Positions 1-64,000 of a stretch of 64,000 nt of DNA are shown here, piece by piece. The stretch comes from Paenibacillus stellifer (GTDB lineage: Bacteria > Bacillota > Bacilli > Paenibacillales > Paenibacillaceae). Within the stretch, counting starts at the first letter, position 1; each line of letters starts with the position of its first letter. A program made the position numbers and the translations under genes. The stretch spans positions 526,501 through 590,500 of the forward strand of contig NZ_CP009286.1 of the NCBI RefSeq assembly GCF_000758685.1, given 5' to 3'. Below the pieces are notes generated by a model. That model made no database searches and was not told the DNA's origin. It saw nothing but the letters and a program-made list of their open reading frames with translations.

Positions 1-114
1 AGCGCGGTAACACGATAGGGCTCCCTTGGCTATCATCGATGCTTCCCAGACACTAAAGATTTCTCCATAATGCATCGGTTCTTCTTTGGGATTGCCACCT
101 AAAATCCCTGTCAT
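1..114 (-). CDS. DUF3231 family protein, N-terminal part (runs off left edge)
   Basis: A 38-codon open frame begins at an ATG (complement 112-114) preceded by a perfect AAGGAGG ribosome binding site at 121-130 and continues past the window edge. The peptide starts MTGILGGNPKEEPMHYGEIF, which I recognise as the N-terminus of DUF3231 proteins, usually long, repeated four-helix-bundle proteins of Bacillales with no firm function. Only about one tenth of a normal family member is visible, so completeness cannot be judged. Confidence 0.7.
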   Translation of the reverse strand, partial: MTGILGGNPKEEPMHYGEIFSVWEASMIAKGALSCYRA

Positions 115-295
115 TAAATAAGCCCTCCTTTAAAGTTAATTTTGAACAAGAATTAGCATGTCCATTAAGAAGGCGGATATTGCATTGGTTTTACATCATT
201 ATGAAATCAATTTTTGGCATGGTTACACTTAGGGATAAAAGGTGACGGATTTTCTTATGATAAATGAATGTTGTTAAGAGTATTGGAGGAATCAA

Positions 296-589
296 ATGTT
301 CATCAATATCATAATGGGATGGTTATTTCCTTGGATGATTGCTTTCGCATTCAATGAAATTGGGTACCATATGAAATGGTGGAGTGTAACTCCTACTGAA
401 GCAGGAATAATTTCATTTATTCCATATAATCTGGGGATATTTCCGGTTATTAGTTGTTTGTTGATTTACGTACGAAAGAAAGTTTCATTAAATCCGATGT
501 TTCTTATCTTTATATTTAGCATCATAAAAACATTGATGGAGTCATGGTGCATAAATCCAACCTTATTAACCAACAATAAGCGAATGTGA
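296..589 (+). CDS. small hypothetical membrane protein, possibly truncated
   Basis: 97 residues with a good GGAGG site 6 bases before the ATG. Three hydrophobic stretches (about residues 4-20, 38-58 and 68-82) indicate an integral membrane protein. The start and the NPTLLTNNKRM tail recall the CBO0543-type family of Bacillales membrane proteins, which are longer, so the C-terminus may be lost. It lies 22 bases upstream of the MFS gene and is probably cotranscribed. The region is AT-rich. No function is claimed. Confidence 0.45.
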   Translation: MFINIIMGWLFPWMIAFAFNEIGYHMKWWSVTPTEAGIISFIPYNLGIFPVISCLLIYVRKKVSLNPMFLIFIFSIIKTLMESWCINPTLLTNNKRM

Positions 590-611
590 ATATAAAAAAG
601 GTGGTTCTTCC

Positions 612-1838
612 ATGAAAGGTACAAAGGGCGCTTTAATTGCTCTTGCTTCCATCCCACTAATCATGACACTTGGAAATTCCATGCTGTTGCCTGTTCTGCC
701 GCAGATCTCTAAAGAACTTGGCATCAATGCTTTTCAAGTCAGTATGATAATCACGGTTTATGGTCTTATAGCCATCTTAATGATTCCAATTGCCGGATAT
801 TTATCCGACCGCTTTGGACGAAAAATTGTTATTTTACCCAGTCTTATTCTTGCTGCCTTGGGCGGAGCAGTTTGTGTTGCAGCAGCCTGGTTTTTAACCG
901 GAGAAAATGCATATTGGGTCATACTAGGGGGACGTTTTCTTCAGGGGATTGGAGCCGCAGGCGCATTCCCGATCGTACTTCCTTTCGTTGGAGATTTGTT
1001 TAAGGATGAGAAACAGGTTAGCAAAGGATTGGGAATCATTGAGACCGCCAATACCTTTGGTAAAGTGTTAAGTCCCATCCTGGGAGCATATCTGGGTACA
1101 TTGTTGTGGTATGCTCCCTTTATTGCGATTCCAGTCCTTTGCTTAATTTCCTTTATGCTAGTTATGTTCTTCGTTAAAAAACCAAAAACAGGGGAACAGT
1201 CGGAAAAAAAGAGCATTGGGCAATTTTTAACCGAAATAAAAGAAATCTTGCACGAGAAGGGCCACTGGCTGTATGCGATATTTACGATTGGCGGAATATG
1301 TATGTTTGCAACTTTCGGAGTGTTGTTCTATTTATCCGAGATACTTGAAGCGAAGTATAACCTCCATGGAGCCACAAAGGGTTTTGTGTTGGCAATCCCG
1401 CTTGCGCTCTTGTGTCTGGCTTCTTACGGGAGCGGAAAAATTATTGGCAAAAACAAGCCACTAATGAAATGGCTGGGGTTCGGTGGAATTGCTGTTCTTA
1501 CGGCAGCGATGCTCATTACTGGTTTTAGTAACAATATTTATTTTATAGTAGGATTCTTATCCTTAAGCGGCATTGGTATTGGAGCGGCATTGCCTTGTAT
1601 GGATGCGTTAATCACGGAGGGGCTTGAAAAAGACAATCGGGGAACAATCACTTCCCTATTTAGCAGTATGAGGTTTATTGGAGTTGCATTGGGGCCGGCG
1701 ATCGTTTCGCTCCTGATGAACCGTGGACATTGGGTTTTATTCGGCACAATGGCAGGGGTAGGTGTAATCGGTGTACTGCTGTCCTTATTCGCGGTAACTC
1801 CCAGCAAGGGGAAGACAATCAGAAGAAAAGTAACCTAA
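612..1838 (+). CDS. MFS drug:H+ antiporter-like transporter
   Basis: 408 residues with 12 predicted membrane segments. Motif A of the major facilitator superfamily is visible between segments 2 and 3 (GYLSDRFGRK, about residue 63), and the N-terminal helix LGNSMLLPVLPQ is typical of the DHA1 drug exporter group (Bacillus Bmr/YitG-like). It probably expels small toxic compounds using the proton gradient; the substrate cannot be told. An AAGGTGG site precedes the ATG. Length is normal for the family. It ends about 150 bases before an IS remnant. Confidence 0.85.
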   Translation: MKGTKGALIALASIPLIMTLGNSMLLPVLPQISKELGINAFQVSMIITVYGLIAILMIPIAGYLSDRFGRKIVILPSLILAALGGAVCVAAAWFLTGENAYWVILGGRFLQGIGAAGAFPIVLPFVGDLFKDEKQVSKGLGIIETANTFGKVLSPILGAYLGTLLWYAPFIAIPVLCLISFMLVMFFVKKPKTGEQSEKKSIGQFLTEIKEILHEKGHWLYAIFTIGGICMFATFGVLFYLSEILEAKYNLHGATKGFVLAIPLALLCLASYGSGKIIGKNKPLMKWLGFGGIAVLTAAMLITGFSNNIYFIVGFLSLSGIGIGAALPCMDALITEGLEKDNRGTITSLFSSMRFIGVALGPAIVSLLMNRGHWVLFGTMAGVGVIGVLLSLFAVTPSKGKTIRRKVT

Positions 1839-1983
1839 GAGTGAAAAAAGAAAGTTTAATCCGCCGGCGTGTGCGCTAATTCTATAATTTGAGAGGTATG
1901 ATCCGTGTAGGTCGAAACACTCCAATTAAATGATACTTTTGGAAAGGTTCTGGACGATAAAAACGGTTAAACACCCGAATTAT

Positions 1984-2460
1984 TGAGTCATGCTCACTTA
2001 ACGTACGGCGGGCTTAGAATTACTCTGAATTGCTCAAACTTTATTCCTTAATGCCTTGCCGTGCAGCAACAGCTTTACGAAAATGCTCAGGAGCAAGATC
2101 ATAAAGGCTGCCGTGCATCCGACGCTCATTGTAGAATGAAATATAAGACGTAACCGTGCTGCACGCTTCTTGGTAACTTGAGAACTCATTTCGTCTCAGA
2201 CACTCAGTCTTCAGCAAGCTGTGAAACGACTCGATGTGCGCATTCTTGTTCGGCGTCTTGGGCAGAATACGTTCATGAACCGTTTCGTGTGTTAGACAGG
2301 CCTGTTCGAAGAAATGGCTAATAAACTGCGGACCATTATCCGTTCGAATAACCGGTCTCATAACCTGCTGTTTGAATCCGATCATAAACCTTCTTTGTTG
2401 CATAAAAATCCCCTCCATAAGCTCTGCATCTAGCTTACACTGTTAAGTGGACTAGACTCA
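1984..2460 (-). mobile_element. internally deleted IS3-family element with both terminal repeats
   Basis: A 477-bp unit bounded by imperfect inverted repeats: TGAGTCATGCTCACTTAACG at 1984-2003 against TGAGTCTAGTCCACTTAACA on the opposite strand at 2441-2460, 15 of 20 positions alike and TG...CA tips as usual in IS3. Inside is one fused transposase remnant. A complete element would be about 1.2-1.5 kb, so most of orfA and the first part of orfB are gone. I see no convincing target duplication. Confidence 0.6.
2041..2418 (-). pseudogene. IS3-family transposase remnant (orfA start fused to orfB end)
   Basis: 125 codons. The first ~15 residues (MQQRRFMIGFKQQV) resemble the beginning of an IS3 orfA helix-turn-helix protein. 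From RPVIRTDNGPQF onward it is the C-terminal half of an orfB integrase with the second Asp (RTDNGPQF) and the Glu region (NAHIESFHSLLKTE) of the DDE site. The first catalytic Asp is absent, so the product cannot transpose. The join indicates an internal deletion rather than a normal -1 frameshift arrangement. Confidence 0.75.
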
Positions 2461-2746
2461 ATCCAATTTCGGGGCGTAGGCTGCTGCAGACGGTGAATTT
2501 CCACTTTTCGATACCACGTCATCCATACCTTTAGTTGAGTCACATTTCGGATGCCTAACTGCTCCATGATCTCCCGCACCGGAACTCCAGCTAATCTCAT
2601 TTCAATGGCTTTCATCTTAATTTCTACTGGATAGCTAACTCGTGTTGCCAACGCAAAAACACCTCCAAGGTTATCTCCATATCTTACGACATGGTTTCAT
2701 TCTCTTGAAGGTGCTTTGATTTGTCTCACGTTATTGGGTCAGTTCC
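2461..2746 (-). mobile_element. end fragment of a second IS3/IS150-like element
   Basis: Holds the start of an orfA gene (2461-2651, TTG start, MATRVSYPVEIKMKAIEMRL) of the IS150-like type, with helix-turn-helix GVPVREIMEQLGI. The outer end near 2735-2746 reads on the minus strand GGAACTGACCCAATAACG, resembling IS150-group tips. Its frame is cut where the 1984-2460 element begins; the last codons to the stop at 2430 come from that neighbour's terminal repeat. Everything downstream of the first ~58 codons is lost. Confidence 0.6.
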
Positions 2747-2774
2747 GGGGGCCCCCTCCTACTCAATACGAAAA

Positions 2775-3017
2775 TTAATATTCAAATCTCCGATAATATC
2801 TTCTGATTTCAAGGGGATGCTTAAGCTGGTCTTCGAAATGGGCCGCAATTCGTTCATACACCGCGCTTGTCACAAGCGCAGAGAACAATCCTCTGAATCT
2901 CTCATCGGTTCCGGCAAGCTTATAGTCTGTGGTATCAAAGACCGTCACATTTCCGCAGACTTTCCGCAAGTGAGCCAGGAGGAGACGGAAAACGGGTACA
3001 AAATCGAATATCGGCAT
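2775..3017 (-). pseudogene. unrecognised 80-codon frame, probably a gene remnant
   Basis: An open frame of 80 codons with protein-like composition (FRLLLAHLRKVCGNVTVFDT ... ERIAAHFEDQLKHPLEIRRYY). It has no ribosome binding site before its ATG and sits next to IS debris, so it is more likely the broken end of a gene than an expressed one. I do not recognise the family. Confidence 0.3.
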
Positions 3018-3290
3018 TACAGGGGGACAGACATTTTACGAAGCTGAGGGAGGAGTCATTTTCCTTTTTATTGCAAGTAGATGAAGATGGTTACCCCAAA
3101 ACGTTGGTTCAACACGATTACAATTATGTTTTTGTTTTTGGATCACTCTATATCTTCACTATAATAGGCGCGACCGAGATACAACACCCCGTAGCAGGTT
3201 TTTGGCAATCTTCATGATTTCGCTCTATGCCGTATCAAAATTGACGCGAGTTTTTTTGGTAATAGGTGATAAAGAGTAGAAAGGAGAGAG

Positions 3291-3334
3291 GGCTGTGACA
3301 GGTTAGGAGCAAGTTGCCTGTCACAGCCTTTCTT
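3291..3334. terminator. 12-bp perfect hairpin downstream of the isochorismatase gene
   Basis: GGCTGTGACAGG (3291-3302) pairs perfectly with CCTGTCACAGCC (3317-3328) across a 14-base loop, followed on + by TTTCTT. It sits 22 bases past the stop of the minus-strand gene at 3356, so it probably ends that transcript even though its better T-run is on +. The rest of 3018-3355 shows nothing I can assign. Confidence 0.6.
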
Positions 3335-3355
3335 AATGGATTTTTATCGCTCCCA

Positions 3356-3955
3356 TTATATAGATGCCGGATAAGATTGAAGCGCAGCGCAAGCAAGAAT
3401 GTCCTCGGTCGAGCGGATTCTGCCAATACGCGGGAAGATGGCCTTAATTACGTGTTCATGTTCCTCCTCGCTGAATCCGGTCATGGCATCTGTCGCAAAA
3501 ACTACCTGATACCCATGGGCGAAAGCTTCACGCGCAGTGGTATCTACGCCGATACCAGAAGCAATGCCGCAAAGCACGATCGTCGTGATGCCCCGCCGGC
3601 GCAGCTGCAGATCCAAGTCCGTTCCGTAAAATGCTCCCCATTGGCGCTTGGTAATTAAATGATCGGTGTCAGTGACTCCGATCTCGGGCACAATTTCATC
3701 CCATCCAGGCACCAGATTGAAGGTTGGGGGGGCCTGATCCAGCAACGGACGAGGCATGTCTTTGAAGTCTTTCGTGGATACGCGAACAAGCCCAACGAAT
3801 GCGCCTGCCTCACGGAATGCTTGAACCATAGTGGCGGCGCGGGTGACGACTTTCTCTGCCGAGTGGGGGGCATACTGGGTTCCAAGCCACTTTTGCAAGT
3901 CGATTACGATTAATGCCGTCTTAGAAAATTGAAACAAAAGTTCTTCCAAGATCAA
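3356..3955 (-). CDS. isochorismatase-family cysteine hydrolase
   Basis: 199 residues, normal for the family. The catalytic triad is visible: Asp19 in ALIVIDLQ, Lys103 in ITKRQWGAF, Cys129 in [11 protein letters not shown]. The family hydrolyses isochorismate, nicotinamide or other amide/vinyl-ether substrates in the cytoplasm; the substrate cannot be inferred here. It is divergently oriented to the TetR gene at 4089, with 133 AT-rich bases between, so that regulator probably controls it. A strong hairpin follows it. Confidence 0.85.
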
Positions 3956-4088
3956 TCACACTCCAACTAAAAAATTGAGTTTGCTTCGGTTTGACCTACA
4001 GTTCGCTATTTTGAATTATGGGTCAATTGACTATATGTTCATAATTTTGTACTATGAGTTTTAAATTGTCAAGTGGAGGATACGTAAG

Positions 4089-4973
4089 ATGAGTGTAACC
4101 AAACAGGATATCATTCGTTCGGCTTCTAAGATGTTTAAAGAAAAAGGGTTTCTGGCGACCTCGATTCAGGAAATTGCTCAGGACTGTTCCATTGCAAAGG
4201 GTTCAGTGTACAAATATTTTCCGTCCAAAGAGGACTTATTGTGCGCGGTTTTCGACGAGTGCCAGACGATTTATTTTGATCGGGCTGAGCACCTGAAACA
4301 AACCGAGACGGGTACTCCCAAGGAGCGGCTCGTCAATCAAATCGTATTTCGCTTTCAGTATTTTATTGAATACAGTCACATTATGGTTGACTTCGTAGAT
4401 CTTCCTATTACGCAGTACGCAACTTTTCGTTCACTAAGGAATCATGTCCGCGCCCGTATGATGGAGTGGCATAGATCTTGGCTGCTTGAAGTTTATGGTG
4501 AGAGAATCGAATCGTTTCTCTGGGATCTAGTTTTTATTTACCGTGCGATCCTGAAGGACTATCTGCAGCGCATCATCTTCGAAATGAAGCAGCTGTCGAT
4601 AGAGGATACAGCATGGTTCATCGTCGATAAAATGGATGCGCTAGTCGAACATATGTCTAGGTCAGGTTCGAAGGGGCTACTTGAACAAAGCGCCTTCACA
4701 AAATTTATTCATTCAGATTCAAAGGATTGGAATAACGAGAAAGAAAGAATTATCGAAGAATTGTTCGGCAGAGTGACCGCGCTGCTTGAGGCTTGGCCCG
4801 GCGGGCTTGCCCGGCGGAGGGAGCTGCAGGAGATTGTTCAATTGCTGGGGACGGAGATCTTTCAGACTCAGCCCAGGAGATCGCTCATTCAGGCGCTTTG
4901 CGCCTACTTGGAACAAGAACAGGAACTGAGAAGTCCAGTCATTCAGTTAAAGCAAATTGTCCTGGAAGAGTGA
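4089..4973 (+). CDS. TetR/AcrR-family transcriptional regulator
   Basis: 294 residues, longer than the usual ~200. The N-terminal helix-turn-helix is clear (residues ~1-48: QDIIRSASKMFKEKGF, TSIQEIAQDCSIAKGSVYKYF). The long C-terminal ligand/dimer region includes a late extension from about residue 200 rich in Leu/Glu. The ATG follows GTGGAGG. Divergent pairing with the isochorismatase-like gene suggests it represses that gene and itself. After its stop the sequence enters an IS fragment, but the C-terminus looks intact. Confidence 0.85.
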   Translation: MSVTKQDIIRSASKMFKEKGFLATSIQEIAQDCSIAKGSVYKYFPSKEDLLCAVFDECQTIYFDRAEHLKQTETGTPKERLVNQIVFRFQYFIEYSHIMVDFVDLPITQYATFRSLRNHVRARMMEWHRSWLLEVYGERIESFLWDLVFIYRAILKDYLQRIIFEMKQLSIEDTAWFIVDKMDALVEHMSRSGSKGLLEQSAFTKFIHSDSKDWNNEKERIIEELFGRVTALLEAWPGGLARRRELQEIVQLLGTEIFQTQPRRSLIQALCAYLEQEQELRSPVIQLKQIVLEE

Positions 4974-5000
4974 GGAAGCCTTATATTACATCATGAGAAC

Positions 5001-5302
5001 GTGTTAAATCGTCAATTTAGGCCGTCCGCTCCAAACGAGGCCTGGGTGGCTGACATTACGTATGTTCCAACGAATGAAGGCTGGCTCTATCTGGCAAGTA
5101 TAATGGATTTGTACAGCCGTAAAATCATTGGGTTGTGCTGAAGAAAGAACTCGTGTACTTGGAAAAATCCACAACACGCGAGCAAGCCAAGAAACGCATT
5201 TTTGAATACATTACCTGCTTCTACAATGGAAAACGAATCCATTCAGCGATTGGGTATTTTACATCCAATGAATACGAACGTATGTACCGAGATGCTGTGT
5301 GA
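5001..5302 (+). pseudogene. IS3-family orfB transposase remnant
   Basis: Translation from 5001 gives [20 protein letters not shown] then [20 protein letters not shown], the first DDE Asp region of an IS3 orfB. It stops at TGA about 5142, and in another frame resumes with the normal C-terminal end of the same protein (KKELVYLEKSTTREQAKK ... FYNGKRIHSAIGY), ending at TGA 5300-5302. The middle third with the second Asp is deleted. No intact terminal repeats were found. Confidence 0.75.
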
Positions 5303-5333
5303 TTTTAAGCGAAAAAGATAAGAGAAGAGCAAC

Positions 5334-5552
5334 ATGAAAAAACTTGAAGGCGGACTGTGGAAGAGCAAATTCATTTTGCCAGAGCATCGTGCGCGTATGG
5401 AGCAAGAGAAGCATGAAGGTCGGCGTCGGGAGAAGCCGGTTTTTGATCAGCAGCAACTGGAAGAGATCGACCGGGCGCTTATTTACAGCCTGAATGAAGG
5501 CGTGCCTGTCACCTTACGGCTGTGGGACCCGTTTGCTGATCGGGTCGCATAG
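5334..5552 (+). CDS. YolD-like protein, probably C-terminally shortened
   Basis: 72 residues beginning MKKLEGGLWKSKFILPEH, the N-terminal signature of YolD-like proteins, with the second conserved part EEIDRALIYSLNEGVPVTLRLWDPF. In Bacillales these small proteins are often next to Y-family DNA polymerase genes (YqjW/UvrX). Typical members are about 110 residues and continue past DPFxD with a Trp-containing segment, absent here. No polymerase gene is next to it. IS debris lies just upstream, so it may be a relic. Confidence 0.6.
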   Translation: MKKLEGGLWKSKFILPEHRARMEQEKHEGRRREKPVFDQQQLEEIDRALIYSLNEGVPVTLRLWDPFADRVA

Positions 5553-5688
5553 GGCTGTCCTTTTTCTTCTAACAAAACTTCTAACGGCTAATGAATATCA
5601 ATAGAACCTTAAGCATACTTAGGGGCAAATGAACTCTTATTTTAATTACTTGTGAGACCTAATTATACCTAGTAGAACCCTGCTGGGT

Positions 5689-5734
5689 CGCACTCGTAAT
5701 GCGTAGGCCGGGGGTTCAATTCCCTTCACCAGCA
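5689..5734 (+). tRNA. 3' half of a tRNA-Thr(CGU) gene (partial)
   Basis: The sequence contains an anticodon arm with loop CTCGTAA (anticodon CGT) closed by CGCA/TGCG at 5689-5703, a T arm with GGTTCAATTCC and the acceptor 3' strand CACCAGCA ending at 5734. No D arm or proper 5' half precedes it; the bases before it read TGCTGGG, a possible scar of the 5' acceptor. Such 3' ends are what site-specific integrases leave as attachment sites. Not expected to make a working tRNA. Confidence 0.6.
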
Positions 5735-5750
5735 TCCTGAGAATGTCAAT

Positions 5751-5790
5751 AACGGCGCGGTTTCCGAGGTTTCGGGAACCGCGCCGTTTT
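5751..5790 (+). terminator. strong GC-rich hairpin after the tRNA fragment
   Basis: AACGGCGCGG(TTTCC) at 5751-5765 pairs with GGGAACCGCGCCGTT at 5774-5788, followed by TT. It looks like the original terminator of the tRNA transcript. Beyond it, up to 6030, is AT-rich sequence in which I see nothing assignable. Confidence 0.7.
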
Positions 5791-6029
5791 GTTGTAAATA
5801 GCTCTTTGTCTACCATTCGTCTACCCTGTAATCGACTAATGTGTTTGCGCTTAGAAAGTTATAAGTAGGCCAAGTTTATCAAGCACATTTAAGAAGTATA
5901 CGAATAAGTGTTGCCTTTAAAATCTGGATACGGTTTTCGGATGAGTTAATCTATTGCATGTTTCTGAACATAATAATGACCCCTCGAAAGGAGCCATGGC
6001 GCTGGCTGAAGATAATTCGGCATAAACTT

Positions 6030-6548
6030 CTAGGAAACCGTTCGATCAATCGCATAGCGCAGTTGAACGACGCCACTGCCGAGAGGTTTGCAGTCCAACA
6101 GCTGCACATGCTTAAAACAATAGTTATCTTTGTCGATTAAGAGATTCAATCCTCTACCTTCCAATACAGGTGCCACATTGAAAATCACTTCGTCTACAAG
6201 TCCTTGCCCCAGGAATGAATTGTGGATTTCCGTACCACCGCTAATAAGAGCGGACCGATGCCCTTTCTCTTCCAGATAATCCAAGGCTTCCTTTGGCGAT
6301 CTTACAACCTTTACTCCCGGAATTGCCGTGGCGCTTTTAGAAACTACAACGATATCAATATCGGCAAAGGGCCCTGGTCCACCGCTGCCGCGCATTCCTT
6401 CGAAGGTCCGACGCCCGACAATGAAGTTTCCTGCTGATTTGGCGTGAGTAAAGAAGTCGTCCAACGCTTCTTTTTTTGGCGGATTTTGGGGGCCGGATTG
6501 TGCATAATTGCCGTTGGCGGTTAAGGTTGCCCATATAACGGATTTCAT
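6030..6548 (-). CDS. dihydrofolate reductase family protein (RibD C-terminal-like)
   Basis: 172 residues from an ATG preceded by GGAGGAG. The frame is open further upstream, but that part lies inside the hydrolase gene, with which this ATG shares an ATGA overlap. The fold is recognisable from VIWATLTANGNYA at the start, FIVGRRTFEGMR (NADPH-site region), VVVSKS, ALISGGTEIHNSFLGQGLVDE and the C-terminal VAPVLEGRGLNL. These NAD(P)H-dependent reductases relate to bacterial YwjB and the RibD reductase domain; the substrate is unknown. Translationally coupled to the upstream hydrolase. Confidence 0.85.
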   Translation of the reverse strand: MKSVIWATLTANGNYAQSGPQNPPKKEALDDFFTHAKSAGNFIVGRRTFEGMRGSGGPGPFADIDIVVVSKSATAIPGVKVVRSPKEALDYLEEKGHRSALISGGTEIHNSFLGQGLVDEVIFNVAPVLEGRGLNLLIDKDNYCFKHVQLLDCKPLGSGVVQLRYAIDRTVS

Positions 6549-7435
6549 AGTCTTACTCCTCCTTCTATTCGTTTCGATAGTGTTCGGATAGCTGCCGCCA
6601 CCCGTTCCGGACGATCTTCTTGAACGTAGTGTGAAGCATCTTCCAGAATCTCGGTTTCGTTCATCGGCAAATATTTTTTCCATTTGGCCATCTGTTCGAG
6701 CGGGAAGCCGGCGCTATCTTTCGTCCCCCACAAAATGTATGCGGGCAAATCGGACAAATTAGACAGTTTTGATTCAATGTCGGCGAGCCACTTTCGCGCT
6801 TTACGGATATACCTTGGAAAAACCCATGTCGGTATCCTGGACTCCGGAGTCGGGAACGGATCTGTATAAGCTTTGCGCAAACGATTCGTGACTTTCTCCG
6901 CATGATATATACCATGAGGGACAATGACTTTGGCGAAAAAATTACGCTGTGTCTGAAGCCAGTACCCGATAGGCCAGCCACCCATGGCGAGCGAGAACAG
7001 TTTCATCGGCAATATTTTCGCGGGCCATGCCCAAGTATTCATCACGACGATGCCGCGCAAGTTATCTCGATGCCGTACCGCGTAGTTGAGGCCGATGGGA
7101 CCTCCCCAATCTTGAACGACTAGAATCAATTCCTTTAGATTCAAATGTTGAATCAGGTCATGAACGGCTTTCGAATGCTCTTGTGGTGTAAACCGGTAGC
7201 CGTCAGGCGCCTTCGACATCCCGAATCCGGGGTAGTCTGGAGCGATAAGGCGGAACTCCGCACGAAGCTCCTTAATTACGTTTCGATAAAGATAAGACCA
7301 AGTAGGGTTTCCGTGCAGGAGAAGAACCGCTGGCCCTTGCCCTTCATCGACGTAGTGGATACAACCGTCGCGGTATGGCAGCCAGCGATCGGTGAACGGG
7401 AACTCCACAGCGTCCAATTCAAACGGTCTATTCAA
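6545..7435 (-). CDS. haloalkane dehalogenase-like alpha/beta hydrolase
   Basis: 296 residues. The catalytic set of the haloalkane dehalogenase/renilla-luciferase branch is visible: oxyanion motif HGNPTWS (41-47), nucleophile Asp109 followed by Trp110 in VVQDWGGPIG, acid Asp240 in WGTKDSAGF, and His269 in DASHYVQED. Trp110 and the NTWAWP segment match the halide-stabilising environment, but enzymes with other activities share these features, so dehalogenation is only a possibility. First gene of a two-gene unit divergent from the HxlR gene. Confidence 0.8.
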   Translation of the reverse strand: MNRPFELDAVEFPFTDRWLPYRDGCIHYVDEGQGPAVLLLHGNPTWSYLYRNVIKELRAEFRLIAPDYPGFGMSKAPDGYRFTPQEHSKAVHDLIQHLNLKELILVVQDWGGPIGLNYAVRHRDNLRGIVVMNTWAWPAKILPMKLFSLAMGGWPIGYWLQTQRNFFAKVIVPHGIYHAEKVTNRLRKAYTDPFPTPESRIPTWVFPRYIRKARKWLADIESKLSNLSDLPAYILWGTKDSAGFPLEQMAKWKKYLPMNETEILEDASHYVQEDRPERVAAAIRTLSKRIEGGVRL

Positions 7436-7562
7436 GAGGACCCCTCCTTTCTAACCAAGGATTCCTTTCCTTGCTTCAAATCTTAAATGATCTGTGGTAC
7501 ATTTGAAAAGTAGTTACATTAAAGTGCAATAGTTTCAAAAAATGAACTATGGAGTGGTCAAA

Positions 7563-7925
7563 ATGATGGATCAATCCTGCCCGGGCACTGTTGAACCTAT
7601 TCTGGAAATCTTGGATAGCAAATGGATGCTTCTTCTCCTATTTGAACTGTTCAACGGAAATCGACGTTTTGGCGAGTTGCGTCGTAAACTGCAACCGATT
7701 AGTCCGAAAACGTTGACCGACCGATTGAGACTGTTAGAGGAAAAAAGAATCGTCACGCGTACACTTTACCCGGGCGTGCCGCTGCATGTCGAATATGACC
7801 TTACCGAGAGCGGGAAGGCGCTGCAACCGATTTTTGAAGCGATGTGGACGTGGACTCAGGAGCATGGCGCATGTCTACGGAACAAGACGATCGAGGGGGA
7901 TCAAGAAGATGAGAGGGTAATGTGA
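7563..7925 (+). CDS. HxlR-family winged-helix regulator
   Basis: About 120 residues. I chose the ATG at 7563 because GGAG lies 7-10 bases upstream; an in-frame ATG at 7542 lacks a site. It carries the N-terminal Cys-Pro (DQSCPGTVEPILEILDSKWM), the winged helix (FGELRRKLQPISPKTLTDRLRLLEE) and the wing (HVEYDLTESG) typical of HxlR/YodB regulators. Some members sense electrophiles or oxidants by that Cys. Divergence from the hydrolase/reductase pair suggests it represses them. Confidence 0.88.
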   Translation: MMDQSCPGTVEPILEILDSKWMLLLLFELFNGNRRFGELRRKLQPISPKTLTDRLRLLEEKRIVTRTLYPGVPLHVEYDLTESGKALQPIFEAMWTWTQEHGACLRNKTIEGDQEDERVM

Positions 7926-7945
7926 ACCTGTGTTTTAAAAATGAA

Positions 7946-7971
7946 AGGGCCATCCCGCAAAGGATGGCCCT
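7946..7971. terminator. hairpin after the HxlR gene
   Basis: AGGGCCATCC (7946-7955) pairs with GGATGGCCCT (7962-7971), loop of 6. The T-run is short on +; a better one lies on the minus side (TTTCATTTTT), so it may work in both directions. Confidence 0.6.
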
Positions 7972-7998
7972 AAAACTTGCTGTTATAGACAGCGCGGA

Positions 7999-8331
7999 TT
8001 CTCTGAACTGCAAAGGATTATGCGGCAGCATCTGTTAACGACTTATTTTCAGCCGATTCTGAATGTCATTTTATGATTTTATCGGGCACACCGACCGTGT
8101 CTTCGTGTTCGAGCTCCTGGTTCTGATCACCCTGGAATGCAGCTTGTTTGGAGCTGTAAGTATCCGGCGCCTGCTGCTGACTGTTGCTGACGTTCGCGCG
8201 GAGATGGGGATTTTTATGAATCCGCTGACAAGTCTCCCGGGCAATCGGATCATCGATGAGGGTTATCCCAATTACATTCAGCTGGAGCAATTCAGTGTGC
8301 TGTACATCGATCTGGATTATTTCAAGTCTTA
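7999..8331 (+). pseudogene. decayed EAL-CBS-GGDEF cyclic-di-GMP protein
   Basis: Translation from 7999 gives FSELQRIMRQHLLTTYFQPI, the entrance of an EAL phosphodiesterase domain. After a frame change at about 8073 the sequence reads VRAEMGIFMNPLTSLPGNR and EQFSVLYIDLDYFKS, the linker and start of a GGDEF domain, then a stop. The bulk of EAL, CBS and GGDEF is deleted. The following 8334-8504 holds an open stretch (LDFAANMAPYLGDNTPTQAM) that I cannot assign. Confidence 0.6.
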
Positions 8332-8594
8332 GTGAGATGCTCATGCTCGACTTCGCGGCGAACATGGCGCCGTACTTGGGGGACAACACTCCTACGCAGG
8401 CGATGATTCCGGTAAGCGTGGGATTGTCCGCTTTCTTCGGCACTTTCCTGTTCTTCAGCTTCGGCGGTCATTATTTTCTCGTTTTTGACAGCGCTCATGG
8501 TTAAACCTAAAGGGTAAAGGGCAAAATAAAACGCCAACAATTATCCCCATTCATGGATTTGAAGGGGATTTTTCATGAAAGCGAGTGGACAAAT

Positions 8595-10178
8595 ATGAGA
8601 AAAACTGCAGTCATTATGCTGGTCTTTCAGATCATGACCGTGGTTTCCGGCTGCCAAAAACCTAATTCGGAAGAACAGGATCTGCGGCACGTAAAATCAA
8701 TACAGGACGACAATTCCCCAAAAGTGATCCTTCTAATGGCGGACTCCTTGATGGCCAGTGCCATTGACGAAGGAATCCGGCAGAAGCAGCTTCCTACTTT
8801 TCAATTTCTGATTGAACACGGACAGTATTATAAGGATGTCGTTAGTTCTTTTCCTACAATGTCAGTTACGGTCGACAGTTCGCTTCTGACTGGAAAATAT
8901 GCTGATGTACATGGTGTTCCGGGGCTTATCTGGTATTCTTCCGACAAAAAGAGGATTATCAATTACGGAACTGGACCGATGGAGGTGTTCAGGCAGGACG
9001 TCGATACCGTATTGACCGACGCATTAATAAACCTGAACGGAAGCCATCTAAATCGAAAGATTCCAACGATTTATGAAGATTTGGCTCACATTGGCCTGAA
9101 ATCAGGTTCGATTAACGGATTGGTTTATCGAGGAAAGAACGACCATGTACTGTCGATTCCAGAATGGATACAAGTTCCTACCACTTTGAAACGGGATATT
9201 CAGGTGAAAGGTCCGGATTTCTTGGCTTTTGGCGCATTATCCAACCCTCTTGACGGGAAAGTGAATTTGGCTCAAGGATTAACGAATCGGATGGGGATGA
9301 ACAACGATTTCTCTGTCAAATCGGCTAAGTATTTGATTCAAGCTAACAAATTGCCTGATTTTTTGTTTGTTTATTTGCCGGATCTGGATCGTAAGCTTCA
9401 TCAAAAGGGTCCCTCGAATCTGGACGGAGTCAAAAAATTGGACGGGCAAGTTAATAATCTACTGCAATCCTTCGGTTCCCCTGAACAAGCTCTAAAAGAG
9501 GTCATATTCGTAATTTTGGGAGACAGTGGTATGACACAGCTGCTGCCCGCCGATCAAAATCCAGTGATCGATTTGCCCGTCATGTTTGAAGGGGTCAACA
9601 TTTTACGTCCTGGTGAAACTGCGACAGATCAGACAGAAATCGTTCTGGCTGTTAACGAAACGATGGGTTATGTGTACAAGCTAAAACCAAATCGTTCGCT
9701 ACAAAATCTAGCCGATACGTTGAGCAGGGATGAGCGAATCGATTTTATCGCATGGCAAGAAAAAAATTGGATCCATGTCATTCAGGGTGGAACCGCCAAG
9801 CGGTTTAAATATAAAGAAAAAGGAAATATGATTGACTGCTACAAACAGTCGTGGACTATCGAGCAGGATTCCGGGGTCCTCGATCTTAAAGTCAATGCTG
9901 ACGACGGACGTTTGGAGTATGGCGCATATCCAGATGCATTGCAGAGGCTGGCAAGCGCTCTCCACTCGCATCAAGGGGATTTCATGGTCGTTACAGCTAA
10001 ACCGGGCTACGAATTGGCGGACAGTAGCTCGCCGACGCACAAGGGCGGTGGGGGGCATGGGTCCATTCGGCAAACTGAATCGCTTGTTCCCTTGATTATC
10101 ACTGGAACCAATCGCAAACCCGAATATTTGCGAATGGTCGATTTGAAATCATACTTGCTGAAGCTATTAACACAATAA
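8595..10178 (+). CDS. alkaline phosphatase-superfamily phosphodiesterase lipoprotein
   Basis: 527 residues from the ATG at 8595 (GAGTGG upstream). A start at 8553 is possible but would put the signal peptide inside the chain. It has a lipoprotein signal with lipobox VVSGC (Cys20). The type I phosphodiesterase/nucleotide pyrophosphatase core is visible: first metal Asp in VILLMADSLM, nucleophile region SFPTMSVTVDSSLLTGKY, metal ligands PDLDRKLHQKG and ILGDSGMTQ, late His in HKGGGGHGS. It should cleave phosphate esters outside the membrane. It converges on the next gene with 11 bases between. Confidence 0.85.
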   Translation: MRKTAVIMLVFQIMTVVSGCQKPNSEEQDLRHVKSIQDDNSPKVILLMADSLMASAIDEGIRQKQLPTFQFLIEHGQYYKDVVSSFPTMSVTVDSSLLTGKYADVHGVPGLIWYSSDKKRIINYGTGPMEVFRQDVDTVLTDALINLNGSHLNRKIPTIYEDLAHIGLKSGSINGLVYRGKNDHVLSIPEWIQVPTTLKRDIQVKGPDFLAFGALSNPLDGKVNLAQGLTNRMGMNNDFSVKSAKYLIQANKLPDFLFVYLPDLDRKLHQKGPSNLDGVKKLDGQVNNLLQSFGSPEQALKEVIFVILGDSGMTQLLPADQNPVIDLPVMFEGVNILRPGETATDQTEIVLAVNETMGYVYKLKPNRSLQNLADTLSRDERIDFIAWQEKNWIHVIQGGTAKRFKYKEKGNMIDCYKQSWTIEQDSGVLDLKVNADDGRLEYGAYPDALQRLASALHSHQGDFMVVTAKPGYELADSSSPTHKGGGGHGSIRQTESLVPLIITGTNRKPEYLRMVDLKSYLLKLLTQ

Positions 10179-10189
10179 ACAACCGGGCG

Positions 10190-11422
10190 CTATAGAATGT
10201 TGACCAGCTTGTTCTGCCCGTCAGTTGAAATTCCCGGCTTTAAGGTCAGCTCCAGCGGATTCTTCAGATTCACATAGAGACTGGTGTCGGCGGCCACTTT
10301 CCCCTTCTTATCGGATAGCTGGAAGCTGACGGGATAATAATCCCGGGATGTCTCTGACGGTACGGATATTTCATATTGCACGGCCCCATCCTTATCATCC
10401 TTCTCCTGCACCTCCCAGGAATCGGGCGCCTTGACCCGGATTTCCCCGGACTTCTCCGCCTTCTGTTCCAGCGTGATGCGGAAGCGGTCGCCCCGGGAGC
10501 TGACTAATACCGGACCTTCTTTGATCGTGAGGTCGGGGCTCCAGTGCTTCAGCAGCGTTTTATGTAAAAATTGCGTCATCTCAAACAGAACGTCGGTCCA
10601 GTATTTGTCCGTTCCGTGGCCCTCGCCTTCCATCGTGTACAGCTCCGTGTATACACCCTTTGCCTGATGCTGTTTGACCATCTTCAGAGTCTCTCCATAG
10701 TCGGCGGTCCGATCCTCGGTTCCATGGATGAACAGAACAGGCGGGTCTTGCGGATCAATTTCATGGGGAGAGGACATGGGGCCATACAGATTTATTACAG
10801 CGAAAATATGGCTCTTGTCACGACTCTTCCAAATCCGGTCCCCCGCGTTCATGAAAGTCAGCGTCAGTTCCCCACCGGCTGACTCGCCGCTGACCGCGAT
10901 TTTCCCCGGGTCTATGCCGTATTCCGCGCCATTCTGTTCAATCCAATCATAGAGACTGCCCATATCGTCAATGGCATCGTTGACCGCTCCGGTCCAATCC
11001 TCGTTGGCATTGTCGCGCAGCCGGTAATCGGCAGAAATCACCACGTAGCCCATCTTGGCGAACACATCGGCGAACTTGGCCATATCGCTCTTGCTGCCGT
11101 AGCTGAAGCTGCCCCCATGCGCCATAAGCAGCACCGGTCTGGCTTTCAATGAATCCTGGGCAGGTTCATATAGATCCAGCAGGAGCTTTTCCATGCTTCC
11201 TTTCGCATTAGGTTTATTCGCGTATACGATATTTTCATGCTTTTCCACCTGTGTAAATGCGGGATACAAATAGCGGTTTGGGTCCAAATCGGCTTGCGCC
11301 TGCGAGCTTGCCTGCGGCTCCTGCTCCTTGTTGGCATTCGGACGGAGGCTGCAGCCAGGCATCAGTATTAGCAGACAGGCCAGAATCAAACCGAACTTGA
11401 TGATCGCCTTTTGGGTTGGCAT
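10190..11422 (-). CDS. esterase/lipase-like alpha/beta hydrolase lipoprotein
   Basis: 410 residues from the ATG at 11422, which has GGAGAAG upstream and a lipoprotein signal (LLILMPGCS, Cys24); the longer open frame upstream lacks these. Hydrolase core residues ~70-310: oxyanion HGGSFSYGS, nucleophile GESAGGEL, Asp in FIHGTEDRTAD, His in GEGHGTDKY, as in the BD-FAE/acetyl-esterase group. The last ~110 residues are beta-rich, perhaps a carbohydrate- or wall-contacting module. Probably a surface esterase of unknown substrate. Confidence 0.85.
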   Translation of the reverse strand: MPTQKAIIKFGLILACLLILMPGCSLRPNANKEQEPQASSQAQADLDPNRYLYPAFTQVEKHENIVYANKPNAKGSMEKLLLDLYEPAQDSLKARPVLLMAHGGSFSYGSKSDMAKFADVFAKMGYVVISADYRLRDNANEDWTGAVNDAIDDMGSLYDWIEQNGAEYGIDPGKIAVSGESAGGELTLTFMNAGDRIWKSRDKSHIFAVINLYGPMSSPHEIDPQDPPVLFIHGTEDRTADYGETLKMVKQHQAKGVYTELYTMEGEGHGTDKYWTDVLFEMTQFLHKTLLKHWSPDLTIKEGPVLVSSRGDRFRITLEQKAEKSGEIRVKAPDSWEVQEKDDKDGAVQYEISVPSETSRDYYPVSFQLSDKKGKVAADTSLYVNLKNPLELTLKPGISTDGQNKLVNIL

Positions 11423-11833
11423 AGTCACTTCTCCTTCATTCTTACGTGATATTCTTGCATCTCCGCTAGCGTACTGTCCCGCTAACCGGAGGCTGGAAGG
11501 CACAGGCTCAGGGAACATGATCCGCCAGACATTGAGTGCAAACGATTGCAATTCAGTGTAAGTGAATACAAAGAAATTCAAAATTTGTGCTGTAATCCTG
11601 AAAATGCCGCTCTCCGTAGAGTTCGCCTTCCCATCCTGAATTCCTCTAACGGACAAAATATTGATACATGGATGTGCTGTGCTGGTAAGGGAAACAATGT
11701 AAAGACATCAGTTTCCCTCCAGGTCTGCCCGTCCACGGGCAGAGGGATTTCATCAATCTTTTATCTGCTCTTCATGCAAATTTAAGCTTGACCCCTTATA
11801 GTAAGGACATACCCCCTTACGACATATATATTG

Positions 11834-11865
11834 GCCCTGCCGGATAACGGCGGGGCACTTTTTTT
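11834..11865 (+). terminator. intrinsic terminator without an upstream + gene
   Basis: GCCCTGCCG (11834-11842) pairs with CGGCGGGGC (11848-11856; one wobble) around GATAA, followed by a 7-T run. No protein gene on + feeds into it, so it may end a small RNA or a long-lost gene. The rest of 11423-11830 shows no gene. Confidence 0.7.
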
Positions 11866-12054
11866 GAGGGAAAGTCCGGTCCCTCGGAATAACTTTCGTT
11901 ATTTCTTTAGATTTGAGCGGCCATTATTCAAGAAACAGAAGCTTCCGGCTAAAATTTAATGATTTTTTCAGGTTGCGATCAGGTTTTTTTCAGGTTCGGG
12001 GGGTATATTAGAGATACCAAACACCCCCCAGTGTTTTGTGTATATATAGTTCAA

Positions 12055-12090
12055 GGCTCTGCCGACTCCCACGGCAGAGCCGCTTTTTTT
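12055..12090 (+). terminator. second intrinsic terminator without an upstream + gene
   Basis: GGCTCTGCCG (12055-12064) pairs perfectly with CGGCAGAGCC (12072-12081), then GC and 7 T. It lies 190 bases after the previous + terminator and just beyond the end of the minus-strand gene at 12089. Between the two terminators is another hairpin-forming patch (GGGGGGT ... ACACCCCCC, about 11999-12029). Confidence 0.75.
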
Positions 12091-12496
12091 AATGGGAATG
12101 CCGAACGCCAAGCTGATACTGATCTTCATAGCTCTGGTAGGCCGAGATGTCGAGGCCCAGATATTTGCGCATATGTATGGCGGCCTGCGCAGCAATGATG
12201 TCGTTAAGCAGCAGCATGGTTTCATGAAAGCCGTGGCAGACATATTTGGCTTCAATGCCGTCCGGTCTCCGCCGCTGCTCGTAGATTTTGACCCCGCGCC
12301 GTCTCATTTCGCTCCGTACATCCCGCAGATCGCAGGTTGCGAGGCGGGCGGCGGCCTGCAGCATGTCCAGATAGGGAGCGGGCGTCCGGAGGTGGGTTGC
12401 GATCAGTTGGGCATCCCTTTCGAAGGCCGACAGAATCAGCGGCAGCATCACGCAGGACTTGACGAGCATATGGTCTTCGCGCTGAGATCTGTACAT
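12089..12496 (-). CDS. conserved hypothetical protein, YhjD-like
   Basis: 135 residues from an ATG with GAGGTGAT upstream; the frame is open further but that start has no site. It is helical and basic (FERDAQLIATHLRTPAPYLD, ARLATCDLRDVRSEMRRRGVK, HETMLLLNDIIAAQAAIHMRK). This resembles the small YhjD-type proteins of Bacillales, whose function is not known to me. No signal or membrane segment. The gene stands alone between terminators. Confidence 0.65.
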   Translation of the reverse strand: MYRSQREDHMLVKSCVMLPLILSAFERDAQLIATHLRTPAPYLDMLQAAARLATCDLRDVRSEMRRRGVKIYEQRRRPDGIEAKYVCHGFHETMLLLNDIIAAQAAIHMRKYLGLDISAYQSYEDQYQLGVRHSH

Positions 12497-12684
12497 GCGG
12501 ACATCACCTCGGAATAATGGGAACATATATTCGTATTTTACCTCCAACTCACAAAAATAATCAATGGAATTTCTAAACATGTCTGCGAATTGTGATATAA
12601 TTCACAACCTTATAATCGCACATGAGCTATATTAAATTCAGGTAATTAAAATTAAAAATATTAGTTAAGGAAAGAGGAATTATC

Positions 12685-12783
12685 ATGAGAATGGAAAGCA
12701 GTTTCCTCCGCGGCTTGATGTTTGGCGTTGTGTTCAGTGTTCCGCTGTGGATGTCTCTGATTGGCTGGCTGCGCGTGCTGTGA
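12685..12783 (+). CDS. 32-residue membrane peptide
   Basis: A short frame with a good AAAGAGGAA site 6 bases before the ATG, ending at TGA 12781-12783 and followed by its own terminator. The peptide begins MRMESSFLRGLMFGVVFSVP and ends with a Trp-rich hydrophobic stretch closed by GWLRVL, so it should be one membrane helix. The pairing of site, short frame and terminator makes it a likely real small protein. Function unknown. Confidence 0.6.
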   Translation: MRMESSFLRGLMFGVVFSVPLWMSLIGWLRVL

Positions 12784-12824
12784 CCGTTCTTGTTTAATGG
12801 GTATATAGATCGATTTATAGAGAG

Positions 12825-12856
12825 AAGGGACCGTCTTTCTGAAGGCGGTCCCTTTA
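12825..12856 (+). terminator. terminator of the 32-residue peptide gene
   Basis: AAGGGACCG (12825-12833) pairs with CGGTCCCTT (12846-12854), with partial extra pairing inside the loop and a short T-run. Confidence 0.7.
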
Positions 12857-13005
12857 ATATGCGCAAAAACTACCTATTCACATCTTATATGTATGAGTAA
12901 AAGGACCGGATTAGTACCAAGAAATAGGATTGACGAATCATATATAGGGTGCTAGAATTCCATAATATGAGAGACAAAAGTCATAGATAATTTCATTTGT
13001 TCATG

Positions 13006-13125
13006 TATAAACGCAAAACAGTCGAAAGGCTGCGACGCAAAGCCCAGGAGTCTACCGCGTGTACACAACGCCATGATCGTCCGGCCGCCATGAAAGCCAG
13101 TCAAGGCTATCAAGGCGGCCTTTTT
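13006..13125 (+). promoter_or_regulatory. probable cyclic-di-GMP-I (GEMM) riboswitch with terminator
   Basis: The core reads AAACGCAAAAC, a short stem closed by a GAAA tetraloop (AGTC GAAA GGCT), then GACGCAAAGCC at about 13034-13044 and GGAGTCTACCG, i.e. the GEMM-I order including the tetraloop and receptor. Immediately after it GGCCGCC (13083-13089) can pair with GGCGGCC (13114-13120) followed by 5 T, a terminator whose 5' arm overlaps the aptamer's 3' part. It sits 65 bases upstream of the surface-protein gene. The outer P1 helix is not obvious to me by eye. Confidence 0.7.
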
Positions 13126-13189
13126 GCTGTTATTATAAGCCGCTGCAGCCATTGACCTTAATCGACAATTTTAGAGGTGAGGGCAATTG

Positions 13190-15109
13190 ATGAAGAATTT
13201 GAAATCATGGGTATCCTTGATGCTGACCGGGATGATCTTGGTATGGTGCACTATTGGGGTTGCTGGCAAGGCTGACGGAGCAGCGGCCGGGTTCTTAGGG
13301 ACAGCGGGATATTATAATGCTTTCATACTAGGCAATTTTACGCAGTCTTTCACGGATACGGAAGGAAGATTAGCTGCCGGAGGAAATGTTACGCTAAACG
13401 GTTATTCTGTCGGGTTTAAGCTTAGCAGCAGCGAGCGCGAAAAGCCCGCCGTTCTTGTGGCTGGCGGAAACTTGACGTTCAATGGCGGCGAGATTCTTGG
13501 AAACGTGGTATATGGAGGAACGGGCCAAATCGGGGCGGAAGTGAATGTCACCGGAACGAAGAGCCAGGGCACGCCTATCGACTTCCCGTCGGAATTTCGT
13601 TATTTGACAGAGACATCGCAGCGATTGGCGGCGTTGGAAGCAAATGGAGTGACCGAGTACCAGTGGGGACGGTTGACACTCACAGGAAAAGATAAGCGGA
13701 TGAACATCTTCTCCGTCTCAGGCAGCGATCTGTCCCAGGCCAATACGCTGGTGATCGATGCTCCAGCCGAATCGACAGTAATCGTTAATGTTGACGGCGC
13801 CTCGAATCAGCTTCAGTATTTTGGTTTCTCGTTGCAGGGTATTTCACGCGAGCATGTTCTGCTCAATTACAGCCAGGCTTCCGAGCTTGTCATTAGAGGG
13901 ATCGCAGTGGAAGGCAGTGTACTGGCCCCGGGAGCGGCCGTCAATTTCGACAATGGCCAATTCAACGGCACGCTCATCGCGGCTTCGGTTGTAGGGGGCG
14001 GGCAGTTCAATCATCATCCGTTCACGGGAAGTGATGAGACGCCTGAGCCGAGCCCAAGCCCAAGCCCGAGCCCAAGCCCAAGCGTAAGTCCAAGCCCGAG
14101 TCCGACGCCAACACCGTCGGAGACAGCGAGCCCGACGCCAACACCGTCGGAGACTCCGAGCGAGACGGCAACGCCGACGCCGGAGATACCGAGCGAGACG
14201 GCAACTCCAACACCAGTGACGCCAAGCGAGGCGCCAACGCCGACACCGGATACGCCGATCGAAACCGCAAGTCCGACGCCAGAGGTAACGCCGAGCGAGA
14301 CGGCAACGCCAACGCCGGAGACTCCGAGTGAGACGGCAACGCCGACACCGGAGACTCCGAGCGAGACGGCAACGCCGACGCCAGTGACGCCGAGCGAGCC
14401 GCCAACACCGACGCCAGTGACGCCGAGCGAGACGGCAACACCGACGCCAGTGACGCCGAGCGAGCCGCCAACGCCGACACCAGTGACGCCAAGCGAGCCG
14501 CCAACGCCGACACCAGTGACGCCAAGCGAGCCGCCAACACCGACACCAGTGACGCCGAGCGAGCCGCCAACACCGACGCCAGTGACGCCAAGCGAGGCGC
14601 CAACGCCGACACCGGATACGCCGATCGAAACCGCAAGTCCGACGCCAGAGGTAACGCCGATCGAGAGCCCGACGCCAACGCCGACTTCCGAATCGACAAC
14701 CGTCATCAACGATGAACCCGTTCCTATTGGACCGGTAAATTCGCCTGAAGCATCGGCGGCTCCGTCACCGACGCTATCACCGACGCCGTCGCCTTCTGCC
14801 ACACCTTCGGGTGATGAGGTTACCATTGATGATAATCCTCTTCCGTTAGGCGTGCCTTCGGCAACACCAACTGCAACACCAATAGCGACACCAACGGCGA
14901 CGCCTTCCGCGTCTCCCGCCCCATTGGTAACGCCGAAGCCTGAAGAGCTGGAACTCGGCGATGACCCTGTGCCTCAAGGAGTTCCTGCGCCTGTCGGCAA
15001 GCTGCCTAAGACCGGGGAAGAGAGCCACATGCCTTACTACGCAGGCGGCGCTGCAATCTTGGCGATTGGCTTGCTGTTGAGATTAAAGGGAAGACGCAAA
15101 TTCGAATAA
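13190..15109 (+). CDS. LPxTG-anchored surface protein with choice-of-anchor A domain
   Basis: 639 residues from ATG 13190 (a TTG three bases earlier could also serve; GAGGTGA upstream). Order: signal peptide (1-32); a beta-helix-like choice-of-anchor A domain (~35-280; GFLGTAGYYNAFILGNFTQS, AAGGNVTLNGY, VLVAGGNLTFNGG, GSVLAPGAAVNF); a Pro/Thr/Ser/Glu repeat stalk (~285-505); a second low-complexity stretch; the sorting signal LPKTG, a hydrophobic helix and the tail KGRRKFE. It is thus covalently attached to peptidoglycan by sortase. Likely an adhesin or matrix protein, placed under the upstream riboswitch. Confidence 0.88.
   Translation: MKNLKSWVSLMLTGMILVWCTIGVAGKADGAAAGFLGTAGYYNAFILGNFTQSFTDTEGRLAAGGNVTLNGYSVGFKLSSSEREKPAVLVAGGNLTFNGGEILGNVVYGGTGQIGAEVNVTGTKSQGTPIDFPSEFRYLTETSQRLAALEANGVTEYQWGRLTLTGKDKRMNIFSVSGSDLSQANTLVIDAPAESTVIVNVDGASNQLQYFGFSLQGISREHVLLNYSQASELVIRGIAVEGSVLAPGAAVNFDNGQFNGTLIAASVVGGGQFNHHPFTGSDETPEPSPSPSPSPSPSVSPSPSPTPTPSETASPTPTPSETPSETATPTPEIPSETATPTPVTPSEAPTPTPDTPIETASPTPEVTPSETATPTPETPSETATPTPETPSETATPTPVTPSEPPTPTPVTPSETATPTPVTPSEPPTPTPVTPSEPPTPTPVTPSEPPTPTPVTPSEPPTPTPVTPSEAPTPTPDTPIETASPTPEVTPIESPTPTPTSESTTVINDEPVPIGPVNSPEASAAPSPTLSPTPSPSATPSGDEVTIDDNPLPLGVPSATPTATPIATPTATPSASPAPLVTPKPEELELGDDPVPQGVPAPVGKLPKTGEESHMPYYAGGAAILAIGLLLRLKGRRKFE
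14040..14690 (+). repeat. degenerate coding repeats of the surface-protein stalk
   Basis: Codons alternate SPSP dipeptides (start) and then ~9-residue units of the type TPTPVTPSE with A/P variants, about 18 copies. Copies are nearly identical at DNA level (e.g. ACGCCAGTGACGCCGAGCGA), so the number is probably unstable by slippage or recombination. The complementary strand is also open here, purely as a by-product of the composition. Confidence 0.9.
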
Positions 15110-15147
15110 TCTGCAGTACCTATAAGGGCATTCATTCATTTGAGATG

Positions 15148-15212
15148 CACCCCTTGGAAGAGACATTGGAACCCCCTGGGTTTCCGGTGACATTCCAAGG
15201 GGTGTTGTTTTT
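15148..15212 (+). terminator. terminator after the surface-protein gene
   Basis: CACCCCTTGGAA (15148-15159) pairs perfectly with TTCCAAGGGGTG (15193-15204) across a 33-base loop, followed by TTGTTTTTG. Confidence 0.75.
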
Positions 15213-15276
15213 GTCCGTACCTTCCGATCTGATATACTGGGTGTTATCTGTTGTCGTATTTGCAGGAGAAGGCGAG

Positions 15277-16251
15277 GTGGCGGATTTGTTGTGGATGATC
15301 ATTGCGGTGCTGGCCGTTGCGGTTTGCGCAGGCGGCGTTACGTATGCCGGTCTCTATTTTTACAAAGTCGCTATATTCAGGACTCCCAAAATGTTCATTG
15401 CAAGCACGCCGAAGGCCAAGGTGAAAATGAAGGAAGAACCGCCTACGGCGGGTGCATCCTGGGGAGAAGGACAGCAGTGGATCGCCGCCCAGCAGATTCG
15501 GGAGCTGGAACTGACCTCGGATGACGGCCTGAAGCTGCACGGCTACTGGATTCCTTCGGAACGGGCCGGAGGACGGACCGCGATTATCGCACATGGCTAT
15601 TCGGGCAAAGCCAAGGACATGGGGGCGTATGCGAAGCTCTATCATGACAGGCTTGGCTTCAACGTGCTGTTGCCCGACGCACGGGGGCATGGTCAATCGG
15701 AAGGGAGCTACATCGGGTTCGGCTGGCATGAGCGTCTGGATTATGTCAAATGGATCCGCCGCGTCATTGAGGAGACGGGGGGTGATGCGCAGATCGTGCT
15801 GCACGGCGTATCGATGGGCGGAGCGACTGTACTGATGACTTCAGGCGAAGAGCTGCCCCCGCAGGTTAAGGCGATTGTCTCCGACTGCGCTTATACTTCC
15901 GTCGCCGCCGAGTTATCCTATCAGTTGAAGCGAATGTACCGGTTGCCGTCCTTTCCGTTCCTTCAGGCCGCAAGTCTGGTCTCGGCCATCAAGGCCGGCT
16001 ATTCCTTCCGGGAGGCCTCTGCACTGAGGCAGGTTCGCCGGTCCGGAGTGCCGATCCTGTTCATTCATGGAGATGCGGATACGTTCGTCCCTTACTTCAT
16101 GCTGGACCAGCTGTATGAAGCATGCGGCGGACCCAAGGAACGGATGGTTGTGCCCGGGGCCGGGCATGGTCTGGCTTATGATACGGACAAGGCGGGATAT
16201 ATTAGCCAGGTAGGGGAGTTTGTCGCCCGGTACACGAAGAATTCTCCGTAA
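15277..16251 (+). CDS. membrane-anchored alpha/beta hydrolase, YqkD-like
   Basis: 324 residues from a GTG with AGGAGAAGG upstream. The frame is open back to 15145, but that part lies within the preceding terminator. One N-terminal membrane helix (LLWMIIAVLAVAVCAGGV...) is followed by a serine hydrolase domain: HGYSGKAKDMG, nucleophile GVSMGGAT, Asp in FIHGDADTFVP, His in GAGHGLAY. It resembles B. subtilis YqkD. Substrate unknown. Confidence 0.85.
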   Translation: MADLLWMIIAVLAVAVCAGGVTYAGLYFYKVAIFRTPKMFIASTPKAKVKMKEEPPTAGASWGEGQQWIAAQQIRELELTSDDGLKLHGYWIPSERAGGRTAIIAHGYSGKAKDMGAYAKLYHDRLGFNVLLPDARGHGQSEGSYIGFGWHERLDYVKWIRRVIEETGGDAQIVLHGVSMGGATVLMTSGEELPPQVKAIVSDCAYTSVAAELSYQLKRMYRLPSFPFLQAASLVSAIKAGYSFREASALRQVRRSGVPILFIHGDADTFVPYFMLDQLYEACGGPKERMVVPGAGHGLAYDTDKAGYISQVGEFVARYTKNSP

Positions 16252-16259
16252 AAATGGAC

Positions 16260-16295
16260 AGCGCCCGGCTTTCGCTTATGCGAATGCCGGGCGCT
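16260..16295 (+). terminator. hairpin after the YqkD-like gene
   Basis: AGCGCCCGGC (16260-16269) pairs perfectly with GCCGGGCGCT (16286-16295). The T-run is weak. From here to 16840 there is no gene that I can support. Confidence 0.6.
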
Positions 16296-16846
16296 TATAT
16301 GTGGCGGAAATCTCCGTTCTTATGCAACTGAGAACAGCTTCCGCGTATATTTAATCTTTCCCTACCGCCTGCCTGAAATGGCGGTCTCTATACTCCTCTT
16401 TCATTTCCAGCAGCCGTATGGCGATAACAGTTCTGCATCCAAAACGATAAAAGCCCTGCCTCTCTTCTATCCTTGCGGCTCCAATGACCGCTCCAGTGTG
16501 AATCGGAAAATCTACAGCTTCAATATCATCTTACCAGAAGAACCTGCGGTGCTACGGTGAAAGGGCCGGTGAAGCCCCGAGCGCCAAGTTCTTTGAAAAT
16601 TTTAAGGTATATAAAGGTCTATAAGTACATGTAATCAATTCTAAAAAGAACGCCGATATACTTAGTACAACAGTCCTGGGTTATCCTTTAACGAATAATC
16701 CCTTTTGCATGGAAAAATCAAATATTATTATACTATAGCACAAACAGACAGGATTTACAAATGCAATATTGCTGGACAGTCTGTTCACATCCGAGTTCGT
16801 GGTGCTTTTCTTATCCTCTTTTGCCCCGCGCGATGAATACGCCTCC

Positions 16847-16884
16847 AAGGGTTATCCCGATCAAACCGGGTAATCCTTTTTTTT
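16847..16884 (+). terminator. terminator upstream of the EET genes, no + gene before it
   Basis: AAGGGTTATCC pairs with GGGTAATCCTT (16868-16878; two wobbles), followed by 8 T. It separates the empty region from the promoter at 16902 and could be the end of a small RNA or a leader transcript. Confidence 0.65.
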
Positions 16885-16901
16885 CTAATCATAAATACAT
16901 T

Positions 16902-16931
16902 TTGTGAAAGTAGCGTGAAATCGGCTATAAT
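16902..16931 (+). promoter_or_regulatory. sigma-A-type promoter of the eetAB-ecf operon
   Basis: TTGTGA (16902-16907), 18-base spacer, TATAAT (16926-16931), with a putative start near 16938, about 80 bases before the eetA ATG. The -10 is perfect and the -35 fair. Confidence 0.6.
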
Positions 16932-17019
16932 GCCTATGCATTCATTGAAGGATCAGAAACGGACCAGTATAATTATTAAGTCTGGTCATCATTTAATTTA
17001 AAAAATAAGGGAGAATTTT

Positions 17020-17406
17020 ATGAAACGCGCAGATATGCTGCTGATTGCCGTGGTGCTGATCGCCGCGCTCGCTTTTCTGGCTCCGCGTTATTTCGGTAAG
17101 GATGCCGGGGAAGAAGCGGGAAAGAATCTGGTGGCCAATATCACAGTTGACGGCAAGCACTACCGTACGGTCAAGCTGACGAAAGAAGAGCAGACCATCG
17201 ATATCCGGACCGAGAAGGGATATAACATATTGAAGGTTCACGATTACGGCATCGAAATGTATGAAGCGGACTGTCCCGATCAGGTCTGCCTGGGCTTCGG
17301 CTTCATTACCCGGCCCAAGCAGACCATCGTCTGCCTGCCGCATCGGGTTCTGGTAGAGATTGCAAGTTCGACAGGGGAGGATGAGATCGATGGGGTTGTC
17401 CAGTAG
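17020..17406 (+). CDS. eetA: EetA-like NusG domain II protein
   Basis: 128 residues, RBS GGGAG. One N-terminal membrane helix (MLLIAVVLIAALAFLAP) and an extracytoplasmic NusG-II domain with the conserved cysteines of the family (ADCPDQVC and IVCLPHRV). In Listeria a protein of this build (EetA) is required for extracellular electron transfer, next to EetB. Here the same order occurs and the next start overlaps its end by 17 bases. NusG-II proteins occur in other membrane redox/flavin contexts, so the name rests on neighbourhood. Confidence 0.82.
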   Translation: MKRADMLLIAVVLIAALAFLAPRYFGKDAGEEAGKNLVANITVDGKHYRTVKLTKEEQTIDIRTEKGYNILKVHDYGIEMYEADCPDQVCLGFGFITRPKQTIVCLPHRVLVEIASSTGEDEIDGVVQ

Positions 17407-17941
17407 CGAGTCGTCCCGGGCGCTGAAGCGAACGGTAATCGTCGCGATTTTTTCGGCGGTGGCGGTAGTGCTCGGGATTTTGGAAGCCCAGCTTCCCTTG
17501 TCGGCGATGGGACTTATGCCCGGGGCCAAGCTCGGGTTCGCCAATATCATGATTTTGACATGCATTTATTTTCTCAGGGGACGCGATGCCTTCGTGCTGG
17601 TCATCCTGAAGACCATACTGACGGCGTTCATCCTCGGTACGTTCTCCAGCCTGCTGTTCAGCCTGTTCGGCTCATTGTTCAGCTTCGCGGTCATGTTCCT
17701 TCTAATGAAGGGCGGAAAGAACCGCCTGAGTCTGATCGGGGTCAGTATCGCAGGCAGCATCGCCCATAACTTCGGACAACTGGTCGCGGCTTCCATCGTC
17801 ATGGGAACGACCAGCATTATGTATTATTTGCCGATCCTTCTGGTGACAGGCATTGTGACCGGTATTGCCGTCGGCTACTCGGTGCGGTATTTGGTAAACG
17901 CGCTGACAAAAATATCGATCTTTGAGGACTTTTTACGATAA
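17390..17941 (+). CDS. eetB: EetB-like Gx transporter (ECF substrate-binding-type subunit)
   Basis: 183 residues from ATG 17390, with AGGATGA upstream; the longer frame starts inside eetA. About six membrane helices; start RTVIVAIFSAVAVVLGILEAQ and the motif MGLMPGAKLGFANIM typical of the Gx/heptaprenyl-diphosphate-synthase-component-I annotation. Listeria EetB is related to ECF substrate-binding subunits and takes part in moving flavin out of the cytosol. The three genes after it are the rest of an ECF complex. Confidence 0.82.
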   Translation: MGLSSSESSRALKRTVIVAIFSAVAVVLGILEAQLPLSAMGLMPGAKLGFANIMILTCIYFLRGRDAFVLVILKTILTAFILGTFSSLLFSLFGSLFSFAVMFLLMKGGKNRLSLIGVSIAGSIAHNFGQLVAASIVMGTTSIMYYLPILLVTGIVTGIAVGYSVRYLVNALTKISIFEDFLR

Positions 17942-17975
17942 GCGGAAGGCAAATGGCCGCAGGAGGTGAGACAGC

Positions 17976-18845
17976 ATGAACGGGAAAGACGAACAGCGGC
18001 GTGCGGCGGACCGGGGCACGGATGCCGTGACGATGGAGGAAGTATCCTTCGGCTACGAGCCGGAGCATCCCATATTGCAGAGCATTACGCTCGGCATCCC
18101 TCAGGGACAGTGGGTCAGCCTTGTCGGTCCCAGCGGTTCGGGCAAGTCGACATTGGTGAAGCTTCTGAATGCGCTGATTCTCAAAAGCGCAGGAGAAATC
18201 ACGGTCTGCGGCATGACGCTGAATGATGAGAACGTCACGGAGATCCGCCGGAATATCGGCATGGTCTTCCAGAACCCCGACAATCAGTTCGTCGGAGAGA
18301 CGGTGGAGGACGACATTCTGTTCGGCCTGGAGGGACTCTGCCTGCCGCGCGAGGAGATGGAGCGCAGGCTTCATCTGTATGCCGATAAGCTCGGTGTCAC
18401 CGGCCTCCTGCGGAAGCATCCCGGAGAGTTGTCCGGCGGGCAGAAGCAGCGGGTCGCCATCACATCCATTCTGGCTATGGAGCCCGGCGTCGTCATCTTT
18501 GACGAGGCCTCTTCCATGTTGGACGAGGAGAGCCGGAATGGATTGTTGGACATTCTGCGGGACATGCATGCAGAGGGCTCCTATACGATCTTGATGATTA
18601 CGCATGACGCCGACGAAATACTGTCATCGGAGCGGGTGCTGGCCCTCAGCAATGGAAAGCTGGCCCTGGATATGACACCGGACGAGCTGTTCCGGAACGA
18701 GGCGCTGCTGGAGAAGTGCCGGCTGCATGCTCCCTATGCCTGGGAGCTCGGCCGCGAGCTTGCGGCCAGGGGGCTTCCGGTCGGCACTCCCTCCAGCGAA
18801 AAGGAGCTTGTGAACACGTTATGGCCATTGAACTTCGGCAAGTAA
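17976..18845 (+). CDS. ecfA: ECF transporter ATPase A
   Basis: 289 residues, RBS GGAGGTGA. ABC ATPase with Walker A GPSGSGKST (51-59), Q-loop MVFQNPDNQ, signature LSGGQ and Walker B VVIFDEAS, then the H-loop ITHD; MVFQNPDNQFVG and the C-terminal extension are typical of ECF-type ATPases. It pairs with the next protein to drive the EcfT/EetB membrane part. The Walker B ends in EAS rather than the usual EAT/EPT. 34 bases after eetB. Confidence 0.92.
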   Translation: MNGKDEQRRAADRGTDAVTMEEVSFGYEPEHPILQSITLGIPQGQWVSLVGPSGSGKSTLVKLLNALILKSAGEITVCGMTLNDENVTEIRRNIGMVFQNPDNQFVGETVEDDILFGLEGLCLPREEMERRLHLYADKLGVTGLLRKHPGELSGGQKQRVAITSILAMEPGVVIFDEASSMLDEESRNGLLDILRDMHAEGSYTILMITHDADEILSSERVLALSNGKLALDMTPDELFRNEALLEKCRLHAPYAWELGRELAARGLPVGTPSSEKELVNTLWPLNFGK

Positions 18846-19708
18846 GCTATACCTACTCGGAGCGCAGCCTGTGGAGGCAAACGGTGCTGCGCGAGATCGA
18901 CTTTGATGCTCCGGCGGGCCAGGTGGTGGGAATCGCCGGGGCGACGGGCTCCGGCAAGTCGACCCTGCTGCAATTATTCAACGGTCTGCTCCGGCCCACG
19001 CAGGGGACGGTGTCCGTTCTGGACGTCACTTTTCGCCCCGGCGAGAAGCCTCCCCGGCTGCTTCCGCTCAGGCGGAGAGTCGGGCTAGTCTTCCAGTTCC
19101 CGGAGCAGCAGATGTTCGCCGAGACGCTGGAGAAGGATTTGATGTTCGGGCCGCTTAACTTCGGCATGAGTCCGGAGGAGGCGCGGGAGCGGGCCTGCAA
19201 GGCGATGGAGGATATGGGGCTCGATCTGGAGCTGCTCACGCGCAACCCGTTCCGGTTAAGCGGCGGGCAGATGCGCAAGGCGGCCATCGCTTCGGTGCTG
19301 GCGGCGGACCCGGAGATTCTCGTTCTGGACGAGCCGACGGCGTCGCTTGATCCGGTCAGCCGCCGGGAGCTGATCGGCCTCCTGAACCGGCTGTGCCGGG
19401 AACGCGGCCGGACTGTCCTCGTCGTCACGCACCGGATGGACGAGCTTCTGCCATATGCGGACCGCTGGCTCGTGCTGAATCAGGGCCGCGCGGTGTTTCA
19501 GGGCGGCGTCCGGGAGCTGGCGCGGAATCCCGGCCTCCTGGCGGACTGCGGCTTGGCCGTGCCGGACTCTCTGCGGTATTGGCGGGCGGTGGCCGACCGG
19601 CTCGGCCTTAAGGACGATGAAGAGCCGAGACTGTCGGCTGGCGAATTGGCGGACTTCATCCAGGAACGCGGCGGCCTCGAAGGCCGGCGGGAAGGAGGCC
19701 GGCCATGA
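18821..19708 (+). CDS. ECF transporter ATPase A'
   Basis: 295 residues from ATG 18821, overlapping ecfA by 25 bases (AAGGAG at 18801-18806; the longer frame belongs to the previous gene). Walker A GATGSGKST (~40-48), Q-loop LVFQFPEQQMF as in EcfA', signature LSGGQ, Walker B ILVLDEPTASLDP, H-loop VTHRMDE. It forms the ATPase heterodimer with the previous product. Overlaps the EcfT gene by ATGA. Confidence 0.92.
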   Translation: MAIELRQVSYTYSERSLWRQTVLREIDFDAPAGQVVGIAGATGSGKSTLLQLFNGLLRPTQGTVSVLDVTFRPGEKPPRLLPLRRRVGLVFQFPEQQMFAETLEKDLMFGPLNFGMSPEEARERACKAMEDMGLDLELLTRNPFRLSGGQMRKAAIASVLAADPEILVLDEPTASLDPVSRRELIGLLNRLCRERGRTVLVVTHRMDELLPYADRWLVLNQGRAVFQGGVRELARNPGLLADCGLAVPDSLRYWRAVADRLGLKDDEEPRLSAGELADFIQERGGLEGRREGGRP

Positions 19709-20496
19709 ATGAACGCCTGCTGCTGGGAAGAACGATCGAGACCGGCTCCTGGGTGCATCGCCTGGACCCGAGGTCGAAGCTGATCGGGATGCTGCTCTAT
19801 GCAGCCGCCATCCTGCTCGCGAGGTCGTGGGCAGCGATGGCCGTGCTGGCGATCATGTCGCTGATGATCGCGGTGTCCACCCGGATTCCGCTGAAATATT
19901 ACCTCAGAGCGGCCAAGTCGCTGAGGTATTTGATGCTGTTTATTTTTATCGTGCAGCTGCTGTCGGTTAAGGGAGGGCGAGTCTGGCTGAGCCTGGGCTC
20001 CTTCCAGCTCTATGAGGACGGCTTCCGGCTCGGGGCGTTCGCGGTGATCCGCACGTTCCTGCTCGTCTCCTTTACCGCTATGCTCACGTTCACAACGACT
20101 CCCGCGAGGCTGAATCAGGGGCTGGAGGGCATTCTGTCGCCGCTGAAGCGGGCCGGGCTGTCGCCGGGACGTTTTACGCTGATGATCAGTCTGGCGCTTC
20201 GCTTTATTCCGACGATACTGGATGAGGCCCAGATTGTGCTGAAAGCCCAGGCTTCACGGGGAGCCGATATCAGCGAGCTGCCGCTGAAGGAGAAAGGCCG
20301 CATGCTCGTAACCCTGCTCGTTCCCGTTATCGTAGGGGCGTTCCGGCGGGCGCAGGATCTGGTCTATTCCATGGAAGCCCGCGGCTTCCGCATGGAGGCC
20401 CCGCGTACCCGGTATCACCGCTTGAGGTGGGGGGCGGCTGATACTTGTTTTATCGCTCTGTTCGTTCTGCTGGCTGCGGCTTCGGCTGTTCTGTAG
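19705..20496 (+). CDS. EcfT-family transmembrane subunit (FmnA/EcfT-like)
   Basis: 263 residues with 4-6 membrane helices. The two coupling motifs of EcfT are visible, ASRGAD (~residue 178) and EARGF (~223), which contact the two ATPases. Start LLLGRTIETGSWVHRLDPRSKLI is typical. In Listeria, FmnA is an EcfT relative used with EetB for flavin export; position suggests this is its counterpart. The ATGA overlap with the ATPase gene implies fixed stoichiometry. Confidence 0.88.
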   Translation: MNERLLLGRTIETGSWVHRLDPRSKLIGMLLYAAAILLARSWAAMAVLAIMSLMIAVSTRIPLKYYLRAAKSLRYLMLFIFIVQLLSVKGGRVWLSLGSFQLYEDGFRLGAFAVIRTFLLVSFTAMLTFTTTPARLNQGLEGILSPLKRAGLSPGRFTLMISLALRFIPTILDEAQIVLKAQASRGADISELPLKEKGRMLVTLLVPVIVGAFRRAQDLVYSMEARGFRMEAPRTRYHRLRWGAADTCFIALFVLLAAASAVL

Positions 20497-20541
20497 CATA
20501 AGCGGGACCGGGAGAAGAGTTACACTTAGGGGGAAGCAAGA

Positions 20542-22491
20542 ATGACGCGATATTTTAACGGTAAGGAAGTTGAACTGCTGGCTCCGGCCGGCACGTTCGA
20601 GATTTTTCAGGAAGTGGTGCGCTCCGGCTGCGATGCGGTGTATTTGGGCGGGCCTGTGCTGAATATGAGAATGATGCGCAAGGGCTATAATCTGTCGCGC
20701 GAGGAGCTGGCGGAGGCGATCCAGATCGCCCGGTCGCTGGACAAGAAGCTGTATGTGACCGTCAACAATCTTCTCAGCGAGCAGGAACTGGAGGAGGCGC
20801 GTGACTACCTCGGCTTCCTGGATGAGATCCGCCCGGATGCGCTGATTGTGCAGGATATGGCGGTCCCTGCTCTGGTCCGGGAAATGGGTCTCGGCCTGCA
20901 GCTGCATGCATCGGTTATGATGAACACGCATAATCTCGAAATGGTTCACGCGCTCCGGGATCTCGGCGTAAGCCGAGTCGTCACGTCACGCGAGATGGAT
21001 CTGCAGACCGCGAAGCATCTGGGGCGGGAGAGCGGAATGGAGCTGGAATATTTCGTTCACGGCGATATGTGCTCCGTTCACGGGGCGAACTGCTACTTCA
21101 GCTCACAGGTGTTCGGCATGAGCAGCAACCGGGGTAAATGCATGAAGCCCTGCCGCTGGGATTACCGGATCAAAAAGGACGGTTACATTTATCCGGCAGA
21201 ATATCCGCTGGCGGTCAAGGACATGTACATGTATGAGCATCTGCCGGAATTGATCGAATCGGGCATTACCTCATTCAAAATCGAGGGACGGATGCGCGAC
21301 AAGGACTTCATCACGATGATCGTGAACAGCTACGGCGACGCATTGGACCGGTATATCGACGATCCGGTCGGCTTTGAGCGGGAAGTGGACGCCAAGCTGC
21401 TGTATAAGAACCGCAAGCGCGATTTCTCCACCGCTTATGCGTTCGGCAAGCCGGGGCTGCGCAACATCAACCGGCGCTATGAAGGCACCGGCAAATTCTA
21501 CAGCACGGGCAAGGTGTTCAGCACACCGACGGCGGAGCGGGAGCTCTCGGAGGACCGTGTCCTTAAGCTGAAGGAACGGCTGGCGGCGGAGCTTCGGCCG
21601 GAACGCACGCCTGATGCCGCAGGGATTGCGGTTCGCGTCAATAACATGGCTCAGGCCAGAGCCGCGCTTGAGGAGCGGGTGGAGCATCTGTATTTGTCCG
21701 GCGACGTCTACGAGCCCGACCGTCCGTTCACGAAGCGCGATATCCTGGAACTGGCCCGGATCAAGGGAGAGACGAAGCTGATCCTGGCGCTGCCGCGCAT
21801 GATGACGGAGCTGCATTTCGACCAGTACGACCAGCTGCTGATTCACGGCGAACGACTGCCGATCGACGGTCTGCTTGTCACGAATCTGGGAGCTGTACGG
21901 CGATACAGCGGCACCGGTTATGAGCTGATTGGCGATACGAGCCTCAACATCTACAACACACTGGCCGCCAAGACTTACGCGCGGATGGGCCTGAAGCGGT
22001 TGACGGTATCGTCCGAGATGACGCTGGACCATTTTGCCGGCTTCGCTTCCAAAAGTGATCTTCCGGTGGAAATGGTGGTCCACGGAACACCGGCGCTGAT
22101 GTATATGGAGCATGACCTGTTCGAGAACACCGAAGTGATGGAGCCTGTCGGCGAGGAAGACAACCGGTATGTGAGCAATGAGGTGCTGGTGCTGATGACC
22201 GACAAGGGCGAGAATCCGGTATACCGCGACCAGCACGGGCGGAGCCATCTGCTGTTCGCCAAGGAGCTGTGTTACCTGCCGATGGTGCGGGAGTTGGCCC
22301 TGGCAGGGATTTCGAGCTTCCGGATTGAAGGCCAGACCTATACGCCGGAGCGGCTTCGCGAGGTTATCAGGGCTTACCGGGACGCGCTGAGCGGCAACGG
22401 GGCGGCTGGTGAAACATCGGAGCAAGAGCTTGTGAACAGCCTGACGCCGGTTTATGCGGGGTATACACTGGGCTCGCTGCAATTTAATTAA
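20542..22491 (+). CDS. U32 family (peptidase-like) iron-sulfur protein
   Basis: 649 residues, RBS GGGGGAAG. Start VELLAPAGTFEIFQEVVRSGCDAVYLGG is the U32 signature. Four cysteines (177, 184, 200, 204; CSVHGANC ... GKCMKPC) fit the Fe-S site found in U32 proteins of tRNA/rRNA or ubiquinone hydroxylation (TrhP, RlhA, UbiU/V). The ~320-residue C-terminal part makes this a long member. 45 bases after the ECF operon, so probably cotranscribed. The role here is unknown; RNA modification is the default, quinone-related hydroxylation an attractive alternative. Confidence 0.85.
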   Translation: MTRYFNGKEVELLAPAGTFEIFQEVVRSGCDAVYLGGPVLNMRMMRKGYNLSREELAEAIQIARSLDKKLYVTVNNLLSEQELEEARDYLGFLDEIRPDALIVQDMAVPALVREMGLGLQLHASVMMNTHNLEMVHALRDLGVSRVVTSREMDLQTAKHLGRESGMELEYFVHGDMCSVHGANCYFSSQVFGMSSNRGKCMKPCRWDYRIKKDGYIYPAEYPLAVKDMYMYEHLPELIESGITSFKIEGRMRDKDFITMIVNSYGDALDRYIDDPVGFEREVDAKLLYKNRKRDFSTAYAFGKPGLRNINRRYEGTGKFYSTGKVFSTPTAERELSEDRVLKLKERLAAELRPERTPDAAGIAVRVNNMAQARAALEERVEHLYLSGDVYEPDRPFTKRDILELARIKGETKLILALPRMMTELHFDQYDQLLIHGERLPIDGLLVTNLGAVRRYSGTGYELIGDTSLNIYNTLAAKTYARMGLKRLTVSSEMTLDHFAGFASKSDLPVEMVVHGTPALMYMEHDLFENTEVMEPVGEEDNRYVSNEVLVLMTDKGENPVYRDQHGRSHLLFAKELCYLPMVRELALAGISSFRIEGQTYTPERLREVIRAYRDALSGNGAAGETSEQELVNSLTPVYAGYTLGSLQFN

Positions 22492-22670
22492 TGTTTTAAA
22501 ATATAAGACTTTATAAGTTGTTGCTTACAACAGGTCTTCTATTTCTCGGTAAAGCATGGCGTCTAAGGACGCCGTCAGGTGTTTATCCTTGAATAATTGA
22601 TATAGTCGAAAAAACAGGATCGTTTGGACGATCGGAAGTTACTTTTTTCACAAGAAAAGGGGGAAACCGG

Positions 22671-23960
22671 ATGGACGGCCAGTTTATTGGCAGAGAGGCG
22701 GTTGCGGCCAAGCGCAAACAGTATTTCTACCCTTGTACACAGCATTTTTACCGGGATGCGCCGCAATTGGTCCGCGGCAGTATGCAGCATGTGTATGATG
22801 AGAACGGGAAGAAGTACACCGATTTCTTCGCAGGGGTATCGGTGGTGGCCTGCGGCCACTGCAACCCGGCCATTACGGAGCGGACGATCGAGCAGCTGCG
22901 CCGGCTGCAGCATACGACGACGGTATATTTGACGGAGCCGAGCGTGCTGCTGGCGGAGCGGCTGGAGTCTGTGCTGCCGGGGAACCTGAGACGCACGTTC
23001 TTCGTGAACAGCGGCTCGGAAGCGAATGAAGGGGCGCTGTTGCTAGCCCGGCTGCATACCGGCCGCAAGGGCTTCATCGCGCTGGAGAGCGGGCTGCACG
23101 GCCGGACGAATCTGACGATGAGCGTAACCGGATTGTCCATGTGGCGGACCGACAAGTATCTGGACGAGGATGTTGCGTTCATCCGGCGTCCGTTCGATCC
23201 GGAGCTGACTTTGGCGGAAGCGTCGGAGATTTCGCTTGCCGACCTGAAGGCGGTTCTCGCGGCCAAAGGCGATACTATCGCCGCCCTGATCGCGGAGCCG
23301 ATCCAGGGCAACGGCGGCATGATCATGCCGGAACCCGGCTATTTCCGCGCCGTGAAGGAGTTGCTGGAGCTGCATGGAATCCTGCTGATCGCCGACGAGA
23401 TCCAGACCGGCTTCGGACGGACGGGAGCCATGTTCGCCATGGAGCATTTCGGCGTCGTGCCGGATATCGTCACCATGGCCAAAGCGCTCGGCAACGGCGT
23501 GCCGGTTGCCGCCTTCGCGGCGGGCGACGAGATCGCCGCCTCGCTGAATACGCCGTCCGCCTCCACGTTCGGCGGCAATCCGGTCTCCGCGGCGACGGCG
23601 CTCGCCGTGCTCGATTATATCGAAGCCGAGCGGCTGCCTGAGCGCGCCGCCTTGCTGGGAGCCCGGCTGAAGGCAGGGCTCCGGGAGCTGCAGGACCGTT
23701 ACCCGGCGCTTGTCGCCGATGTGAGAGGAACGGGACTGATGCTGGGCATGGAGCTTCGCGGGGCAGGTTCCGCAGAGAGCGCGGCGCTGACGGACGATGT
23801 GCTTGAAGATCTGAAGAACCAGGCCTACTTGGTCGGGAAGAACGGCGTGGGCCGAAATGTGTTGGCCTTCCAGCCGCCTCTTGTTATTATGGAAGAAGAT
23901 ATCGACGGTCTCCTTGCAGCATTGGACAGCACGTTGGCGCGGCTTGGGGCGCAGGTGTGA
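22671..23960 (+). CDS. class III (AGXT2-like) PLP aminotransferase
   Basis: 429 residues. Fold-type I class III features: [18 protein letters not shown], catalytic-face [12 protein letters not shown] (Asp242) and the PLP lysine at Lys271 in [10 protein letters not shown]. The start [27 protein letters not shown] is like alanine-glyoxylate/aminobutyrate transaminases. Substrate cannot be told. It lies between the U32 gene and the prenyltransferase gene, with 179 bases before and 163 after (the latter with a GGACT triple repeat). Confidence 0.85.
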
Positions 23961-24123
23961 TCAATCCCCTGACCTCTGAGCCTGGCCCTGGACTGGACTG
24001 GACTGGACGCGCACTCCGTCCTTTTCCGAAAGGGAATACGAGATGGGCATCCCGGTTCCGGCGGACCAGCGGAGAATGTCCTGCATGTAGACATGGTCAG
24101 CATGAACGGATTGGAGAATTGCT

Positions 24124-25011
24124 ATGGTTATTCTGAATGCCTTTAAAATTGCGGGGCACAAGCTAAAAATGTTCAGCGAGCTCGTTATGTTCTCGCATAC
24201 GCTGTTCTCGCTGCCCTTTGCCGTTATTTCAATGGTATGGGCGGCGGGGGGCTGGCCCTCGGGGCGGATTATGCTGTGGGGGCTGATTGCCCTTATCGGG
24301 GCGCGCAACGGCGCCAACGCCTTCAACCGGCTGGCCGACCGTGTCTTCGACGGCCAGAATCCTCGGACGGCGCATCGGCATCTGCCGCAGCGTCTGCTCG
24401 CCGAGAAGGAAGTCGCGATCTTCGTTGTCGTGAACTATTTGATCTTTATATTAGCATCCGGCATGCTGAACCTGCTCTGTCTCGTTCTGTCGCCGGTGGC
24501 CATCTTTCTGATCTCCACCTACTCCTACACGAAGCGCTTCACCTATCTCAGCCATCTGTATCTGGGCTTCGTTATCGCGTCCGCACCGATCGGCGCCTGG
24601 TTCGCGGTAACCGGGAATATTGCCTTCACTCCCTTCGTGATCGGTACGGTCGTCATGCTGTGGATCGCCGGGTTCGATATTATATACGGCACACAGGATA
24701 TCGACTTTGACCGCCGCGCCGGGCTGTGGTCGATTCCCAGCTATTTCGGGCTGGAGAACGCGCTGCGCATTGCCAAGGCACTGCACTTCATTATGATTCT
24801 GCTTCTGCTGTTCCTGTACGTATGGCGCGGGCTGGGCTGGATATATCTCGTCGGAATCGGTATCGCGACCGTGCTGCTCATGACGGAGCATCAAATCATC
24901 AAGCCATCCAACCGGCAACTGATGAAGATCGCCTCCTACAATCTGAACCAGGTGATCAGCATGGTCATTCTGGCCTGTACGCTGACGGATTATTTCTACA
25001 TCACCAATTAG
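24124..25011 (+). CDS. UbiA-family prenyltransferase (DmkA-like role)
   Basis: 295 residues, RBS GGAGAA. Multi-pass membrane enzyme with both Asp-rich motifs: NAFNRLADRVFDGQNPRTAHR (first Mg-diphosphate site) and YGTQDIDFDRRAGLWS (second; the usual YACQD is YGTQD). UbiA-type enzymes join a prenyl tail to an aromatic acid; in the Listeria EET locus such an enzyme (DmkA) makes the demethylmenaquinone that NDH-2 uses. Here the polyprenyl synthase genes face it 0.5 kb away. A housekeeping quinone prenyltransferase is the alternative. Confidence 0.85.
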   Translation: MVILNAFKIAGHKLKMFSELVMFSHTLFSLPFAVISMVWAAGGWPSGRIMLWGLIALIGARNGANAFNRLADRVFDGQNPRTAHRHLPQRLLAEKEVAIFVVVNYLIFILASGMLNLLCLVLSPVAIFLISTYSYTKRFTYLSHLYLGFVIASAPIGAWFAVTGNIAFTPFVIGTVVMLWIAGFDIIYGTQDIDFDRRAGLWSIPSYFGLENALRIAKALHFIMILLLLFLYVWRGLGWIYLVGIGIATVLLMTEHQIIKPSNRQLMKIASYNLNQVISMVILACTLTDYFYITN

Positions 25012-25024
25012 TGATTAAACGATC

Positions 25025-25064
25025 AGATAAACTACACAGCAATTCTGTAGTTTATCTTTTTTTT
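25025..25064 (+). terminator. terminator after the UbiA gene
   Basis: AGATAAACTACA (25025-25036) pairs perfectly with TGTAGTTTATCT (25046-25057), followed by 7 more T. It also lies at the end of the small minus-strand gene at 25052. Confidence 0.9.
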
Positions 25065-25204
25065 AGTTGAAATATGGACGCGGTATATATAATTACTAAT
25101 GAAGACAATATTGGTAAATTAATACCTTTTGAAACACTTGAGTAAATGCCAATGCTAGCAAGGATAGCAGCCCCTAATGCAATTAATAGACTTTTTCTTC
25201 CCAT
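25052..25204 (-). CDS. 50-residue membrane protein, hypothetical
   Basis: Start ATG 25204 with GGGGTGA upstream. Two hydrophobic helices (LLIALGAAILASIGIY and LPILSSLVIIYTASIF) and the basic tail QLKKR. AT-rich, unlike its neighbours. Whether it is expressed cannot be shown. Confidence 0.4.
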   Translation of the reverse strand: MGRKSLLIALGAAILASIGIYSSVSKGINLPILSSLVIIYTASIFQLKKR

Positions 25205-25429
25205 TCTGAGTTCACCCCAACCTCCATGATATTCCAATTTATTTGTATAATTGCATTTTATTAGAAATAAATCAAGTTAACCTTTCTATAGCTAAAAAAA
25301 TTAAGATTGAATTTTCGTTGCCATATGCTCTGGTAATGGGGGGAGTAAACTCAACTATCTTCCGTTATTGATGTACATCGGCGGGGAATATAAAAGGGTT
25401 TGGAAACGAGATGTGAGGCAGGCTGTATC

Positions 25430-25471
25430 AGAGTAAAAAGAACAGCCGCTTTCCCTGAGAAGGCGGCTGTT
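25430..25471 (-). terminator. terminator of the polyprenyl synthase operon
   Basis: On the minus strand AACAGCCGC (25471-25463) pairs with GCGGCTGTT (25449-25441) and is followed by CTTTTTAC. It lies ~95 bases past the stop at 25564. Otherwise 25205-25560 shows no gene. Confidence 0.75.
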
Positions 25472-25563
25472 AAATGCTTAATAAGGCCAATAGAGCGGAG
25501 CAAATTATTGCCGATGGGTGACGGCATGAGAGATGAGGACAGAAGCTGGAGCGCAGGAGGCGG

Positions 25564-26547
25564 TCAGTTGTCTCTGCCCGAGAAATAGCGGAGCAGCGTC
25601 TCCAGGTCGGCATAGGCCGGGAAGTTCCGGAGCCGCAGCTGCGCGATGTCGGCCGCCTGCTCCAGATAGCGCCGGCAGGTCTCCTCCGTGCGCTCCAGTG
25701 CGCCGCTGCCGGCAATGGCAGCGAGCGCCTCCTCAATCTCTTCCTCGGAGGAATGGGGGCCGACGCGCCGGATGACAGGCGCGAGCTCCGGATTCTGCAG
25801 CGCGTACATAACCGGCAGCGTAACCTGTCCATTCCGGAGATCGCTTCCTGCCGGCTTGCCCAGCGCCTCTGACGACTGGGTGAAGTCCAGCAGGTCGTCC
25901 TGAATCTGAAAGGCGATGCCGAGCGCTTCGCCGAAGACATACAGAGCGTCGGCTGTCTCCTGCGCGCCTTCCGTAGACAGCGCGCCAATCCGCAGGCAGG
26001 TTGCCATCAGCATCGCCGTCTTGTTCAGGGATTTCTCCACGTATTGCTCCAGAGTAAGTCCGTAATCATAGGCATGCTCCATCTGCTGATACTCGCCGAT
26101 GCACAGCTGGGCGGTGGCGACAGCTGAGAGATCATGCACATAACGGTTCTTGTCTCCAGCATGCTGGCTCAGCAGTTCGATGACCCGGGCCGACATATAG
26201 TTGCCGATATGCACGGCGGGAAGAACGCCCGTCCGGGTATGCAGGGCGGGCTGACCCCGCCGCAGCTCGGCCCCGTCGATAATATCGTCGTGAATGAGCG
26301 AGGCGGCATGAATGAATTCCGCCGCAGCCGCAAGCTGGAAGGTGCGCCGTCCGGGCTTCTTCTTGCCAAACCGGCCGCCCACGATAACCATAAGCGGCCG
26401 AAGGCGCTTGCCGCCCGAGCCGATAAGCTCCATAATTCCGGAACGCAGCGGCGAATCGGCCGGCACATCCCGGTCGCTCGTTACCAGCCGCTCGATTTCG
26501 CGGTTGACTTCACTAATCTCGATATGCAAGGCTTCGTGCAGTTTCAT
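25564..26547 (-). CDS. polyprenyl diphosphate synthase, catalytic subunit (HepT/DmkB-like)
   Basis: 327 residues. Trans-prenyltransferase with first Asp-rich motif DDIID (87-91, LIHDDIIDGAELRRG), second DDLLD (217-221, FQIQDDLLDFT), and the IPP-site GSGGKRLRPLM. It extends farnesyl/geranyl diphosphate to a long chain for a quinone tail. In Listeria EET a paralogous synthase (DmkB) serves the dedicated quinone. It follows the small HepS-like gene by 7 bases, fitting a heterodimer; the chain length cannot be read. Confidence 0.9.
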   Translation of the reverse strand: MKLHEALHIEISEVNREIERLVTSDRDVPADSPLRSGIMELIGSGGKRLRPLMVIVGGRFGKKKPGRRTFQLAAAAEFIHAASLIHDDIIDGAELRRGQPALHTRTGVLPAVHIGNYMSARVIELLSQHAGDKNRYVHDLSAVATAQLCIGEYQQMEHAYDYGLTLEQYVEKSLNKTAMLMATCLRIGALSTEGAQETADALYVFGEALGIAFQIQDDLLDFTQSSEALGKPAGSDLRNGQVTLPVMYALQNPELAPVIRRVGPHSSEEEIEEALAAIAGSGALERTEETCRRYLEQAADIAQLRLRNFPAYADLETLLRYFSGRDN

Positions 26548-26554
26548 GTCGGGC

Positions 26555-27016
26555 CTATCCCACCTGTTCTATCGCTTTGGCCGGACGGCCGCTTTTTTTG
26601 AATTCCTTCACCAGATGCTGCCCGATTAATCCGGCGTAGTCTGTCTCCCCATCCTGTCCGCAAGAGCGGGCAATCTGTTGGCGTTTGACATATGGAGCCA
26701 GGAACGCGACAAGATCAAGCTCCCGGTGCTGAATGGCGAACTGGAGATAGAAGCTGTACAGATAATCGCCGTCCAGTACATGCCGGACCAGATCCTGATC
26801 ATCGTGGTTGCATTTCATATGGCTTCGGGCAGCCTCGGTCAAAATAATATAGAGACCGGCAAGACAGACGCGGCGCCGGGCATCCATTTCGAAGCCGTCC
26901 AGAACGGCGAGCAGCCTGTCGCCTTCTTCCGCTTCGAAAGAAAGCTGTATTCCGGCAATAGGCGACAATTCGGCCTGGAGCAGCAGCAGAGCATCTTGAG
27001 TGAGATGTCTGTTCAT
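26555..27016 (-). CDS. short HepS-like partner subunit of the polyprenyl synthase
   Basis: 153 residues from ATG 27016 with AGGAGTGA upstream. The segment LVRHVLDGDYLYSFYLQFAI followed by FLAPYVKRQQIA matches the GDYL/Y-x-x-L helix of heptaprenyl diphosphate synthase component I (HepS), whose usual length is ~250. It lies directly upstream of the catalytic subunit. Because HepS proteins set chain length and are diverse, this assignment by pattern is moderate; the protein would otherwise be hypothetical. Confidence 0.55.
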   Translation of the reverse strand: MNRHLTQDALLLLQAELSPIAGIQLSFEAEEGDRLLAVLDGFEMDARRRVCLAGLYIILTEAARSHMKCNHDDQDLVRHVLDGDYLYSFYLQFAIQHRELDLVAFLAPYVKRQQIARSCGQDGETDYAGLIGQHLVKEFKKSGRPAKAIEQVG

Positions 27017-27097
27017 GAGATTCACTCCTTCTTGTCGGTTTTGCCGGGGGCTGCTCGGTGGAAATGGGTCATCCCTACAAAACCCTTTAAATAAGGA

Positions 27098-27126
27098 GAG
27101 TAATGTGCCTAAGAGACACATTACTC
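27098..27126. terminator. 10-bp perfect hairpin between doxX-like and hepS-like genes
   Basis: GAGTAATGTG (27098-27107) and CACATTACTC (27117-27126), loop of 9. On the minus strand it is followed by TCCTTATTT, so it may end the pplA-ndh2-doxX transcript or act as an operator of the hepS-like promoter. Confidence 0.5.
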
Positions 27127-27206
27127 CAAGAGAACGGCTATTAAGCTTGCCAACCACATCAAAACTACATATTTCTAATATAAGCTTGCTTATTATAAGG
27201 AGCGGA

Positions 27207-27890
27207 TCAGTCGGTGAACAGATACCAGCGCCTTACGAGCGGAATTTTCTTCCACTGCTTCTTGAGCCAAGGCAGGACATAGTAGTCAAGGCTGAACACG
27301 CTGCCGGCTCCGCCGACGCATGCGATTGCCGCACCTACATACCACAGCATTTCCGTGGATGCCATCTTGGTCGTCCAGATCATGACGGCCATCGCGATCG
27401 TTCCCAAAGAGGCGATAGCGGTGAACAGGCCGACGATCAGCATGACGCCAAAGATGATTTCGGCGCATACCATGCCAAGCTGGAACCATTTGGCCAGGAA
27501 CGTGAAGTGGCCGTCCGGTTGATAGAACAGCAGGTCCATGAACCAATTGGTGATGTTGTAGATAAATTTCGGAACAGGAAGCGCGGAGACGGCTTCCGAA
27601 GCCGATTCAACTGCCGAAGCCGCCGATTGGGCGTCAACCGTATCCTTGACGTTGCTTACCGCTTCACTGGCTGCCGAAGTGGCATCCTGAAGATAAGGAG
27701 CCGCCGGAATCAGGAAGATCTTCGTCCAGCCCTGATCAATTATCTTGTTCAGCTTGTCTATACCTTCATACAGCCACATGCCGCCGAGAAGGATGCGAAG
27801 CGGAACGAGCCAGAAGTTGGGCGAACGCTTGGAGAAGTAGCCGCCGACGAAGCTTCTGCGGTTCTCCACATGGAAGAACTCGTGCATCAT
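27207..27890 (-). CDS. DoxX-like membrane protein coupled to NDH-2
   Basis: 227 residues. Four to five membrane helices of the DoxX type (WLVPLRILLGGMWLYEGIDKL; FQLGMVCAEIIFGVMLIVGL; AMAVMIWTTKMAST) with an Ala/Ser/Val-rich insert (~75-110). Its ATG overlaps the NDH-2 stop as ATGA, so it is translated in step with it. The Listeria EET NDH-2 is, as I recall, longer than ordinary NDH-2 by a membrane-embedded C-terminal extension; this gene looks like that extension as a separate protein. DoxX domains are linked to quinone/redox membrane complexes. Confidence 0.75.
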   Translation of the reverse strand: MMHEFFHVENRRSFVGGYFSKRSPNFWLVPLRILLGGMWLYEGIDKLNKIIDQGWTKIFLIPAAPYLQDATSAASEAVSNVKDTVDAQSAASAVESASEAVSALPVPKFIYNITNWFMDLLFYQPDGHFTFLAKWFQLGMVCAEIIFGVMLIVGLFTAIASLGTIAMAVMIWTTKMASTEMLWYVGAAIACVGGAGSVFSLDYYVLPWLKKQWKKIPLVRRWYLFTD

Positions 27891-29089
27891 GTAGGTCCAT
27901 ACTTTGTTGAAGCCGACAACGCCGGCAGGTAGTAAATGTTGATCATATGCTTGGCGAACATTGCCATGAAGCCGGTGAGCATGAACATTTTGTTCGGAAG
28001 ACCCACGTTGGCTACGCCATAGCGGCTGCCGATCGAGACCATCGTTCCGTGGAATGCCGGTTTGTAAGTTTTCTTCGCGGTACCGTTGATATCGGCTACG
28101 ATGTTGCCCGCGATCAATGGAGCGGCCAACTCGGCGTTCTCTACCATCTGGGGAACAGGACGCTCTTCGCCTTCCGCGATATAGAAAATGTTGTCGCCGA
28201 CAACATAGACATTCTTGTGGTCGACGCTTTCCAGATGTCCGTTGGTCACGATCCGCTTGCGGCCCTGCTGCTGGACATCCATAGTGCCTACAAGTTCGGA
28301 GCCTTCGACGCCGGCTGTCCAGACGATGGTCTGGGCTTCCACAACGTTCTTCTCGCCGAGAGCGACGCTGCCTTTGCCAACTTCGGTAATCTTGGCGCTG
28401 GTCACGATTTCCACGTTCAGCTTGCGAAGATGGGCTTCGGCTTTGCGGATCAGCTTATCCGGCAGGATAGGAAGAATCTTCGGCGCCATATCGGCGACGA
28501 TCAGCCGGACTTCTTCCGGATCGATATAGAATTCCTTGCACAGCTCGTCGCGGTACTCGGCCAATTCGCCCACCAGCTCGACGCCTGTGAAGCCTGCGCC
28601 GACAATGACGAAGGTCAGCATGGAACGGCGAACAGCCGGGTTCTTCTCCTTGGCGCCCTGCGTGAACATGTCGCGGATTTGGCGTTTCAGCGCCACCGCG
28701 TCGTCGTAGGACCAGAAGGAGAACGTATTCTCCTCGGCTCCCGGGATGCCGAAGAAGGTCGGCTTGCTGCCTGTGCCGATTACAAGGTAATCATATTCAT
28801 ATACGGCCTTTTCGGATGACAGTTTCTTGCCTTTGAAATCAATATTACTGATTTCGTCAAGCACCACGTCTACCTTCAGCCCCGCAAAGATCTTCTTGAG
28901 ATCGATCTTGATCGAGTCTTCCGGTGCGCGGCTGGCGGAAACCTCATGCAGCTCGGTCAGGAGCGTGTGGTAAGGATTCCGGTCGATCAGCTTGATTTCG
29001 ACATCCTTGTTGTTTTTCAGTTTCTTGGCGAGCTTCTTGGCGGTAAGTACGCCACCGTAACCTCCGCCGAGAACAACGATTCTCTTCAA
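27887..29089 (-). CDS. ndh2: type II NADH:quinone oxidoreductase
   Basis: 400 residues. FAD-binding GxGxxG at the N-terminus (VVLGGGYGGVLTAKKL), NADH-binding VIVGAGFTGVELVGEL (~167-182), FAD-contact VYVVGDNIF (~297) and a C-terminal amphipathic region. It oxidises NADH and reduces membrane quinone without proton pumping. Its place between a flavin lipoprotein gene and quinone-tail genes identifies it as the electron entry point of the EET chain (Ndh2). It starts ~50 bases after the lipoprotein gene ends. Confidence 0.88.
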   Translation of the reverse strand: MKRIVVLGGGYGGVLTAKKLAKKLKNNKDVEIKLIDRNPYHTLLTELHEVSASRAPEDSIKIDLKKIFAGLKVDVVLDEISNIDFKGKKLSSEKAVYEYDYLVIGTGSKPTFFGIPGAEENTFSFWSYDDAVALKRQIRDMFTQGAKEKNPAVRRSMLTFVIVGAGFTGVELVGELAEYRDELCKEFYIDPEEVRLIVADMAPKILPILPDKLIRKAEAHLRKLNVEIVTSAKITEVGKGSVALGEKNVVEAQTIVWTAGVEGSELVGTMDVQQQGRKRIVTNGHLESVDHKNVYVVGDNIFYIAEGEERPVPQMVENAELAAPLIAGNIVADINGTAKKTYKPAFHGTMVSIGSRYGVANVGLPNKMFMLTGFMAMFAKHMINIYYLPALSASTKYGPT

Positions 29090-29137
29090 GAGTTATTCAC
29101 CTCATTCGTCTGATTAACTACAGGGAACTGCTATATT

Positions 29138-29674
29138 TTATTTTGCTCCCTCAAGCGCTTTTTGTACCAAAGTCCAGTATTCGCCGACGCTGATCGATAC
29201 GCCGGAGATGGCATCGGTCTTGCCTTCCGCGTCAAAGGCCGGAGCGGCGCTTTGGTTAGCCATGTAGAATTCCTCGGCTTTGGCGATTTCCTCATGCCAT
29301 TCGCCCTGAGCCTTAGGGTTCTTCTCTTTCATGCCATATTTGCCGGCTTTGGAGTATTCCTGCTTGTCATTGCCGTCTTTGTCAACTCCAGTGAACTTCA
29401 CAGCGGATACGACGCCGTTAGTTACAGTTACTTCAGCTTTAGGTTTCCAGCCAGTTTCGGCGTCCATTTCGCCTTCAGCGGTATATGTGCCGTCTTTGTA
29501 CTGGGCTTCAGCAGCCGGTGCTGCGGAAGCAGGAGCTGCGGATGCCGCAGCGGAAGGAGCGGCAGATACGGATGCGGATGCTGCTGGAGCGTCGGCGTTG
29601 TTGTTATTGCCGCAGCCTGCGGCGAGCAGGCCGAGAAGAATAGCGCTGGATGCGATTGCTGTTGCCTTTTTCAT
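29138..29674 (-). CDS. pplA: PplA-like FMN-binding lipoprotein
   Basis: 178 residues from ATG 29674 (GGAGGTCA upstream; the longer frame has no site). Lipoprotein signal with lipobox LAAGC (Cys21), an Ala/Ser/Pro linker (~22-58) and one FMN_bind domain (~60-178; YKDGTYTAEGEMDAETGWKP, VTNGVVSAVKF). Near the end, residues 154-162 read DAISGVSIS, the place of the ApbE/FmnB flavinylation motif D-x-x-S/T-G-A-T/S; Ser160 is the likely acceptor. Listeria PplA has two FMN domains, this one a single. It is the extracytoplasmic electron carrier. Confidence 0.82.
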   Translation of the reverse strand: MKKATAIASSAILLGLLAAGCGNNNNADAPAASASVSAAPSAAASAAPASAAPAAEAQYKDGTYTAEGEMDAETGWKPKAEVTVTNGVVSAVKFTGVDKDGNDKQEYSKAGKYGMKEKNPKAQGEWHEEIAKAEEFYMANQSAAPAFDAEGKTDAISGVSISVGEYWTLVQKALEGAK

Positions 29675-29711
29675 GAATAATGACCTCCGAAGAAAATTTA
29701 AAAATCTATAT

Positions 29712-29734
29712 ATTAAAATGTAAAACATTTTAAT
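29712..29734. promoter_or_regulatory. AT-rich palindrome just upstream of pplA
   Basis: ATTAAAATG (29712-29720) and CATTTTAAT (29726-29734) are perfect inverted repeats with 5 bases between. They lie between the first FNR-like box and the pplA ribosome binding site, where the promoter should be; a repressor operator is possible. The regulator is unknown. Confidence 0.45.
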
Positions 29735-29744
29735 AGCCCTGTGA

Positions 29745-29760
29745 TGTGACAAATATCACT
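29745..29760. promoter_or_regulatory. FNR/CRP-family box 1 upstream of pplA
   Basis: TGTGACAAATATCACT fits TGTGA-N6-TCAC(A/T), the Bacillus FNR consensus. Its centre is 78 bases before the pplA start codon, a position that allows a -41.5 activator site. Confidence 0.65.
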
Positions 29761-29765
29761 TTTAT

Positions 29766-29781
29766 TGTGAAGGAACTCACA
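29766..29781. promoter_or_regulatory. FNR/CRP-family box 2 upstream of pplA
   Basis: TGTGAAGGAACTCACA is a perfect TGTGA-N6-TCACA palindrome, centred 21 bases (two helical turns) from box 1. Confidence 0.65.
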
Positions 29782-29904
29782 GTCATCTAGTTCTAAATAC
29801 CCTCTCATTTACTATCGGCAGAGGGCGGGAAGAAGTGAATCGTGAGAATTGAATATTTAAAATTTAATTCATGTAAGATTTGGACACACAATACCGAATA
29901 ATTT

Positions 29905-29920
29905 AGTGAAAAAAATCACT
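29905..29920. promoter_or_regulatory. FNR/CRP-family box 3, distal
   Basis: AGTGAAAAAAATCACT keeps GTGA-N6-TCAC. It is 140 bases further out and may be a weaker or independent site. Confidence 0.45.
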
Positions 29921-30099
29921 TTTATGTTCATTACTTATTTATAGTATATCGATTTTTTCTATGAATGGGTAGTAAATAATAGTTATATTTTTGGATTATT
30001 ATGTGACAAAATCCGACGCGGTTCGATGAAGGCTCCAATGAACACCATGTAAGGGGGGGCGATTCACAGCTGCTGGTGAAGGGTAATTTACAGTGAATA

Positions 30100-30330
30100 T
30101 TAACGATAACCATCTGCCATGAGGGTGCAGAATGCCACTAAAGGAAAGCCGGGAAGCATCGTTTTGGACTAACCGGCGGTATTCGGATGAAATTAGCGGC
30201 AAGCAAGGATAACGGCGGACAGGCTTCAGGAGCGTGCGACCATTCCTAGGAAGCAGGGGAGCCTGTGATCATCTCAGCCTAAGGCGTTCCTCCAGCGGAT
30301 AAAGGCAGCGTAACGAAGGCAACCGGTTCT
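30100..30330 (+). other. gene-free stretch with nested stems, possible structured leader
   Basis: Unlike the AT-rich 29780-30000, this part is GC-balanced, has no open frame, and contains stems such as GCCGG (30148-30152)/CCGGC (30173-30177) and ACAGGCT (30219-30225)/AGCCTGT (30260-30266). It directly precedes a hypothetical gene at 30352. I recognise no known RNA family. Confidence 0.25.
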
Positions 30331-30351
30331 TTATTATTAATAAGGAAGGCG

Positions 30352-30636
30352 ATGTCTATGTACAATTCCTATGTAATTACCGGGAGAATTATCGAGATCC
30401 GCAATGACCATGTGCTGGCAGAGCAGGGCGACATCATTTCGAGCTATCACTCCAGGTATTACATGCTGCCGGATGAAGAGGCATGGACAGAGGAACCAAG
30501 TTTTGAGGCCGGATCTCCGGCCATAACTCAGGAGAAGCTGCCGGGCACTGTACACCGTTTACCGGAAGGACGGAGCAAGTGGAATCTGGGAAGACTTCGG
30601 CTGTTCCCGATGAAGAAGAGCGCAAATCGAATCTGA
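30352..30636 (+). CDS. hypothetical protein, 94 aa
   Basis: RBS AGGAAGG five bases before the ATG. The first half (YVITGRIIEIRNDHVLAEQGD) looks like a compact beta fold, the second half is Pro/Ser/Arg rich. Its last codons form the 5' arm of the terminator. I do not recognise a family. It stands alone. Confidence 0.55.
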   Translation: MSMYNSYVITGRIIEIRNDHVLAEQGDIISSYHSRYYMLPDEEAWTEEPSFEAGSPAITQEKLPGTVHRLPEGRSKWNLGRLRLFPMKKSANRI

Positions 30637-30648
30637 TTTGCGCTCTTT
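30616..30648 (+). terminator. terminator of the 94-aa gene
   Basis: AAGAGCGCAAATC (30616-30628) pairs perfectly with GATTTGCGCTCTT (30635-30647), ending in TTTT. Confidence 0.9.
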
Positions 30649-30768
30649 TCCTACACGCGGACGCACCGCTTGTGCTCAGGCTATGACAGCCAATAGAGTT
30701 AATTTTTGCTGGTTAATATGATAGGATAATAGTGAGAAATACGATCTGTCTCGAGCAGGAGTGAATTC

Positions 30769-32175
30769 ATGGAATACATAAAGATTTTCTTCGTCAACAC
30801 GGCACTGCTCATAACACTGGCCTATTTGGCCAATTTCGTATATAAGCATATCGCTTTCCTAATCCCGCCGAGAGCCAATCGCTGGATTTGGGTAGTTGTA
30901 GCGATTTTTGCCGGATGGCTGAGCTCCTTTTTCGGCTATCGCCTGAGTGATCACGTCATTTTCGATCTGCGCATTGTCCCTTTGATTATCACTACCCTCG
31001 CTTTTCCGCAGCCAATGATTCTGATTATAGTTGGTGTAGGCATCGGCCTAATGCGGCTGACGTTCGGAGTATCCCCGGCTGCAGCGGCCGGCGTCATCAA
31101 TCTATCCATTATTGGGTTTGTCTGCGCCGCTGCTTCCCCGTGGTTCCGCCGTTCTTCTGCTCCCCTGACGATAAAGGGCTTGGTCGTTATTCTGGGTGTC
31201 AATGTTCTGAATGCAATCAACATTAGCATATTCGGCGTTATCCCCGCTTATAAGTACATGACCGAGATTGTGCCGTATACCCTGCCGGCAGGGACGATCC
31301 TCAGCATTCTGTTCTGCCTGATTGCCCGTGATTTCCATCTGGAGCACCGGCGCATGAAGCAGATCGAGCAAGCCAACGAGCTGCTGTCGAAGCAGACGGA
31401 AGAGCTTCATAAGAACAAAATCGTGCTGGAGGAACGGGCGAAGCAGCTCATGCTGGCTTCCCAGTACAAGTCGGAGTTTCTCGCCAACATGTCGCATGAA
31501 CTGCGGACGCCATTGAACGGCATCATCAATCTGTCCGAGCTGATCGCCGAGAGCGATTCCTCCTCCGATCCGGAGGATCTGCGTACATACGGGAGCATGA
31601 TCCGCCGTTCCGGCGGAGAGCTGCTGATGCTGATAAGCGATATTCTGGATTTGTCCAAAGTGGAGGCAGGGAAGCTCGAGGTGCTGCATGAAGCGGTGAA
31701 CATCACCGAGATTCCGGTGCAGCTGTCCGGCCAGTTCGAGCTGGTCGCCCGGCAGAAGGGCCTTGATTTTCAGGTGAATCTGGAGGAGGGACTTCCCGAG
31801 ACGATCTATTCCGACTCCCAGCGTATCCAGCAAATTTTGCGGAATCTGCTCTCCAACGCCTTTAAATTCACCCATCAGGGAGGCGTGTCTCTCATTATCC
31901 GGGGGGAGAAGCGGCTGCAGGGATCGCGTGAGGCTTTGTGGATGGTCTTTGAGGTGCAGGACAGCGGAATCGGCATTCCCAAGGACAAGCATACGAGCAT
32001 CTTTGAGGCCTTTCAGCAGGCGGACGGCACGATCAGCAGACAATACGGAGGCACCGGACTCGGCTTGTCGATCAGCATGAATTTGGCCCGGCTGCTAGGA
32101 GGCTTTATTTCGCTGGAGAGCCAGGAGGGCAAGGGCAGCATCTTCTCGTTGCATCTTCCGGCAGAAGCCCAGTAG
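30769..32175 (+). CDS. LytS-type 5TM sensor histidine kinase
   Basis: 468 residues, RBS GGAGTG. N-terminal five-helix 5TM-5TMR_LYT-like sensor (~5-190), a coiled linker (~195-230), HisKA with phospho-acceptor His in FLANMSHELRTPLNG (~242), and HATPase boxes DSQRIQQILRNLLSNAFKFT, DSGIGIPKDK and GGTGLGLSI. A membrane sensor kinase; no response regulator gene is adjacent, so the partner is elsewhere. The sensor type is associated with cell-envelope or nutrient sensing. Confidence 0.88.
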   Translation: MEYIKIFFVNTALLITLAYLANFVYKHIAFLIPPRANRWIWVVVAIFAGWLSSFFGYRLSDHVIFDLRIVPLIITTLAFPQPMILIIVGVGIGLMRLTFGVSPAAAAGVINLSIIGFVCAAASPWFRRSSAPLTIKGLVVILGVNVLNAINISIFGVIPAYKYMTEIVPYTLPAGTILSILFCLIARDFHLEHRRMKQIEQANELLSKQTEELHKNKIVLEERAKQLMLASQYKSEFLANMSHELRTPLNGIINLSELIAESDSSSDPEDLRTYGSMIRRSGGELLMLISDILDLSKVEAGKLEVLHEAVNITEIPVQLSGQFELVARQKGLDFQVNLEEGLPETIYSDSQRIQQILRNLLSNAFKFTHQGGVSLIIRGEKRLQGSREALWMVFEVQDSGIGIPKDKHTSIFEAFQQADGTISRQYGGTGLGLSISMNLARLLGGFISLESQEGKGSIFSLHLPAEAQ

Positions 32176-32219
32176 AGCGCGGTCTGCGAACCTCCAATAT
32201 TATTTGTAACTATCCCTTA

Positions 32220-32247
32220 TTGACGCATGGTTAATGGCGTGTAGAAT
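32220..32247 (+). promoter_or_regulatory. sigma-A-type promoter of the MFS gene
   Basis: TTGACG (32220-32225), 16-base spacer, TAGAAT (32242-32247). It supports starting translation at 32285 rather than at the earlier ATG 32234. Confidence 0.55.
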
Positions 32248-32284
32248 GAAGCAAAAGCCGCGTCGAGGGAGTGTATACATTACA

Positions 32285-33562
32285 ATGGGCATCGTCATGA
32301 ATAACCGCACGGAAGGCCGGCGTCCAAGACGAAAACGCAAATGGACCACACAGCGCAAAAACCTGCACATCGCCACCTGGGAAGGCGTACCATCAACGAT
32401 CTTCCAGGTGCTGCTCCAGGGGCAATTCCTGACCGGGTTCCTCCTCTATCTCGGTGCGACTTCGGGTGAGATCGGTCTCGTGCTGGCGCTGACGACTCTG
32501 GTGAACATCGGACAGATAGCCGTCGCCTTCTTCATACAAAAGCTGGAGAGCCGCAAATGGGCGCTCGTTCTGTTTATCGGCCTGCAGCGGGTTTTATGGG
32601 TCTCGACGGGACTGGTCCCGTTTCTTTTTCCCAAACCCTATTGGGTTACCGCTTTCATTGGGCTCTACGCCCTTGCATTCATCGTCAATACCGCCGGTGG
32701 TATGCTGTGGAGCTCGGTGATCAGCGATCTGGTGCCGCCCCGGGTGCGGGGAAGATATTTCGGAATCCGGAATACGATGCTGAACGCGCTGGGCAGTATT
32801 GTCGTATACGCCGGGGGCATTGTGCTCGACATGTATCCGGGAGGCAAGGGCTTCCTTATCATATACATTGTGGTCTGGATTTTTGCAGCGCTTAACATTG
32901 CCGTATTCTTATTCTATCCGGATGTGCATTTCGAGAAGTCCGACGAGAGCAAGTTTCTGCCTATGCTGAAAAAGCCGCTTCAGGACAGCTTGTTCATCAA
33001 ATCAACGCTGTTTCTGTCGCTGTGGCTGCTGCTGCAAAATGTGACTGTCCCACTCTATTCCTACGTCATGCTTCAGCTGATGGATATCAATTACCGGACG
33101 CTCTCGCTGCTGAATGTAACGCAGACCGTCTTCATGATGGCGAGCTTCTATTTCTGGGGCAATTTGAACGCCCGGTACAGCAACAAACGGCTTCTGTTCT
33201 GGACGCTTCCCATTATCGCCGTATCCTCGCTGATCTGGGGGCTGCTGTCGGTTCTGCCGACGCTTGCGGTTCTGCTGACGGCACATGTCGTCTTCGGAGT
33301 AGGTGTAGGCGGTTTCAACCAGCTGGCGTTCAATTTCATTATCGGCGACACGCCCAAAAAAGAACGGCCGATGTACATGGCGACTTACGCCGCGCTTACC
33401 GGAGTGGCAGCATTCTTCGGACCTCTTCTCGGCGGCAAAATCTACGAATGGATTGCCGGCTGGCCTCATTCGATTCAAGTGTACGGACTGCAGCTGGTCG
33501 TCGGCGGGCTGATGCTGGTGCTGATCGTCTTGATCGGCCGCCGCGTCCTGCGTGATTATTGA
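32285..33562 (+). CDS. MFS transporter
   Basis: 425 residues from ATG 32285 (an in-frame ATG five codons later is also possible). Twelve membrane helices, a basic N-terminus (RRPRRKRKW), and VISDLVPPRVRGRYFGIRNTM, the cytoplasmic-loop motif of this MFS group. Substrate unknown. A basic cytoplasmic tail and lack of a partner gene give no further clue. Confidence 0.82.
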   Translation: MGIVMNNRTEGRRPRRKRKWTTQRKNLHIATWEGVPSTIFQVLLQGQFLTGFLLYLGATSGEIGLVLALTTLVNIGQIAVAFFIQKLESRKWALVLFIGLQRVLWVSTGLVPFLFPKPYWVTAFIGLYALAFIVNTAGGMLWSSVISDLVPPRVRGRYFGIRNTMLNALGSIVVYAGGIVLDMYPGGKGFLIIYIVVWIFAALNIAVFLFYPDVHFEKSDESKFLPMLKKPLQDSLFIKSTLFLSLWLLLQNVTVPLYSYVMLQLMDINYRTLSLLNVTQTVFMMASFYFWGNLNARYSNKRLLFWTLPIIAVSSLIWGLLSVLPTLAVLLTAHVVFGVGVGGFNQLAFNFIIGDTPKKERPMYMATYAALTGVAAFFGPLLGGKIYEWIAGWPHSIQVYGLQLVVGGLMLVLIVLIGRRVLRDY

Positions 33563-33606
33563 AGAATGACTAAACATATCTCAGAGATCGAAAGGGGGGA
33601 AAATCG

Positions 33607-34269
33607 ATGTGCGGAACGGCAATGGTAATTGGCGCAACCGGGCTGGTCGGCAGAGAGGTGACGAATGAGCTGCTGCGCAGCGGCTGGAAGGAAGTGCGGC
33701 TGCTGACGCGAAGGCTGCTGGACATCGAGAACGGGAGGCTGATCCAGCACCTTGTTGACTGGGAGCATTTGGACGAATACGGTGAGCTGTTTCACGGTGT
33801 CGACGCCCTGTTCTGCTGTCTGGGAACGACGATCAAGACGGCGGGATCGCAGGCGAACTTCGAGCGGGTCGATCTGGAATATCCCCTGAAAGCGGCGGAG
33901 CTTGCGCACAGGGCCGGGGTGAAGCAGATGCTGGTGGTTTCAGCGATGGGCGCGAATTCGCGTTCCCGTCAGTTCTATTCCCGGACAAAAGGAAGGATGG
34001 AGGAGGGAGTAAGCCAATCAGGCATCTCCGGTGTCCATCTGTTCCGGCCGTCGCTGCTGCTGGGCGAGCGGGACGAGTTCAGGCGCGGCGAAAGGGCAGC
34101 CGCCTTTCTGATGACCCGGCTGGAATTCCTGATGGTCGGAAGAGCAGCCAAATACCGGGCGGTGAAAGGAAGTACGGTTGCCCGGGCGATGGTCCACATC
34201 GCGGAAGCTTCTCCTCCGGGCATACATGTATATCCCAATGACGTTATCCAGGCTCTTGGTTTGCAATAA
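33607..34269 (+). CDS. NAD(P)-binding atypical short-chain dehydrogenase (TIP30-like)
   Basis: 220 residues, RBS GGGGGG. Rossmann start MVIGATGLVGREVTNELL, then DALFCCLGTTIKTAGS, YSRTKGRMEEGV with the active-site-like Tyr-x-x-x-Lys, and LFRPSLLLGERDE. This is the oxidoreductase HTATIP2/YwnB-like group. Substrate unknown. Begins 44 bases after the MFS gene. Confidence 0.82.
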   Translation: MCGTAMVIGATGLVGREVTNELLRSGWKEVRLLTRRLLDIENGRLIQHLVDWEHLDEYGELFHGVDALFCCLGTTIKTAGSQANFERVDLEYPLKAAELAHRAGVKQMLVVSAMGANSRSRQFYSRTKGRMEEGVSQSGISGVHLFRPSLLLGERDEFRRGERAAAFLMTRLEFLMVGRAAKYRAVKGSTVARAMVHIAEASPPGIHVYPNDVIQALGLQ

Positions 34270-34329
34270 CCGAAGGGCGCGGCGTACAATGGGAGCAGAA
34301 ATGATATCGGTTGAGAGGAGATTGTAATC

Positions 34330-34710
34330 ATGAGCAAGAAGCAGGTATCCACGGACAAAGCGCCGGGCGCAATTGGTCCTTACAGCCAGGCAATTATCGC
34401 CGGCAACTGGGTGTACACCTCCGGGCAGCTGGGATTGGATCCTTCAACAGGCGAGCTGGCGGAAGATGTCCAGGCACAGGCGCGCCAGTCGCTGACCAAT
34501 GTGCAGGCCATTCTGGAGGAAGCGGGCGTTTCCCTCGATCAGGTTGTGAAGACGACTGTATTTCTGAAGGACATGAATGATTTCGCGGCAGTGAACGAGG
34601 TGTACAGCACGTTCTTCAAAGAGCCTTACCCGGCACGGAGCGCGGTTGAGGTTGCCCGTCTGCCCAAGGACGGATTGGTCGAGATCGAAGTTGTAGCACG
34701 CCGCAAATAA
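34330..34710 (+). CDS. ridA: RidA family enamine/imine deaminase
   Basis: 126 residues, RBS GAGAGGAG. Classic RidA: STDKAPGAIGPYSQAIIAGN, GQLGLDPSTGEL, EDVQAQARQSLTNVQAIL, KTTVFLKDMNDF, and the Arg/Glu site in YPARSAVEVARLPKDGLVEIE. It hydrolyses reactive enamine intermediates from PLP enzymes. A terminator follows. Confidence 0.95.
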   Translation: MSKKQVSTDKAPGAIGPYSQAIIAGNWVYTSGQLGLDPSTGELAEDVQAQARQSLTNVQAILEEAGVSLDQVVKTTVFLKDMNDFAAVNEVYSTFFKEPYPARSAVEVARLPKDGLVEIEVVARRK

Positions 34711-34761
34711 CGGCCGGCAGGGTGTACATAGCAATGTAGTACATAGCGACCTGCACCTCAT

Positions 34762-34815
34762 AATCCTTTCCCGAGTCAGCCGCCTTCTGGCGGTTGAAGG
34801 GAAAGGATTTTTTAA
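34762..34815 (+). terminator. terminator after ridA
   Basis: AATCCTTTCCC (34762-34772) pairs with GGGAAAGGATT (34799-34809), then five T; an inner CGCC/GGCG hairpin reinforces it. 34815-35160 shows no gene. Confidence 0.85.
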
Positions 34816-35160
34816 TAGCAGAAAGCATAAACTTCAAAGGTTCGACTCCCTGATATTGCAAGAAAACATCCGCTAGAAAGGGATTCGGCAGCATAAACAA
34901 GGGTATATCTGGCAGCGCACTGTGGCGGGAAAATGCTGGCGGCGGCTGCTCCGGAATCCAGCGTGAGGTTCCGTCATCCCGAAGGCCGGTACCGGCACTC
35001 AACGCTTCTCCTCCTGTTCTATGGAAAATGTTCAGAAATGTTTTTAAATCCGAAGCGTTTCGTTTAAGATGAAGATAAAACCTTTTTTTGCGCACAAGCT
35101 AGCCTGAAGCTCTGCGGCCTTTAGCGGCTGCGGATTTCGGGGATACGACAGGAGATCACG

Positions 35161-38100
35161 ATGACTAAGCATCTGTATGCAATGTGGCTGGGGGATGTGC
35201 TGTTCTGCTTCTCCGGAGAGACTTCAGAACCCAAAGTGGATGCCTGGACCGGCGTGCTCAGACGCCTTGAGATTCAGGGAGGCCGGAGGCCATTCGCGGG
35301 TGCTGCCCTCCGTTTGGCGGAGGTGAAGTATCCTGCGGCCAGGACCGAAGGCAAGACCGGGCGCCGGCCGCTTGCCGGGCGGATGCTCGAAGGGCTTGCC
35401 CTCGCGCCGAGGGATGCGTTCGAGCTGCTCCTGGGATGGGACGAGGAGCTGTGCCGGCAGCAGGGGATCGAGCCTGGAGGCGAAATGAGCTACTGGGCTG
35501 CGGCCGCGCGCTTTGCGCTGGAGTTGATCGTGACCGGAGGCATCACACCGGGAGCGGCTTCGCCGAAGACCGTCGGCTCGCGCCGGCGGGGCGGCGAGCA
35601 GGCCGCCGAAACCCGGTGGATGCCGGTTCTGGGGACGCCGGAGCAGCAGGAAGCCTTCCAGCATTTCGCCGCATCCATGCCGGTGCTCGCGCTGGGCTCC
35701 TCCCATCTGCATCTGCAGGGCGTGGAAGCTTCTTCCCGGGAGGAGGCGGGCGCGATTGTGCTGCACTCATTCCTTCAGGCCATGATTAGCGCCGAGGTGA
35801 AGCGGGTTGTAGCAGGGATGGAGCCGCAGCTGGCGTCCTATAAATCCAACTACCGCAGAGGCCGCTCTCCGCTGACCGAGCTATGGTGGAACAGCCTGCT
35901 TACCGGAACCCGGGACATTCCCGTGCAGGGGACACCCGCAGAGGTGGCGGAGCTGCTTGCGGCGGTAGGAGGAGCAGCGGATTCGGGTATTCCCTGTGCC
36001 GGAGAAGAGGAACAGAGCGGTCAGCTCGGGCTTGGACTGCGGCTGGAGCCGCCCAAGGAGGAAGGCGAAGTGTGGCGCCTGTCCTTCTGGGCGGAAGGAA
36101 GGGAAGAGAGCGGATTCTGGCTTCCGGCCTCTGCCGTATGGAGCAGCCCGGAACGGGAGTTCACTCTGTGGGGCAAGCGCTACATGCGAATCCAGGAGCA
36201 GCTGCTGACGGCGCTGGGACGCGCTGCGGAGCAGTCCGAGGATATCGCGCGTGTCCTTGCAGAGCCGGCTCCTTCGGGAGTGGATCTGGAGCCGGAGCAG
36301 CTGTACCGGTTCCTGAAAGAGACGGTGCAGCGGTTGACCACCCGTGGCATCACCGTGCAGCTGCCCTCCCGCTGGAGCCGGGAGGGGCGCAGGAAGATCG
36401 GGATGCGGCTGAAGATGCGCCTGCCGGATACGCCGGACAAGGCGCAGCCGCTGGCGCTCGGCATGGAGGCCCTCGTATCGTTCAAGATCGAAGCCTCGCT
36501 GGGCAGCAGCGAGGTCAGCGTTGAGGAACTGAACGCCCTGCTGGCGGCCGGAGTGCCATATGTCCAGTTCCGCGGAGAATGGATCGAGGTCGATCCGAAG
36601 GAGATTCGCCAGGTGCTGCGCTATATGAAGCGCCATGAGAGCGGCGAGATGTCCGCCTCGGAATGGATGCGCCTTGAAGCCGAGCTGGAAGAGGACCGGC
36701 TGTGGAAAGGAATGCCGGTTACAGGGATGGAGACCGTCGGTCTTCTGGCCTCGCTGATCCGGGGAGATGCCGTCCGGCACCTGCCCCAGCAGTCCGTGCC
36801 GACAGAGCTTCAGGGAACGCTTCGGCCTTACCAGGAACGGGGTTACCAATGGCTAAGCGCCATGGGCGAGCTTGGCTTCGGCGTCTGCCTCGCCGATGAC
36901 ATGGGTCTCGGGAAGACGATTCAGGTAATCGCCTGCCTGCTGCTCAGGGAGAAGAGCCGGGACCAATCCGCCGTTAAGGAGCCGGTGCTGATTCTGTGTC
37001 CGACCTCGCTGCTCGGCAACTGGCAGCGGGAGCTGCAGCGGTTCGCTCCGACACTCAGCGTCTATATTCATCACGGCATCCGGAGGCTCCGGGGAGAGGA
37101 CTTCCGCAGACAGGCTGCCGGGCATGATATCGTGCTGACCACGTACCATCTGGCCGGCAGGGACAGCGAGGATCTCGCCTCCGTCTCATGGTCGACGGTT
37201 GTTCTGGACGAAGCCCAATACATTAAGAATTACCGGACGAAGCAGGCGCAGAGCGTCATGCGGCTGTCCAGCCCTCACCGGATCGCGATGACCGGAACGC
37301 CGGTGGAGAACCGGCTCGGCGAGCTGTGGTCGATCTTTCATTTTCTCAATCCCGGATATCTGGGGACGTTCCATTCCTTTCGCGAGCGTTATGGGTCCGG
37401 GGAGGGTGCGGAGCGGCTGAGAGAGCTGCACCGGCTTGTATCGCCCTTTCTGCTGCGCAGGCTGAAGAGCGACCCCGACATCTCGAAGGATCTTCCGGAG
37501 AAGCTGGAGATCAAATCCTACTGTCCGCTGACGGAAGCACAGGCGGTGCTGTACCAGAGCGTCGTGAACGAGATGCTGGGCACGATCGGCGGCAGCACGG
37601 GGATGGCCCGGCGGGGACTGGTGCTGTCTTCGTTGACGAAGCTGAAGCAGATATGCGATCACCCCCAGCTGCACCGCAGAGACGAGGGGCGGCAAGGGCG
37701 CAGCGAGACGTCAGGGAAGCTGGAGACGATGTACGAAGTGCTCGACAGCATTGCGGAGCTTGGCGAATCGGCGCTGATCTTTACGCAATATGTGGCGATG
37801 GGCGAACTGCTGGTGAACCGGCTGGCCAAAAGATACGGCCGTACCCCGCTGTTCCTGCACGGGGGCGTGTCCAAACGCAATCGCGACGACATGGTGCGGT
37901 CGTTCCAGGAAGGCGAGGGTTCGGCGTTCTTCGTGCTGTCGCTCAAGGCGGGAGGCGTCGGCCTGAACCTGACCCGGGCCAACCATGTCGTGCACTATGA
38001 CCGCTGGTGGAATCCGGCGGTGGAGAATCAGGCGACCGACCGTGCGTTCCGCATCGGCCAGCACAAGAATGTGCAGGTGCACAAGCTGATCTGTCAGGGA

Positions 38101-38250
38101 ACGCTGGAAGAGAGAATCGACGAGCTGATCGAGCGGAAGAAGAGCCTCTCCGAGCAGGTCGTGGGGTCGGGCGAGAACTGGCTCACGGAAATGTCCGACC
38201 AGGAGCTCCAAGAACTCATCGTCCTGCAGAATCAGGACTGGATGGAATAG
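35161..38250 (+). CDS. SWI2/SNF2 family helicase-like ATPase
   Basis: 1029 residues. The N-terminal ~500 residues match the bacterial SNF2-associated region; the ATPase core has motif I DDMGLGKT (~578), motif II DEAQ (~682), MTGTPVENRLGELWSIF, LSLKAGGVGLNLT (~925) and DRAFRIGQHKNV (motif VI). It acts as a dsDNA translocase and probably remodels protein-DNA complexes. B. subtilis YwqA is the nearest type I know. The next gene probably belongs with it. Confidence 0.92.
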   Translation: MTKHLYAMWLGDVLFCFSGETSEPKVDAWTGVLRRLEIQGGRRPFAGAALRLAEVKYPAARTEGKTGRRPLAGRMLEGLALAPRDAFELLLGWDEELCRQQGIEPGGEMSYWAAAARFALELIVTGGITPGAASPKTVGSRRRGGEQAAETRWMPVLGTPEQQEAFQHFAASMPVLALGSSHLHLQGVEASSREEAGAIVLHSFLQAMISAEVKRVVAGMEPQLASYKSNYRRGRSPLTELWWNSLLTGTRDIPVQGTPAEVAELLAAVGGAADSGIPCAGEEEQSGQLGLGLRLEPPKEEGEVWRLSFWAEGREESGFWLPASAVWSSPEREFTLWGKRYMRIQEQLLTALGRAAEQSEDIARVLAEPAPSGVDLEPEQLYRFLKETVQRLTTRGITVQLPSRWSREGRRKIGMRLKMRLPDTPDKAQPLALGMEALVSFKIEASLGSSEVSVEELNALLAAGVPYVQFRGEWIEVDPKEIRQVLRYMKRHESGEMSASEWMRLEAELEEDRLWKGMPVTGMETVGLLASLIRGDAVRHLPQQSVPTELQGTLRPYQERGYQWLSAMGELGFGVCLADDMGLGKTIQVIACLLLREKSRDQSAVKEPVLILCPTSLLGNWQRELQRFAPTLSVYIHHGIRRLRGEDFRRQAAGHDIVLTTYHLAGRDSEDLASVSWSTVVLDEAQYIKNYRTKQAQSVMRLSSPHRIAMTGTPVENRLGELWSIFHFLNPGYLGTFHSFRERYGSGEGAERLRELHRLVSPFLLRRLKSDPDISKDLPEKLEIKSYCPLTEAQAVLYQSVVNEMLGTIGGSTGMARRGLVLSSLTKLKQICDHPQLHRRDEGRQGRSETSGKLETMYEVLDSIAELGESALIFTQYVAMGELLVNRLAKRYGRTPLFLHGGVSKRNRDDMVRSFQEGEGSAFFVLSLKAGGVGLNLTRANHVVHYDRWWNPAVENQATDRAFRIGQHKNVQVHKLICQGTLEERIDELIERKKSLSEQVVGSGENWLTEMSDQELQELIVLQNQDWME

Positions 38251-38300
38251 TTGGGGAAAGACTAGTAACGAAGAAATAAACGGCGGAGGCGGAGAGAGCT

Positions 38301-39056
38301 ATGACCGAGACGATGAACATGCAGCTGGAAGCCGCGCCGGGGAGACTGACCGCGTTATGGACGCCCGGTGCGGGAGCGGAAGCCGGGGAGACAGGGCGCT
38401 CTGCTGAGGCCTCCCGAACTTCCCGGTCCAGACAGGTACTGAAGCTGGACCTGTGGCCGGCAGCCAAGCGCCGGGAGGCTGTGGAGCGTCTGGCGGACAG
38501 CCCGATGGAGCTGTACGGTCTCTTGAGAGGCCGGCTGCCGGACTGGCTGGCGGCATTCGGGCTGTGGCCGGACGTTGCGGAGCTGGCCGGCCAGGAGGGC
38601 GCCGGGGATGCGGAGTCCATGTCCAGGCTGAGGGCGCGGCTGGAGCAGGAGCCGCTGACCGCCCTCGCGCTCCGCGGGCTCCCGAAGGAGGAGCTGACGG
38701 GCGCGGTCTTCGCGCTCTGGGCGGAGCAGGAGCGCTTCCGGGAACCGGGCGGCGTAGCCGAGACCGGACAGCTTGCCGCCGAGCTGGCGAAGCTGGAGAA
38801 GAAGGGCGCGGCGGTATCGGCCGGCGAGTGGCTGGCCGAGGCGGCGGCTGAGGGCTCTCTTCATCAGCCGGGGCCTTCGTTTATGGAGGTCAGGGACCGG
38901 AAGGTGCCGGGCTCGCCGGATATTCCGCAGGAAGACGGCGAAGAGACCTGGGCTGCGCTGCTGCCGGGCGTCCCGGGTGCGGCGGAAGGGCTGGCGCTGA
39001 TCCGCCGGCGCGCGGCGGAAGAGGCGGCCAAGCGCGCCGGGGAGTTGACGAAGTAA
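38301..39056 (+). CDS. hypothetical protein after the SNF2 gene
   Basis: 251 residues, RBS GGAG. Ala/Glu/Leu/Arg-rich; only a middle part looks conserved (LKLDLWPAAKRREAVERLAD, GLLRGRLPDWLAAFGLWPDV). In Bacillales the SNF2 gene often neighbours a SWIM zinc-finger gene (YwqB); this protein shows no SWIM cysteines, so it could be a degenerate or C-terminal piece of such a partner. Function unknown. Confidence 0.6.
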   Translation: MTETMNMQLEAAPGRLTALWTPGAGAEAGETGRSAEASRTSRSRQVLKLDLWPAAKRREAVERLADSPMELYGLLRGRLPDWLAAFGLWPDVAELAGQEGAGDAESMSRLRARLEQEPLTALALRGLPKEELTGAVFALWAEQERFREPGGVAETGQLAAELAKLEKKGAAVSAGEWLAEAAAEGSLHQPGPSFMEVRDRKVPGSPDIPQEDGEETWAALLPGVPGAAEGLALIRRRAAEEAAKRAGELTK

Positions 39057-39170
39057 CAGGATTTTCATGAAATCGGGGCCTGGCCGTAACCACCTCAGAC
39101 GGCGGCAAGAGCTGGACCAGGCTGTAAAGCGAGAAGCCCATCTTGTAGAGCGCGAAGCCCCATCTGACGC

Positions 39171-39214
39171 AACAACCCCTCGGCTCCCGAAACGGGAAGC
39201 GAGGGGTTGTTCTA
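39171..39214. terminator. bidirectional terminator between convergent genes
   Basis: AACAACCCCTCG (39171-39182) pairs perfectly with CGAGGGGTTGTT (39200-39211). It lies between the + gene ending at 39056 and the - gene ending at 39262. Confidence 0.8.
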
Positions 39215-39261
39215 GGTTTGGGGTCTCTTGCGCATGCTGCTTGACCGCTCTACGATGCTTA

Positions 39262-39990
39262 TTACGGTTCGACCGGCAGATCCACTTCGGATGCCGTCAG
39301 CTCCAGGATTTCCTTGCGCAGGCGCAGCATTTTTTGATCGAGTTCGTCGGCTGCGCGGGCTGCGCTCTTCAGTTCATCGGCGACATGGGGAGGCAGCTGG
39401 CTGTCGTACTTGTAATAGAGAATATGCTCCATGCTCGCCCAGAAGTCCATGGCCAGCGTACGCAGTTGAATCTCGGCCTTCACCCAGCGTGTGCCTTCGA
39501 GCAGGATGAGCGGCACCGCCACGATCAGATGCAGGCTCTGGTAGCCATTCGGCTTCGGATGGGCAATGTAGTCCTTGACTTCAATCACCCGGATATCCTC
39601 TCTCCCGGCAAAATGGTCGGCGAGCTGGTAAATATCCTTGACGAAGGCGCAGACGATCCGCATGCCGGCGATGTCATGGATGTAATTCTCCATGTTCTCG
39701 TAGCTGAACTCATGTCCCTTGCGCTTGATTTTCTCCAGTATGCTTGCCGGCTCTTTGATCCGGCACTTGATATGTTCGATCGGGCTGTACCCGTTGCGCA
39801 TCTTCCATTCGGTCTTGAGCGTTTCGATCTTGTTCTCCAGCTCATTCAGGGCCAGCCGGTACAAGGCGGGCATCTTCTTGAACTCCTCCAGTTGTCTGGT
39901 TACGTCCCCGCTCAGTTTGTCCAAGCCCAAATCCTGAACGCGCACCTGCAGCTGCTCCAGCGTAATCAATTGGTTATCTTGTTCTTTCAC
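39262..39990 (-). CDS. small alarmone synthetase (RelP/RelQ-like)
   Basis: 242 residues from GTG 39990 with GGGAGAGAG upstream. Single synthetase domain without HD hydrolase: GYSPIEHIKCRIKEPASILEKIKRKG, DIAGMRIVCAFVKDIYQLADHF, HPKPNGYQSLH, and the catalytic-Glu region AEIQLRTLAMDFWASMEH. It makes (p)ppGpp from ATP and GTP/GDP. Slightly longer than B. subtilis YjbM/YwaC. Confidence 0.92.
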   Translation of the reverse strand: MKEQDNQLITLEQLQVRVQDLGLDKLSGDVTRQLEEFKKMPALYRLALNELENKIETLKTEWKMRNGYSPIEHIKCRIKEPASILEKIKRKGHEFSYENMENYIHDIAGMRIVCAFVKDIYQLADHFAGREDIRVIEVKDYIAHPKPNGYQSLHLIVAVPLILLEGTRWVKAEIQLRTLAMDFWASMEHILYYKYDSQLPPHVADELKSAARAADELDQKMLRLRKEILELTASEVDLPVEP

Positions 39991-40553
39991 GGACTCTCTC
40001 CCGGTTGTACGAATTTGGAACCACCTCCATTTTAACCGAAAGGGAGACCGTGAGCAAAAAAAGCGTCCAGCAGCCTTTGCCGCACTGGCCTGACTGCCCT
40101 GGCTTCTCGAGCGCCTTTATGCCACCGGTGATTTAACGTTCCATGTTCCCTGGAATGCGGAGCGGCGATACAGCCCCGGAGTCCTTGCTGTCCAGATTAC
40201 CGATGCCGTCATCGTGGCCGCTCGATTGATGACAGAACGAACGTCGTCCGTAGTAAAAAAGTGCTTGCCTCCGCTCTCCGGCTCCCGGAGCCTGTCCCTG
40301 GAGGAGTTTCATCGGTCCCGCCTCGTCAAATTTAACCTCAAGCCCTTCCGGCCGATAATCCGGCGTATTCCGCACCAGATTGAGCTTGATGGATGCGTAA
40401 TGCGAAATCGCTCTACACCGCTTCATTATCCGTCATGATATGCACAATGCGACAGGTAATGAATCTCGGCCCCGTATTTGGTATGATAGAGGCATATTCG
40501 AACGCGTACTTGGCGCAGGATCATGGCTCATCCATGAGAAGGAGGAACTATCG
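39991..40553. other. gene-poor stretch with a possible broken gene on the minus strand
   Basis: A 97-codon minus frame (40133-40426) contains a protein-like core (SHYASIKLNLVRNTPDYRPE GLEVKFDEAG read across) and then loses character; no ribosome binding site. It may be a frameshifted relic or a chance frame. Nothing else was found. Confidence 0.25.
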
Positions 40554-41321
40554 ATGAATTTGCTGCAGCGAATTAAAGACGGAGCCAACCGGGTAAGCGA
40601 GAAGGCGCAGAACTCCGTGGAAATCGGGAAGCTGAACAGCCAAATTTCCGACATTGAACATGATATGGAAATTGAATTTACGAAGATGGGCAGACTCTTC
40701 TACGAAGGGTATCGTTCCAGGGATTTGTCGCTGGCCGAAGGAATGATGACCGAGCATTCCCGCGCTTGTCTTCGACTTCAGGATAAAATTGACGAGCTGC
40801 GGGCCAGAATCGCCGAGCTCAAGAACGAGAAGCTCTGCAAATGCGGCGCGGTTGTCGCATTGGGCGCGAATTTCTGTCCCAACTGCGGCCGCAAGCTGGA
40901 ACAGTTAGGCGGCGCGGTGCCGGCTGTCTATCAGGAGAAGCCGAAGCCCGCGCCTCAGAGTGAGCGCCCGGTGCAGTATGAGGAACCGGAAGCGGAGGAG
41001 GACTACGAATCAGGGGCCCGCGAGCCGTACAGCTACATACAGGCAGCAGATGACGAGGATGAGCATCTTCCGCCGCCGCTTGACGATTACGAAGGCGGGG
41101 AAGAGCCCGGGGAGCTCGACCGGCGGATGGCCGACGAACTGGAGCGAGAACGGGAAAGGCAGCTGGAGCTGGACCGGCGCATCCGGGACTGGCAGGCCCG
41201 GGGCGGGCATGAGCATGGAGAAACGGAAGGAACGCGCGAAATGGTGAAATGCCAGATCTGCCGCGCGGATCTGCCGAAGGGCTCCATGTGGTGTCCACGC
41301 TGCGGATCGGAGCAAATTTAA
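40554..41321 (+). CDS. coiled-coil protein with two zinc ribbons
   Basis: 255 residues from ATG 40554 (GGAGGAAC upstream). N-terminal helical/coiled coil (1-90; LLQRIKDGANRVSEKAQNSV), a first zinc ribbon CKCG ... CPNCG (~98-120), an acidic Pro/Glu linker with a charged coiled coil (ELERERERQLELDRRIRDW), and a second ribbon CQIC ... CPRCG at the very end. Function unknown; a regulatory or scaffold protein is plausible. Confidence 0.75.
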   Translation: MNLLQRIKDGANRVSEKAQNSVEIGKLNSQISDIEHDMEIEFTKMGRLFYEGYRSRDLSLAEGMMTEHSRACLRLQDKIDELRARIAELKNEKLCKCGAVVALGANFCPNCGRKLEQLGGAVPAVYQEKPKPAPQSERPVQYEEPEAEEDYESGAREPYSYIQAADDEDEHLPPPLDDYEGGEEPGELDRRMADELERERERQLELDRRIRDWQARGGHEHGETEGTREMVKCQICRADLPKGSMWCPRCGSEQI

Positions 41322-41354
41322 TACCGGCAAGGCAGCATGACTTTGGGAGGGACG

Positions 41355-42203
41355 ATGCAAATGGAACAGCTTCTGGTACATCTTCGCAGTCTGGGCTTTA
41401 CGGAAATGGAGTCCAAAATCATGGTGGAGCTGGCGAGCATCGGGCAATCGTCCGGTTACGAGGTGGCCAAACGTCTCGGCGTTTCCCGCTCCAACGTCTA
41501 TGCCGCGCTTCAGCGTTTGACCCAGCAGGGATACGTCCGCTGCGGCGACGGCGAACCGGCCAGATACAGCGTACTGGCGCCGGAAGAGCTGGCGAAGATG
41601 ATCTCCGGCCGGGTCGAAGCGTCGCTGACTTACGTGGAGAAGGAAATGCCGCGGGGCGGCTCGGTCAGCGCCACCTTCTACAATGTGGAAGGTGAGCGGA
41701 ACGTAATGGACGCCCTGATCCGCCAGCTTAACGCTGCCGAGCATGAGATCGTCGTCGACGTATGGCGGGAAGAAGCGTCGCTGCTGCGCAGCGAGCTTGA
41801 GCAGGCTGAGCGGAGAGGTGTGAGACTGCTCTGGGCTTTTGACGGAGGGAATGCCGCAAGTCCCTATCTCCCCTGGCAGCCGCTCGCCGGAAGCGCCGAA
41901 TCCGAAGGAAGAAAATTCTCCTTCGTCATCGACCGCAGATGGTGCATGCTCGGCATGCGGGGAGAGGACGGAGCCCAGGCTGTCGTAACCGAGCACCGGG
42001 TGCTGGTGGAGCTGCTGCTGGCGCATTTTACCCAGGAGATGGTGCTGTTCGAACTGGAGCAGGACATGGGGCCGGAACTGGAACGCCGCTATGGGCACCG
42101 CTACGGGGATATTTACCGAAGATATATCGGCGGGGACGGAGAGAAGTCCACGGCGGAGGAGGATATGCCGGCCGAAGAGGTAGCCGGAAGAGAGCAAGCC
42201 TAA
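41355..42203 (+). CDS. TrmB-family transcriptional regulator
   Basis: About 282 residues; ATG 41355 or 41361, the latter better spaced from GGGAGG. N-terminal winged helix (LRSLGFTEMESKIMVELASI, GYEVAKRLGVSRSNVYAALQ) and a C-terminal phospholipase-D-like sensing domain (AEHEIVVDVWREEASLL) typical of TrmB regulators. Many bind sugars; the ligand is unknown. No transporter is adjacent. Confidence 0.85.
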   Translation: MQMEQLLVHLRSLGFTEMESKIMVELASIGQSSGYEVAKRLGVSRSNVYAALQRLTQQGYVRCGDGEPARYSVLAPEELAKMISGRVEASLTYVEKEMPRGGSVSATFYNVEGERNVMDALIRQLNAAEHEIVVDVWREEASLLRSELEQAERRGVRLLWAFDGGNAASPYLPWQPLAGSAESEGRKFSFVIDRRWCMLGMRGEDGAQAVVTEHRVLVELLLAHFTQEMVLFELEQDMGPELERRYGHRYGDIYRRYIGGDGEKSTAEEDMPAEEVAGREQA

Positions 42204-42245
42204 TCATCAGATCCGTATAACCAAGCGAGGGAGGTGAAGCAAGGG

Positions 42246-43689
<1,444 letters not shown>

Positions 43690-43750
43690 AGGAGGCTTGT
43701 GCTTGTCCGGTTCCTGCAGGCTGCTTGAAGGTGAAAGCTGGAGGCTGGAG

Positions 43751-43813
43751 GCTGGAAGCAAAGGCTAGAAGCAAAAGGCTAGAAGCAAAAGGCTAGAAGC
43801 AAAAGGCTAGAAG
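43751..43813. repeat. 14-bp tandem repeat (about 4.5 copies)
   Basis: GGCTAGAAGCAAAA occurs three times perfectly at 43763-43804, flanked by imperfect copies (GGCTGGAAGCAAA before, GGCTAGAAGC after) and preceded by GGAGGCT triplets. It lies between convergent genes; copy number is probably variable. Confidence 0.9.
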
Positions 43814-43824
43814 CTGGCGCCACA

Positions 43825-43849
43825 CCCTGGAGGTTAATCTCCTCCAGGG
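43825..43849 (-). terminator. hairpin at the end of the lipid kinase gene
   Basis: CCCTGGAGG (43825-43833) and CCTCCAGGG (43841-43849), loop of 7; it includes the last codons of the minus gene and lacks a clear T-run. Confidence 0.5.
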
Positions 43850-44760
43850 CGCGGCGTCAGCACGGTCAGCGCTCCGGGCTCGCATCTGACGTCGGGCGAT
43901 GCGCCGCCGAGATCTTCGCCGTCGGCGATGGCCGGCCGGCTCTCATCGAAGGAGACGGCTGCGCGTCTGCCCCGCAGCATCGTAACAAAGGGCAGCGATA
44001 CATGGCTGCCCTTCAAGAGCGTCGGGAACAGCCGCAGCACCTGAAGGCGGCTGCAGCCGTGGACGACGCAGACATCGAGCAGGCCGTCCTCCGGCTTGGC
44101 CTGCGGCGCGATCAGCAATCCGCCTCCATAGCTCGGCAGATTGCAGACCGAGGCCAGCCAGACGTTCTCGAAGGCGTGCTTCTTCCCGTCGCAGACGATG
44201 ACCGCGCGCCCCGGCTTGTACGTCATCAGGGTGTGCAGGATGCCGATAAGATAGGCTAGCCGCCCGGCATGCAGGGCGTTGCAGAGAGGCTTGTACCAGC
44301 CGGCGTTGACGTTGACCGCCACCTGGGCATCGAAGCCGCAGGCGACCGAGGTCAGCGTCGCGGCCTCGCTCTCTTCAGGGCCGGCGCCGACCAGCAGATC
44401 GGCGCCGGTCTTCGAGCCGCCCAGGATGATATCCAGGGCGGCTTCGGTCTGTTTCGGCACGCCGAAGCCGCGCGCCGTGTCATTGCCGGAGCCGGCCGGA
44501 ATGATGCCGAGCGGCACGCCCCGGGACCTCAGCGTCGGCAGGACGCTGTGAATCGTGCCGTCGCCGCCGACGACGACGCAGGCAGTCCAGCTCTCCCGGC
44601 GGCTCAGCGCCCGCTCCACTTCCCGCCCGGCTCCTTCGGAGCTTCCCGTACGGAGAGCCTCATATTCCACTTGCCGTTCCTTAAGACATTCTTCGGCGCG
44701 CCGCCAGGCGCGCTCCCCCATTCCCCCGCCGGAGCGGGGATTGATGACGAACAAATACAT
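43834..44760 (-). CDS. diacylglycerol kinase-family lipid kinase (BmrU/YtlR-like)
   Basis: 308 residues from ATG 44760 (GGGGGAAC upstream; the longer frame is less likely). Domain start MYLFVINPRSGGGMGERAW, nucleotide loop CVVVGGDGTIHSVL and IIPAGSGNDTARGFG, and C-terminal GEDL site. It phosphorylates a membrane lipid such as diacylglycerol or undecaprenol; the exact lipid is open. Confidence 0.88.
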   Translation of the reverse strand: MYLFVINPRSGGGMGERAWRRAEECLKERQVEYEALRTGSSEGAGREVERALSRRESWTACVVVGGDGTIHSVLPTLRSRGVPLGIIPAGSGNDTARGFGVPKQTEAALDIILGGSKTGADLLVGAGPEESEAATLTSVACGFDAQVAVNVNAGWYKPLCNALHAGRLAYLIGILHTLMTYKPGRAVIVCDGKKHAFENVWLASVCNLPSYGGGLLIAPQAKPEDGLLDVCVVHGCSRLQVLRLFPTLLKGSHVSLPFVTMLRGRRAAVSFDESRPAIADGEDLGGASPDVRCEPGALTVLTPRPGGD

Positions 44761-44894
44761 GCACGTTCCCCCAGGTCCATAATCTTCAGATGCCATTCTT
44801 GTACCATTGTACCGAAGACGGATCCGGAATAGGGGAATTCTTTTCTATTTCCATGTTTCCCCTGGAACCTTGGTCCGATATAATCCTTAGGATG

Positions 44895-45233
44895 CTAGAG
44901 CCGCCGCAGCTGGCGCTCGGCGATATCTCCGGCCCACGGCAGCTTCTGCCAGTGACCCTGCAGCGCGTGGTAGGTCATGACCAGCCATACCGCGAAGCCG
45001 AGCAGGAAGCAGAGAGTTGCTACAAGAGCTCCGATGAACGGCAGCAGTCCGGCCAGTACGTGGCCGACCATGAGCGCGCCGTAAGCGAGCAGAGACTGGA
45101 GGGAATGGAACAGTACGAACCGGCTGCGCTTCTCCAGCGCAAGGAAGATGATTCCGCCTGCAAATGGGAAGAGGTAGCACAGCGCGGCGGCGATATAATC
45201 CGGGAGGCCGACGGAAGAACGGAAAGGGGACAT
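44895..45233 (-). CDS. DUF4870-type membrane protein
   Basis: 112 residues from ATG 45233 with GGAGAGTGA upstream. Three membrane helices; AAALCYLFPFAGGIIFLALEKRSRFVLFHSLQSLL and YHALQGHWQKLPWAGDIAERQ are the family hallmarks. Function unknown. A single-gene unit. Confidence 0.8.
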   Translation of the reverse strand: MSPFRSSVGLPDYIAAALCYLFPFAGGIIFLALEKRSRFVLFHSLQSLLAYGALMVGHVLAGLLPFIGALVATLCFLLGFAVWLVMTYHALQGHWQKLPWAGDIAERQLRRL

Positions 45234-45959
45234 CAGCTTCACTCTCCTGTCTCGGTAACACAAGCAGCGGATCGCCCGGCGGCGATCCGCTGCTGCTCTC
45301 TATAACCATATGAGCCTGCAGGACAAAGTATGAGCGGACCTTCGCCTCTTCGGCATTACGATAGGACTGGGATGATAACTGCTCCGTCAGCCGGCGGAGG
45401 TGCTTCCAGCGGGCTGTCCGGTTCCCGGCCCGGCTGTGATGACGGCTCCCTCCAGCCGATGGACTCGGGGCAATAGCTGAGTCTGCCTAATCACCGAGCC
45501 CTTCGCTATGGACATCGAGCCGCTACGGAGCGAAGCGCTGTGCATTGACTGGAACTTAAGGCGTTCTCGATGGTGTTAATTATCTAACTCTACCCCTTTT
45601 TGTTCCTGTAGAGAGATATTTCAATAGATTAACCTGGATTTTACCAAAATCCTCACAAAAAAAGCGTGAATGCTTCTCCATTCATGCTATAATGAAACAT
45701 ATGTTCGGTTGTTGTGATTATAAAAAAAATCCATCCGGGCATTTAGCAGGAAAGGTGGCAGTTGGGCTGGAATATGATACAATAAAACGATAAAGCCCCA
45801 AAGGAGTGATTCAGCTACTTGGCTTTTCGGGTAATTACAGTGTCAAGGCGGTTTTTACTGCCCGAAGCTCTCAGCCCAAATCGAGACGAACCTTCTTCAC
45901 CGACTTCGGAGTCGACTGATCCGGCCGTGTAGTCCGGTTACAGGCCTCAGGAGGAGAAT
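45234..45959. other. long gene-free leader region
   Basis: No gene of normal length. A TACAAT -10-like element sits at about 45777-45782 and a 38-codon TTG frame (45820-45936) with a distant AAAGGAGTG could be a leader peptide; both are weak. AT-rich from 45600 to 45790. Confidence 0.25.
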
Positions 45960-46274
45960 ATGCAGGTCTTCCGGGACATACTCTCCGGGACTTACCGTCC
46001 TGCATTTCGAAGTAACATCAGACTTTTCATCATGCATTCTCTACAACGGAGCATTCATTTTCAATGTTTTGGGAGGGAACTGATCATGGCAAGTAAAGGT
46101 CACAATGAAGTCAAGGAAAGTCTGCGGGAAATGACACGTATTTTCCAGCCCAAGGATCCCAAGAAATTTGTCAGAGAGTATGTGCGCAAGTACCGGATAA
46201 CGGGAGGATATGAGGAAGAGCTTACCATGGTCGTCGAGCACGAACTGGTCCGGATGAACTCATCCGTGTCCTAG
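45960..46274 (+). CDS. small hypothetical protein with two in-frame starts
   Basis: Two starts have good ribosome binding sites: ATG 45960 (AGGAGGAGA upstream; 104 aa) and ATG 46086 (GGGAGGGAACTG upstream; 62 aa). The part after the second start (MASKGHNEVKESLREMTRIF, KKFVREYVRKYRITGGYEEE) looks conserved and helical; the first 42 residues do not. The shorter form is the safer reading. Function unknown. Confidence 0.55.
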   Translation: MQVFRDILSGTYRPAFRSNIRLFIMHSLQRSIHFQCFGRELIMASKGHNEVKESLREMTRIFQPKDPKKFVREYVRKYRITGGYEEELTMVVEHELVRMNSSVS

Positions 46275-46321
46275 CCAACCCGGCTTTCGCAAATGAATCG
46301 CAAATGATATGAACATATTAT

Positions 46322-46362
46322 AAACCGTGATTTGCGAACGCCGCAAAGAACGGTTTTTTTGT
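46322..46362 (+). terminator. terminator after the small hypothetical gene
   Basis: AAACCGT (46322-46328) and ACGGTTT (46350-46356) plus inner TTGCG/CGCAA, followed by a T-run. The rest up to 46886 holds only a fragment on minus (46491-46610) that reads like the tail of a membrane protein, TALCNILNTVAALPVGITV, too little to call. Confidence 0.8.
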
Positions 46363-46886
46363 AATCCAATCCATATAAATGTCGATAAATGAAGAATGGA
46401 ATCCCATAATTGAGAACGCTTCACAGTTTACTTATATATGATACCGCTTTCTGTAATCGATTGCAATTGCTGAATTATCAAGACTTTAGCTTAATTAGAG
46501 CCTCCAGGCTGCAGCATGAAGACAGCATAGATCACCGTGATTCCGACAGGTAAAGCAGCGACTGTATTCAAAATATTGCATAACGCTGTAGCTCGTCCGG
46601 TTCTTCCGGTGCGGGAGCAGAAAGGCGGCATTGCAGAGGCAGAGAGCTTTTTTCGGAGGACAGATCTTCTTCGCTGGGGTTCGCTCCGGGATGAGGCGGA
46701 TGGGTGGAATCGTGGTCGGTGAAGTTCATTCAGGGGCGGATTTTGGCCTGCGCGCTTGCTTCTGTCTTTCATCACTGGTATAAAAAAGAGTACGGGCAAG
46801 TTGCCGCGGAACATCTCCGGAGAGCATTCCGGTGCAAAAACGCGCTGCCGACTTGTGCAACTGCCGGTGACTTTAGGAGGACGAAC

Positions 46887-47351
46887 ATGGATATTTTCAC
46901 CGTATTTCCGACGATCAGTACTGGATTTATCGTCATCAGCGCTGTGATGGTGGCCATCGGCTGGAGACTGATCATTCTGGGCAAGCGCAAAGCGCACAAG
47001 AAGGCGATGATCGCCGCCGCGATATTTGCTGTGCTGTTTTTTCTCGTGTACGCATCAAGAACCGTCTTTGTAGGGAACACCTCCTGGGGAGGGCCAGACG
47101 ACTTGTCGACCTTGTACCATGTGTTTCTGATCTTTCACATCGTTCTCGCAACGGTGGCTGCCGTATTCGGCATCACGACGCTGACGCTGGGCTTCAAGGC
47201 CAAGTACGCCAAGCATCGCAAATGGGGGCGGGTGACTTCGGTCATCTGGTTCATCACCGCCATAACGGGCACCGCGGTATATATACTGCTGTATCTGATG
47301 TATCCGGGCGGCCACACCAAGCCGGTGTGGGAAGTCATTTTGGGCGCTTAA
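46887..47351 (+). CDS. DUF420 membrane protein (YozB/CtaM-like)
   Basis: 154 residues from ATG 46887 (TTAGGAGGAC upstream). Four helices with conserved His in MVAIGWRLIILGKRKAHKKAM and LYHVFLIFHIVLATVAA, and KAKYAKHRKWGRVTSVIWFITAITG at the end. DUF420 proteins (YozB, CtaM) are needed for maturation of heme-copper oxidases. Followed directly by a terminator. Confidence 0.88.
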   Translation: MDIFTVFPTISTGFIVISAVMVAIGWRLIILGKRKAHKKAMIAAAIFAVLFFLVYASRTVFVGNTSWGGPDDLSTLYHVFLIFHIVLATVAAVFGITTLTLGFKAKYAKHRKWGRVTSVIWFITAITGTAVYILLYLMYPGGHTKPVWEVILGA

Positions 47352-47367
47352 GAGCGCCCTTTTTTTA
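47342..47367 (+). terminator. terminator of the DUF420 gene
   Basis: GGGCGC (47342-47347) pairs with GCGCCC (47354-47359), then 8 T; the hairpin includes the stop codon. Confidence 0.9.
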
Positions 47368-47386
47368 TTGTAGAAGGTATAGCTCC

Positions 47387-48643
47387 TTATTGGAATTTAT
47401 AATCCAGCGCTGCCTGCATGACGGGATCGACGCCTGCTCTAAAATCTTCGATGGTGGTGGGCACGGGGAGGTCGGGAGGGACTGCATCCTGTCCCAAATA
47501 CAACGGATTATGATACTCGGTTGTGCAGTAGTAAGCCGTCAATCCGGACGCCGGAAGCTTCAGCGGAAGGATGTTTCCCGGCTTGTTCGGGTCCCCGTTG
47601 GTCGGTTCGCCGACCAGTTTGGCATGGAACTCCGTGCGCAGCGTAATAGCGGCGAACATTGCCGATGATGCTGTATCCCGGCTGGTCAGCACAAGCATAT
47701 GGCGGACCAGCTCCGGATTTTGGGCCAAGCCCTCCAGCAGCGGCAGAAAGACGGCGGTATCCCCGCCGGAATTATTTCTCAAGTCGATAATCAGCCGGTC
47801 CACCGGCTGCTGCCGGGCCGTTTGTAGCATTTCTCCAGTGAACTGAAGCATGGAGAGGTTCTTGTCCTGCTCGCAGGAATTGTAGGCGATGTACATTGCT
47901 TTTGCCGAGGCTATATATTCGTACTGATAGTTGGAATCGCTCTGCCTGAAATTCTGCATGAACTGCTGCGCGGGCATGTATTCTGCAAATTCGGGCTTTA
48001 ACAGGTTGGCATCGGTCATCGTTTCAGCCTTAACCGCAATCGTCTGCCCATCCTCTTTCTTGAAGGTCAGCTCCACTTTCTCAGTGTCCTCTATAATGCG
48101 AAGTCCCTTAAGCACAGAAGGCAAACGGAGATACATAGGAGCTCCATCCAAAAAACCAACCTCGTTATCCCGCGAAATATCCTTCTTCAGCTTCTCCAGA
48201 ATTCGCGCCACCGGAACCCCTTCAATGGCGGTTAATTCGCTGTACAGAGTATCCCGGTACCCTGCCACGGTGCCTAACACATACACTTTACCCTCCTGGA
48301 TGTATAAATTGAACGGAAGAAGCGGCTCCCGAGTAAAAGCGAGAAAGGTATGAACCTGTCCCAATGAAGCCAGCGCTCCCGACAGTTCCAGCTTCACCTC
48401 ATCGTCGCTCCGGTACTTGGGAAGCTTGTCGATGATCGCCGTAATCCGCTCCCTGAAATCTTCAGCCAGCCGGGGATTTTGCTTCAGCGTAATTTCCTTC
48501 TCCGGGAACTCCCGCCGGACAAGCTCCAGATCGGACCTCCAATCGAGCTTTGGTCCCGTTTCACTGGAACAGGAGGCGAGAAGCGGCAGTAGGACAAGCA
48601 GAAGCACCGCGCAGAGAAGGAAATGAGGATAGCGATTGAACAT
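47387..48643 (-). CDS. S41-like protease-domain lipoprotein
   Basis: 418 residues with a lipoprotein signal (VLLPLLASC, Cys25). The C-terminal half has the tail-specific protease fold: VDRLIIDLRNNSGGDTAVFL (substrate-binding strand), then MLVLTSRDTASSAMFAAIT, where Ser-Ser is at the nucleophile place, and LVGEPTNGDPNKPG. No PDZ domain is obvious and the usual Lys is not visible, so activity is uncertain. Surface-located. Confidence 0.75.
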   Translation of the reverse strand: MFNRYPHFLLCAVLLLVLLPLLASCSSETGPKLDWRSDLELVRREFPEKEITLKQNPRLAEDFRERITAIIDKLPKYRSDDEVKLELSGALASLGQVHTFLAFTREPLLPFNLYIQEGKVYVLGTVAGYRDTLYSELTAIEGVPVARILEKLKKDISRDNEVGFLDGAPMYLRLPSVLKGLRIIEDTEKVELTFKKEDGQTIAVKAETMTDANLLKPEFAEYMPAQQFMQNFRQSDSNYQYEYIASAKAMYIAYNSCEQDKNLSMLQFTGEMLQTARQQPVDRLIIDLRNNSGGDTAVFLPLLEGLAQNPELVRHMLVLTSRDTASSAMFAAITLRTEFHAKLVGEPTNGDPNKPGNILPLKLPASGLTAYYCTTEYHNPLYLGQDAVPPDLPVPTTIEDFRAGVDPVMQAALDYKFQ

Positions 48644-48748
48644 GAATCTATTCCCCTTTACAGATATTGGATTTCACTTTGTTTATTATGCAGGCGGACC
48701 ATTCCTGAGGGCAAGTGGGGAAAATTAAATTTTTTTCCAAGGAAGGGA

Positions 48749-48784
48749 TTGACAATAGGGAGGCAGCTCTATACACTGTGTATA
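48749..48784 (+). promoter_or_regulatory. promoter with palindromic operator for the GntR/ABC operon
   Basis: TTGACA (48749-48754), 17-base spacer, TACACT (48772-48777). A perfect 15-base palindrome TATACAC T GTGTATA (48770-48784) covers the -10. Such sites are typical of YtrA-type GntR repressors, and the operon's second gene encodes one. Translation starts at 48848. Confidence 0.7.
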
Positions 48785-48847
48785 TAAATATAAACAGTAA
48801 GCACAGCACATTCGGATTTCGAATCTGTGCCAAAGGATGGATCGCCA

Positions 48848-49576
48848 ATGCAGACGTTGAAAGACTCCTGGTTTATACTGCGGGGAGATTACAGAGGCAA
48901 TAAAATGATGCTCCTGTTCCAGCTGCTCTTCTCCATTATCTTCATGGGATATCTCGGAGCGTTCGCCGCAATGACCATCAATGACTCCCTCAAGGCGGGC
49001 GAACGGATGGTGATTACCGATTATCTGCTGCTCGCACTGACGCCGGCTATCGGGTTCACCTACTGCCGCAATACGATGAAGTATTGGAGCACGAATTCGT
49101 ATACGAAGCTGTTGGCCTACCTGACTAGCCTGCCGATCCCGGTCCGCGTGATTCTCTGCAAAAGAAGGCTGCAGGCGCTGCTTACTTTCTTCTTCAACGG
49201 TCTGCTGTTCTTCGGTATTTTGTACGGTGTCGGTGTTCACCTGCGCGAGGCGCTATCCCTTCCTTCGTATCTCGTCTTCGCCCTTACCTGGACAGGGTAC
49301 GGAATCGTACTGACCGGACTCTACATTTACTTCGAATATACCGTCAGCGGCAAGGCCTATTTCTGGCTCGTGCTGCTGATGATGGTGGCGGCGCTCGGTG
49401 TCGCGCTGTTGATCCGTCTGGCCGGGGGCAACCTGCTGCTGTACACGGTATCGAATGCAAAATCGCATGGCTTCCTGTCACCTCTGATGTGGGGCGCTCT
49501 GCTCGGCGGAGGCCTCTCCCTGTGGCTGTTCTCCAGGCTGACGGTCTACCGGCTCAAGAGCCGAGACCTCGTATGA
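48848..49576 (+). CDS. ABC transporter membrane protein
   Basis: 242 residues from ATG 48848 (AAGGATGG upstream). Six or so membrane helices, a positively charged first loop (ILRGDYRGNKMM) and KRRLQALLTFFFNGLLFFGIL. It resembles the permease partners of YtrB-type ATPases. It should work with the ATPase at 50022. Ends ATGA-coupled to the GntR gene. Confidence 0.7.
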   Translation: MQTLKDSWFILRGDYRGNKMMLLFQLLFSIIFMGYLGAFAAMTINDSLKAGERMVITDYLLLALTPAIGFTYCRNTMKYWSTNSYTKLLAYLTSLPIPVRVILCKRRLQALLTFFFNGLLFFGILYGVGVHLREALSLPSYLVFALTWTGYGIVLTGLYIYFEYTVSGKAYFWLVLLMMVAALGVALLIRLAGGNLLLYTVSNAKSHGFLSPLMWGALLGGGLSLWLFSRLTVYRLKSRDLV

Positions 49577-50022
49577 TTTCCGCGGATATAGGGAAGGCGG
49601 TGAACGGAAAAATGCGAATACCGGTTCAGATCGATGAGAGCAGCGCGGAGCCGCTGTATCACCAGATTGAGACGCAGCTGAGGTCCCTCATCATCAGCGG
49701 GAACATCGCGGAGGGTACGCTGCTTCCGTCCATCCGGGAGTTCGCGGGGGATCTGAAGTGCAGCGTCATTACAGTTCGCCGGGTCTATCAGGATCTGGAG
49801 AACGAGGGGCTGCTTCGGACCCGGCAAGGCACCGGAACGTTCGTCTCCCATGTCGGAGACGGGGCAAGGGAGGGATTCAAGCTGGAGACGGTACAGAAAG
49901 CGCTGGAAGCGGCGGCGGAGACCGGATGGTCGGTGCAGTACGATGAGGCCGAGCTGGTCGCGCTCTTTCGGGATATTGTGAAGCGCAAATACGGAGGACG
50001 GAAAGCGGAGGGTGAGAGCTGA
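49573..50022 (+). CDS. YtrA-like GntR-family repressor
   Basis: 149 residues from the ATGA overlap at 49573; a start at 49612 (MRIPVQIDES) also fits the family. Winged helix: PLYHQIETQLRSLIISGNIA, LLPSIREFAGDLKCSVITVRRVYQDLENEG, LLRTRQGTGTFVS. No large effector domain, as in the YtrA subfamily that regulates ABC operons for envelope stress or antibiotics. It overlaps the ATPase gene by TGATG and probably binds the palindrome at 48770. Confidence 0.88.
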   Translation: MISADIGKAVNGKMRIPVQIDESSAEPLYHQIETQLRSLIISGNIAEGTLLPSIREFAGDLKCSVITVRRVYQDLENEGLLRTRQGTGTFVSHVGDGAREGFKLETVQKALEAAAETGWSVQYDEAELVALFRDIVKRKYGGRKAEGES

Positions 50023-50939
50023 TGGCGCAGATGGCGGCGGAGCTAAGGAACGTAACCAAGAAGCGGCGAACCAAGACGGTAGGCCCGCTTCATCTGGAGG
50101 TGCAGGAGGGCTATATTACCGCGCTGGTGGGACAGAACGGCTCCGGCAAAAGCACGCTTCTGCAGATGCTGTTGAAGCTGACGCATCCGGACGAAGGCGA
50201 GATCCGCTGGTTCGGCCAGAGCTTCGAAGGCGAGCTGCCGCTGCCGGTCCGGCAGAGCATCGCCTATGTGGCGGAGCATCCGATCCGGCAGGAGGACTAC
50301 TGGGGGCCGGAAGAAGCCGCCTGGTTCCGGAGCCGATGGTATCCGCAGTGGGACCAGGACTACTTCGAGAAGCTGATGAATACCTTCGAGGTGCCGAGAG
50401 GACAGAAGCTTGGGAAGATGTCCAAGGGTGAGCGCCGCAAGTTCGAAATCGCCGCCGCCCTTGCCGCAGGCCCGAAGCTGCTGCTGCTCGACGAGCCCTC
50501 CTCCGGCCTCGATCCCTTCGCCTGGAAAGCGATGATCGAGATTCTGCAGAGCTACATGGACGAAAGGCAGGCCGCGATTCTGATCTCCACCCATATTGTG
50601 GAGGAGGTGCGGCGGCTGGCCGATTATATCGCCCTGCTGCATCAGGGCAGGCTGCTCGGGATTATGGAGAAGGACGCTCTCCTGGGGGCGTGGACCGAGG
50701 TCTGGATCTCCGCCCATGACGAGGAGGAGCTCCAGGGAATCGCCGCTGAGCTGCCGGATGCCTTCCGGCCAGTCATGGGAGCTCCGGGAACCGCTTCTCT
50801 ACTGACCTCCCGGCTTCCGGATTTGGAGAAACGCCTGACGGATTTGAACGTAAAGGTATTCAGAAGCCGCAGCCTGGATTTGGAAGAAAGCTTGGAGCTT
50901 TGGATCAAGGGATACACCCCGAAGGACATGGATGCGTAA
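50022..50939 (+). CDS. ABC transporter ATPase (YtrB-like)
   Basis: 305 residues. Walker A GQNGSGKST, signature variant MSKGERRKFE, Walker B LLLLDEPSSGLDP, H-loop STHIVEEV. The C-terminal ~90 residues follow the pattern of YtrB/EcsA-type ATPases. Works with the first permease of the operon. Overlaps the GntR gene. Confidence 0.9.
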   Translation: MAQMAAELRNVTKKRRTKTVGPLHLEVQEGYITALVGQNGSGKSTLLQMLLKLTHPDEGEIRWFGQSFEGELPLPVRQSIAYVAEHPIRQEDYWGPEEAAWFRSRWYPQWDQDYFEKLMNTFEVPRGQKLGKMSKGERRKFEIAAALAAGPKLLLLDEPSSGLDPFAWKAMIEILQSYMDERQAAILISTHIVEEVRRLADYIALLHQGRLLGIMEKDALLGAWTEVWISAHDEEELQGIAAELPDAFRPVMGAPGTASLLTSRLPDLEKRLTDLNVKVFRSRSLDLEESLELWIKGYTPKDMDA

Positions 50940-50957
50940 GGAGAGGAGACAAGGACG

Positions 50958-51860
50958 ATGGAAGCATTGAAACTGGAAGGTGTTGTGAAGCAGTACGGCG
51001 ACAAAACGGCGGTGAACGGAATCAGCCTTGGCGTGGAGCAGGGTGAGATTTACGGACTGCTCGGAGCCAACGGCGCGGGCAAGACGACGACAATGCGGAT
51101 GGTACTTGGCTTGATTTATCCCGACGGCGGCTCGATCCGGTATAACGACAAGCCGTTCAGCAGCGAGCTTCAGTCGATTATGGGCTATCTGCCCGAGGAG
51201 AGAGGGCTGTACCCGAAGGTGAAGGTCAGCGAACAGATCGTCTATCTGGCTCGTCTGCGCGGCATGTCCGCGGCCGAAGCGGACCAAAGCCTGCGCTACT
51301 GGCTGGACCGTTTTGAAGTACCCGAGTACTACAACAAGAAGATCGAGGAGCTGTCCAAGGGCAATCAGCAGAAAATGGGCTTCATCGCCGCCGTGGTTCA
51401 TAAGCCGCAGATTCTGATTCTGGACGAGGCCTTCAGTGGTCTTGATCCCGTCAATGTCGAACTGCTCAAGGATACGGTCAAAGAGCTGCGTGATCAGGGA
51501 ACGAGCATTCTGTTCTCCACCCACCGGATGGAGCATGTGGAGGAGCTGTGCCGGCATATCACCATTCTGGACCGGTCGAACACGGTCGTGCAGGGCGATA
51601 TCCGCGAAATTAAGAAGGGCTATCCGAGGGAAGAAGTATTCCTGAGGACTTCGGGAGAAGTGGACGGCCTCGGCGGCATCCCCGGCGTAACCGCCGTGGA
51701 GCGGAAGGAGAGCGGATACACGGTGCGGATCGCCGATGTCACGGCTGCACAGCTTGTGTTGCGGAAGGCGCTGGAGCAGGGCGAGATCGAGCATTTCGAA
51801 ATCAAGGAGCCGACGCTTAACCAAATCTTTATCAAGGCGGTGGGTGAATCTCATGAATAA
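50958..51860 (+). CDS. ABC transporter ATPase (NatA/YhaQ-like)
   Basis: 300 residues, RBS GGAGAGG. Walker A GANGAGKTT, signature LSKGNQQKM, Walker B ILILDEAFSGLDPVN (DEAF instead of DEPF/DEPT), H-loop STHRMEHVEEL. The C-terminal domain resembles YhaQ. Its partner permease starts 8 bases before its end. Sodium or drug export is typical of the group. Confidence 0.9.
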   Translation: MEALKLEGVVKQYGDKTAVNGISLGVEQGEIYGLLGANGAGKTTTMRMVLGLIYPDGGSIRYNDKPFSSELQSIMGYLPEERGLYPKVKVSEQIVYLARLRGMSAAEADQSLRYWLDRFEVPEYYNKKIEELSKGNQQKMGFIAAVVHKPQILILDEAFSGLDPVNVELLKDTVKELRDQGTSILFSTHRMEHVEELCRHITILDRSNTVVQGDIREIKKGYPREEVFLRTSGEVDGLGGIPGVTAVERKESGYTVRIADVTAAQLVLRKALEQGEIEHFEIKEPTLNQIFIKAVGESHE

Positions 51861-53121
51861 AATGGGGACGATTATCGGGTTCACGTTCAAGAATAAGGTT
51901 AGAACGAAATCTTTTCTGATAACAACGCTGATTCTGGTCATTTTGCTAAGCATCGGGATGAATATCCCTTATCTGATCAAAGCGTTTCAAGGCGACGATG
52001 CGAACAGCTCGGGCTTGTCCATCGGCGTCGTGGCGGAGAGCGGAAGCCGTGCCACTGAGCTGCTTCAGAATTATGCCCAGCAGTCGGATACGGGCGCGAA
52101 GATCACGGTGTATCCAAGTGCTGACGATGCCGGTCTGAAGAAGGCGATGCAGGACGGACAGACGGACGGCTACCTGACCTTCACGGAGCAGGGGGGAGCC
52201 GGACTCTCGTCGGCCGTCTACCATTCCTCGGGCAGCGGCTCCAAGGCGCAGAGCTTCCTGCAGACCGCTCTCCAGCAGATCAACGCGCAGCTTATCGCCG
52301 GAGACAAGCTGACGGCGGAGCAGATCGCCGCGATGAACGCTCCGATCAGCCTTGGCATGGAGAAGATTAATGCCGACGGAGGGGAAGCGGCCGATGAGTC
52401 GCACCCGATCATCAACTATGTGCTTGTCTACTGCCTGCTGATTCTCTTCTTCATGTCGATCATGATGACTGGCAATATGATCTCGGCGGAAGTCACTTCG
52501 GAGAAGAGCTCCCGCATCATGGAAATTCTGATTACTAGCGCTGCGCCGCTGGCACAAATGTTCGGCAAGGTGATCGGCATTTTCCTGGTTGGCCTCATAC
52601 AGATCGTGATCATCGCGGCAGCTGTTGCCGCCAACCTGCTGCTGCCTCATAACGCGGACGTGCTGAAGGATTTCAATCTCGACCTCGGCCAGCTCAGCGT
52701 CAGCCTGCTCGTCTACGGTCTGATCCTTTATATTCTCGGCTACTTCCTGTACGCGCTGATGTATGCCGCCGTTGGCTCCATCGTGAGCCGCACCGAGGAT
52801 CTTGGCCAGGCGGTCATGCCGATCATGATGCTCGGCTTCGTGAACTTCTACGTGCCGCTGTTCAGTATTTCGGCCCCTAACACGATGCTCGTCAAAGTTG
52901 CAAGCTATGTGCCGTTCACTTCTCCGCTCAGCATGCTGCTGCGCATCGGCGTCGGCGACGTCGCCTTCTGGGAAATCGCCTTGTCGCTGCTGATTCTGCT
53001 GGTCACCTGCTTCGGAATGGGCTGGCTTGCCGCCAAGATCTACCGCACCGGCGTCCTTATGTACGGCAAGCGCCCGAGCATCAAGGAGCTGCGCAAGGCA
53101 ATGAAGGCTTACAAAATTTAA
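51853..53121 (+). CDS. ABC-2 type permease (NatB/YhaP-like)
   Basis: 422 residues from ATG 51853. First helix MGTIIGFTFKNKVRTKSFLIT, a ~150-residue extracytoplasmic domain (~45-200), then five or six helices with the motif EVTSEKSSRIMEILITSAAPLAQMFGK at the coupling loop. This architecture is NatB/YhaP. Function: export of a cation or small molecule, or envelope stress response. Confidence 0.88.
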   Translation: MNKMGTIIGFTFKNKVRTKSFLITTLILVILLSIGMNIPYLIKAFQGDDANSSGLSIGVVAESGSRATELLQNYAQQSDTGAKITVYPSADDAGLKKAMQDGQTDGYLTFTEQGGAGLSSAVYHSSGSGSKAQSFLQTALQQINAQLIAGDKLTAEQIAAMNAPISLGMEKINADGGEAADESHPIINYVLVYCLLILFFMSIMMTGNMISAEVTSEKSSRIMEILITSAAPLAQMFGKVIGIFLVGLIQIVIIAAAVAANLLLPHNADVLKDFNLDLGQLSVSLLVYGLILYILGYFLYALMYAAVGSIVSRTEDLGQAVMPIMMLGFVNFYVPLFSISAPNTMLVKVASYVPFTSPLSMLLRIGVGDVAFWEIALSLLILLVTCFGMGWLAAKIYRTGVLMYGKRPSIKELRKAMKAYKI

Positions 53122-53133
53122 GGAGTGGGAATA

Positions 53134-53328
53134 ATGGATAAAAAACAGCAACACAATGTAGGCATGCTGTTCTTAGCCTCTTTTTCCTTGCTCACAGTGA
53201 GCCGCTATTTTCCTGCTAATGGAAGTACTCTGCTGGATTTCACGCAAGGAATTCTAGCCGGTGTAGGCATAGGCGGAATGGTGATGACAATCGTAACTTT
53301 CGGTAGATATTATAAGCGCAGCCATTAA
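53134..53328 (+). CDS. 64-aa membrane protein
   Basis: ATG 53134 follows GGAGTGGG. Two helices (VGMLFLASFSLLTVSRYF; ILAGVGIGGMVMTIVTF) and a basic end (GRYYKRSH). Last gene of the ABC operon, 12 bases after the permease, followed by a terminator. Possibly an accessory subunit; otherwise unknown. Confidence 0.6.
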   Translation: MDKKQQHNVGMLFLASFSLLTVSRYFPANGSTLLDFTQGILAGVGIGGMVMTIVTFGRYYKRSH

Positions 53329-53367
53329 GGCAGGGTTCTGCTGCAGAGCTTAATATAGTTGATTGAC

Positions 53368-53402
53368 AGGCTCATCCGTGGTTGAAACGGGTGAGCCTTT
53401 TT
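53368..53402 (+). terminator. terminator of the GntR/ABC operon
   Basis: AGGCTCATCCG (53368-53378) pairs with CGGGTGAGCCT (53388-53398; one wobble), then TTTT. Confidence 0.85.
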
Positions 53403-53419
53403 GATGCACCGTTACATGC

Positions 53420-54673
53420 TCAAAGCTTTCGGATCGGCGTGATCAGTGCGATGACTACCTCCAGGATTTTGGCACCTGCTGCTACAGCGAATACCGCTCG
53501 CGGATCGGTCCATTCCGACAGGGCGGCTCCGGACATCGCTCCCAAGGGCATGGCCAAACGGGTCAGCATTCTGGAGAAGCCAAGCACCCGTCCGATCATA
53601 TCGGATGGAATGGTCTCTTGGCGTACGGAGGTGACAATCGTATTCCAGGCAACGTTGCAGACCGTGACCGCGAAAAATGCGATCCCGGGAGCAAGCCAGA
53701 AATGACTGACCGAAGCAAAAAGGAAACCGACCGTTCCGATTCCCAGCAGCACTGGGATCAATGTGCCCCTGCGGAACCGACTCTCCAGCGGAACGGCCAG
53801 AATGCTTCCGATGATGCCTCCAAATCCAAGCAGGGTATAGTTAATGCTGCTCTGCTGGGTATTCAGATGGAGAGTGTTCAGCAGGTAGAACATCAACACG
53901 CCGAAAGCCGCGCTGTAGCCGAAGTTACCAATCATCGCCTGGAAGGAGAAGGAGAGATTAATTTTGGAATGGATGAGCCATTTGAAGCCTTCCCCGATGT
54001 CTTTGAAAATCTGCGGCAGACTGGCCATCGGCTTGGGCTTGCTAAAGCTTGGCATAAGCATCAGAACGACGAGTGTTCCCGCGAATGATACAGCATCGAT
54101 CCACAGCGTGTTGAATCCCCCGACGGCTACGATAATCACGCCGGCAAGCAGCGGTCCCGCCAGCTCCGCGATTTGATTGCTCAACTGGTAGGAGGCGTTA
54201 GCCCGCGTCAATTGTTTGGGTGCCAGCGAAGGGATAATGGCAACGATGGAAACGTCGAACATCAGTGAAAGTATGGTGAGCACGAAGGAAATCGCGTAAA
54301 GATGCCACAACTGCAGAACTCCACCAAAGTGCAGCAGGGGGATCAGCCCGACGAGCAGCGCTCTGGAGCTATCGGTAATGATCATCAGCTTTTTTCGTTC
54401 CCATCGGTCGACCATACTGCCCACAACCGGCCCGAACAAGACGATCGGCAGAACGCTCACCGCATACATGGACCCCATCACGATACTGGATTGGGTTAAT
54501 TTGTAGGAGATCCAGGGAATGGCGAAAGAAAACAGGGAATCCCCCAATCTGGAAATGAACATCCCCATCAGAAACCGGATATAGGAGAGGGGCAATTCCA
54601 GAAGCGTATGCGCTGGAACCGCCTGCTCATCCGTCTCAGGCTGCAGGGGTGAAGACGTACTTGAATTTGGCAC
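53420..54673 (-). CDS. MFS exporter (macrolide-efflux-like, MFS_3)
   Basis: 417 residues. Twelve helices; FISRLGDSLFSFAIPWISY, VVGSMVDRWERKKLMI (motif A) and VTSVRQETIPSDMIGRVLGFSRMLTRLAMPLGAM mark the MFS_3/macrolide-efflux group. Probably a drug or siderophore exporter. A monocistronic minus gene without a clear RBS (ATG 54673 is preceded by weak GGTTAAT). Confidence 0.82.
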   Translation of the reverse strand: MPNSSTSSPLQPETDEQAVPAHTLLELPLSYIRFLMGMFISRLGDSLFSFAIPWISYKLTQSSIVMGSMYAVSVLPIVLFGPVVGSMVDRWERKKLMIITDSSRALLVGLIPLLHFGGVLQLWHLYAISFVLTILSLMFDVSIVAIIPSLAPKQLTRANASYQLSNQIAELAGPLLAGVIIVAVGGFNTLWIDAVSFAGTLVVLMLMPSFSKPKPMASLPQIFKDIGEGFKWLIHSKINLSFSFQAMIGNFGYSAAFGVLMFYLLNTLHLNTQQSSINYTLLGFGGIIGSILAVPLESRFRRGTLIPVLLGIGTVGFLFASVSHFWLAPGIAFFAVTVCNVAWNTIVTSVRQETIPSDMIGRVLGFSRMLTRLAMPLGAMSGAALSEWTDPRAVFAVAAGAKILEVVIALITPIRKL

Positions 54674-55092
54674 CGATTAACCTTCTTTCACCTAGGAAAC
54701 GAAATAAGGATTTGCTTCGCGATTTGTTTAACATAAGACTCCCGAATAAAGGAATAGCGATCTCCGGGGCTGGTTACCGCCTGAAGATCGCAAGACAGCC
54801 CCTTCCAGCCTAAGGCGGGATCATCTGCTGCTTTTTGCAAGTATCCGCTGCAGAAACAACAAGTAGGCTGCTGTTATATGGCCGCGATGTGTAGCACTTT
54901 GGTTGATTTTCCCCTGCAGTGTGCGAGGAAGTACATCCAGATATAGGCGTAAAGGAAGAAAATAGAAAGGGAGAGCCCTCAGAATACAGCCTTCTCAAGG
55001 GTCTGTCTATCATAAGATGCACAGATCGGCATAGAGTTCGTTACCATAGCAACTCGATCATTTCATGACCTTCTCAGAAAGGAATAACAAAT
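54674..55092. other. gene-free region between divergent genes
   Basis: No open frame of interest. It marks a drop in GC towards the gene at 55093. I see no IS or repeat here. Confidence 0.3.
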
Positions 55093-56013
55093 ATGAATGC
55101 TAATATGTACTTGTTTTTTCATATGTTTTCACATGTGATATTTGGGGCGTCTATTATGTGGTGTTGTCTCCCAAGACAAACCTGGAAAGACATTGTTACA
55201 ACATTGAGTTTCGGTGCTCTTTGTGGTATATTGCCAGACCTTTTCGGTGGACGAGCGACTAATCCGTGGTCCCATTCTATTTTTGTACCGCCCTTTTTAG
55301 CTTTAGGAGTTGCTTTCATAGCCAAGCGTATATATAAAACGGTGAGTTTCAAGCGGGTTTGGGGAACTTGTATTTTAGCTGTGTTGATAGGGCATTTATT
55401 CTTAGATTATTTGGGACATGAAATTCCCTTACTGTATCCATTTGATCATGTTTCTTTACGCATGGGCGCAATAACTTTGGGAGACCCGATAATCTGGGTT
55501 CCATTATTAATTGGAGTAACAGTGGGTTTATGCAAGAAGCTTAAGCCCAGGTTGCCAGTGTTTATAGCTATCTTATGGGTGATTCTCTATTTATCGTTCC
55601 GAATAACAGCAATGGAGATCATATATCATAAAGTAGAGGCGCAGTATCCCGTGTCAGAAAAATCCCACATCATTGTAGAGCCCAATACACATTATGAGTA
55701 CTCCTTTTTTTCAAGGGATTGGCTAGAATATCGATTCAAAATAATCAGCTCTCACCATCTGAGAGGCGGGTATGCCGGCATCTTGGGGGAAAAGTTGGGC
55801 ACAACAGAATGGCATACTTTTTTTCCAACTGGACGAGAAATACAATTCATAGACGGGATAGAAGTACCCACGGTTAATGCAAATTTGTTCTCTCTATTCG
55901 TTCTGGAAGAATGGACTGAAGATGGGCATTCATTTGTAAAAGGACAAGCTAACAATAAAATATATGTGTATAAAGAGGTTAGAAAGAATCAGTGGGAAGA
56001 GCAGGTTAAGTGA
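55093..56013 (+). CDS. membrane-bound metal-dependent hydrolase-like protein (PF04307-type)
   Basis: 306 residues, RBS AAAGGAATAA. N-terminal membrane half with the metal-ligand pattern of YdjM/LexA-binding-type proteins: HMFSHVIFG, GILPDLFGG, NPWSHSIFVPP, IGHLFLDYLGH. The C-terminal half (~200-306) is soluble and extracytoplasmic-looking. Distinctly AT-rich against its neighbours, suggesting recent transfer. Substrate unknown. Confidence 0.75.
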   Translation: MNANMYLFFHMFSHVIFGASIMWCCLPRQTWKDIVTTLSFGALCGILPDLFGGRATNPWSHSIFVPPFLALGVAFIAKRIYKTVSFKRVWGTCILAVLIGHLFLDYLGHEIPLLYPFDHVSLRMGAITLGDPIIWVPLLIGVTVGLCKKLKPRLPVFIAILWVILYLSFRITAMEIIYHKVEAQYPVSEKSHIIVEPNTHYEYSFFSRDWLEYRFKIISSHHLRGGYAGILGEKLGTTEWHTFFPTGREIQFIDGIEVPTVNANLFSLFVLEEWTEDGHSFVKGQANNKIYVYKEVRKNQWEEQVK

Positions 56014-56108
56014 AGAAAATAAAGTAAGCCTTATTTCAGATCAAAACCCTCATTCTTGACTGTATGATCTAAAAAGTGTAGTATGAGGGACAGAAAGGAG
56101 GGTATGAA

Positions 56109-56696
56109 ATGGCAAGAAGCAAAGAATTCGATACCACCGAAGTGCTGCATAAGGCAATGGAAGTCTTCGGCTACTATGGTTATGAAGGCACGTCCCTCCA
56201 GAATTTGCTCGACGGACTGGGGATTGCCCGCCAGAGTCTGTATGATACGTACGGGACGAAGAGAGATCTGTTCATCAAGGCCGTGAAGCAGTATGTTGAA
56301 GGGAAATCTTCAGCGGCCGCTGCCTATCTGGCTTCTGCGGATTCTGTCAAAACGGCGGTCGCCGACATTTTTCAGACCATTGTGTCGGTGCTGCAGGATG
56401 AAGAACAGCGGAAGGAATGCCTGATCTTGCATAGCGCCATCGATCAAGTGCCTCATGATCCTGAAATCGCAGCGCTGTTTGAAAAAGATCGGCAGCTGTT
56501 GGAACAAGCCTTCTATGACGCATTGGTTCGGGGGCAGGCCCGGGGAGAGCTGGGTCCAAATCAGGACTTGCATGCTCTTGCGCGATATTTATATCATGCG
56601 AGATACGGATTGACCCAAGCGGCGAAGCTATTTAACGATCCTCAGGTTCTGGAAGATATCTCAGCTGTTGTGCTCTCTACGCTCAATCGCTGTTAA
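56109..56696 (+). CDS. TetR-family regulator of the efflux gene
   Basis: 195 residues, RBS AGGAGG. HTH: TTEVLHKAMEVFGYYGYEGT, SLQNLLDGLGIARQSLYDTYGTKRDLF. C-terminal TetR domain of the type with YARYGLTQAA. The MFS gene follows 174 bases on, on the same strand, with a palindromic site between; it should repress that gene until a toxic ligand binds. Confidence 0.9.
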   Translation: MARSKEFDTTEVLHKAMEVFGYYGYEGTSLQNLLDGLGIARQSLYDTYGTKRDLFIKAVKQYVEGKSSAAAAYLASADSVKTAVADIFQTIVSVLQDEEQRKECLILHSAIDQVPHDPEIAALFEKDRQLLEQAFYDALVRGQARGELGPNQDLHALARYLYHARYGLTQAAKLFNDPQVLEDISAVVLSTLNRC

Positions 56697-56721
56697 AACA
56701 GTCTGATTTTTTGTCAATATC

Positions 56722-56735
56722 AGATCGTTCGGTCT
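56722..56735. promoter_or_regulatory. putative TetR operator between tetR and MFS genes
   Basis: AGATCGTTCGGTCT, a near-palindrome of 14 bases. The reverse complement of the site at 58326 reads AGATCGTTCGATCC, 12 of 14 identical, so the two look like copies of one operator. A further palindrome, GACTATTTAGTC, lies at about 56837-56848 in front of the MFS RBS. Confidence 0.6.
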
Positions 56736-56870
56736 GGTTTGGCCTGAATCGGATATCATGAAAGGATGCTCAAGCGAGCATAACATGTGACTGAATGGGC
56801 AGGATCGTTAAATCATTATTTTTTTAATCAAAACAGACTATTTAGTCCAAAATGAAAAGGAGATGAAATC

Positions 56871-58298
56871 ATGAATACAAACCGGCATAAAGGCCTCGCT
56901 TTGATGCTTCTTGCCGTATCCCAGTTAATATTGGCGCTTGATTACACGATCATTTTTGTAGCCTTGCCTTCATTGGGAGACGCATTGGGATTCTCCGCCA
57001 ACAATCTGCAGTGGGTCGTCAGCGCGTACTCGCTCGTCTTCGGGGGATTTCTGCTGATTGGAGGACGATTGTCCGATTTGCTGGGCAGACGGAAAATGTT
57101 CATCGTCGCAATGGCCCTCTTCGGATCGGGTTCATTGCTCGGCGGTCTGGCAACCTCGCAAATGATGTTGATCATAGCAAGAGGGCTTCAAGGCCTCGGA
57201 GGAGCGCTGCTGTCGCCGGCAACGTTGTCGCTGATTATGTCGAACTTCGATGAAGGTGCCGAGCGCAACCGGGCAATGGGCATCTGGGCCGCTATGGGCG
57301 GCGTCGGCTTGTCGCTTGGCTTGCTGCTTGGCGGAATGCTAACCAGTTATGTCGGATGGGAATCCACATTTTTCGTCAATGTGCCGATTACGATCATCGC
57401 GATTATTCTTGCGCCAATCGTCTTCATAGAGAGCAAGACTGAATCCGGGAAAAGGCATTTTGACGCGGCAGGCGCGATGTCGGTAACGGCGGGCATGGTT
57501 CTTATCGTCTATTACTTGATCCAGTCTCCGGTAGAAGGCTGGGGCAGTGCGGGGACGCTTCCGTTCGGACTCATCGGAGCCGTTCTGCTTCTTCTGTTCG
57601 TGGTCATCGAGAGCCGCACGAAGGCGCCGTTAATCCCATTCAGATTGTTCCGCAACCGCAATTTGACCGGGGCCGCCTTGATGGCGACACTGTTCTCGGC
57701 TTCATTCGGCACGCTCTACTACTTCTTGACCTTGTACACACAAGGGGTTCTGCACTATTCGGCGATCCTGTCCGGAGTAAGCTCCTTGCCGCTGACGATC
57801 AGCGCATTCCTGGGAGCAAAACTCATCAACAAAATGCTGTCCACCGCAGGGGTGGCCGGAACGCTCGCTATCGGTATGGGGCTTGGGGGCATCGGGTTCT
57901 TGCTCCTTAGCAGGCTGTCCGAATCGGGCAGTGCATGGGGGATTATTCCCGGAACCGTGATCATCGGCATTGGCCAGGCGCTTGTGTTCACGACCATGTT
58001 CATTGCAGGCAGCACGGGAATCGATCCGAAGGAGCAAGGCGTAGCCTCTGCAATGATTTCGACCGGCCAACAAATCGGCGGCGCAGTCGGCCTTGCTGTC
58101 ATCATGGCCATCATATCAGCCAGCCTGGGATCGAGTACGACGCTGGAATCGATGGCGGCCGCTGACCTGAATCAAGCCATTCACACGGCATTCCTGATCG
58201 CAGCCAGCGTTACAATCTTGGCTATTCTCGTTGCCCTCTCGACGCTGAGACAGAAGAAGACGACGGAGGTCAATACGCAGTTACCGACATCGCATTGA
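56871..58298 (+). CDS. DHA2-family (EmrB/QacA-like) MFS exporter
   Basis: 475 residues, RBS AAGGAG, 14 membrane helices. Motifs: LALDYTIIFVALPSLGDALG (TM1, with the DHA2 acidic residue), GGRLSDLLGRRKMF (motif A), and the antiporter motif C region MGGVGLSLGLLLGGMLTSY. A proton-driven drug exporter, regulated by the upstream TetR. Confidence 0.9.
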   Translation: MNTNRHKGLALMLLAVSQLILALDYTIIFVALPSLGDALGFSANNLQWVVSAYSLVFGGFLLIGGRLSDLLGRRKMFIVAMALFGSGSLLGGLATSQMMLIIARGLQGLGGALLSPATLSLIMSNFDEGAERNRAMGIWAAMGGVGLSLGLLLGGMLTSYVGWESTFFVNVPITIIAIILAPIVFIESKTESGKRHFDAAGAMSVTAGMVLIVYYLIQSPVEGWGSAGTLPFGLIGAVLLLLFVVIESRTKAPLIPFRLFRNRNLTGAALMATLFSASFGTLYYFLTLYTQGVLHYSAILSGVSSLPLTISAFLGAKLINKMLSTAGVAGTLAIGMGLGGIGFLLLSRLSESGSAWGIIPGTVIIGIGQALVFTTMFIAGSTGIDPKEQGVASAMISTGQQIGGAVGLAVIMAIISASLGSSTTLESMAAADLNQAIHTAFLIAASVTILAILVALSTLRQKKTTEVNTQLPTSH

Positions 58299-58325
58299 GA
58301 AAGTGCCTTATTTTTTGAGAATATT

Positions 58326-58339
58326 GGATCGAACGATCT
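58326..58339. promoter_or_regulatory. second putative TetR operator, before the SnoaL-like gene
   Basis: GGATCGAACGATCT, 14 bases; partner of the site at 56722. It lies 38-51 bases upstream of the SnoaL gene start, so that gene has its own promoter in the same regulon. Confidence 0.6.
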
Positions 58340-58376
58340 AATATATAATTTGACAAATCGACTGGAGGAAAATATC

Positions 58377-58835
58377 ATGACAAACCAACTGTTAACGCAA
58401 GACGAAATCCGCACAAGAGCACAGGAAGCATTCAAGAATCATCTGAAATATTTGTCGGGCGGAGATATTGAGGCGTGGGTGAATTTGTGGCAGGAGGACG
58501 GAGTGCTTGAGTTTCCATACGGCCCTGCGGGGTTTCCGGAATTGAAGGAAGGGAAAGCGGAGCTTTTTGACTACATGCAGAATTTTCCGAAGCATTTTGA
58601 AGTGCAGTTCACTGACCTTGAATTTCACCTGACAGCCGATCCGGAGCTTGTGATTGCAGAGTTCAAATCGTTCGGGAAGCACCAGGAGACAGGCAACCCA
58701 TACAATCAGACCTATATCAGCGTTGTTCAGACGAAGGACGGCCTTATCGCACGGTATCGCGATTTCTGGAATCCGCTCGTTGCGATTGAATCCGTCGGCA
58801 GCATGAATGATGCGGTCCGGTTCTCGGAGAACTAA
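58377..58835 (+). CDS. SnoaL/NTF2-like protein
   Basis: 152 residues from ATG 58377 (GGAGGAAAA upstream). The cone fold is suggested by HLKYLSGGDIEAWVNLWQED, GVLEFPYGPAGFPELKEGKA and YISVVQTKDGLIARYRDFWNPL. Such small proteins bind or isomerise hydrophobic ligands. Sharing an operator with the efflux pump suggests it handles the same compound. Confidence 0.8.
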   Translation: MTNQLLTQDEIRTRAQEAFKNHLKYLSGGDIEAWVNLWQEDGVLEFPYGPAGFPELKEGKAELFDYMQNFPKHFEVQFTDLEFHLTADPELVIAEFKSFGKHQETGNPYNQTYISVVQTKDGLIARYRDFWNPLVAIESVGSMNDAVRFSEN

Positions 58836-58915
58836 TCAGGAAGCCGGGTATTGCCCGCCAATGATAGCATTGACCCGGCTCCCATGATCCAAAGATTGCA
58901 GCACGGATAAACCGC

Positions 58916-58946
58916 TTGACCTAGAGTTCACTCTAGGTCTTATTCT
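58916..58946 (+). promoter_or_regulatory. MerR-type promoter/operator, orphaned
   Basis: TTGACC (58916-58921), a 19-base spacer and TATTCT (58941-58946): the long spacer typical of MerR-activated promoters. A perfect palindrome GACCTAGAG TTCA CTCTAGGTC (58918-58939) covers the spacer, as in MerR-regulated aldo/keto reductase genes. No MerR gene is in the window. Confidence 0.65.
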
Positions 58947-58990
58947 TTTTTTGCACAAGCAAGGCGAGTATAGAAAAGGAGTGACATGTG

Positions 58991-59047
58991 ATGAAGTACA
59001 ATTTGTTAGGCGGCACCGGGTTACGTTATAGGGGGATTCCTGAATGA
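58991..59047 (+). pseudogene. first codons of an aldo/keto reductase gene, cut off
   Basis: AAGGAG then ATG 58991 and [12 protein letters not shown], the start of an aldo/keto reductase (normally MKYNxLGxTGLxVSxL). After about 11-12 codons the reading enters the complementary strand of a glyS fragment and stops at 59045-59047. It is the deletion junction. Confidence 0.6.
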
Positions 59048-59210
59048 ATTTCTTCCACCGGGCACGCTTGATGTTGTTCTTCAACTCCACGCCAAGCGGG
59101 CCGTAGTCCCATGTGTTCGCCAGACCGCTGTAAATATCGGATCCCGGGAAAATAAAACCGCGATACTTGGCCAGCGCAACGATTTGTTCCATTGCTGCGA
59201 TACTGCTCAT
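59028..59210 (-). pseudogene. glyS: N-terminal fragment of dimeric glycyl-tRNA synthetase
   Basis: From ATG 59210 (AAGGAG upstream): [60 protein letters not shown]. These are the first ~62 residues of the ~460-residue alpha2-type GlyRS. At about 59028 homology ends abruptly and the frame runs on through unrelated DNA to 58836. A full glyS must exist elsewhere. Confidence 0.85.
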
Positions 59211-59261
59211 CGTTAATCGCTCCTTCGTTCAATGGTTTGCTGCGAATGCCCATAAATAACG

Positions 59262-59430
59262 AAAAAAGCCCCCGTCACTAAGGCATCGTCTTCGATGCCC
59301 AGGGACGAGAGCTCATTGCACCCGCGGTTCCACCCTAGTGCTGACATGCCCGGGCCTTCATTTGATTAAGGTGCCTCTGGAGAAATGAATTTGGCTGCCG
59401 GCTGACCGGATCGCTGCCATCCGGCACACT
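59262..59430 (-). promoter_or_regulatory. T-box leader (distal half) of the glyS fragment
   Basis: On the minus strand the T-box core AGGGTGGAACCGCGG (59336-59322) is perfect, followed by a terminator GGCATCG (59299-59293 region) AAGA CGATGCC with outer GTCCC/GGGGGC pairing and six T at 59267-59262. The tRNA-end-binding antiterminator is thus present. Upstream, only ~90 bases separate it from the sensor kinase's former stop, and I do not find a complete specifier stem I, so the leader itself is probably truncated. Confidence 0.8.
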
Positions 59431-62351
59431 TTATTTGACTCTCGAAGGCATCTTGTCCGGAATGACAAAGGATACAAGTGGTGCCTTCATTGGGCTTGCT
59501 GTGAATAGACAGTCCTTGACCGTATAACTGCTTCAATCGCCGGTTGGTATTGGATAGTCCGATTCCGCTCGTTCCCTTCAGAGTCGGGTTAAGCAGCCTG
59601 GCAATCTGCTCCGGTTCCATCCCCTTGCCGTTATCGATGACTTCAACAAGCGTGAAGCCGTCATGGCGGGCAATCCGGATATGAACCGTACCGCCTTTAG
59701 TCTTGCTGAGAATACCGTGCTTGACGGCATTCTCGACAAGCGGCTGGATGGAAAGCGGCGGAAGGAGCAGCCCGATGCCGGGTTCGACTTCCCATTGGAT
59801 AGTTAGCCTGTCCCCGAATCGTTCCTTCTCAATATACAAATAGGCTTCGACCAGCTCCAGCTCATGGGAAAGTTTGACCCGTTCCTCGGTATTGAGAAAG
59901 TTAAAGCTGATCCGCAGAAAGGAGGCGAAGGCGTCGCCCAGCATACGCATCTTCTCCGTGTCGATATCGCTTAAAGCCATAATGGAATTAAGCGTGTTGA
60001 ACAGAAAATGAGGATGAATTTGCGCCTGCAGATAAGCGGCTTCAATGCGCAGGCGTTCATTTATGGATTGTTTCAAGGTGATCAAAGCCCCGATCCGGTA
60101 TCTCAGTTCCATCGCATCTACAGGTTTGGTCACATAATCGTTGGCTCCCGACATGAACCCGGTGTAGATGTCCGCAGGCTGGCTGCGCGCAGTCAGCAGC
60201 AGCACCGGAAGCTCGGACAGGGAGAACTGCTCACGCACTTTCTGCGTTAGCTCATAGCCGGACATATGAGGCATCATGACATCCGCGATCAGCAGATCCC
60301 ACTGCCGGGTGCCGAGCAGGCTCAGCACTTCCTGGGCTGAGCTTACGGTTGTGATCTGGTAAGGCTCCGTCGAGAGAATGCCGGTGAGCACATTCAGGTT
60401 GACGGGATCATCATCCACCGCGAGAATCTGGATATGACTGCCGTTCAATAGCGGCGGGATGTGAGCAGCAGCGGCGAGCTCGCTTGCCGCCGTGTCCGGA
60501 ACAACCGGTCCGGGTGACAGCTCTTTCGCTTCCCGGTGAAGCGGAAGTGCCGGATTCGTTTGTGAGGAGACCGACGGTTCTGCGAGCGGCAAAGTGAAGC
60601 TGAAGACGGAGCCCTTGTCAGGCTCGGAGCGATACGGTAAGCTGACCGCCATGCAGCTCCACCAGCTGCCGGCATATACTTAAACCTAGCCCGATGCCTC
60701 TTCCATCGCTTCTCCTGTAATCTCCTTGCTCATAAGGCTGAAACACCCTTGCCTGTGTTTCTTCATTCATGCCGACCCCGGTGTCGGCAACCTCAATAAC
60801 CGCCTGGCCGTTACGCACTTCGGCGGAGATCGAGACGGTCCCTTCCTCCGTGTATTTGAGGGCATTATGCAGTAAGTTGTACAGCACTTGCACGATTCTC
60901 TTCTCGTCGGCCATGACCGGCGGCATCATCTCCGGTACACTCTGAATAAGCCGGATCGGTCTGCCCTGGGTCATAAATTGAAGCATGCCGATTACGCCGG
61001 GAATGATCGCTTGAATCCGGAGGGAATCCTGCTGCAGGATAATGCGATGCTCTTTAAGTCGCGCGGCATCCAGAAGATCGCTCAGCAGATAGGACATGCG
61101 CCTGCTTATCGTGATCAGCAGATTCATATCATTAAGGCTGCCTTCGCTCAGCCTGTCTTGTTCCTTGGTTGCAACGGTCTGGGCAATATTCATAATTCCG
61201 TGCAGGGGTGTTCTCAGCTCATGCGATGTGTTGGCGAGAAATTGGTCCTTCAGCCTGTCCGCTTCTTTCAACTGCTCATTCAGCTGAGTGTTCTCTTGGG
61301 ATTTGTGGAAGTATTTCTTAAACCAGTATGCCGAAAATCCGATAATGGCCGAAATGATATCGATTGGATAGTAGACGGGAGTAACCGCCCAATGAGAATT
61401 CCATATGCCCCAGAAAACGCTGGAAATGATGCTTGCGGAAGACAGCAGCAGGAAGACGGCGTCCTTGTCGGTGCGCTCCCGGAAGATCATCATCCCCGCC
61501 ACAAGAAGAAACCAGGCAAATGAAAAGAAATAGAAAAAGTAATAGATCCCCAGATGGACGCTTTCATAGACCATTGAAGCCGGTGAGGCCAGCAGAAACC
61601 CCGAGTAGCACAGAAGTGCGGCTATGAATACGCGCAGCACCCGGTTCTTCGGAGGAGCCGCTGAGAATTTTCGGATAACCAGAAGACCATAGCATGAGCA
61701 GGTTATCATGACCGGATACAATTGCGACTCCAACCGTTAGCGTCAGCAGGCCGAAATAGAACAAAGCCCGTTCCTTCGGGTTGAACAGGTAGAAGATACT
61801 GGCATACACGGAGTGAAGCAGCAAAATGATAAACGCTACCATTTGGAATCCGATCGAATACCAACGCGCATAGTCAATCTCCGCCTGGGAGCCGAAGCGG
61901 ATGGAACTCAGGATACCGCCGTTATATGGATCATCATAATTGGCCACCTGGATGAGCAAATCAATCTCTGTCGCGCCTTCCGATGTGTAGGACGGGGAAT
62001 AGGAGATATTCCTGGGGTTGTATGCATCGGCACTCTCCGCGACTGTTCCGAAGTTGGCCGTGCTTATTCGACCTGTACATATCGGGCTGTATGATCAGCC
62101 TTACGCAGATCCTGACGGGACACGAGGCTTTCCGGATAGAACTGCCATTCGCCATCCAGAGAGAATGAGGGGGACTTCTCCAAATCCCGGCCGCGCAGGT
62201 CAAGTACACCATTAACAGCCAGCGGCTGTTTTGATACCGGAAAAAGCTCGGACCACGTCCAGCGCAGGCCAATGAGAAGGCCGACAAACAAGACGATGAC
62301 GGAAATATACTTGATGGCGGTTTTGTTAATCACTCGCATCATACCTGGCAT
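59431..62351 (-). pseudogene. 7TMR-DISM hybrid sensor kinase, broken by frameshifts and a deletion
   Basis: Consecutive frames add up to one large kinase: N-terminal helix and 7TMR-DISMED2 start (from ~62351; FSLDGEWQFYPES), a stop and missing part at ~62070, membrane domain (61959-61680), HisKA FLANTSHELRTPLHG and HATPase (61733-60618), receiver ILAVDDDPVNLNVL with Asp in LLIADVMMPHMSGYE, and a LytS-type kinase end QAQIHPHFLFNTLNSIMALS. One-base shifts are seen at ~61680, ~60635 (extra C in TCGCTCC) and ~59476 (extra T); without the last, the protein would end FVIPDKMPSRVK at 59431. Confidence 0.75.
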
Positions 62352-62397
62352 TGTGACATGAATCAGTCTCTTCCTTTCAATCTCGGGTGGAACGGTT

Positions 62398-64000
62398 CTA
62401 TTGAACCAGGCTGACAATCCGGTTGCGTCCTTCATGCTTGGCCTGGTACAGCGCCTTGTCTACGGCTTTAAACAATTCATTTAATAGGGTTTTGGGGTCC
62501 TGGTGGAGCTCCTCCGGATAATTCTGGATGGTTAACAGCCCCATGCTGATCGTAACAGATATAGGATGAACGACATGCTCGATGATCACCGCATTCGATT
62601 CCACATTAGCCTTGATTTCTTCCGCCAGAAGCTGTGCCAGGGATTCGTCTGTGTCAGGCAAATAGATGATAAATTCTTCCCCGCCATAACGCGCCAGAAC
62701 ATCCGCCTCGCGCAGAGTCCCCTTAATGACTTCCACCGTATGGCAGATCACCTCATCCCCGGCCAAATGGCCGTAATTATCGTTAACCGATTTAAAATAG
62801 TCGATATCGAGCAGAATGATGGCAAACGGCCGCTGAAAGATGCTGGGCTTCATCAGCTCGTCCTCCAGCTTTTGCGTCAAATAGTGGCGGTTGTAACAGC
62901 CTGTCAAGCTGTCGGTGATCGCGATCTTTTTCAGCTTCCGGTTAGTCTGATACAGCTCCTTCTGCACCTCGATCAACGATTCGTTGCGTTCCTGCAGGAC
63001 GATGTTCTGATGGCTGGTCTCATCAAGAAGACGGCGCATCTCGGAGATATCCTGGAAAGTAATGATCCGCCCTATCATGGTGCCGCCGACCATGATGGCC
63101 GCGGCATGGACATGAAGATACCTCCGGTACTTCGGGTAATAGACTTCGATTTCGCAGTCCTTCAGCGGATGCTCCCGGTAGGTATGCAGGAAGTCGTTGG
63201 GGCTGAGCGCTCCTTGGGGGAAGAGGGCCGCTATGTTGAAACGGTCCCCGATATGCAGGTTCAAGTAAGGGCGCAGCGATTGATTGATTTCAACTACGCA
63301 CTCATTGTCATCCAGCACCAGAATCCCATAGGCCATCGTATCTATTATATCTTGATGGGCGATGGTCACGATATCAAGCACTTTATCCCGATTAATGGAA
63401 ATGACAAAGAAGATTGCCGATATTAAAATGCCAAGAGAAGTCATTCCCGGGATGACGGGCAAATAGTCGGATAGCACAACATTCAGAAAGATATCGAGCA
63501 GAAGGAGAGCGGTTACAGCCACCAGCCCTTTAAGCATAAGCATGATCTGTTGTTTTTTGCGGGGCGTACGACCCGATGCCAGAGCCAAATATATCATATA
63601 GAGCGAAGCGATCGGATACAATACCAGGATGCAAATATAGAACCAGAAGATAGGTCCATAGATTCTCTCGACATACCCGCCGTTCACAGGGAGAACAAAT
63701 AAGCCGTGTGGATTCACGAGGATACCCAACAGGGCGACGAGTGTGGGAAGGAGCAGCCACGCCCATATTTTTCTCCGCAGAAACTGGATTTGGCCGGTAA
63801 TAAGAATTGTGAAGTACAGCCATCCTGCCGTAATCACCGCCGAATCCACAAATGCAAGCTTCACATATAATAATTGATAGCCGGGGTTGTCGATCGTCTT
63901 GATGACGAACTGACTGTACGGCCATATCATCATGGCGAAGTGGAAGGTCAAATAAACCTTGTGCAGCTTAGTGATGGTAACGGTGACGAAAATATATATA
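62398..64000 (-). CDS. 7TM-PAS-GGDEF diguanylate cyclase (runs off right edge)
   Basis: At least 534 codons; the frame is open to the window end, so the N-terminus is missing (the TTG at 63951 is unlikely to be the true start). It has the histidine-kinase-like N-terminal 7TM region, a PAS domain (~200-310; MAYGILVLDDNECVVEINQS), a coiled linker and a complete GGDEF domain: TDSLTGCYNRHYL, LLDIDYFKSVNDNYGH, active GGEEF, preceded by the RxxD inhibitory site (READ, five residues before). It should make cyclic-di-GMP with product inhibition, in response to a membrane signal. Confidence 0.9.
   Translation of the reverse strand, partial: IYIFVTVTITKLHKVYLTFHFAMMIWPYSQFVIKTIDNPGYQLLYVKLAFVDSAVITAGWLYFTILITGQIQFLRRKIWAWLLLPTLVALLGILVNPHGLFVLPVNGGYVERIYGPIFWFYICILVLYPIASLYMIYLALASGRTPRKKQQIMLMLKGLVAVTALLLLDIFLNVVLSDYLPVIPGMTSLGILISAIFFVISINRDKVLDIVTIAHQDIIDTMAYGILVLDDNECVVEINQSLRPYLNLHIGDRFNIAALFPQGALSPNDFLHTYREHPLKDCEIEVYYPKYRRYLHVHAAAIMVGGTMIGRIITFQDISEMRRLLDETSHQNIVLQERNESLIEVQKELYQTNRKLKKIAITDSLTGCYNRHYLTQKLEDELMKPSIFQRPFAIILLDIDYFKSVNDNYGHLAGDEVICHTVEVIKGTLREADVLARYGGEEFIIYLPDTDESLAQLLAEEIKANVESNAVIIEHVVHPISVTISMGLLTIQNYPEELHQDPKTLLNELFKAVDKALYQAKHEGRNRIVSLVQ

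Follow-up and report, generated by a model that had tools for sequence, protein, structure and literature searches.

Paenibacillus stellifer carries what is probably a flavin-based extracellular electron transfer (EET) locus with a quinone branch of its own, as judged from sequence. The gene set spans positions 17020–29674 of the window, the 64,000-nucleotide stretch of DNA analysed here (NZ_CP009286.1, 526,501–590,500), and comprises 13 open reading frames (ORFs), two of which are the pieces of a split Ndh2. This is a known kind of electron-export locus, and a flavin-based EET operon has already been published for the genus, in Paenibacillus sp. Cedars (PMC10373932), but the quinone-making genes depart from the textbook version. 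The new part is a pair of genes between ecfT and ubiA, both conserved with the locus, that encode a tandem U32 protein and a class III aminotransferase (AT3). For Gram-positive EET, the identity of the carrier quinone is a fundamental question. In this locus a prenyltransferase of the futalosine-pathway type is accompanied by two further conserved enzymes; if these alter the quinone head, the electron carrier would be new, and so would an O2-independent hydroxylation.

Gene content and order

The features of the locus, with positions in the window, are as follows.

17020–17406, + strand: eetA, NusG domain II protein (PF07009 NusG_II, E = 2.3e-30)
17390–17941, + strand: eetB, ECF-S-like candidate FAD export subunit (Hpre_diP_synt_I, PF07456, E = 6e-41)
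17976–18845, + strand: ecfA, ECF ATPase (TIGR04520, 302.6 bits; cut-off 315)
18818–19708, + strand: ecfA′, ECF ATPase (TIGR04521, 303.2 bits; cut-off 330)
19705–20496, + strand: ecfT/FmnA-like transmembrane subunit (TIGR02454, E = 7.3e-22, 78.2 bits; cut-off 111.8)
20542–22491, + strand: tandem U32 protein with CX6CX15CX3C in its first half (C177, C184, C200, C204; PF01136, E = 3.2e-92)
22671–23960, + strand: AT3, class III PLP aminotransferase (PF00202, E = 3e-101)
24124–25011, + strand: UbiA, MqnP-type polyprenyltransferase in a clade of its own, likely functional counterpart of DmkA (PF01040, E = 5.5e-53; TIGR01475, 271.8 bits; cut-off 180.8)
25564–26547, − strand: HepT-like polyprenyl diphosphate synthase, DmkB counterpart (PF00348, E = 1.7e-63; DDIID and DDLLD motifs)
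26555–27157, − strand: HepS-like partner (profile–profile match to housekeeping HepS)
27207–27890, − strand: C-terminal DoxX-like membrane part of Ndh2, severed by a frameshift (alignment with intact relatives)
27887–29089, − strand: catalytic part of Ndh2, type II NADH dehydrogenase (PF07992, E = 9.7e-39; PDB 9pxk, E = 9.4e-71)
29138–29674, − strand: PplA-like lipoprotein of 178 residues with one FMN-binding domain and the motif DAISGVSI (2kzx, E = 4.6e-19)

An earlier, sequence-only reading had proposed that these genes give a Paenibacillus flavin-based EET, and profiles, gene order and an unlinked FmnB-like ApbE gene uphold that proposal. Pfam profiles agree with its calls of EetA and EetB (both present in the locus, with the eetB start set at the ATG at 17390, within the end of eetA), UbiA, the polyprenyl synthase and NDH-2, and the genes do form the two converging groups that it described. 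EcfA, EcfA′ and EcfT are all in the locus as it had them; the ECF models of NCBIfam match best, and all three scores fall short of the strict equivalog cut-offs. Pfam has no match for the HepS-like partner, but profile–profile comparison links it to housekeeping HepS (91% probability, E = 1.2e-6, 64 columns). Missing from that first gene list were two genes within the span, those for the U32 protein and AT3.

The same gene order recurs across the genus, and of the 79 named U32 loci whose left flank spans 5 kb or more, 73 have eetA or eetB upstream on the same strand, so the cluster is not a product of chance. Of the 37 genus genomes, 31 have EetB, 31 have the locus-type UbiA and 30 have both. 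P. sinensis is the closest named relative among the loci fetched. Promoter and terminator scans gave counts close to chance (13 against a mean of 9.0 and 17 against 14.0, respectively).

Ndh2, the lipoprotein and ApbE

A frameshift in the P. stellifer assembly splits an Ndh2 of about 627 residues. The DoxX-like protein that had been listed separately is really the C-terminal part of this enzyme, and alignment with the intact Ndh2 of relatives rules out a gene of its own; Listeria Ndh2 has a C-terminal membrane domain in its layout. Ndh2 is intact in P. sinensis and most relatives, with a full ORF in 50 named loci.

The lipoprotein reaches only 13.7 bits against Pfam FMN_bind (cut-off 22) and a partial match of 54 bits to the PplA model NF041941 (cut-off 325), but over the domain it matches the solved structure 2kzx. 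There is a single FMN domain instead of two flavinylation sites, and the putative flavinylation motif is SGVS, not SGAT, with valine where the 2kzx homologue has alanine. Two motifs were counted in 22 of 25 relatives in one set and in 37 of the 49 in a second set, from named loci; five of these 49 PplA-like proteins had no SGV[ST] motif by the pattern used. No ApbE gene lies within the locus. An FmnB-like ApbE is encoded elsewhere in the genome (C1:1517245), with 7esa as its best PDB match (E = 4.3e-67); the paper on Listeria FmnB, PMC8906456, contains the term 7esa a single time.

A dedicated prenyltransferase and prenyl synthase

The genome has a separate housekeeping set, hepS-menG-mqnP-ubiX-mqnA-hepT, so UbiA and HepT of the locus are paralogues. 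They form a dedicated pair distinct from the copies beside mqnA, so that the locus is not made up of housekeeping orthologues only. By profile, P. stellifer has quinone genes of the futalosine type, and the UbiA of the locus belongs to the MqnP type instead of the MenA type; its aspartate-rich motifs are NRLADRVFD and DIIYGTQDIDFD. DmkA is MenA-type. A MenA-type DmkA in the locus was ruled out, as TIGR00751 has no match at the locus UbiA. The matches of this model in the genome lie outside the locus: the one at 5394319 scores 81.8 bits against a cut-off of 102, and another is at 5392403. The stronger type is also found in genomes without EetB.

The UbiA tree splits the locus type from housekeeping MqnP with 100/99 support. 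One side holds 26 U32-linked or EET UbiAs (including L038, from the EET locus of G012) together with L030 (G041), and the other holds 14 housekeeping rows together with L029, L031 and L065; L030 and L065 are long branches. Separate clade and paralogy rule out that the locus UbiA is the housekeeping MqnP. In a comparison made on the locus copy alone, it also scored under the threshold of each of three MqnP exception models.

Conserved U32 and aminotransferase genes

The two halves of the U32 protein are homologous to each other, and the four cysteines of the putative Fe–S motif are kept in all 28 aligned sequences. Against curated models the protein scores 188.6 bits with TrhP (cut-off 534), 146.6 with UbiU (cut-off 440) and 64.3 with UbiV (cut-off 275). 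No PDB sequence matched significantly (best E = 0.52 among 8 matches), and the predicted model (mean pLDDT 76.9) adds little: a fold search ranks other barrel proteins first, with the U32 peptidase Mk0906 (5d88) at rank 13 (TM 0.56 by target length). When 5.8 billion proteins were searched with the U32 sequence, 7998 were scored and 2544 had E ≤ 1e-60; the 120 matches listed are nearly all from Paenibacillus or unnamed.

U32 and AT3 share their distribution in the genus: the same 30 genomes, out of 37, contain both, every one with the locus UbiA (the AT3 of G009 and G024 was counted from split or partial ORFs). AT3 adjoins U32 in all 77 named loci with flank, and UbiA is downstream in 68 of 70 named loci. 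G016 has EET genes and UbiA without U32 and AT3, and in G004, G041 and G057 the EET locus shows none of the three (the G057 stretch ends at the contig end); the pair is therefore not required by every EET locus. Among other Bacillota, 18 fetched loci contain full-length U32 relatives. AT3 stands beside U32 in 11 of them, and UbiA belongs to the same cluster in only 3 of these 11; the pair is thus also found where no quinone genes are visible.

UbiA, UbiD, UbiX, HepT, U32 and AT3 lie together in Oceanirhabdus EET loci (by profiles for L171), G370 (L195) has UbiD-UbiA-UbiX-U32-AT3 without EET genes, and G092 and G134 have UbiA with U32 and AT3. MqnA/D (PF02621) was not found in Oceanirhabdus sp. 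W0125-5 (one of two Oceanirhabdus genomes), G092, G134 or G370. The Oceanirhabdus and G370 loci also contain an NMT1/SsuA-type binding protein and ABC ORFs; a similar-looking NMT1/SsuA-type protein follows a related UbiA in G041. Among the open-access papers listed by our searches, none joined U32 with EET; U32, UbiD and an aminotransferase with quinone pathways; U32 with a class III aminotransferase and UbiA; or MqnP with EET.

Proposed quinone branch and alternatives

The scheme that we propose builds on gene content, conservation, co-occurrence, the cysteine motif and paralogy, and each of its biochemical steps is inferred. Ndh2 would pass electrons from NADH to a membrane quinone, the quinol would reduce FMN bound to the surface lipoprotein PplA, and PplA or free flavin would reduce an acceptor outside the cell, for example Fe(III). 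FAD export would fall to EetB together with EcfA, EcfA′ and EcfT, and the unlinked ApbE would put FMN on PplA. The HepT/HepS pair would make the quinone tail, which UbiA would attach, probably to futalosine-pathway naphthoate. U32 and AT3 would most likely alter or supply the quinone head, and the quinone dedicated to the locus is proposed to be shaped by U32 as a putative O2-independent Fe–S hydroxylase; that the two enzymes act on quinone at all is tentative, a little short of an even chance. Bolder, and rather unlikely, is the idea that the U32-AT3-UbiA module, with UbiD and UbiX where present, makes an undescribed isoprenoid quinone, its ring hydroxylated without O2 and perhaps aminated, as a dedicated EET carrier. 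Where UbiA accompanies U32 and AT3 and MqnA/D was not found, the module may be independent of the futalosine pathway, possibly fed by an aromatic acid imported through the NMT1/SsuA-type and ABC proteins.

The trio could instead belong to general anaerobic quinone synthesis, its place in the EET locus reflecting that both functions operate in the absence of O2. This is conceivable, if somewhat unlikely: G370 has the trio without EET genes, and it lies apart from them in G010, G021 and G030, each with an EET locus elsewhere, and in the named loci L151, L154, L157 and L159 (L154 and L159 possibly from the same genomes as G021 and G030), but among the 37 genus genomes only the draft G024 has the trio without EetB, and a housekeeping futalosine-type set is already present. 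Nor need U32 and AT3 serve quinone metabolism. TrhP and RlhA hydroxylate RNA, TrhP is the best curated match of U32, ahead of UbiU, and of the 11 loci of other Bacillota that contain the pair, 8 lack a neighbouring UbiA. We nevertheless consider it quite unlikely that the two act elsewhere, for example in RNA hydroxylation, and are neighbours by history, given their exact co-occurrence with the locus UbiA in the genus (G016 being the one UbiA genome without the pair), their grouping with UbiA in G092, G134, Oceanirhabdus and G370 (in the last two with UbiD and UbiX as well), and the other U32 paralogues that genus genomes retain for RNA work.

The split Ndh2 and reduced PplA of P. stellifer count against the EET reading and, with the unlinked ApbE, could signal a decaying locus; Ndh2 is also in two pieces in one named relative, Paenibacillus sp. 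DMB5 (L115). Decay is nonetheless improbable. The remaining eleven genes have open frames, P. sinensis combines an intact Ndh2 with the same one-domain PplA, which recurs in G013 and G033, and the two Ndh2 ORFs share 4 bases, so both parts could be made; a sequencing error is also possible.

Comparison with known systems

The claim that the locus holds the same parts as the EET system of Listeria, which we compared through profiles, PDB matches and papers, is right for EetA, EetB, the ECF subunits, Ndh2, the PplA-like lipoprotein and the prenyl synthase with a prenyltransferase in one locus, and an FmnB-like ApbE is present in the genome. It goes too far in that the ApbE gene lies apart, PplA is single-domain, Ndh2 comes in two pieces in this assembly, and a prenyltransferase of MqnP type is found in a predicted futalosine-type organism with MqnA/D-family proteins; the HepS-like, U32 and AT3 genes are extra. 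Within the genus, Paenibacillus sp. Cedars, compared here via its paper, reduces ferrihydrite and magnetite and has an EET operon with ECF genes and dmkA elsewhere in the genome (PMC10373932); by term counts, 'U32' and 'futalosine' are absent from the main text of that paper.

The locus UbiA shares with MqnP a score over the TIGR01475 cut-off and aspartate-rich motifs, and differs in its position in the tree and its scores with the exception models. In PMC6747719, UbiU and UbiV are O2-independent ubiquinone hydroxylases, and the recurrent U32 cysteine pattern given there has the spacing of the locus U32. UbiU and UbiV are separate proteins, whereas the locus U32 is one chain of two U32 halves with the cysteine motif in the first only, below both curated cut-offs. 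What it shares with them is the U32 domain, the four-cysteine, predicted Fe–S motif and a setting near UbiA, joined by UbiD and UbiX in Oceanirhabdus and G370.

Layout of the locus

Thirteen ORFs in window 17020–29674 are arranged as two converging groups, which we take to encode flavin-based extracellular electron transfer (EET) with a dedicated quinone. Gene families were assigned through Pfam and NCBIfam, and the HepS-like protein through profile comparison:

Plus strand: eetA, eetB, ecfA, ecfA', ecfT, U32 (tandem-domain U32 protein), AT3 (class III aminotransferase), ubiA
Minus strand: hepT, hepS-like gene, ndh2 in two pieces, pplA-like gene

EetB has been described as the FAD export subunit (PMC9973259). 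The genome is a single contig of 5.66 Mb, and the closest named relative among the fetched loci is P. sinensis HN-1 (L111; EetB 100%, UbiA 98%, U32 96%). Two RNA families match upstream of the locus:

13002–13092 (+): c-di-GMP-I riboswitch (RF01051, 55.7 bits), just 5' of a 640-aa ORF
13187–15109: this 640-aa ORF, whose repeats are rich in Pro/Ser/Thr and whose end is of the LPKTGEE type; by its sequence it looks like a sortase-anchored surface protein
16434–16521 (+): BsrC sRNA family (RF01410, 64.5 bits), between an upstream hydrolase ORF and eetA

In relatives, a single protein corresponds to what are here two ORFs sharing 4 bases, NDH-2 (400 aa) and a DoxX-like one (227 aa); alignment places an apparent one-base frameshift near window 27,925 in this assembly. 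Ndh2 is intact in P. sinensis (627 aa). Among 80 named loci (kept from 242 relatives in a named-genome scan with the U32 alignment), 50 have a full single Ndh2 ORF of 623–664 aa, 7 have one that ends 160 bases or less from the end of the fetched DNA and 1 (L115) has it in two pieces; in the fetched DNA of the other 22 it was not found.

U32 and AT3 accompany the locus in the genus

Locus-type U32 (at least 59% over the full length) was found in 30 of 37 genus genomes, G023 being cut at a contig end; the other U32 matches listed reach at most 37%. AT3 occurs in the same 30 genomes (28 at E ≤ 1e-150 among 40 searched; in G009 it is split over two ORFs, in G024 it is fragmentary). One genome, G016, has UbiA and the EET genes and lacks both U32 and AT3.

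A second prenyltransferase

A housekeeping-like UbiA, 37–44% to the locus UbiA, is present in all 37 genus genomes, and 31 of them additionally carry the locus type (at least 68%; G023 in fragments). A 100/99 branch of a 44-row UbiA tree separates the U32-linked or EET type from the housekeeping type, row L038 being counted with the former. The long-branched row L030 (G041) also groups on the EET side; this UbiA is followed by an ORF that, judged by eye, resembles a binding-protein lipoprotein.

Our genome encodes two PF02621 (MqnA/MqnD family) proteins and, away from the locus, the row hepS-menG-mqnP-ubiX-mqnA-hepT, named by reading the sequences (mqnA by PF02621). The locus showed no menG-like ORF; if it works as in Listeria, the quinone that it makes would be demethylated. 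In genome G040, PF02621 was not found and the EET locus carries instead a UbiA-family protein matched by the MenA model at 76 bits, below cut-off, which suggests that EET loci may adopt whichever prenyltransferase type is at hand.

PplA and its predicted flavinylation

The window's lipoprotein has a single FMN domain, as in G013, G033 and P. sinensis, and two motifs are present in 22 of 25 relatives of one set and 37 of 49 named proteins of another, sets that partly overlap through shared genomes. Each of the 25 has at least one copy of DA[IVL][ST]GV[ST]; in the 49, Val occupies the GV position in 79 of 81 copies and Ala in 2, and five proteins had no copy by the pattern used. The solved homologue 2kzx reads DAISGAT, whereas the locus PplA has SGVS. 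Because Ser can replace the flavinylated Thr of PplA (PMC8906456), SGVS keeps a putative acceptor.

ApbE, the flavin transferase, was not found in the window's locus. It matches in all 31 EetB-bearing genomes among the 37 searched (G023 in fragments only); of the six without EetB, three lack it, G005 has a fragment, and G007 and G024 have it in full. The eet genes and ApbE occur together in 35 of 79 named loci having the left flank. The ApbE at 1517245 of our genome has 7esa as its best match (E 4.3e-67).

A second ApbE (L022 8281–9886; C1:2901000–2919000) lies away from the EET locus, beside a small membrane-protein-like ORF. Elsewhere (L019 4151–7789; C1:5422000–5441000), ECF ATPase and EcfT-like ORFs occur once more, next to a lipoprotein that has two FMN domains and carries the usual DAVSGAT motif; this protein might be a further substrate of the ApbE that would serve PplA.

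Spread beyond the genus

By title, the 80 named loci belong to Paenibacillus, Fontibacillus (2), Brevibacillus (2), Oceanirhabdus (2), Bacillus sp. (1) and an unclassified Paenibacillaceae (1). AT3 adjoins U32 in all 77 with enough flank, eetA/B lie upstream of U32 in 73 of 79, and UbiA lies downstream of U32-AT3 in 68 of 70, the exceptions being the two Oceanirhabdus loci, which have their UbiA at another place. The genes of these two loci, assigned by profile (L171) or by resemblance (L173), are:

ABC ATPase-UbiX-UbiA-UbiD-HepT-Ndh2
ApbE – binding protein – U32 – AT3
PplA

No EetA/B matches were found in them. Against TIGR03701, the menaquinone decarboxylase model, the L171 UbiD scores 657 bits, above the cut-off of 496. 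PF02621 had no match in Oceanirhabdus sp. W0125-5 and a single one, at 27 bits, in O. seepicola.

Among 398 evenly sampled Bacillota, a U32 relative at E ≤ 1e-100 occurs in 41. Of 18 loci fetched from the 38 U32-bearing genomes outside the genus, 11 have AT3 adjoining U32; none was seen beside U32 in the closest of the 18, G170 (48%), and six others (the G177 stretch is truncated where its contig stops). UbiA clusters with U32-AT3 in G092, G134 and G370; the G370 cluster further includes UbiD and UbiX as well as ABC ORFs (permeases judged by eye) and a binding protein. PF02621 was not found in these three and is present in 10 of the 22 genomes searched for it.

NMT1/SsuA-type binding proteins recur beside UbiA or U32-AT3 (L171 by profile; L173, L195 and L030 by resemblance) and may import an aromatic precursor.

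Comparison with known systems

The halves of the U32 chain are homologous to each other (98.3% by hhalign, E 2.6e-14, 234 columns), and the first has a CX6CX15CX3C motif, a spacing described as recurrent in U32 families (PMC6747719). According to the same source, UbiU and UbiV carry a 4Fe-4S cluster and are O2-independent ubiquinone hydroxylases. The locus U32 resembles them in this cysteine spacing, a likeness that we treat as a lead only. We prefer, with modest confidence, the reading that U32 and AT3 modify the quinone head. EET physiology in Paenibacillus is already known: PMC10373932 describes an EET operon of this kind, with dmkA elsewhere, in Paenibacillus sp. Cedars, a strain that reduces ferrihydrite and magnetite.
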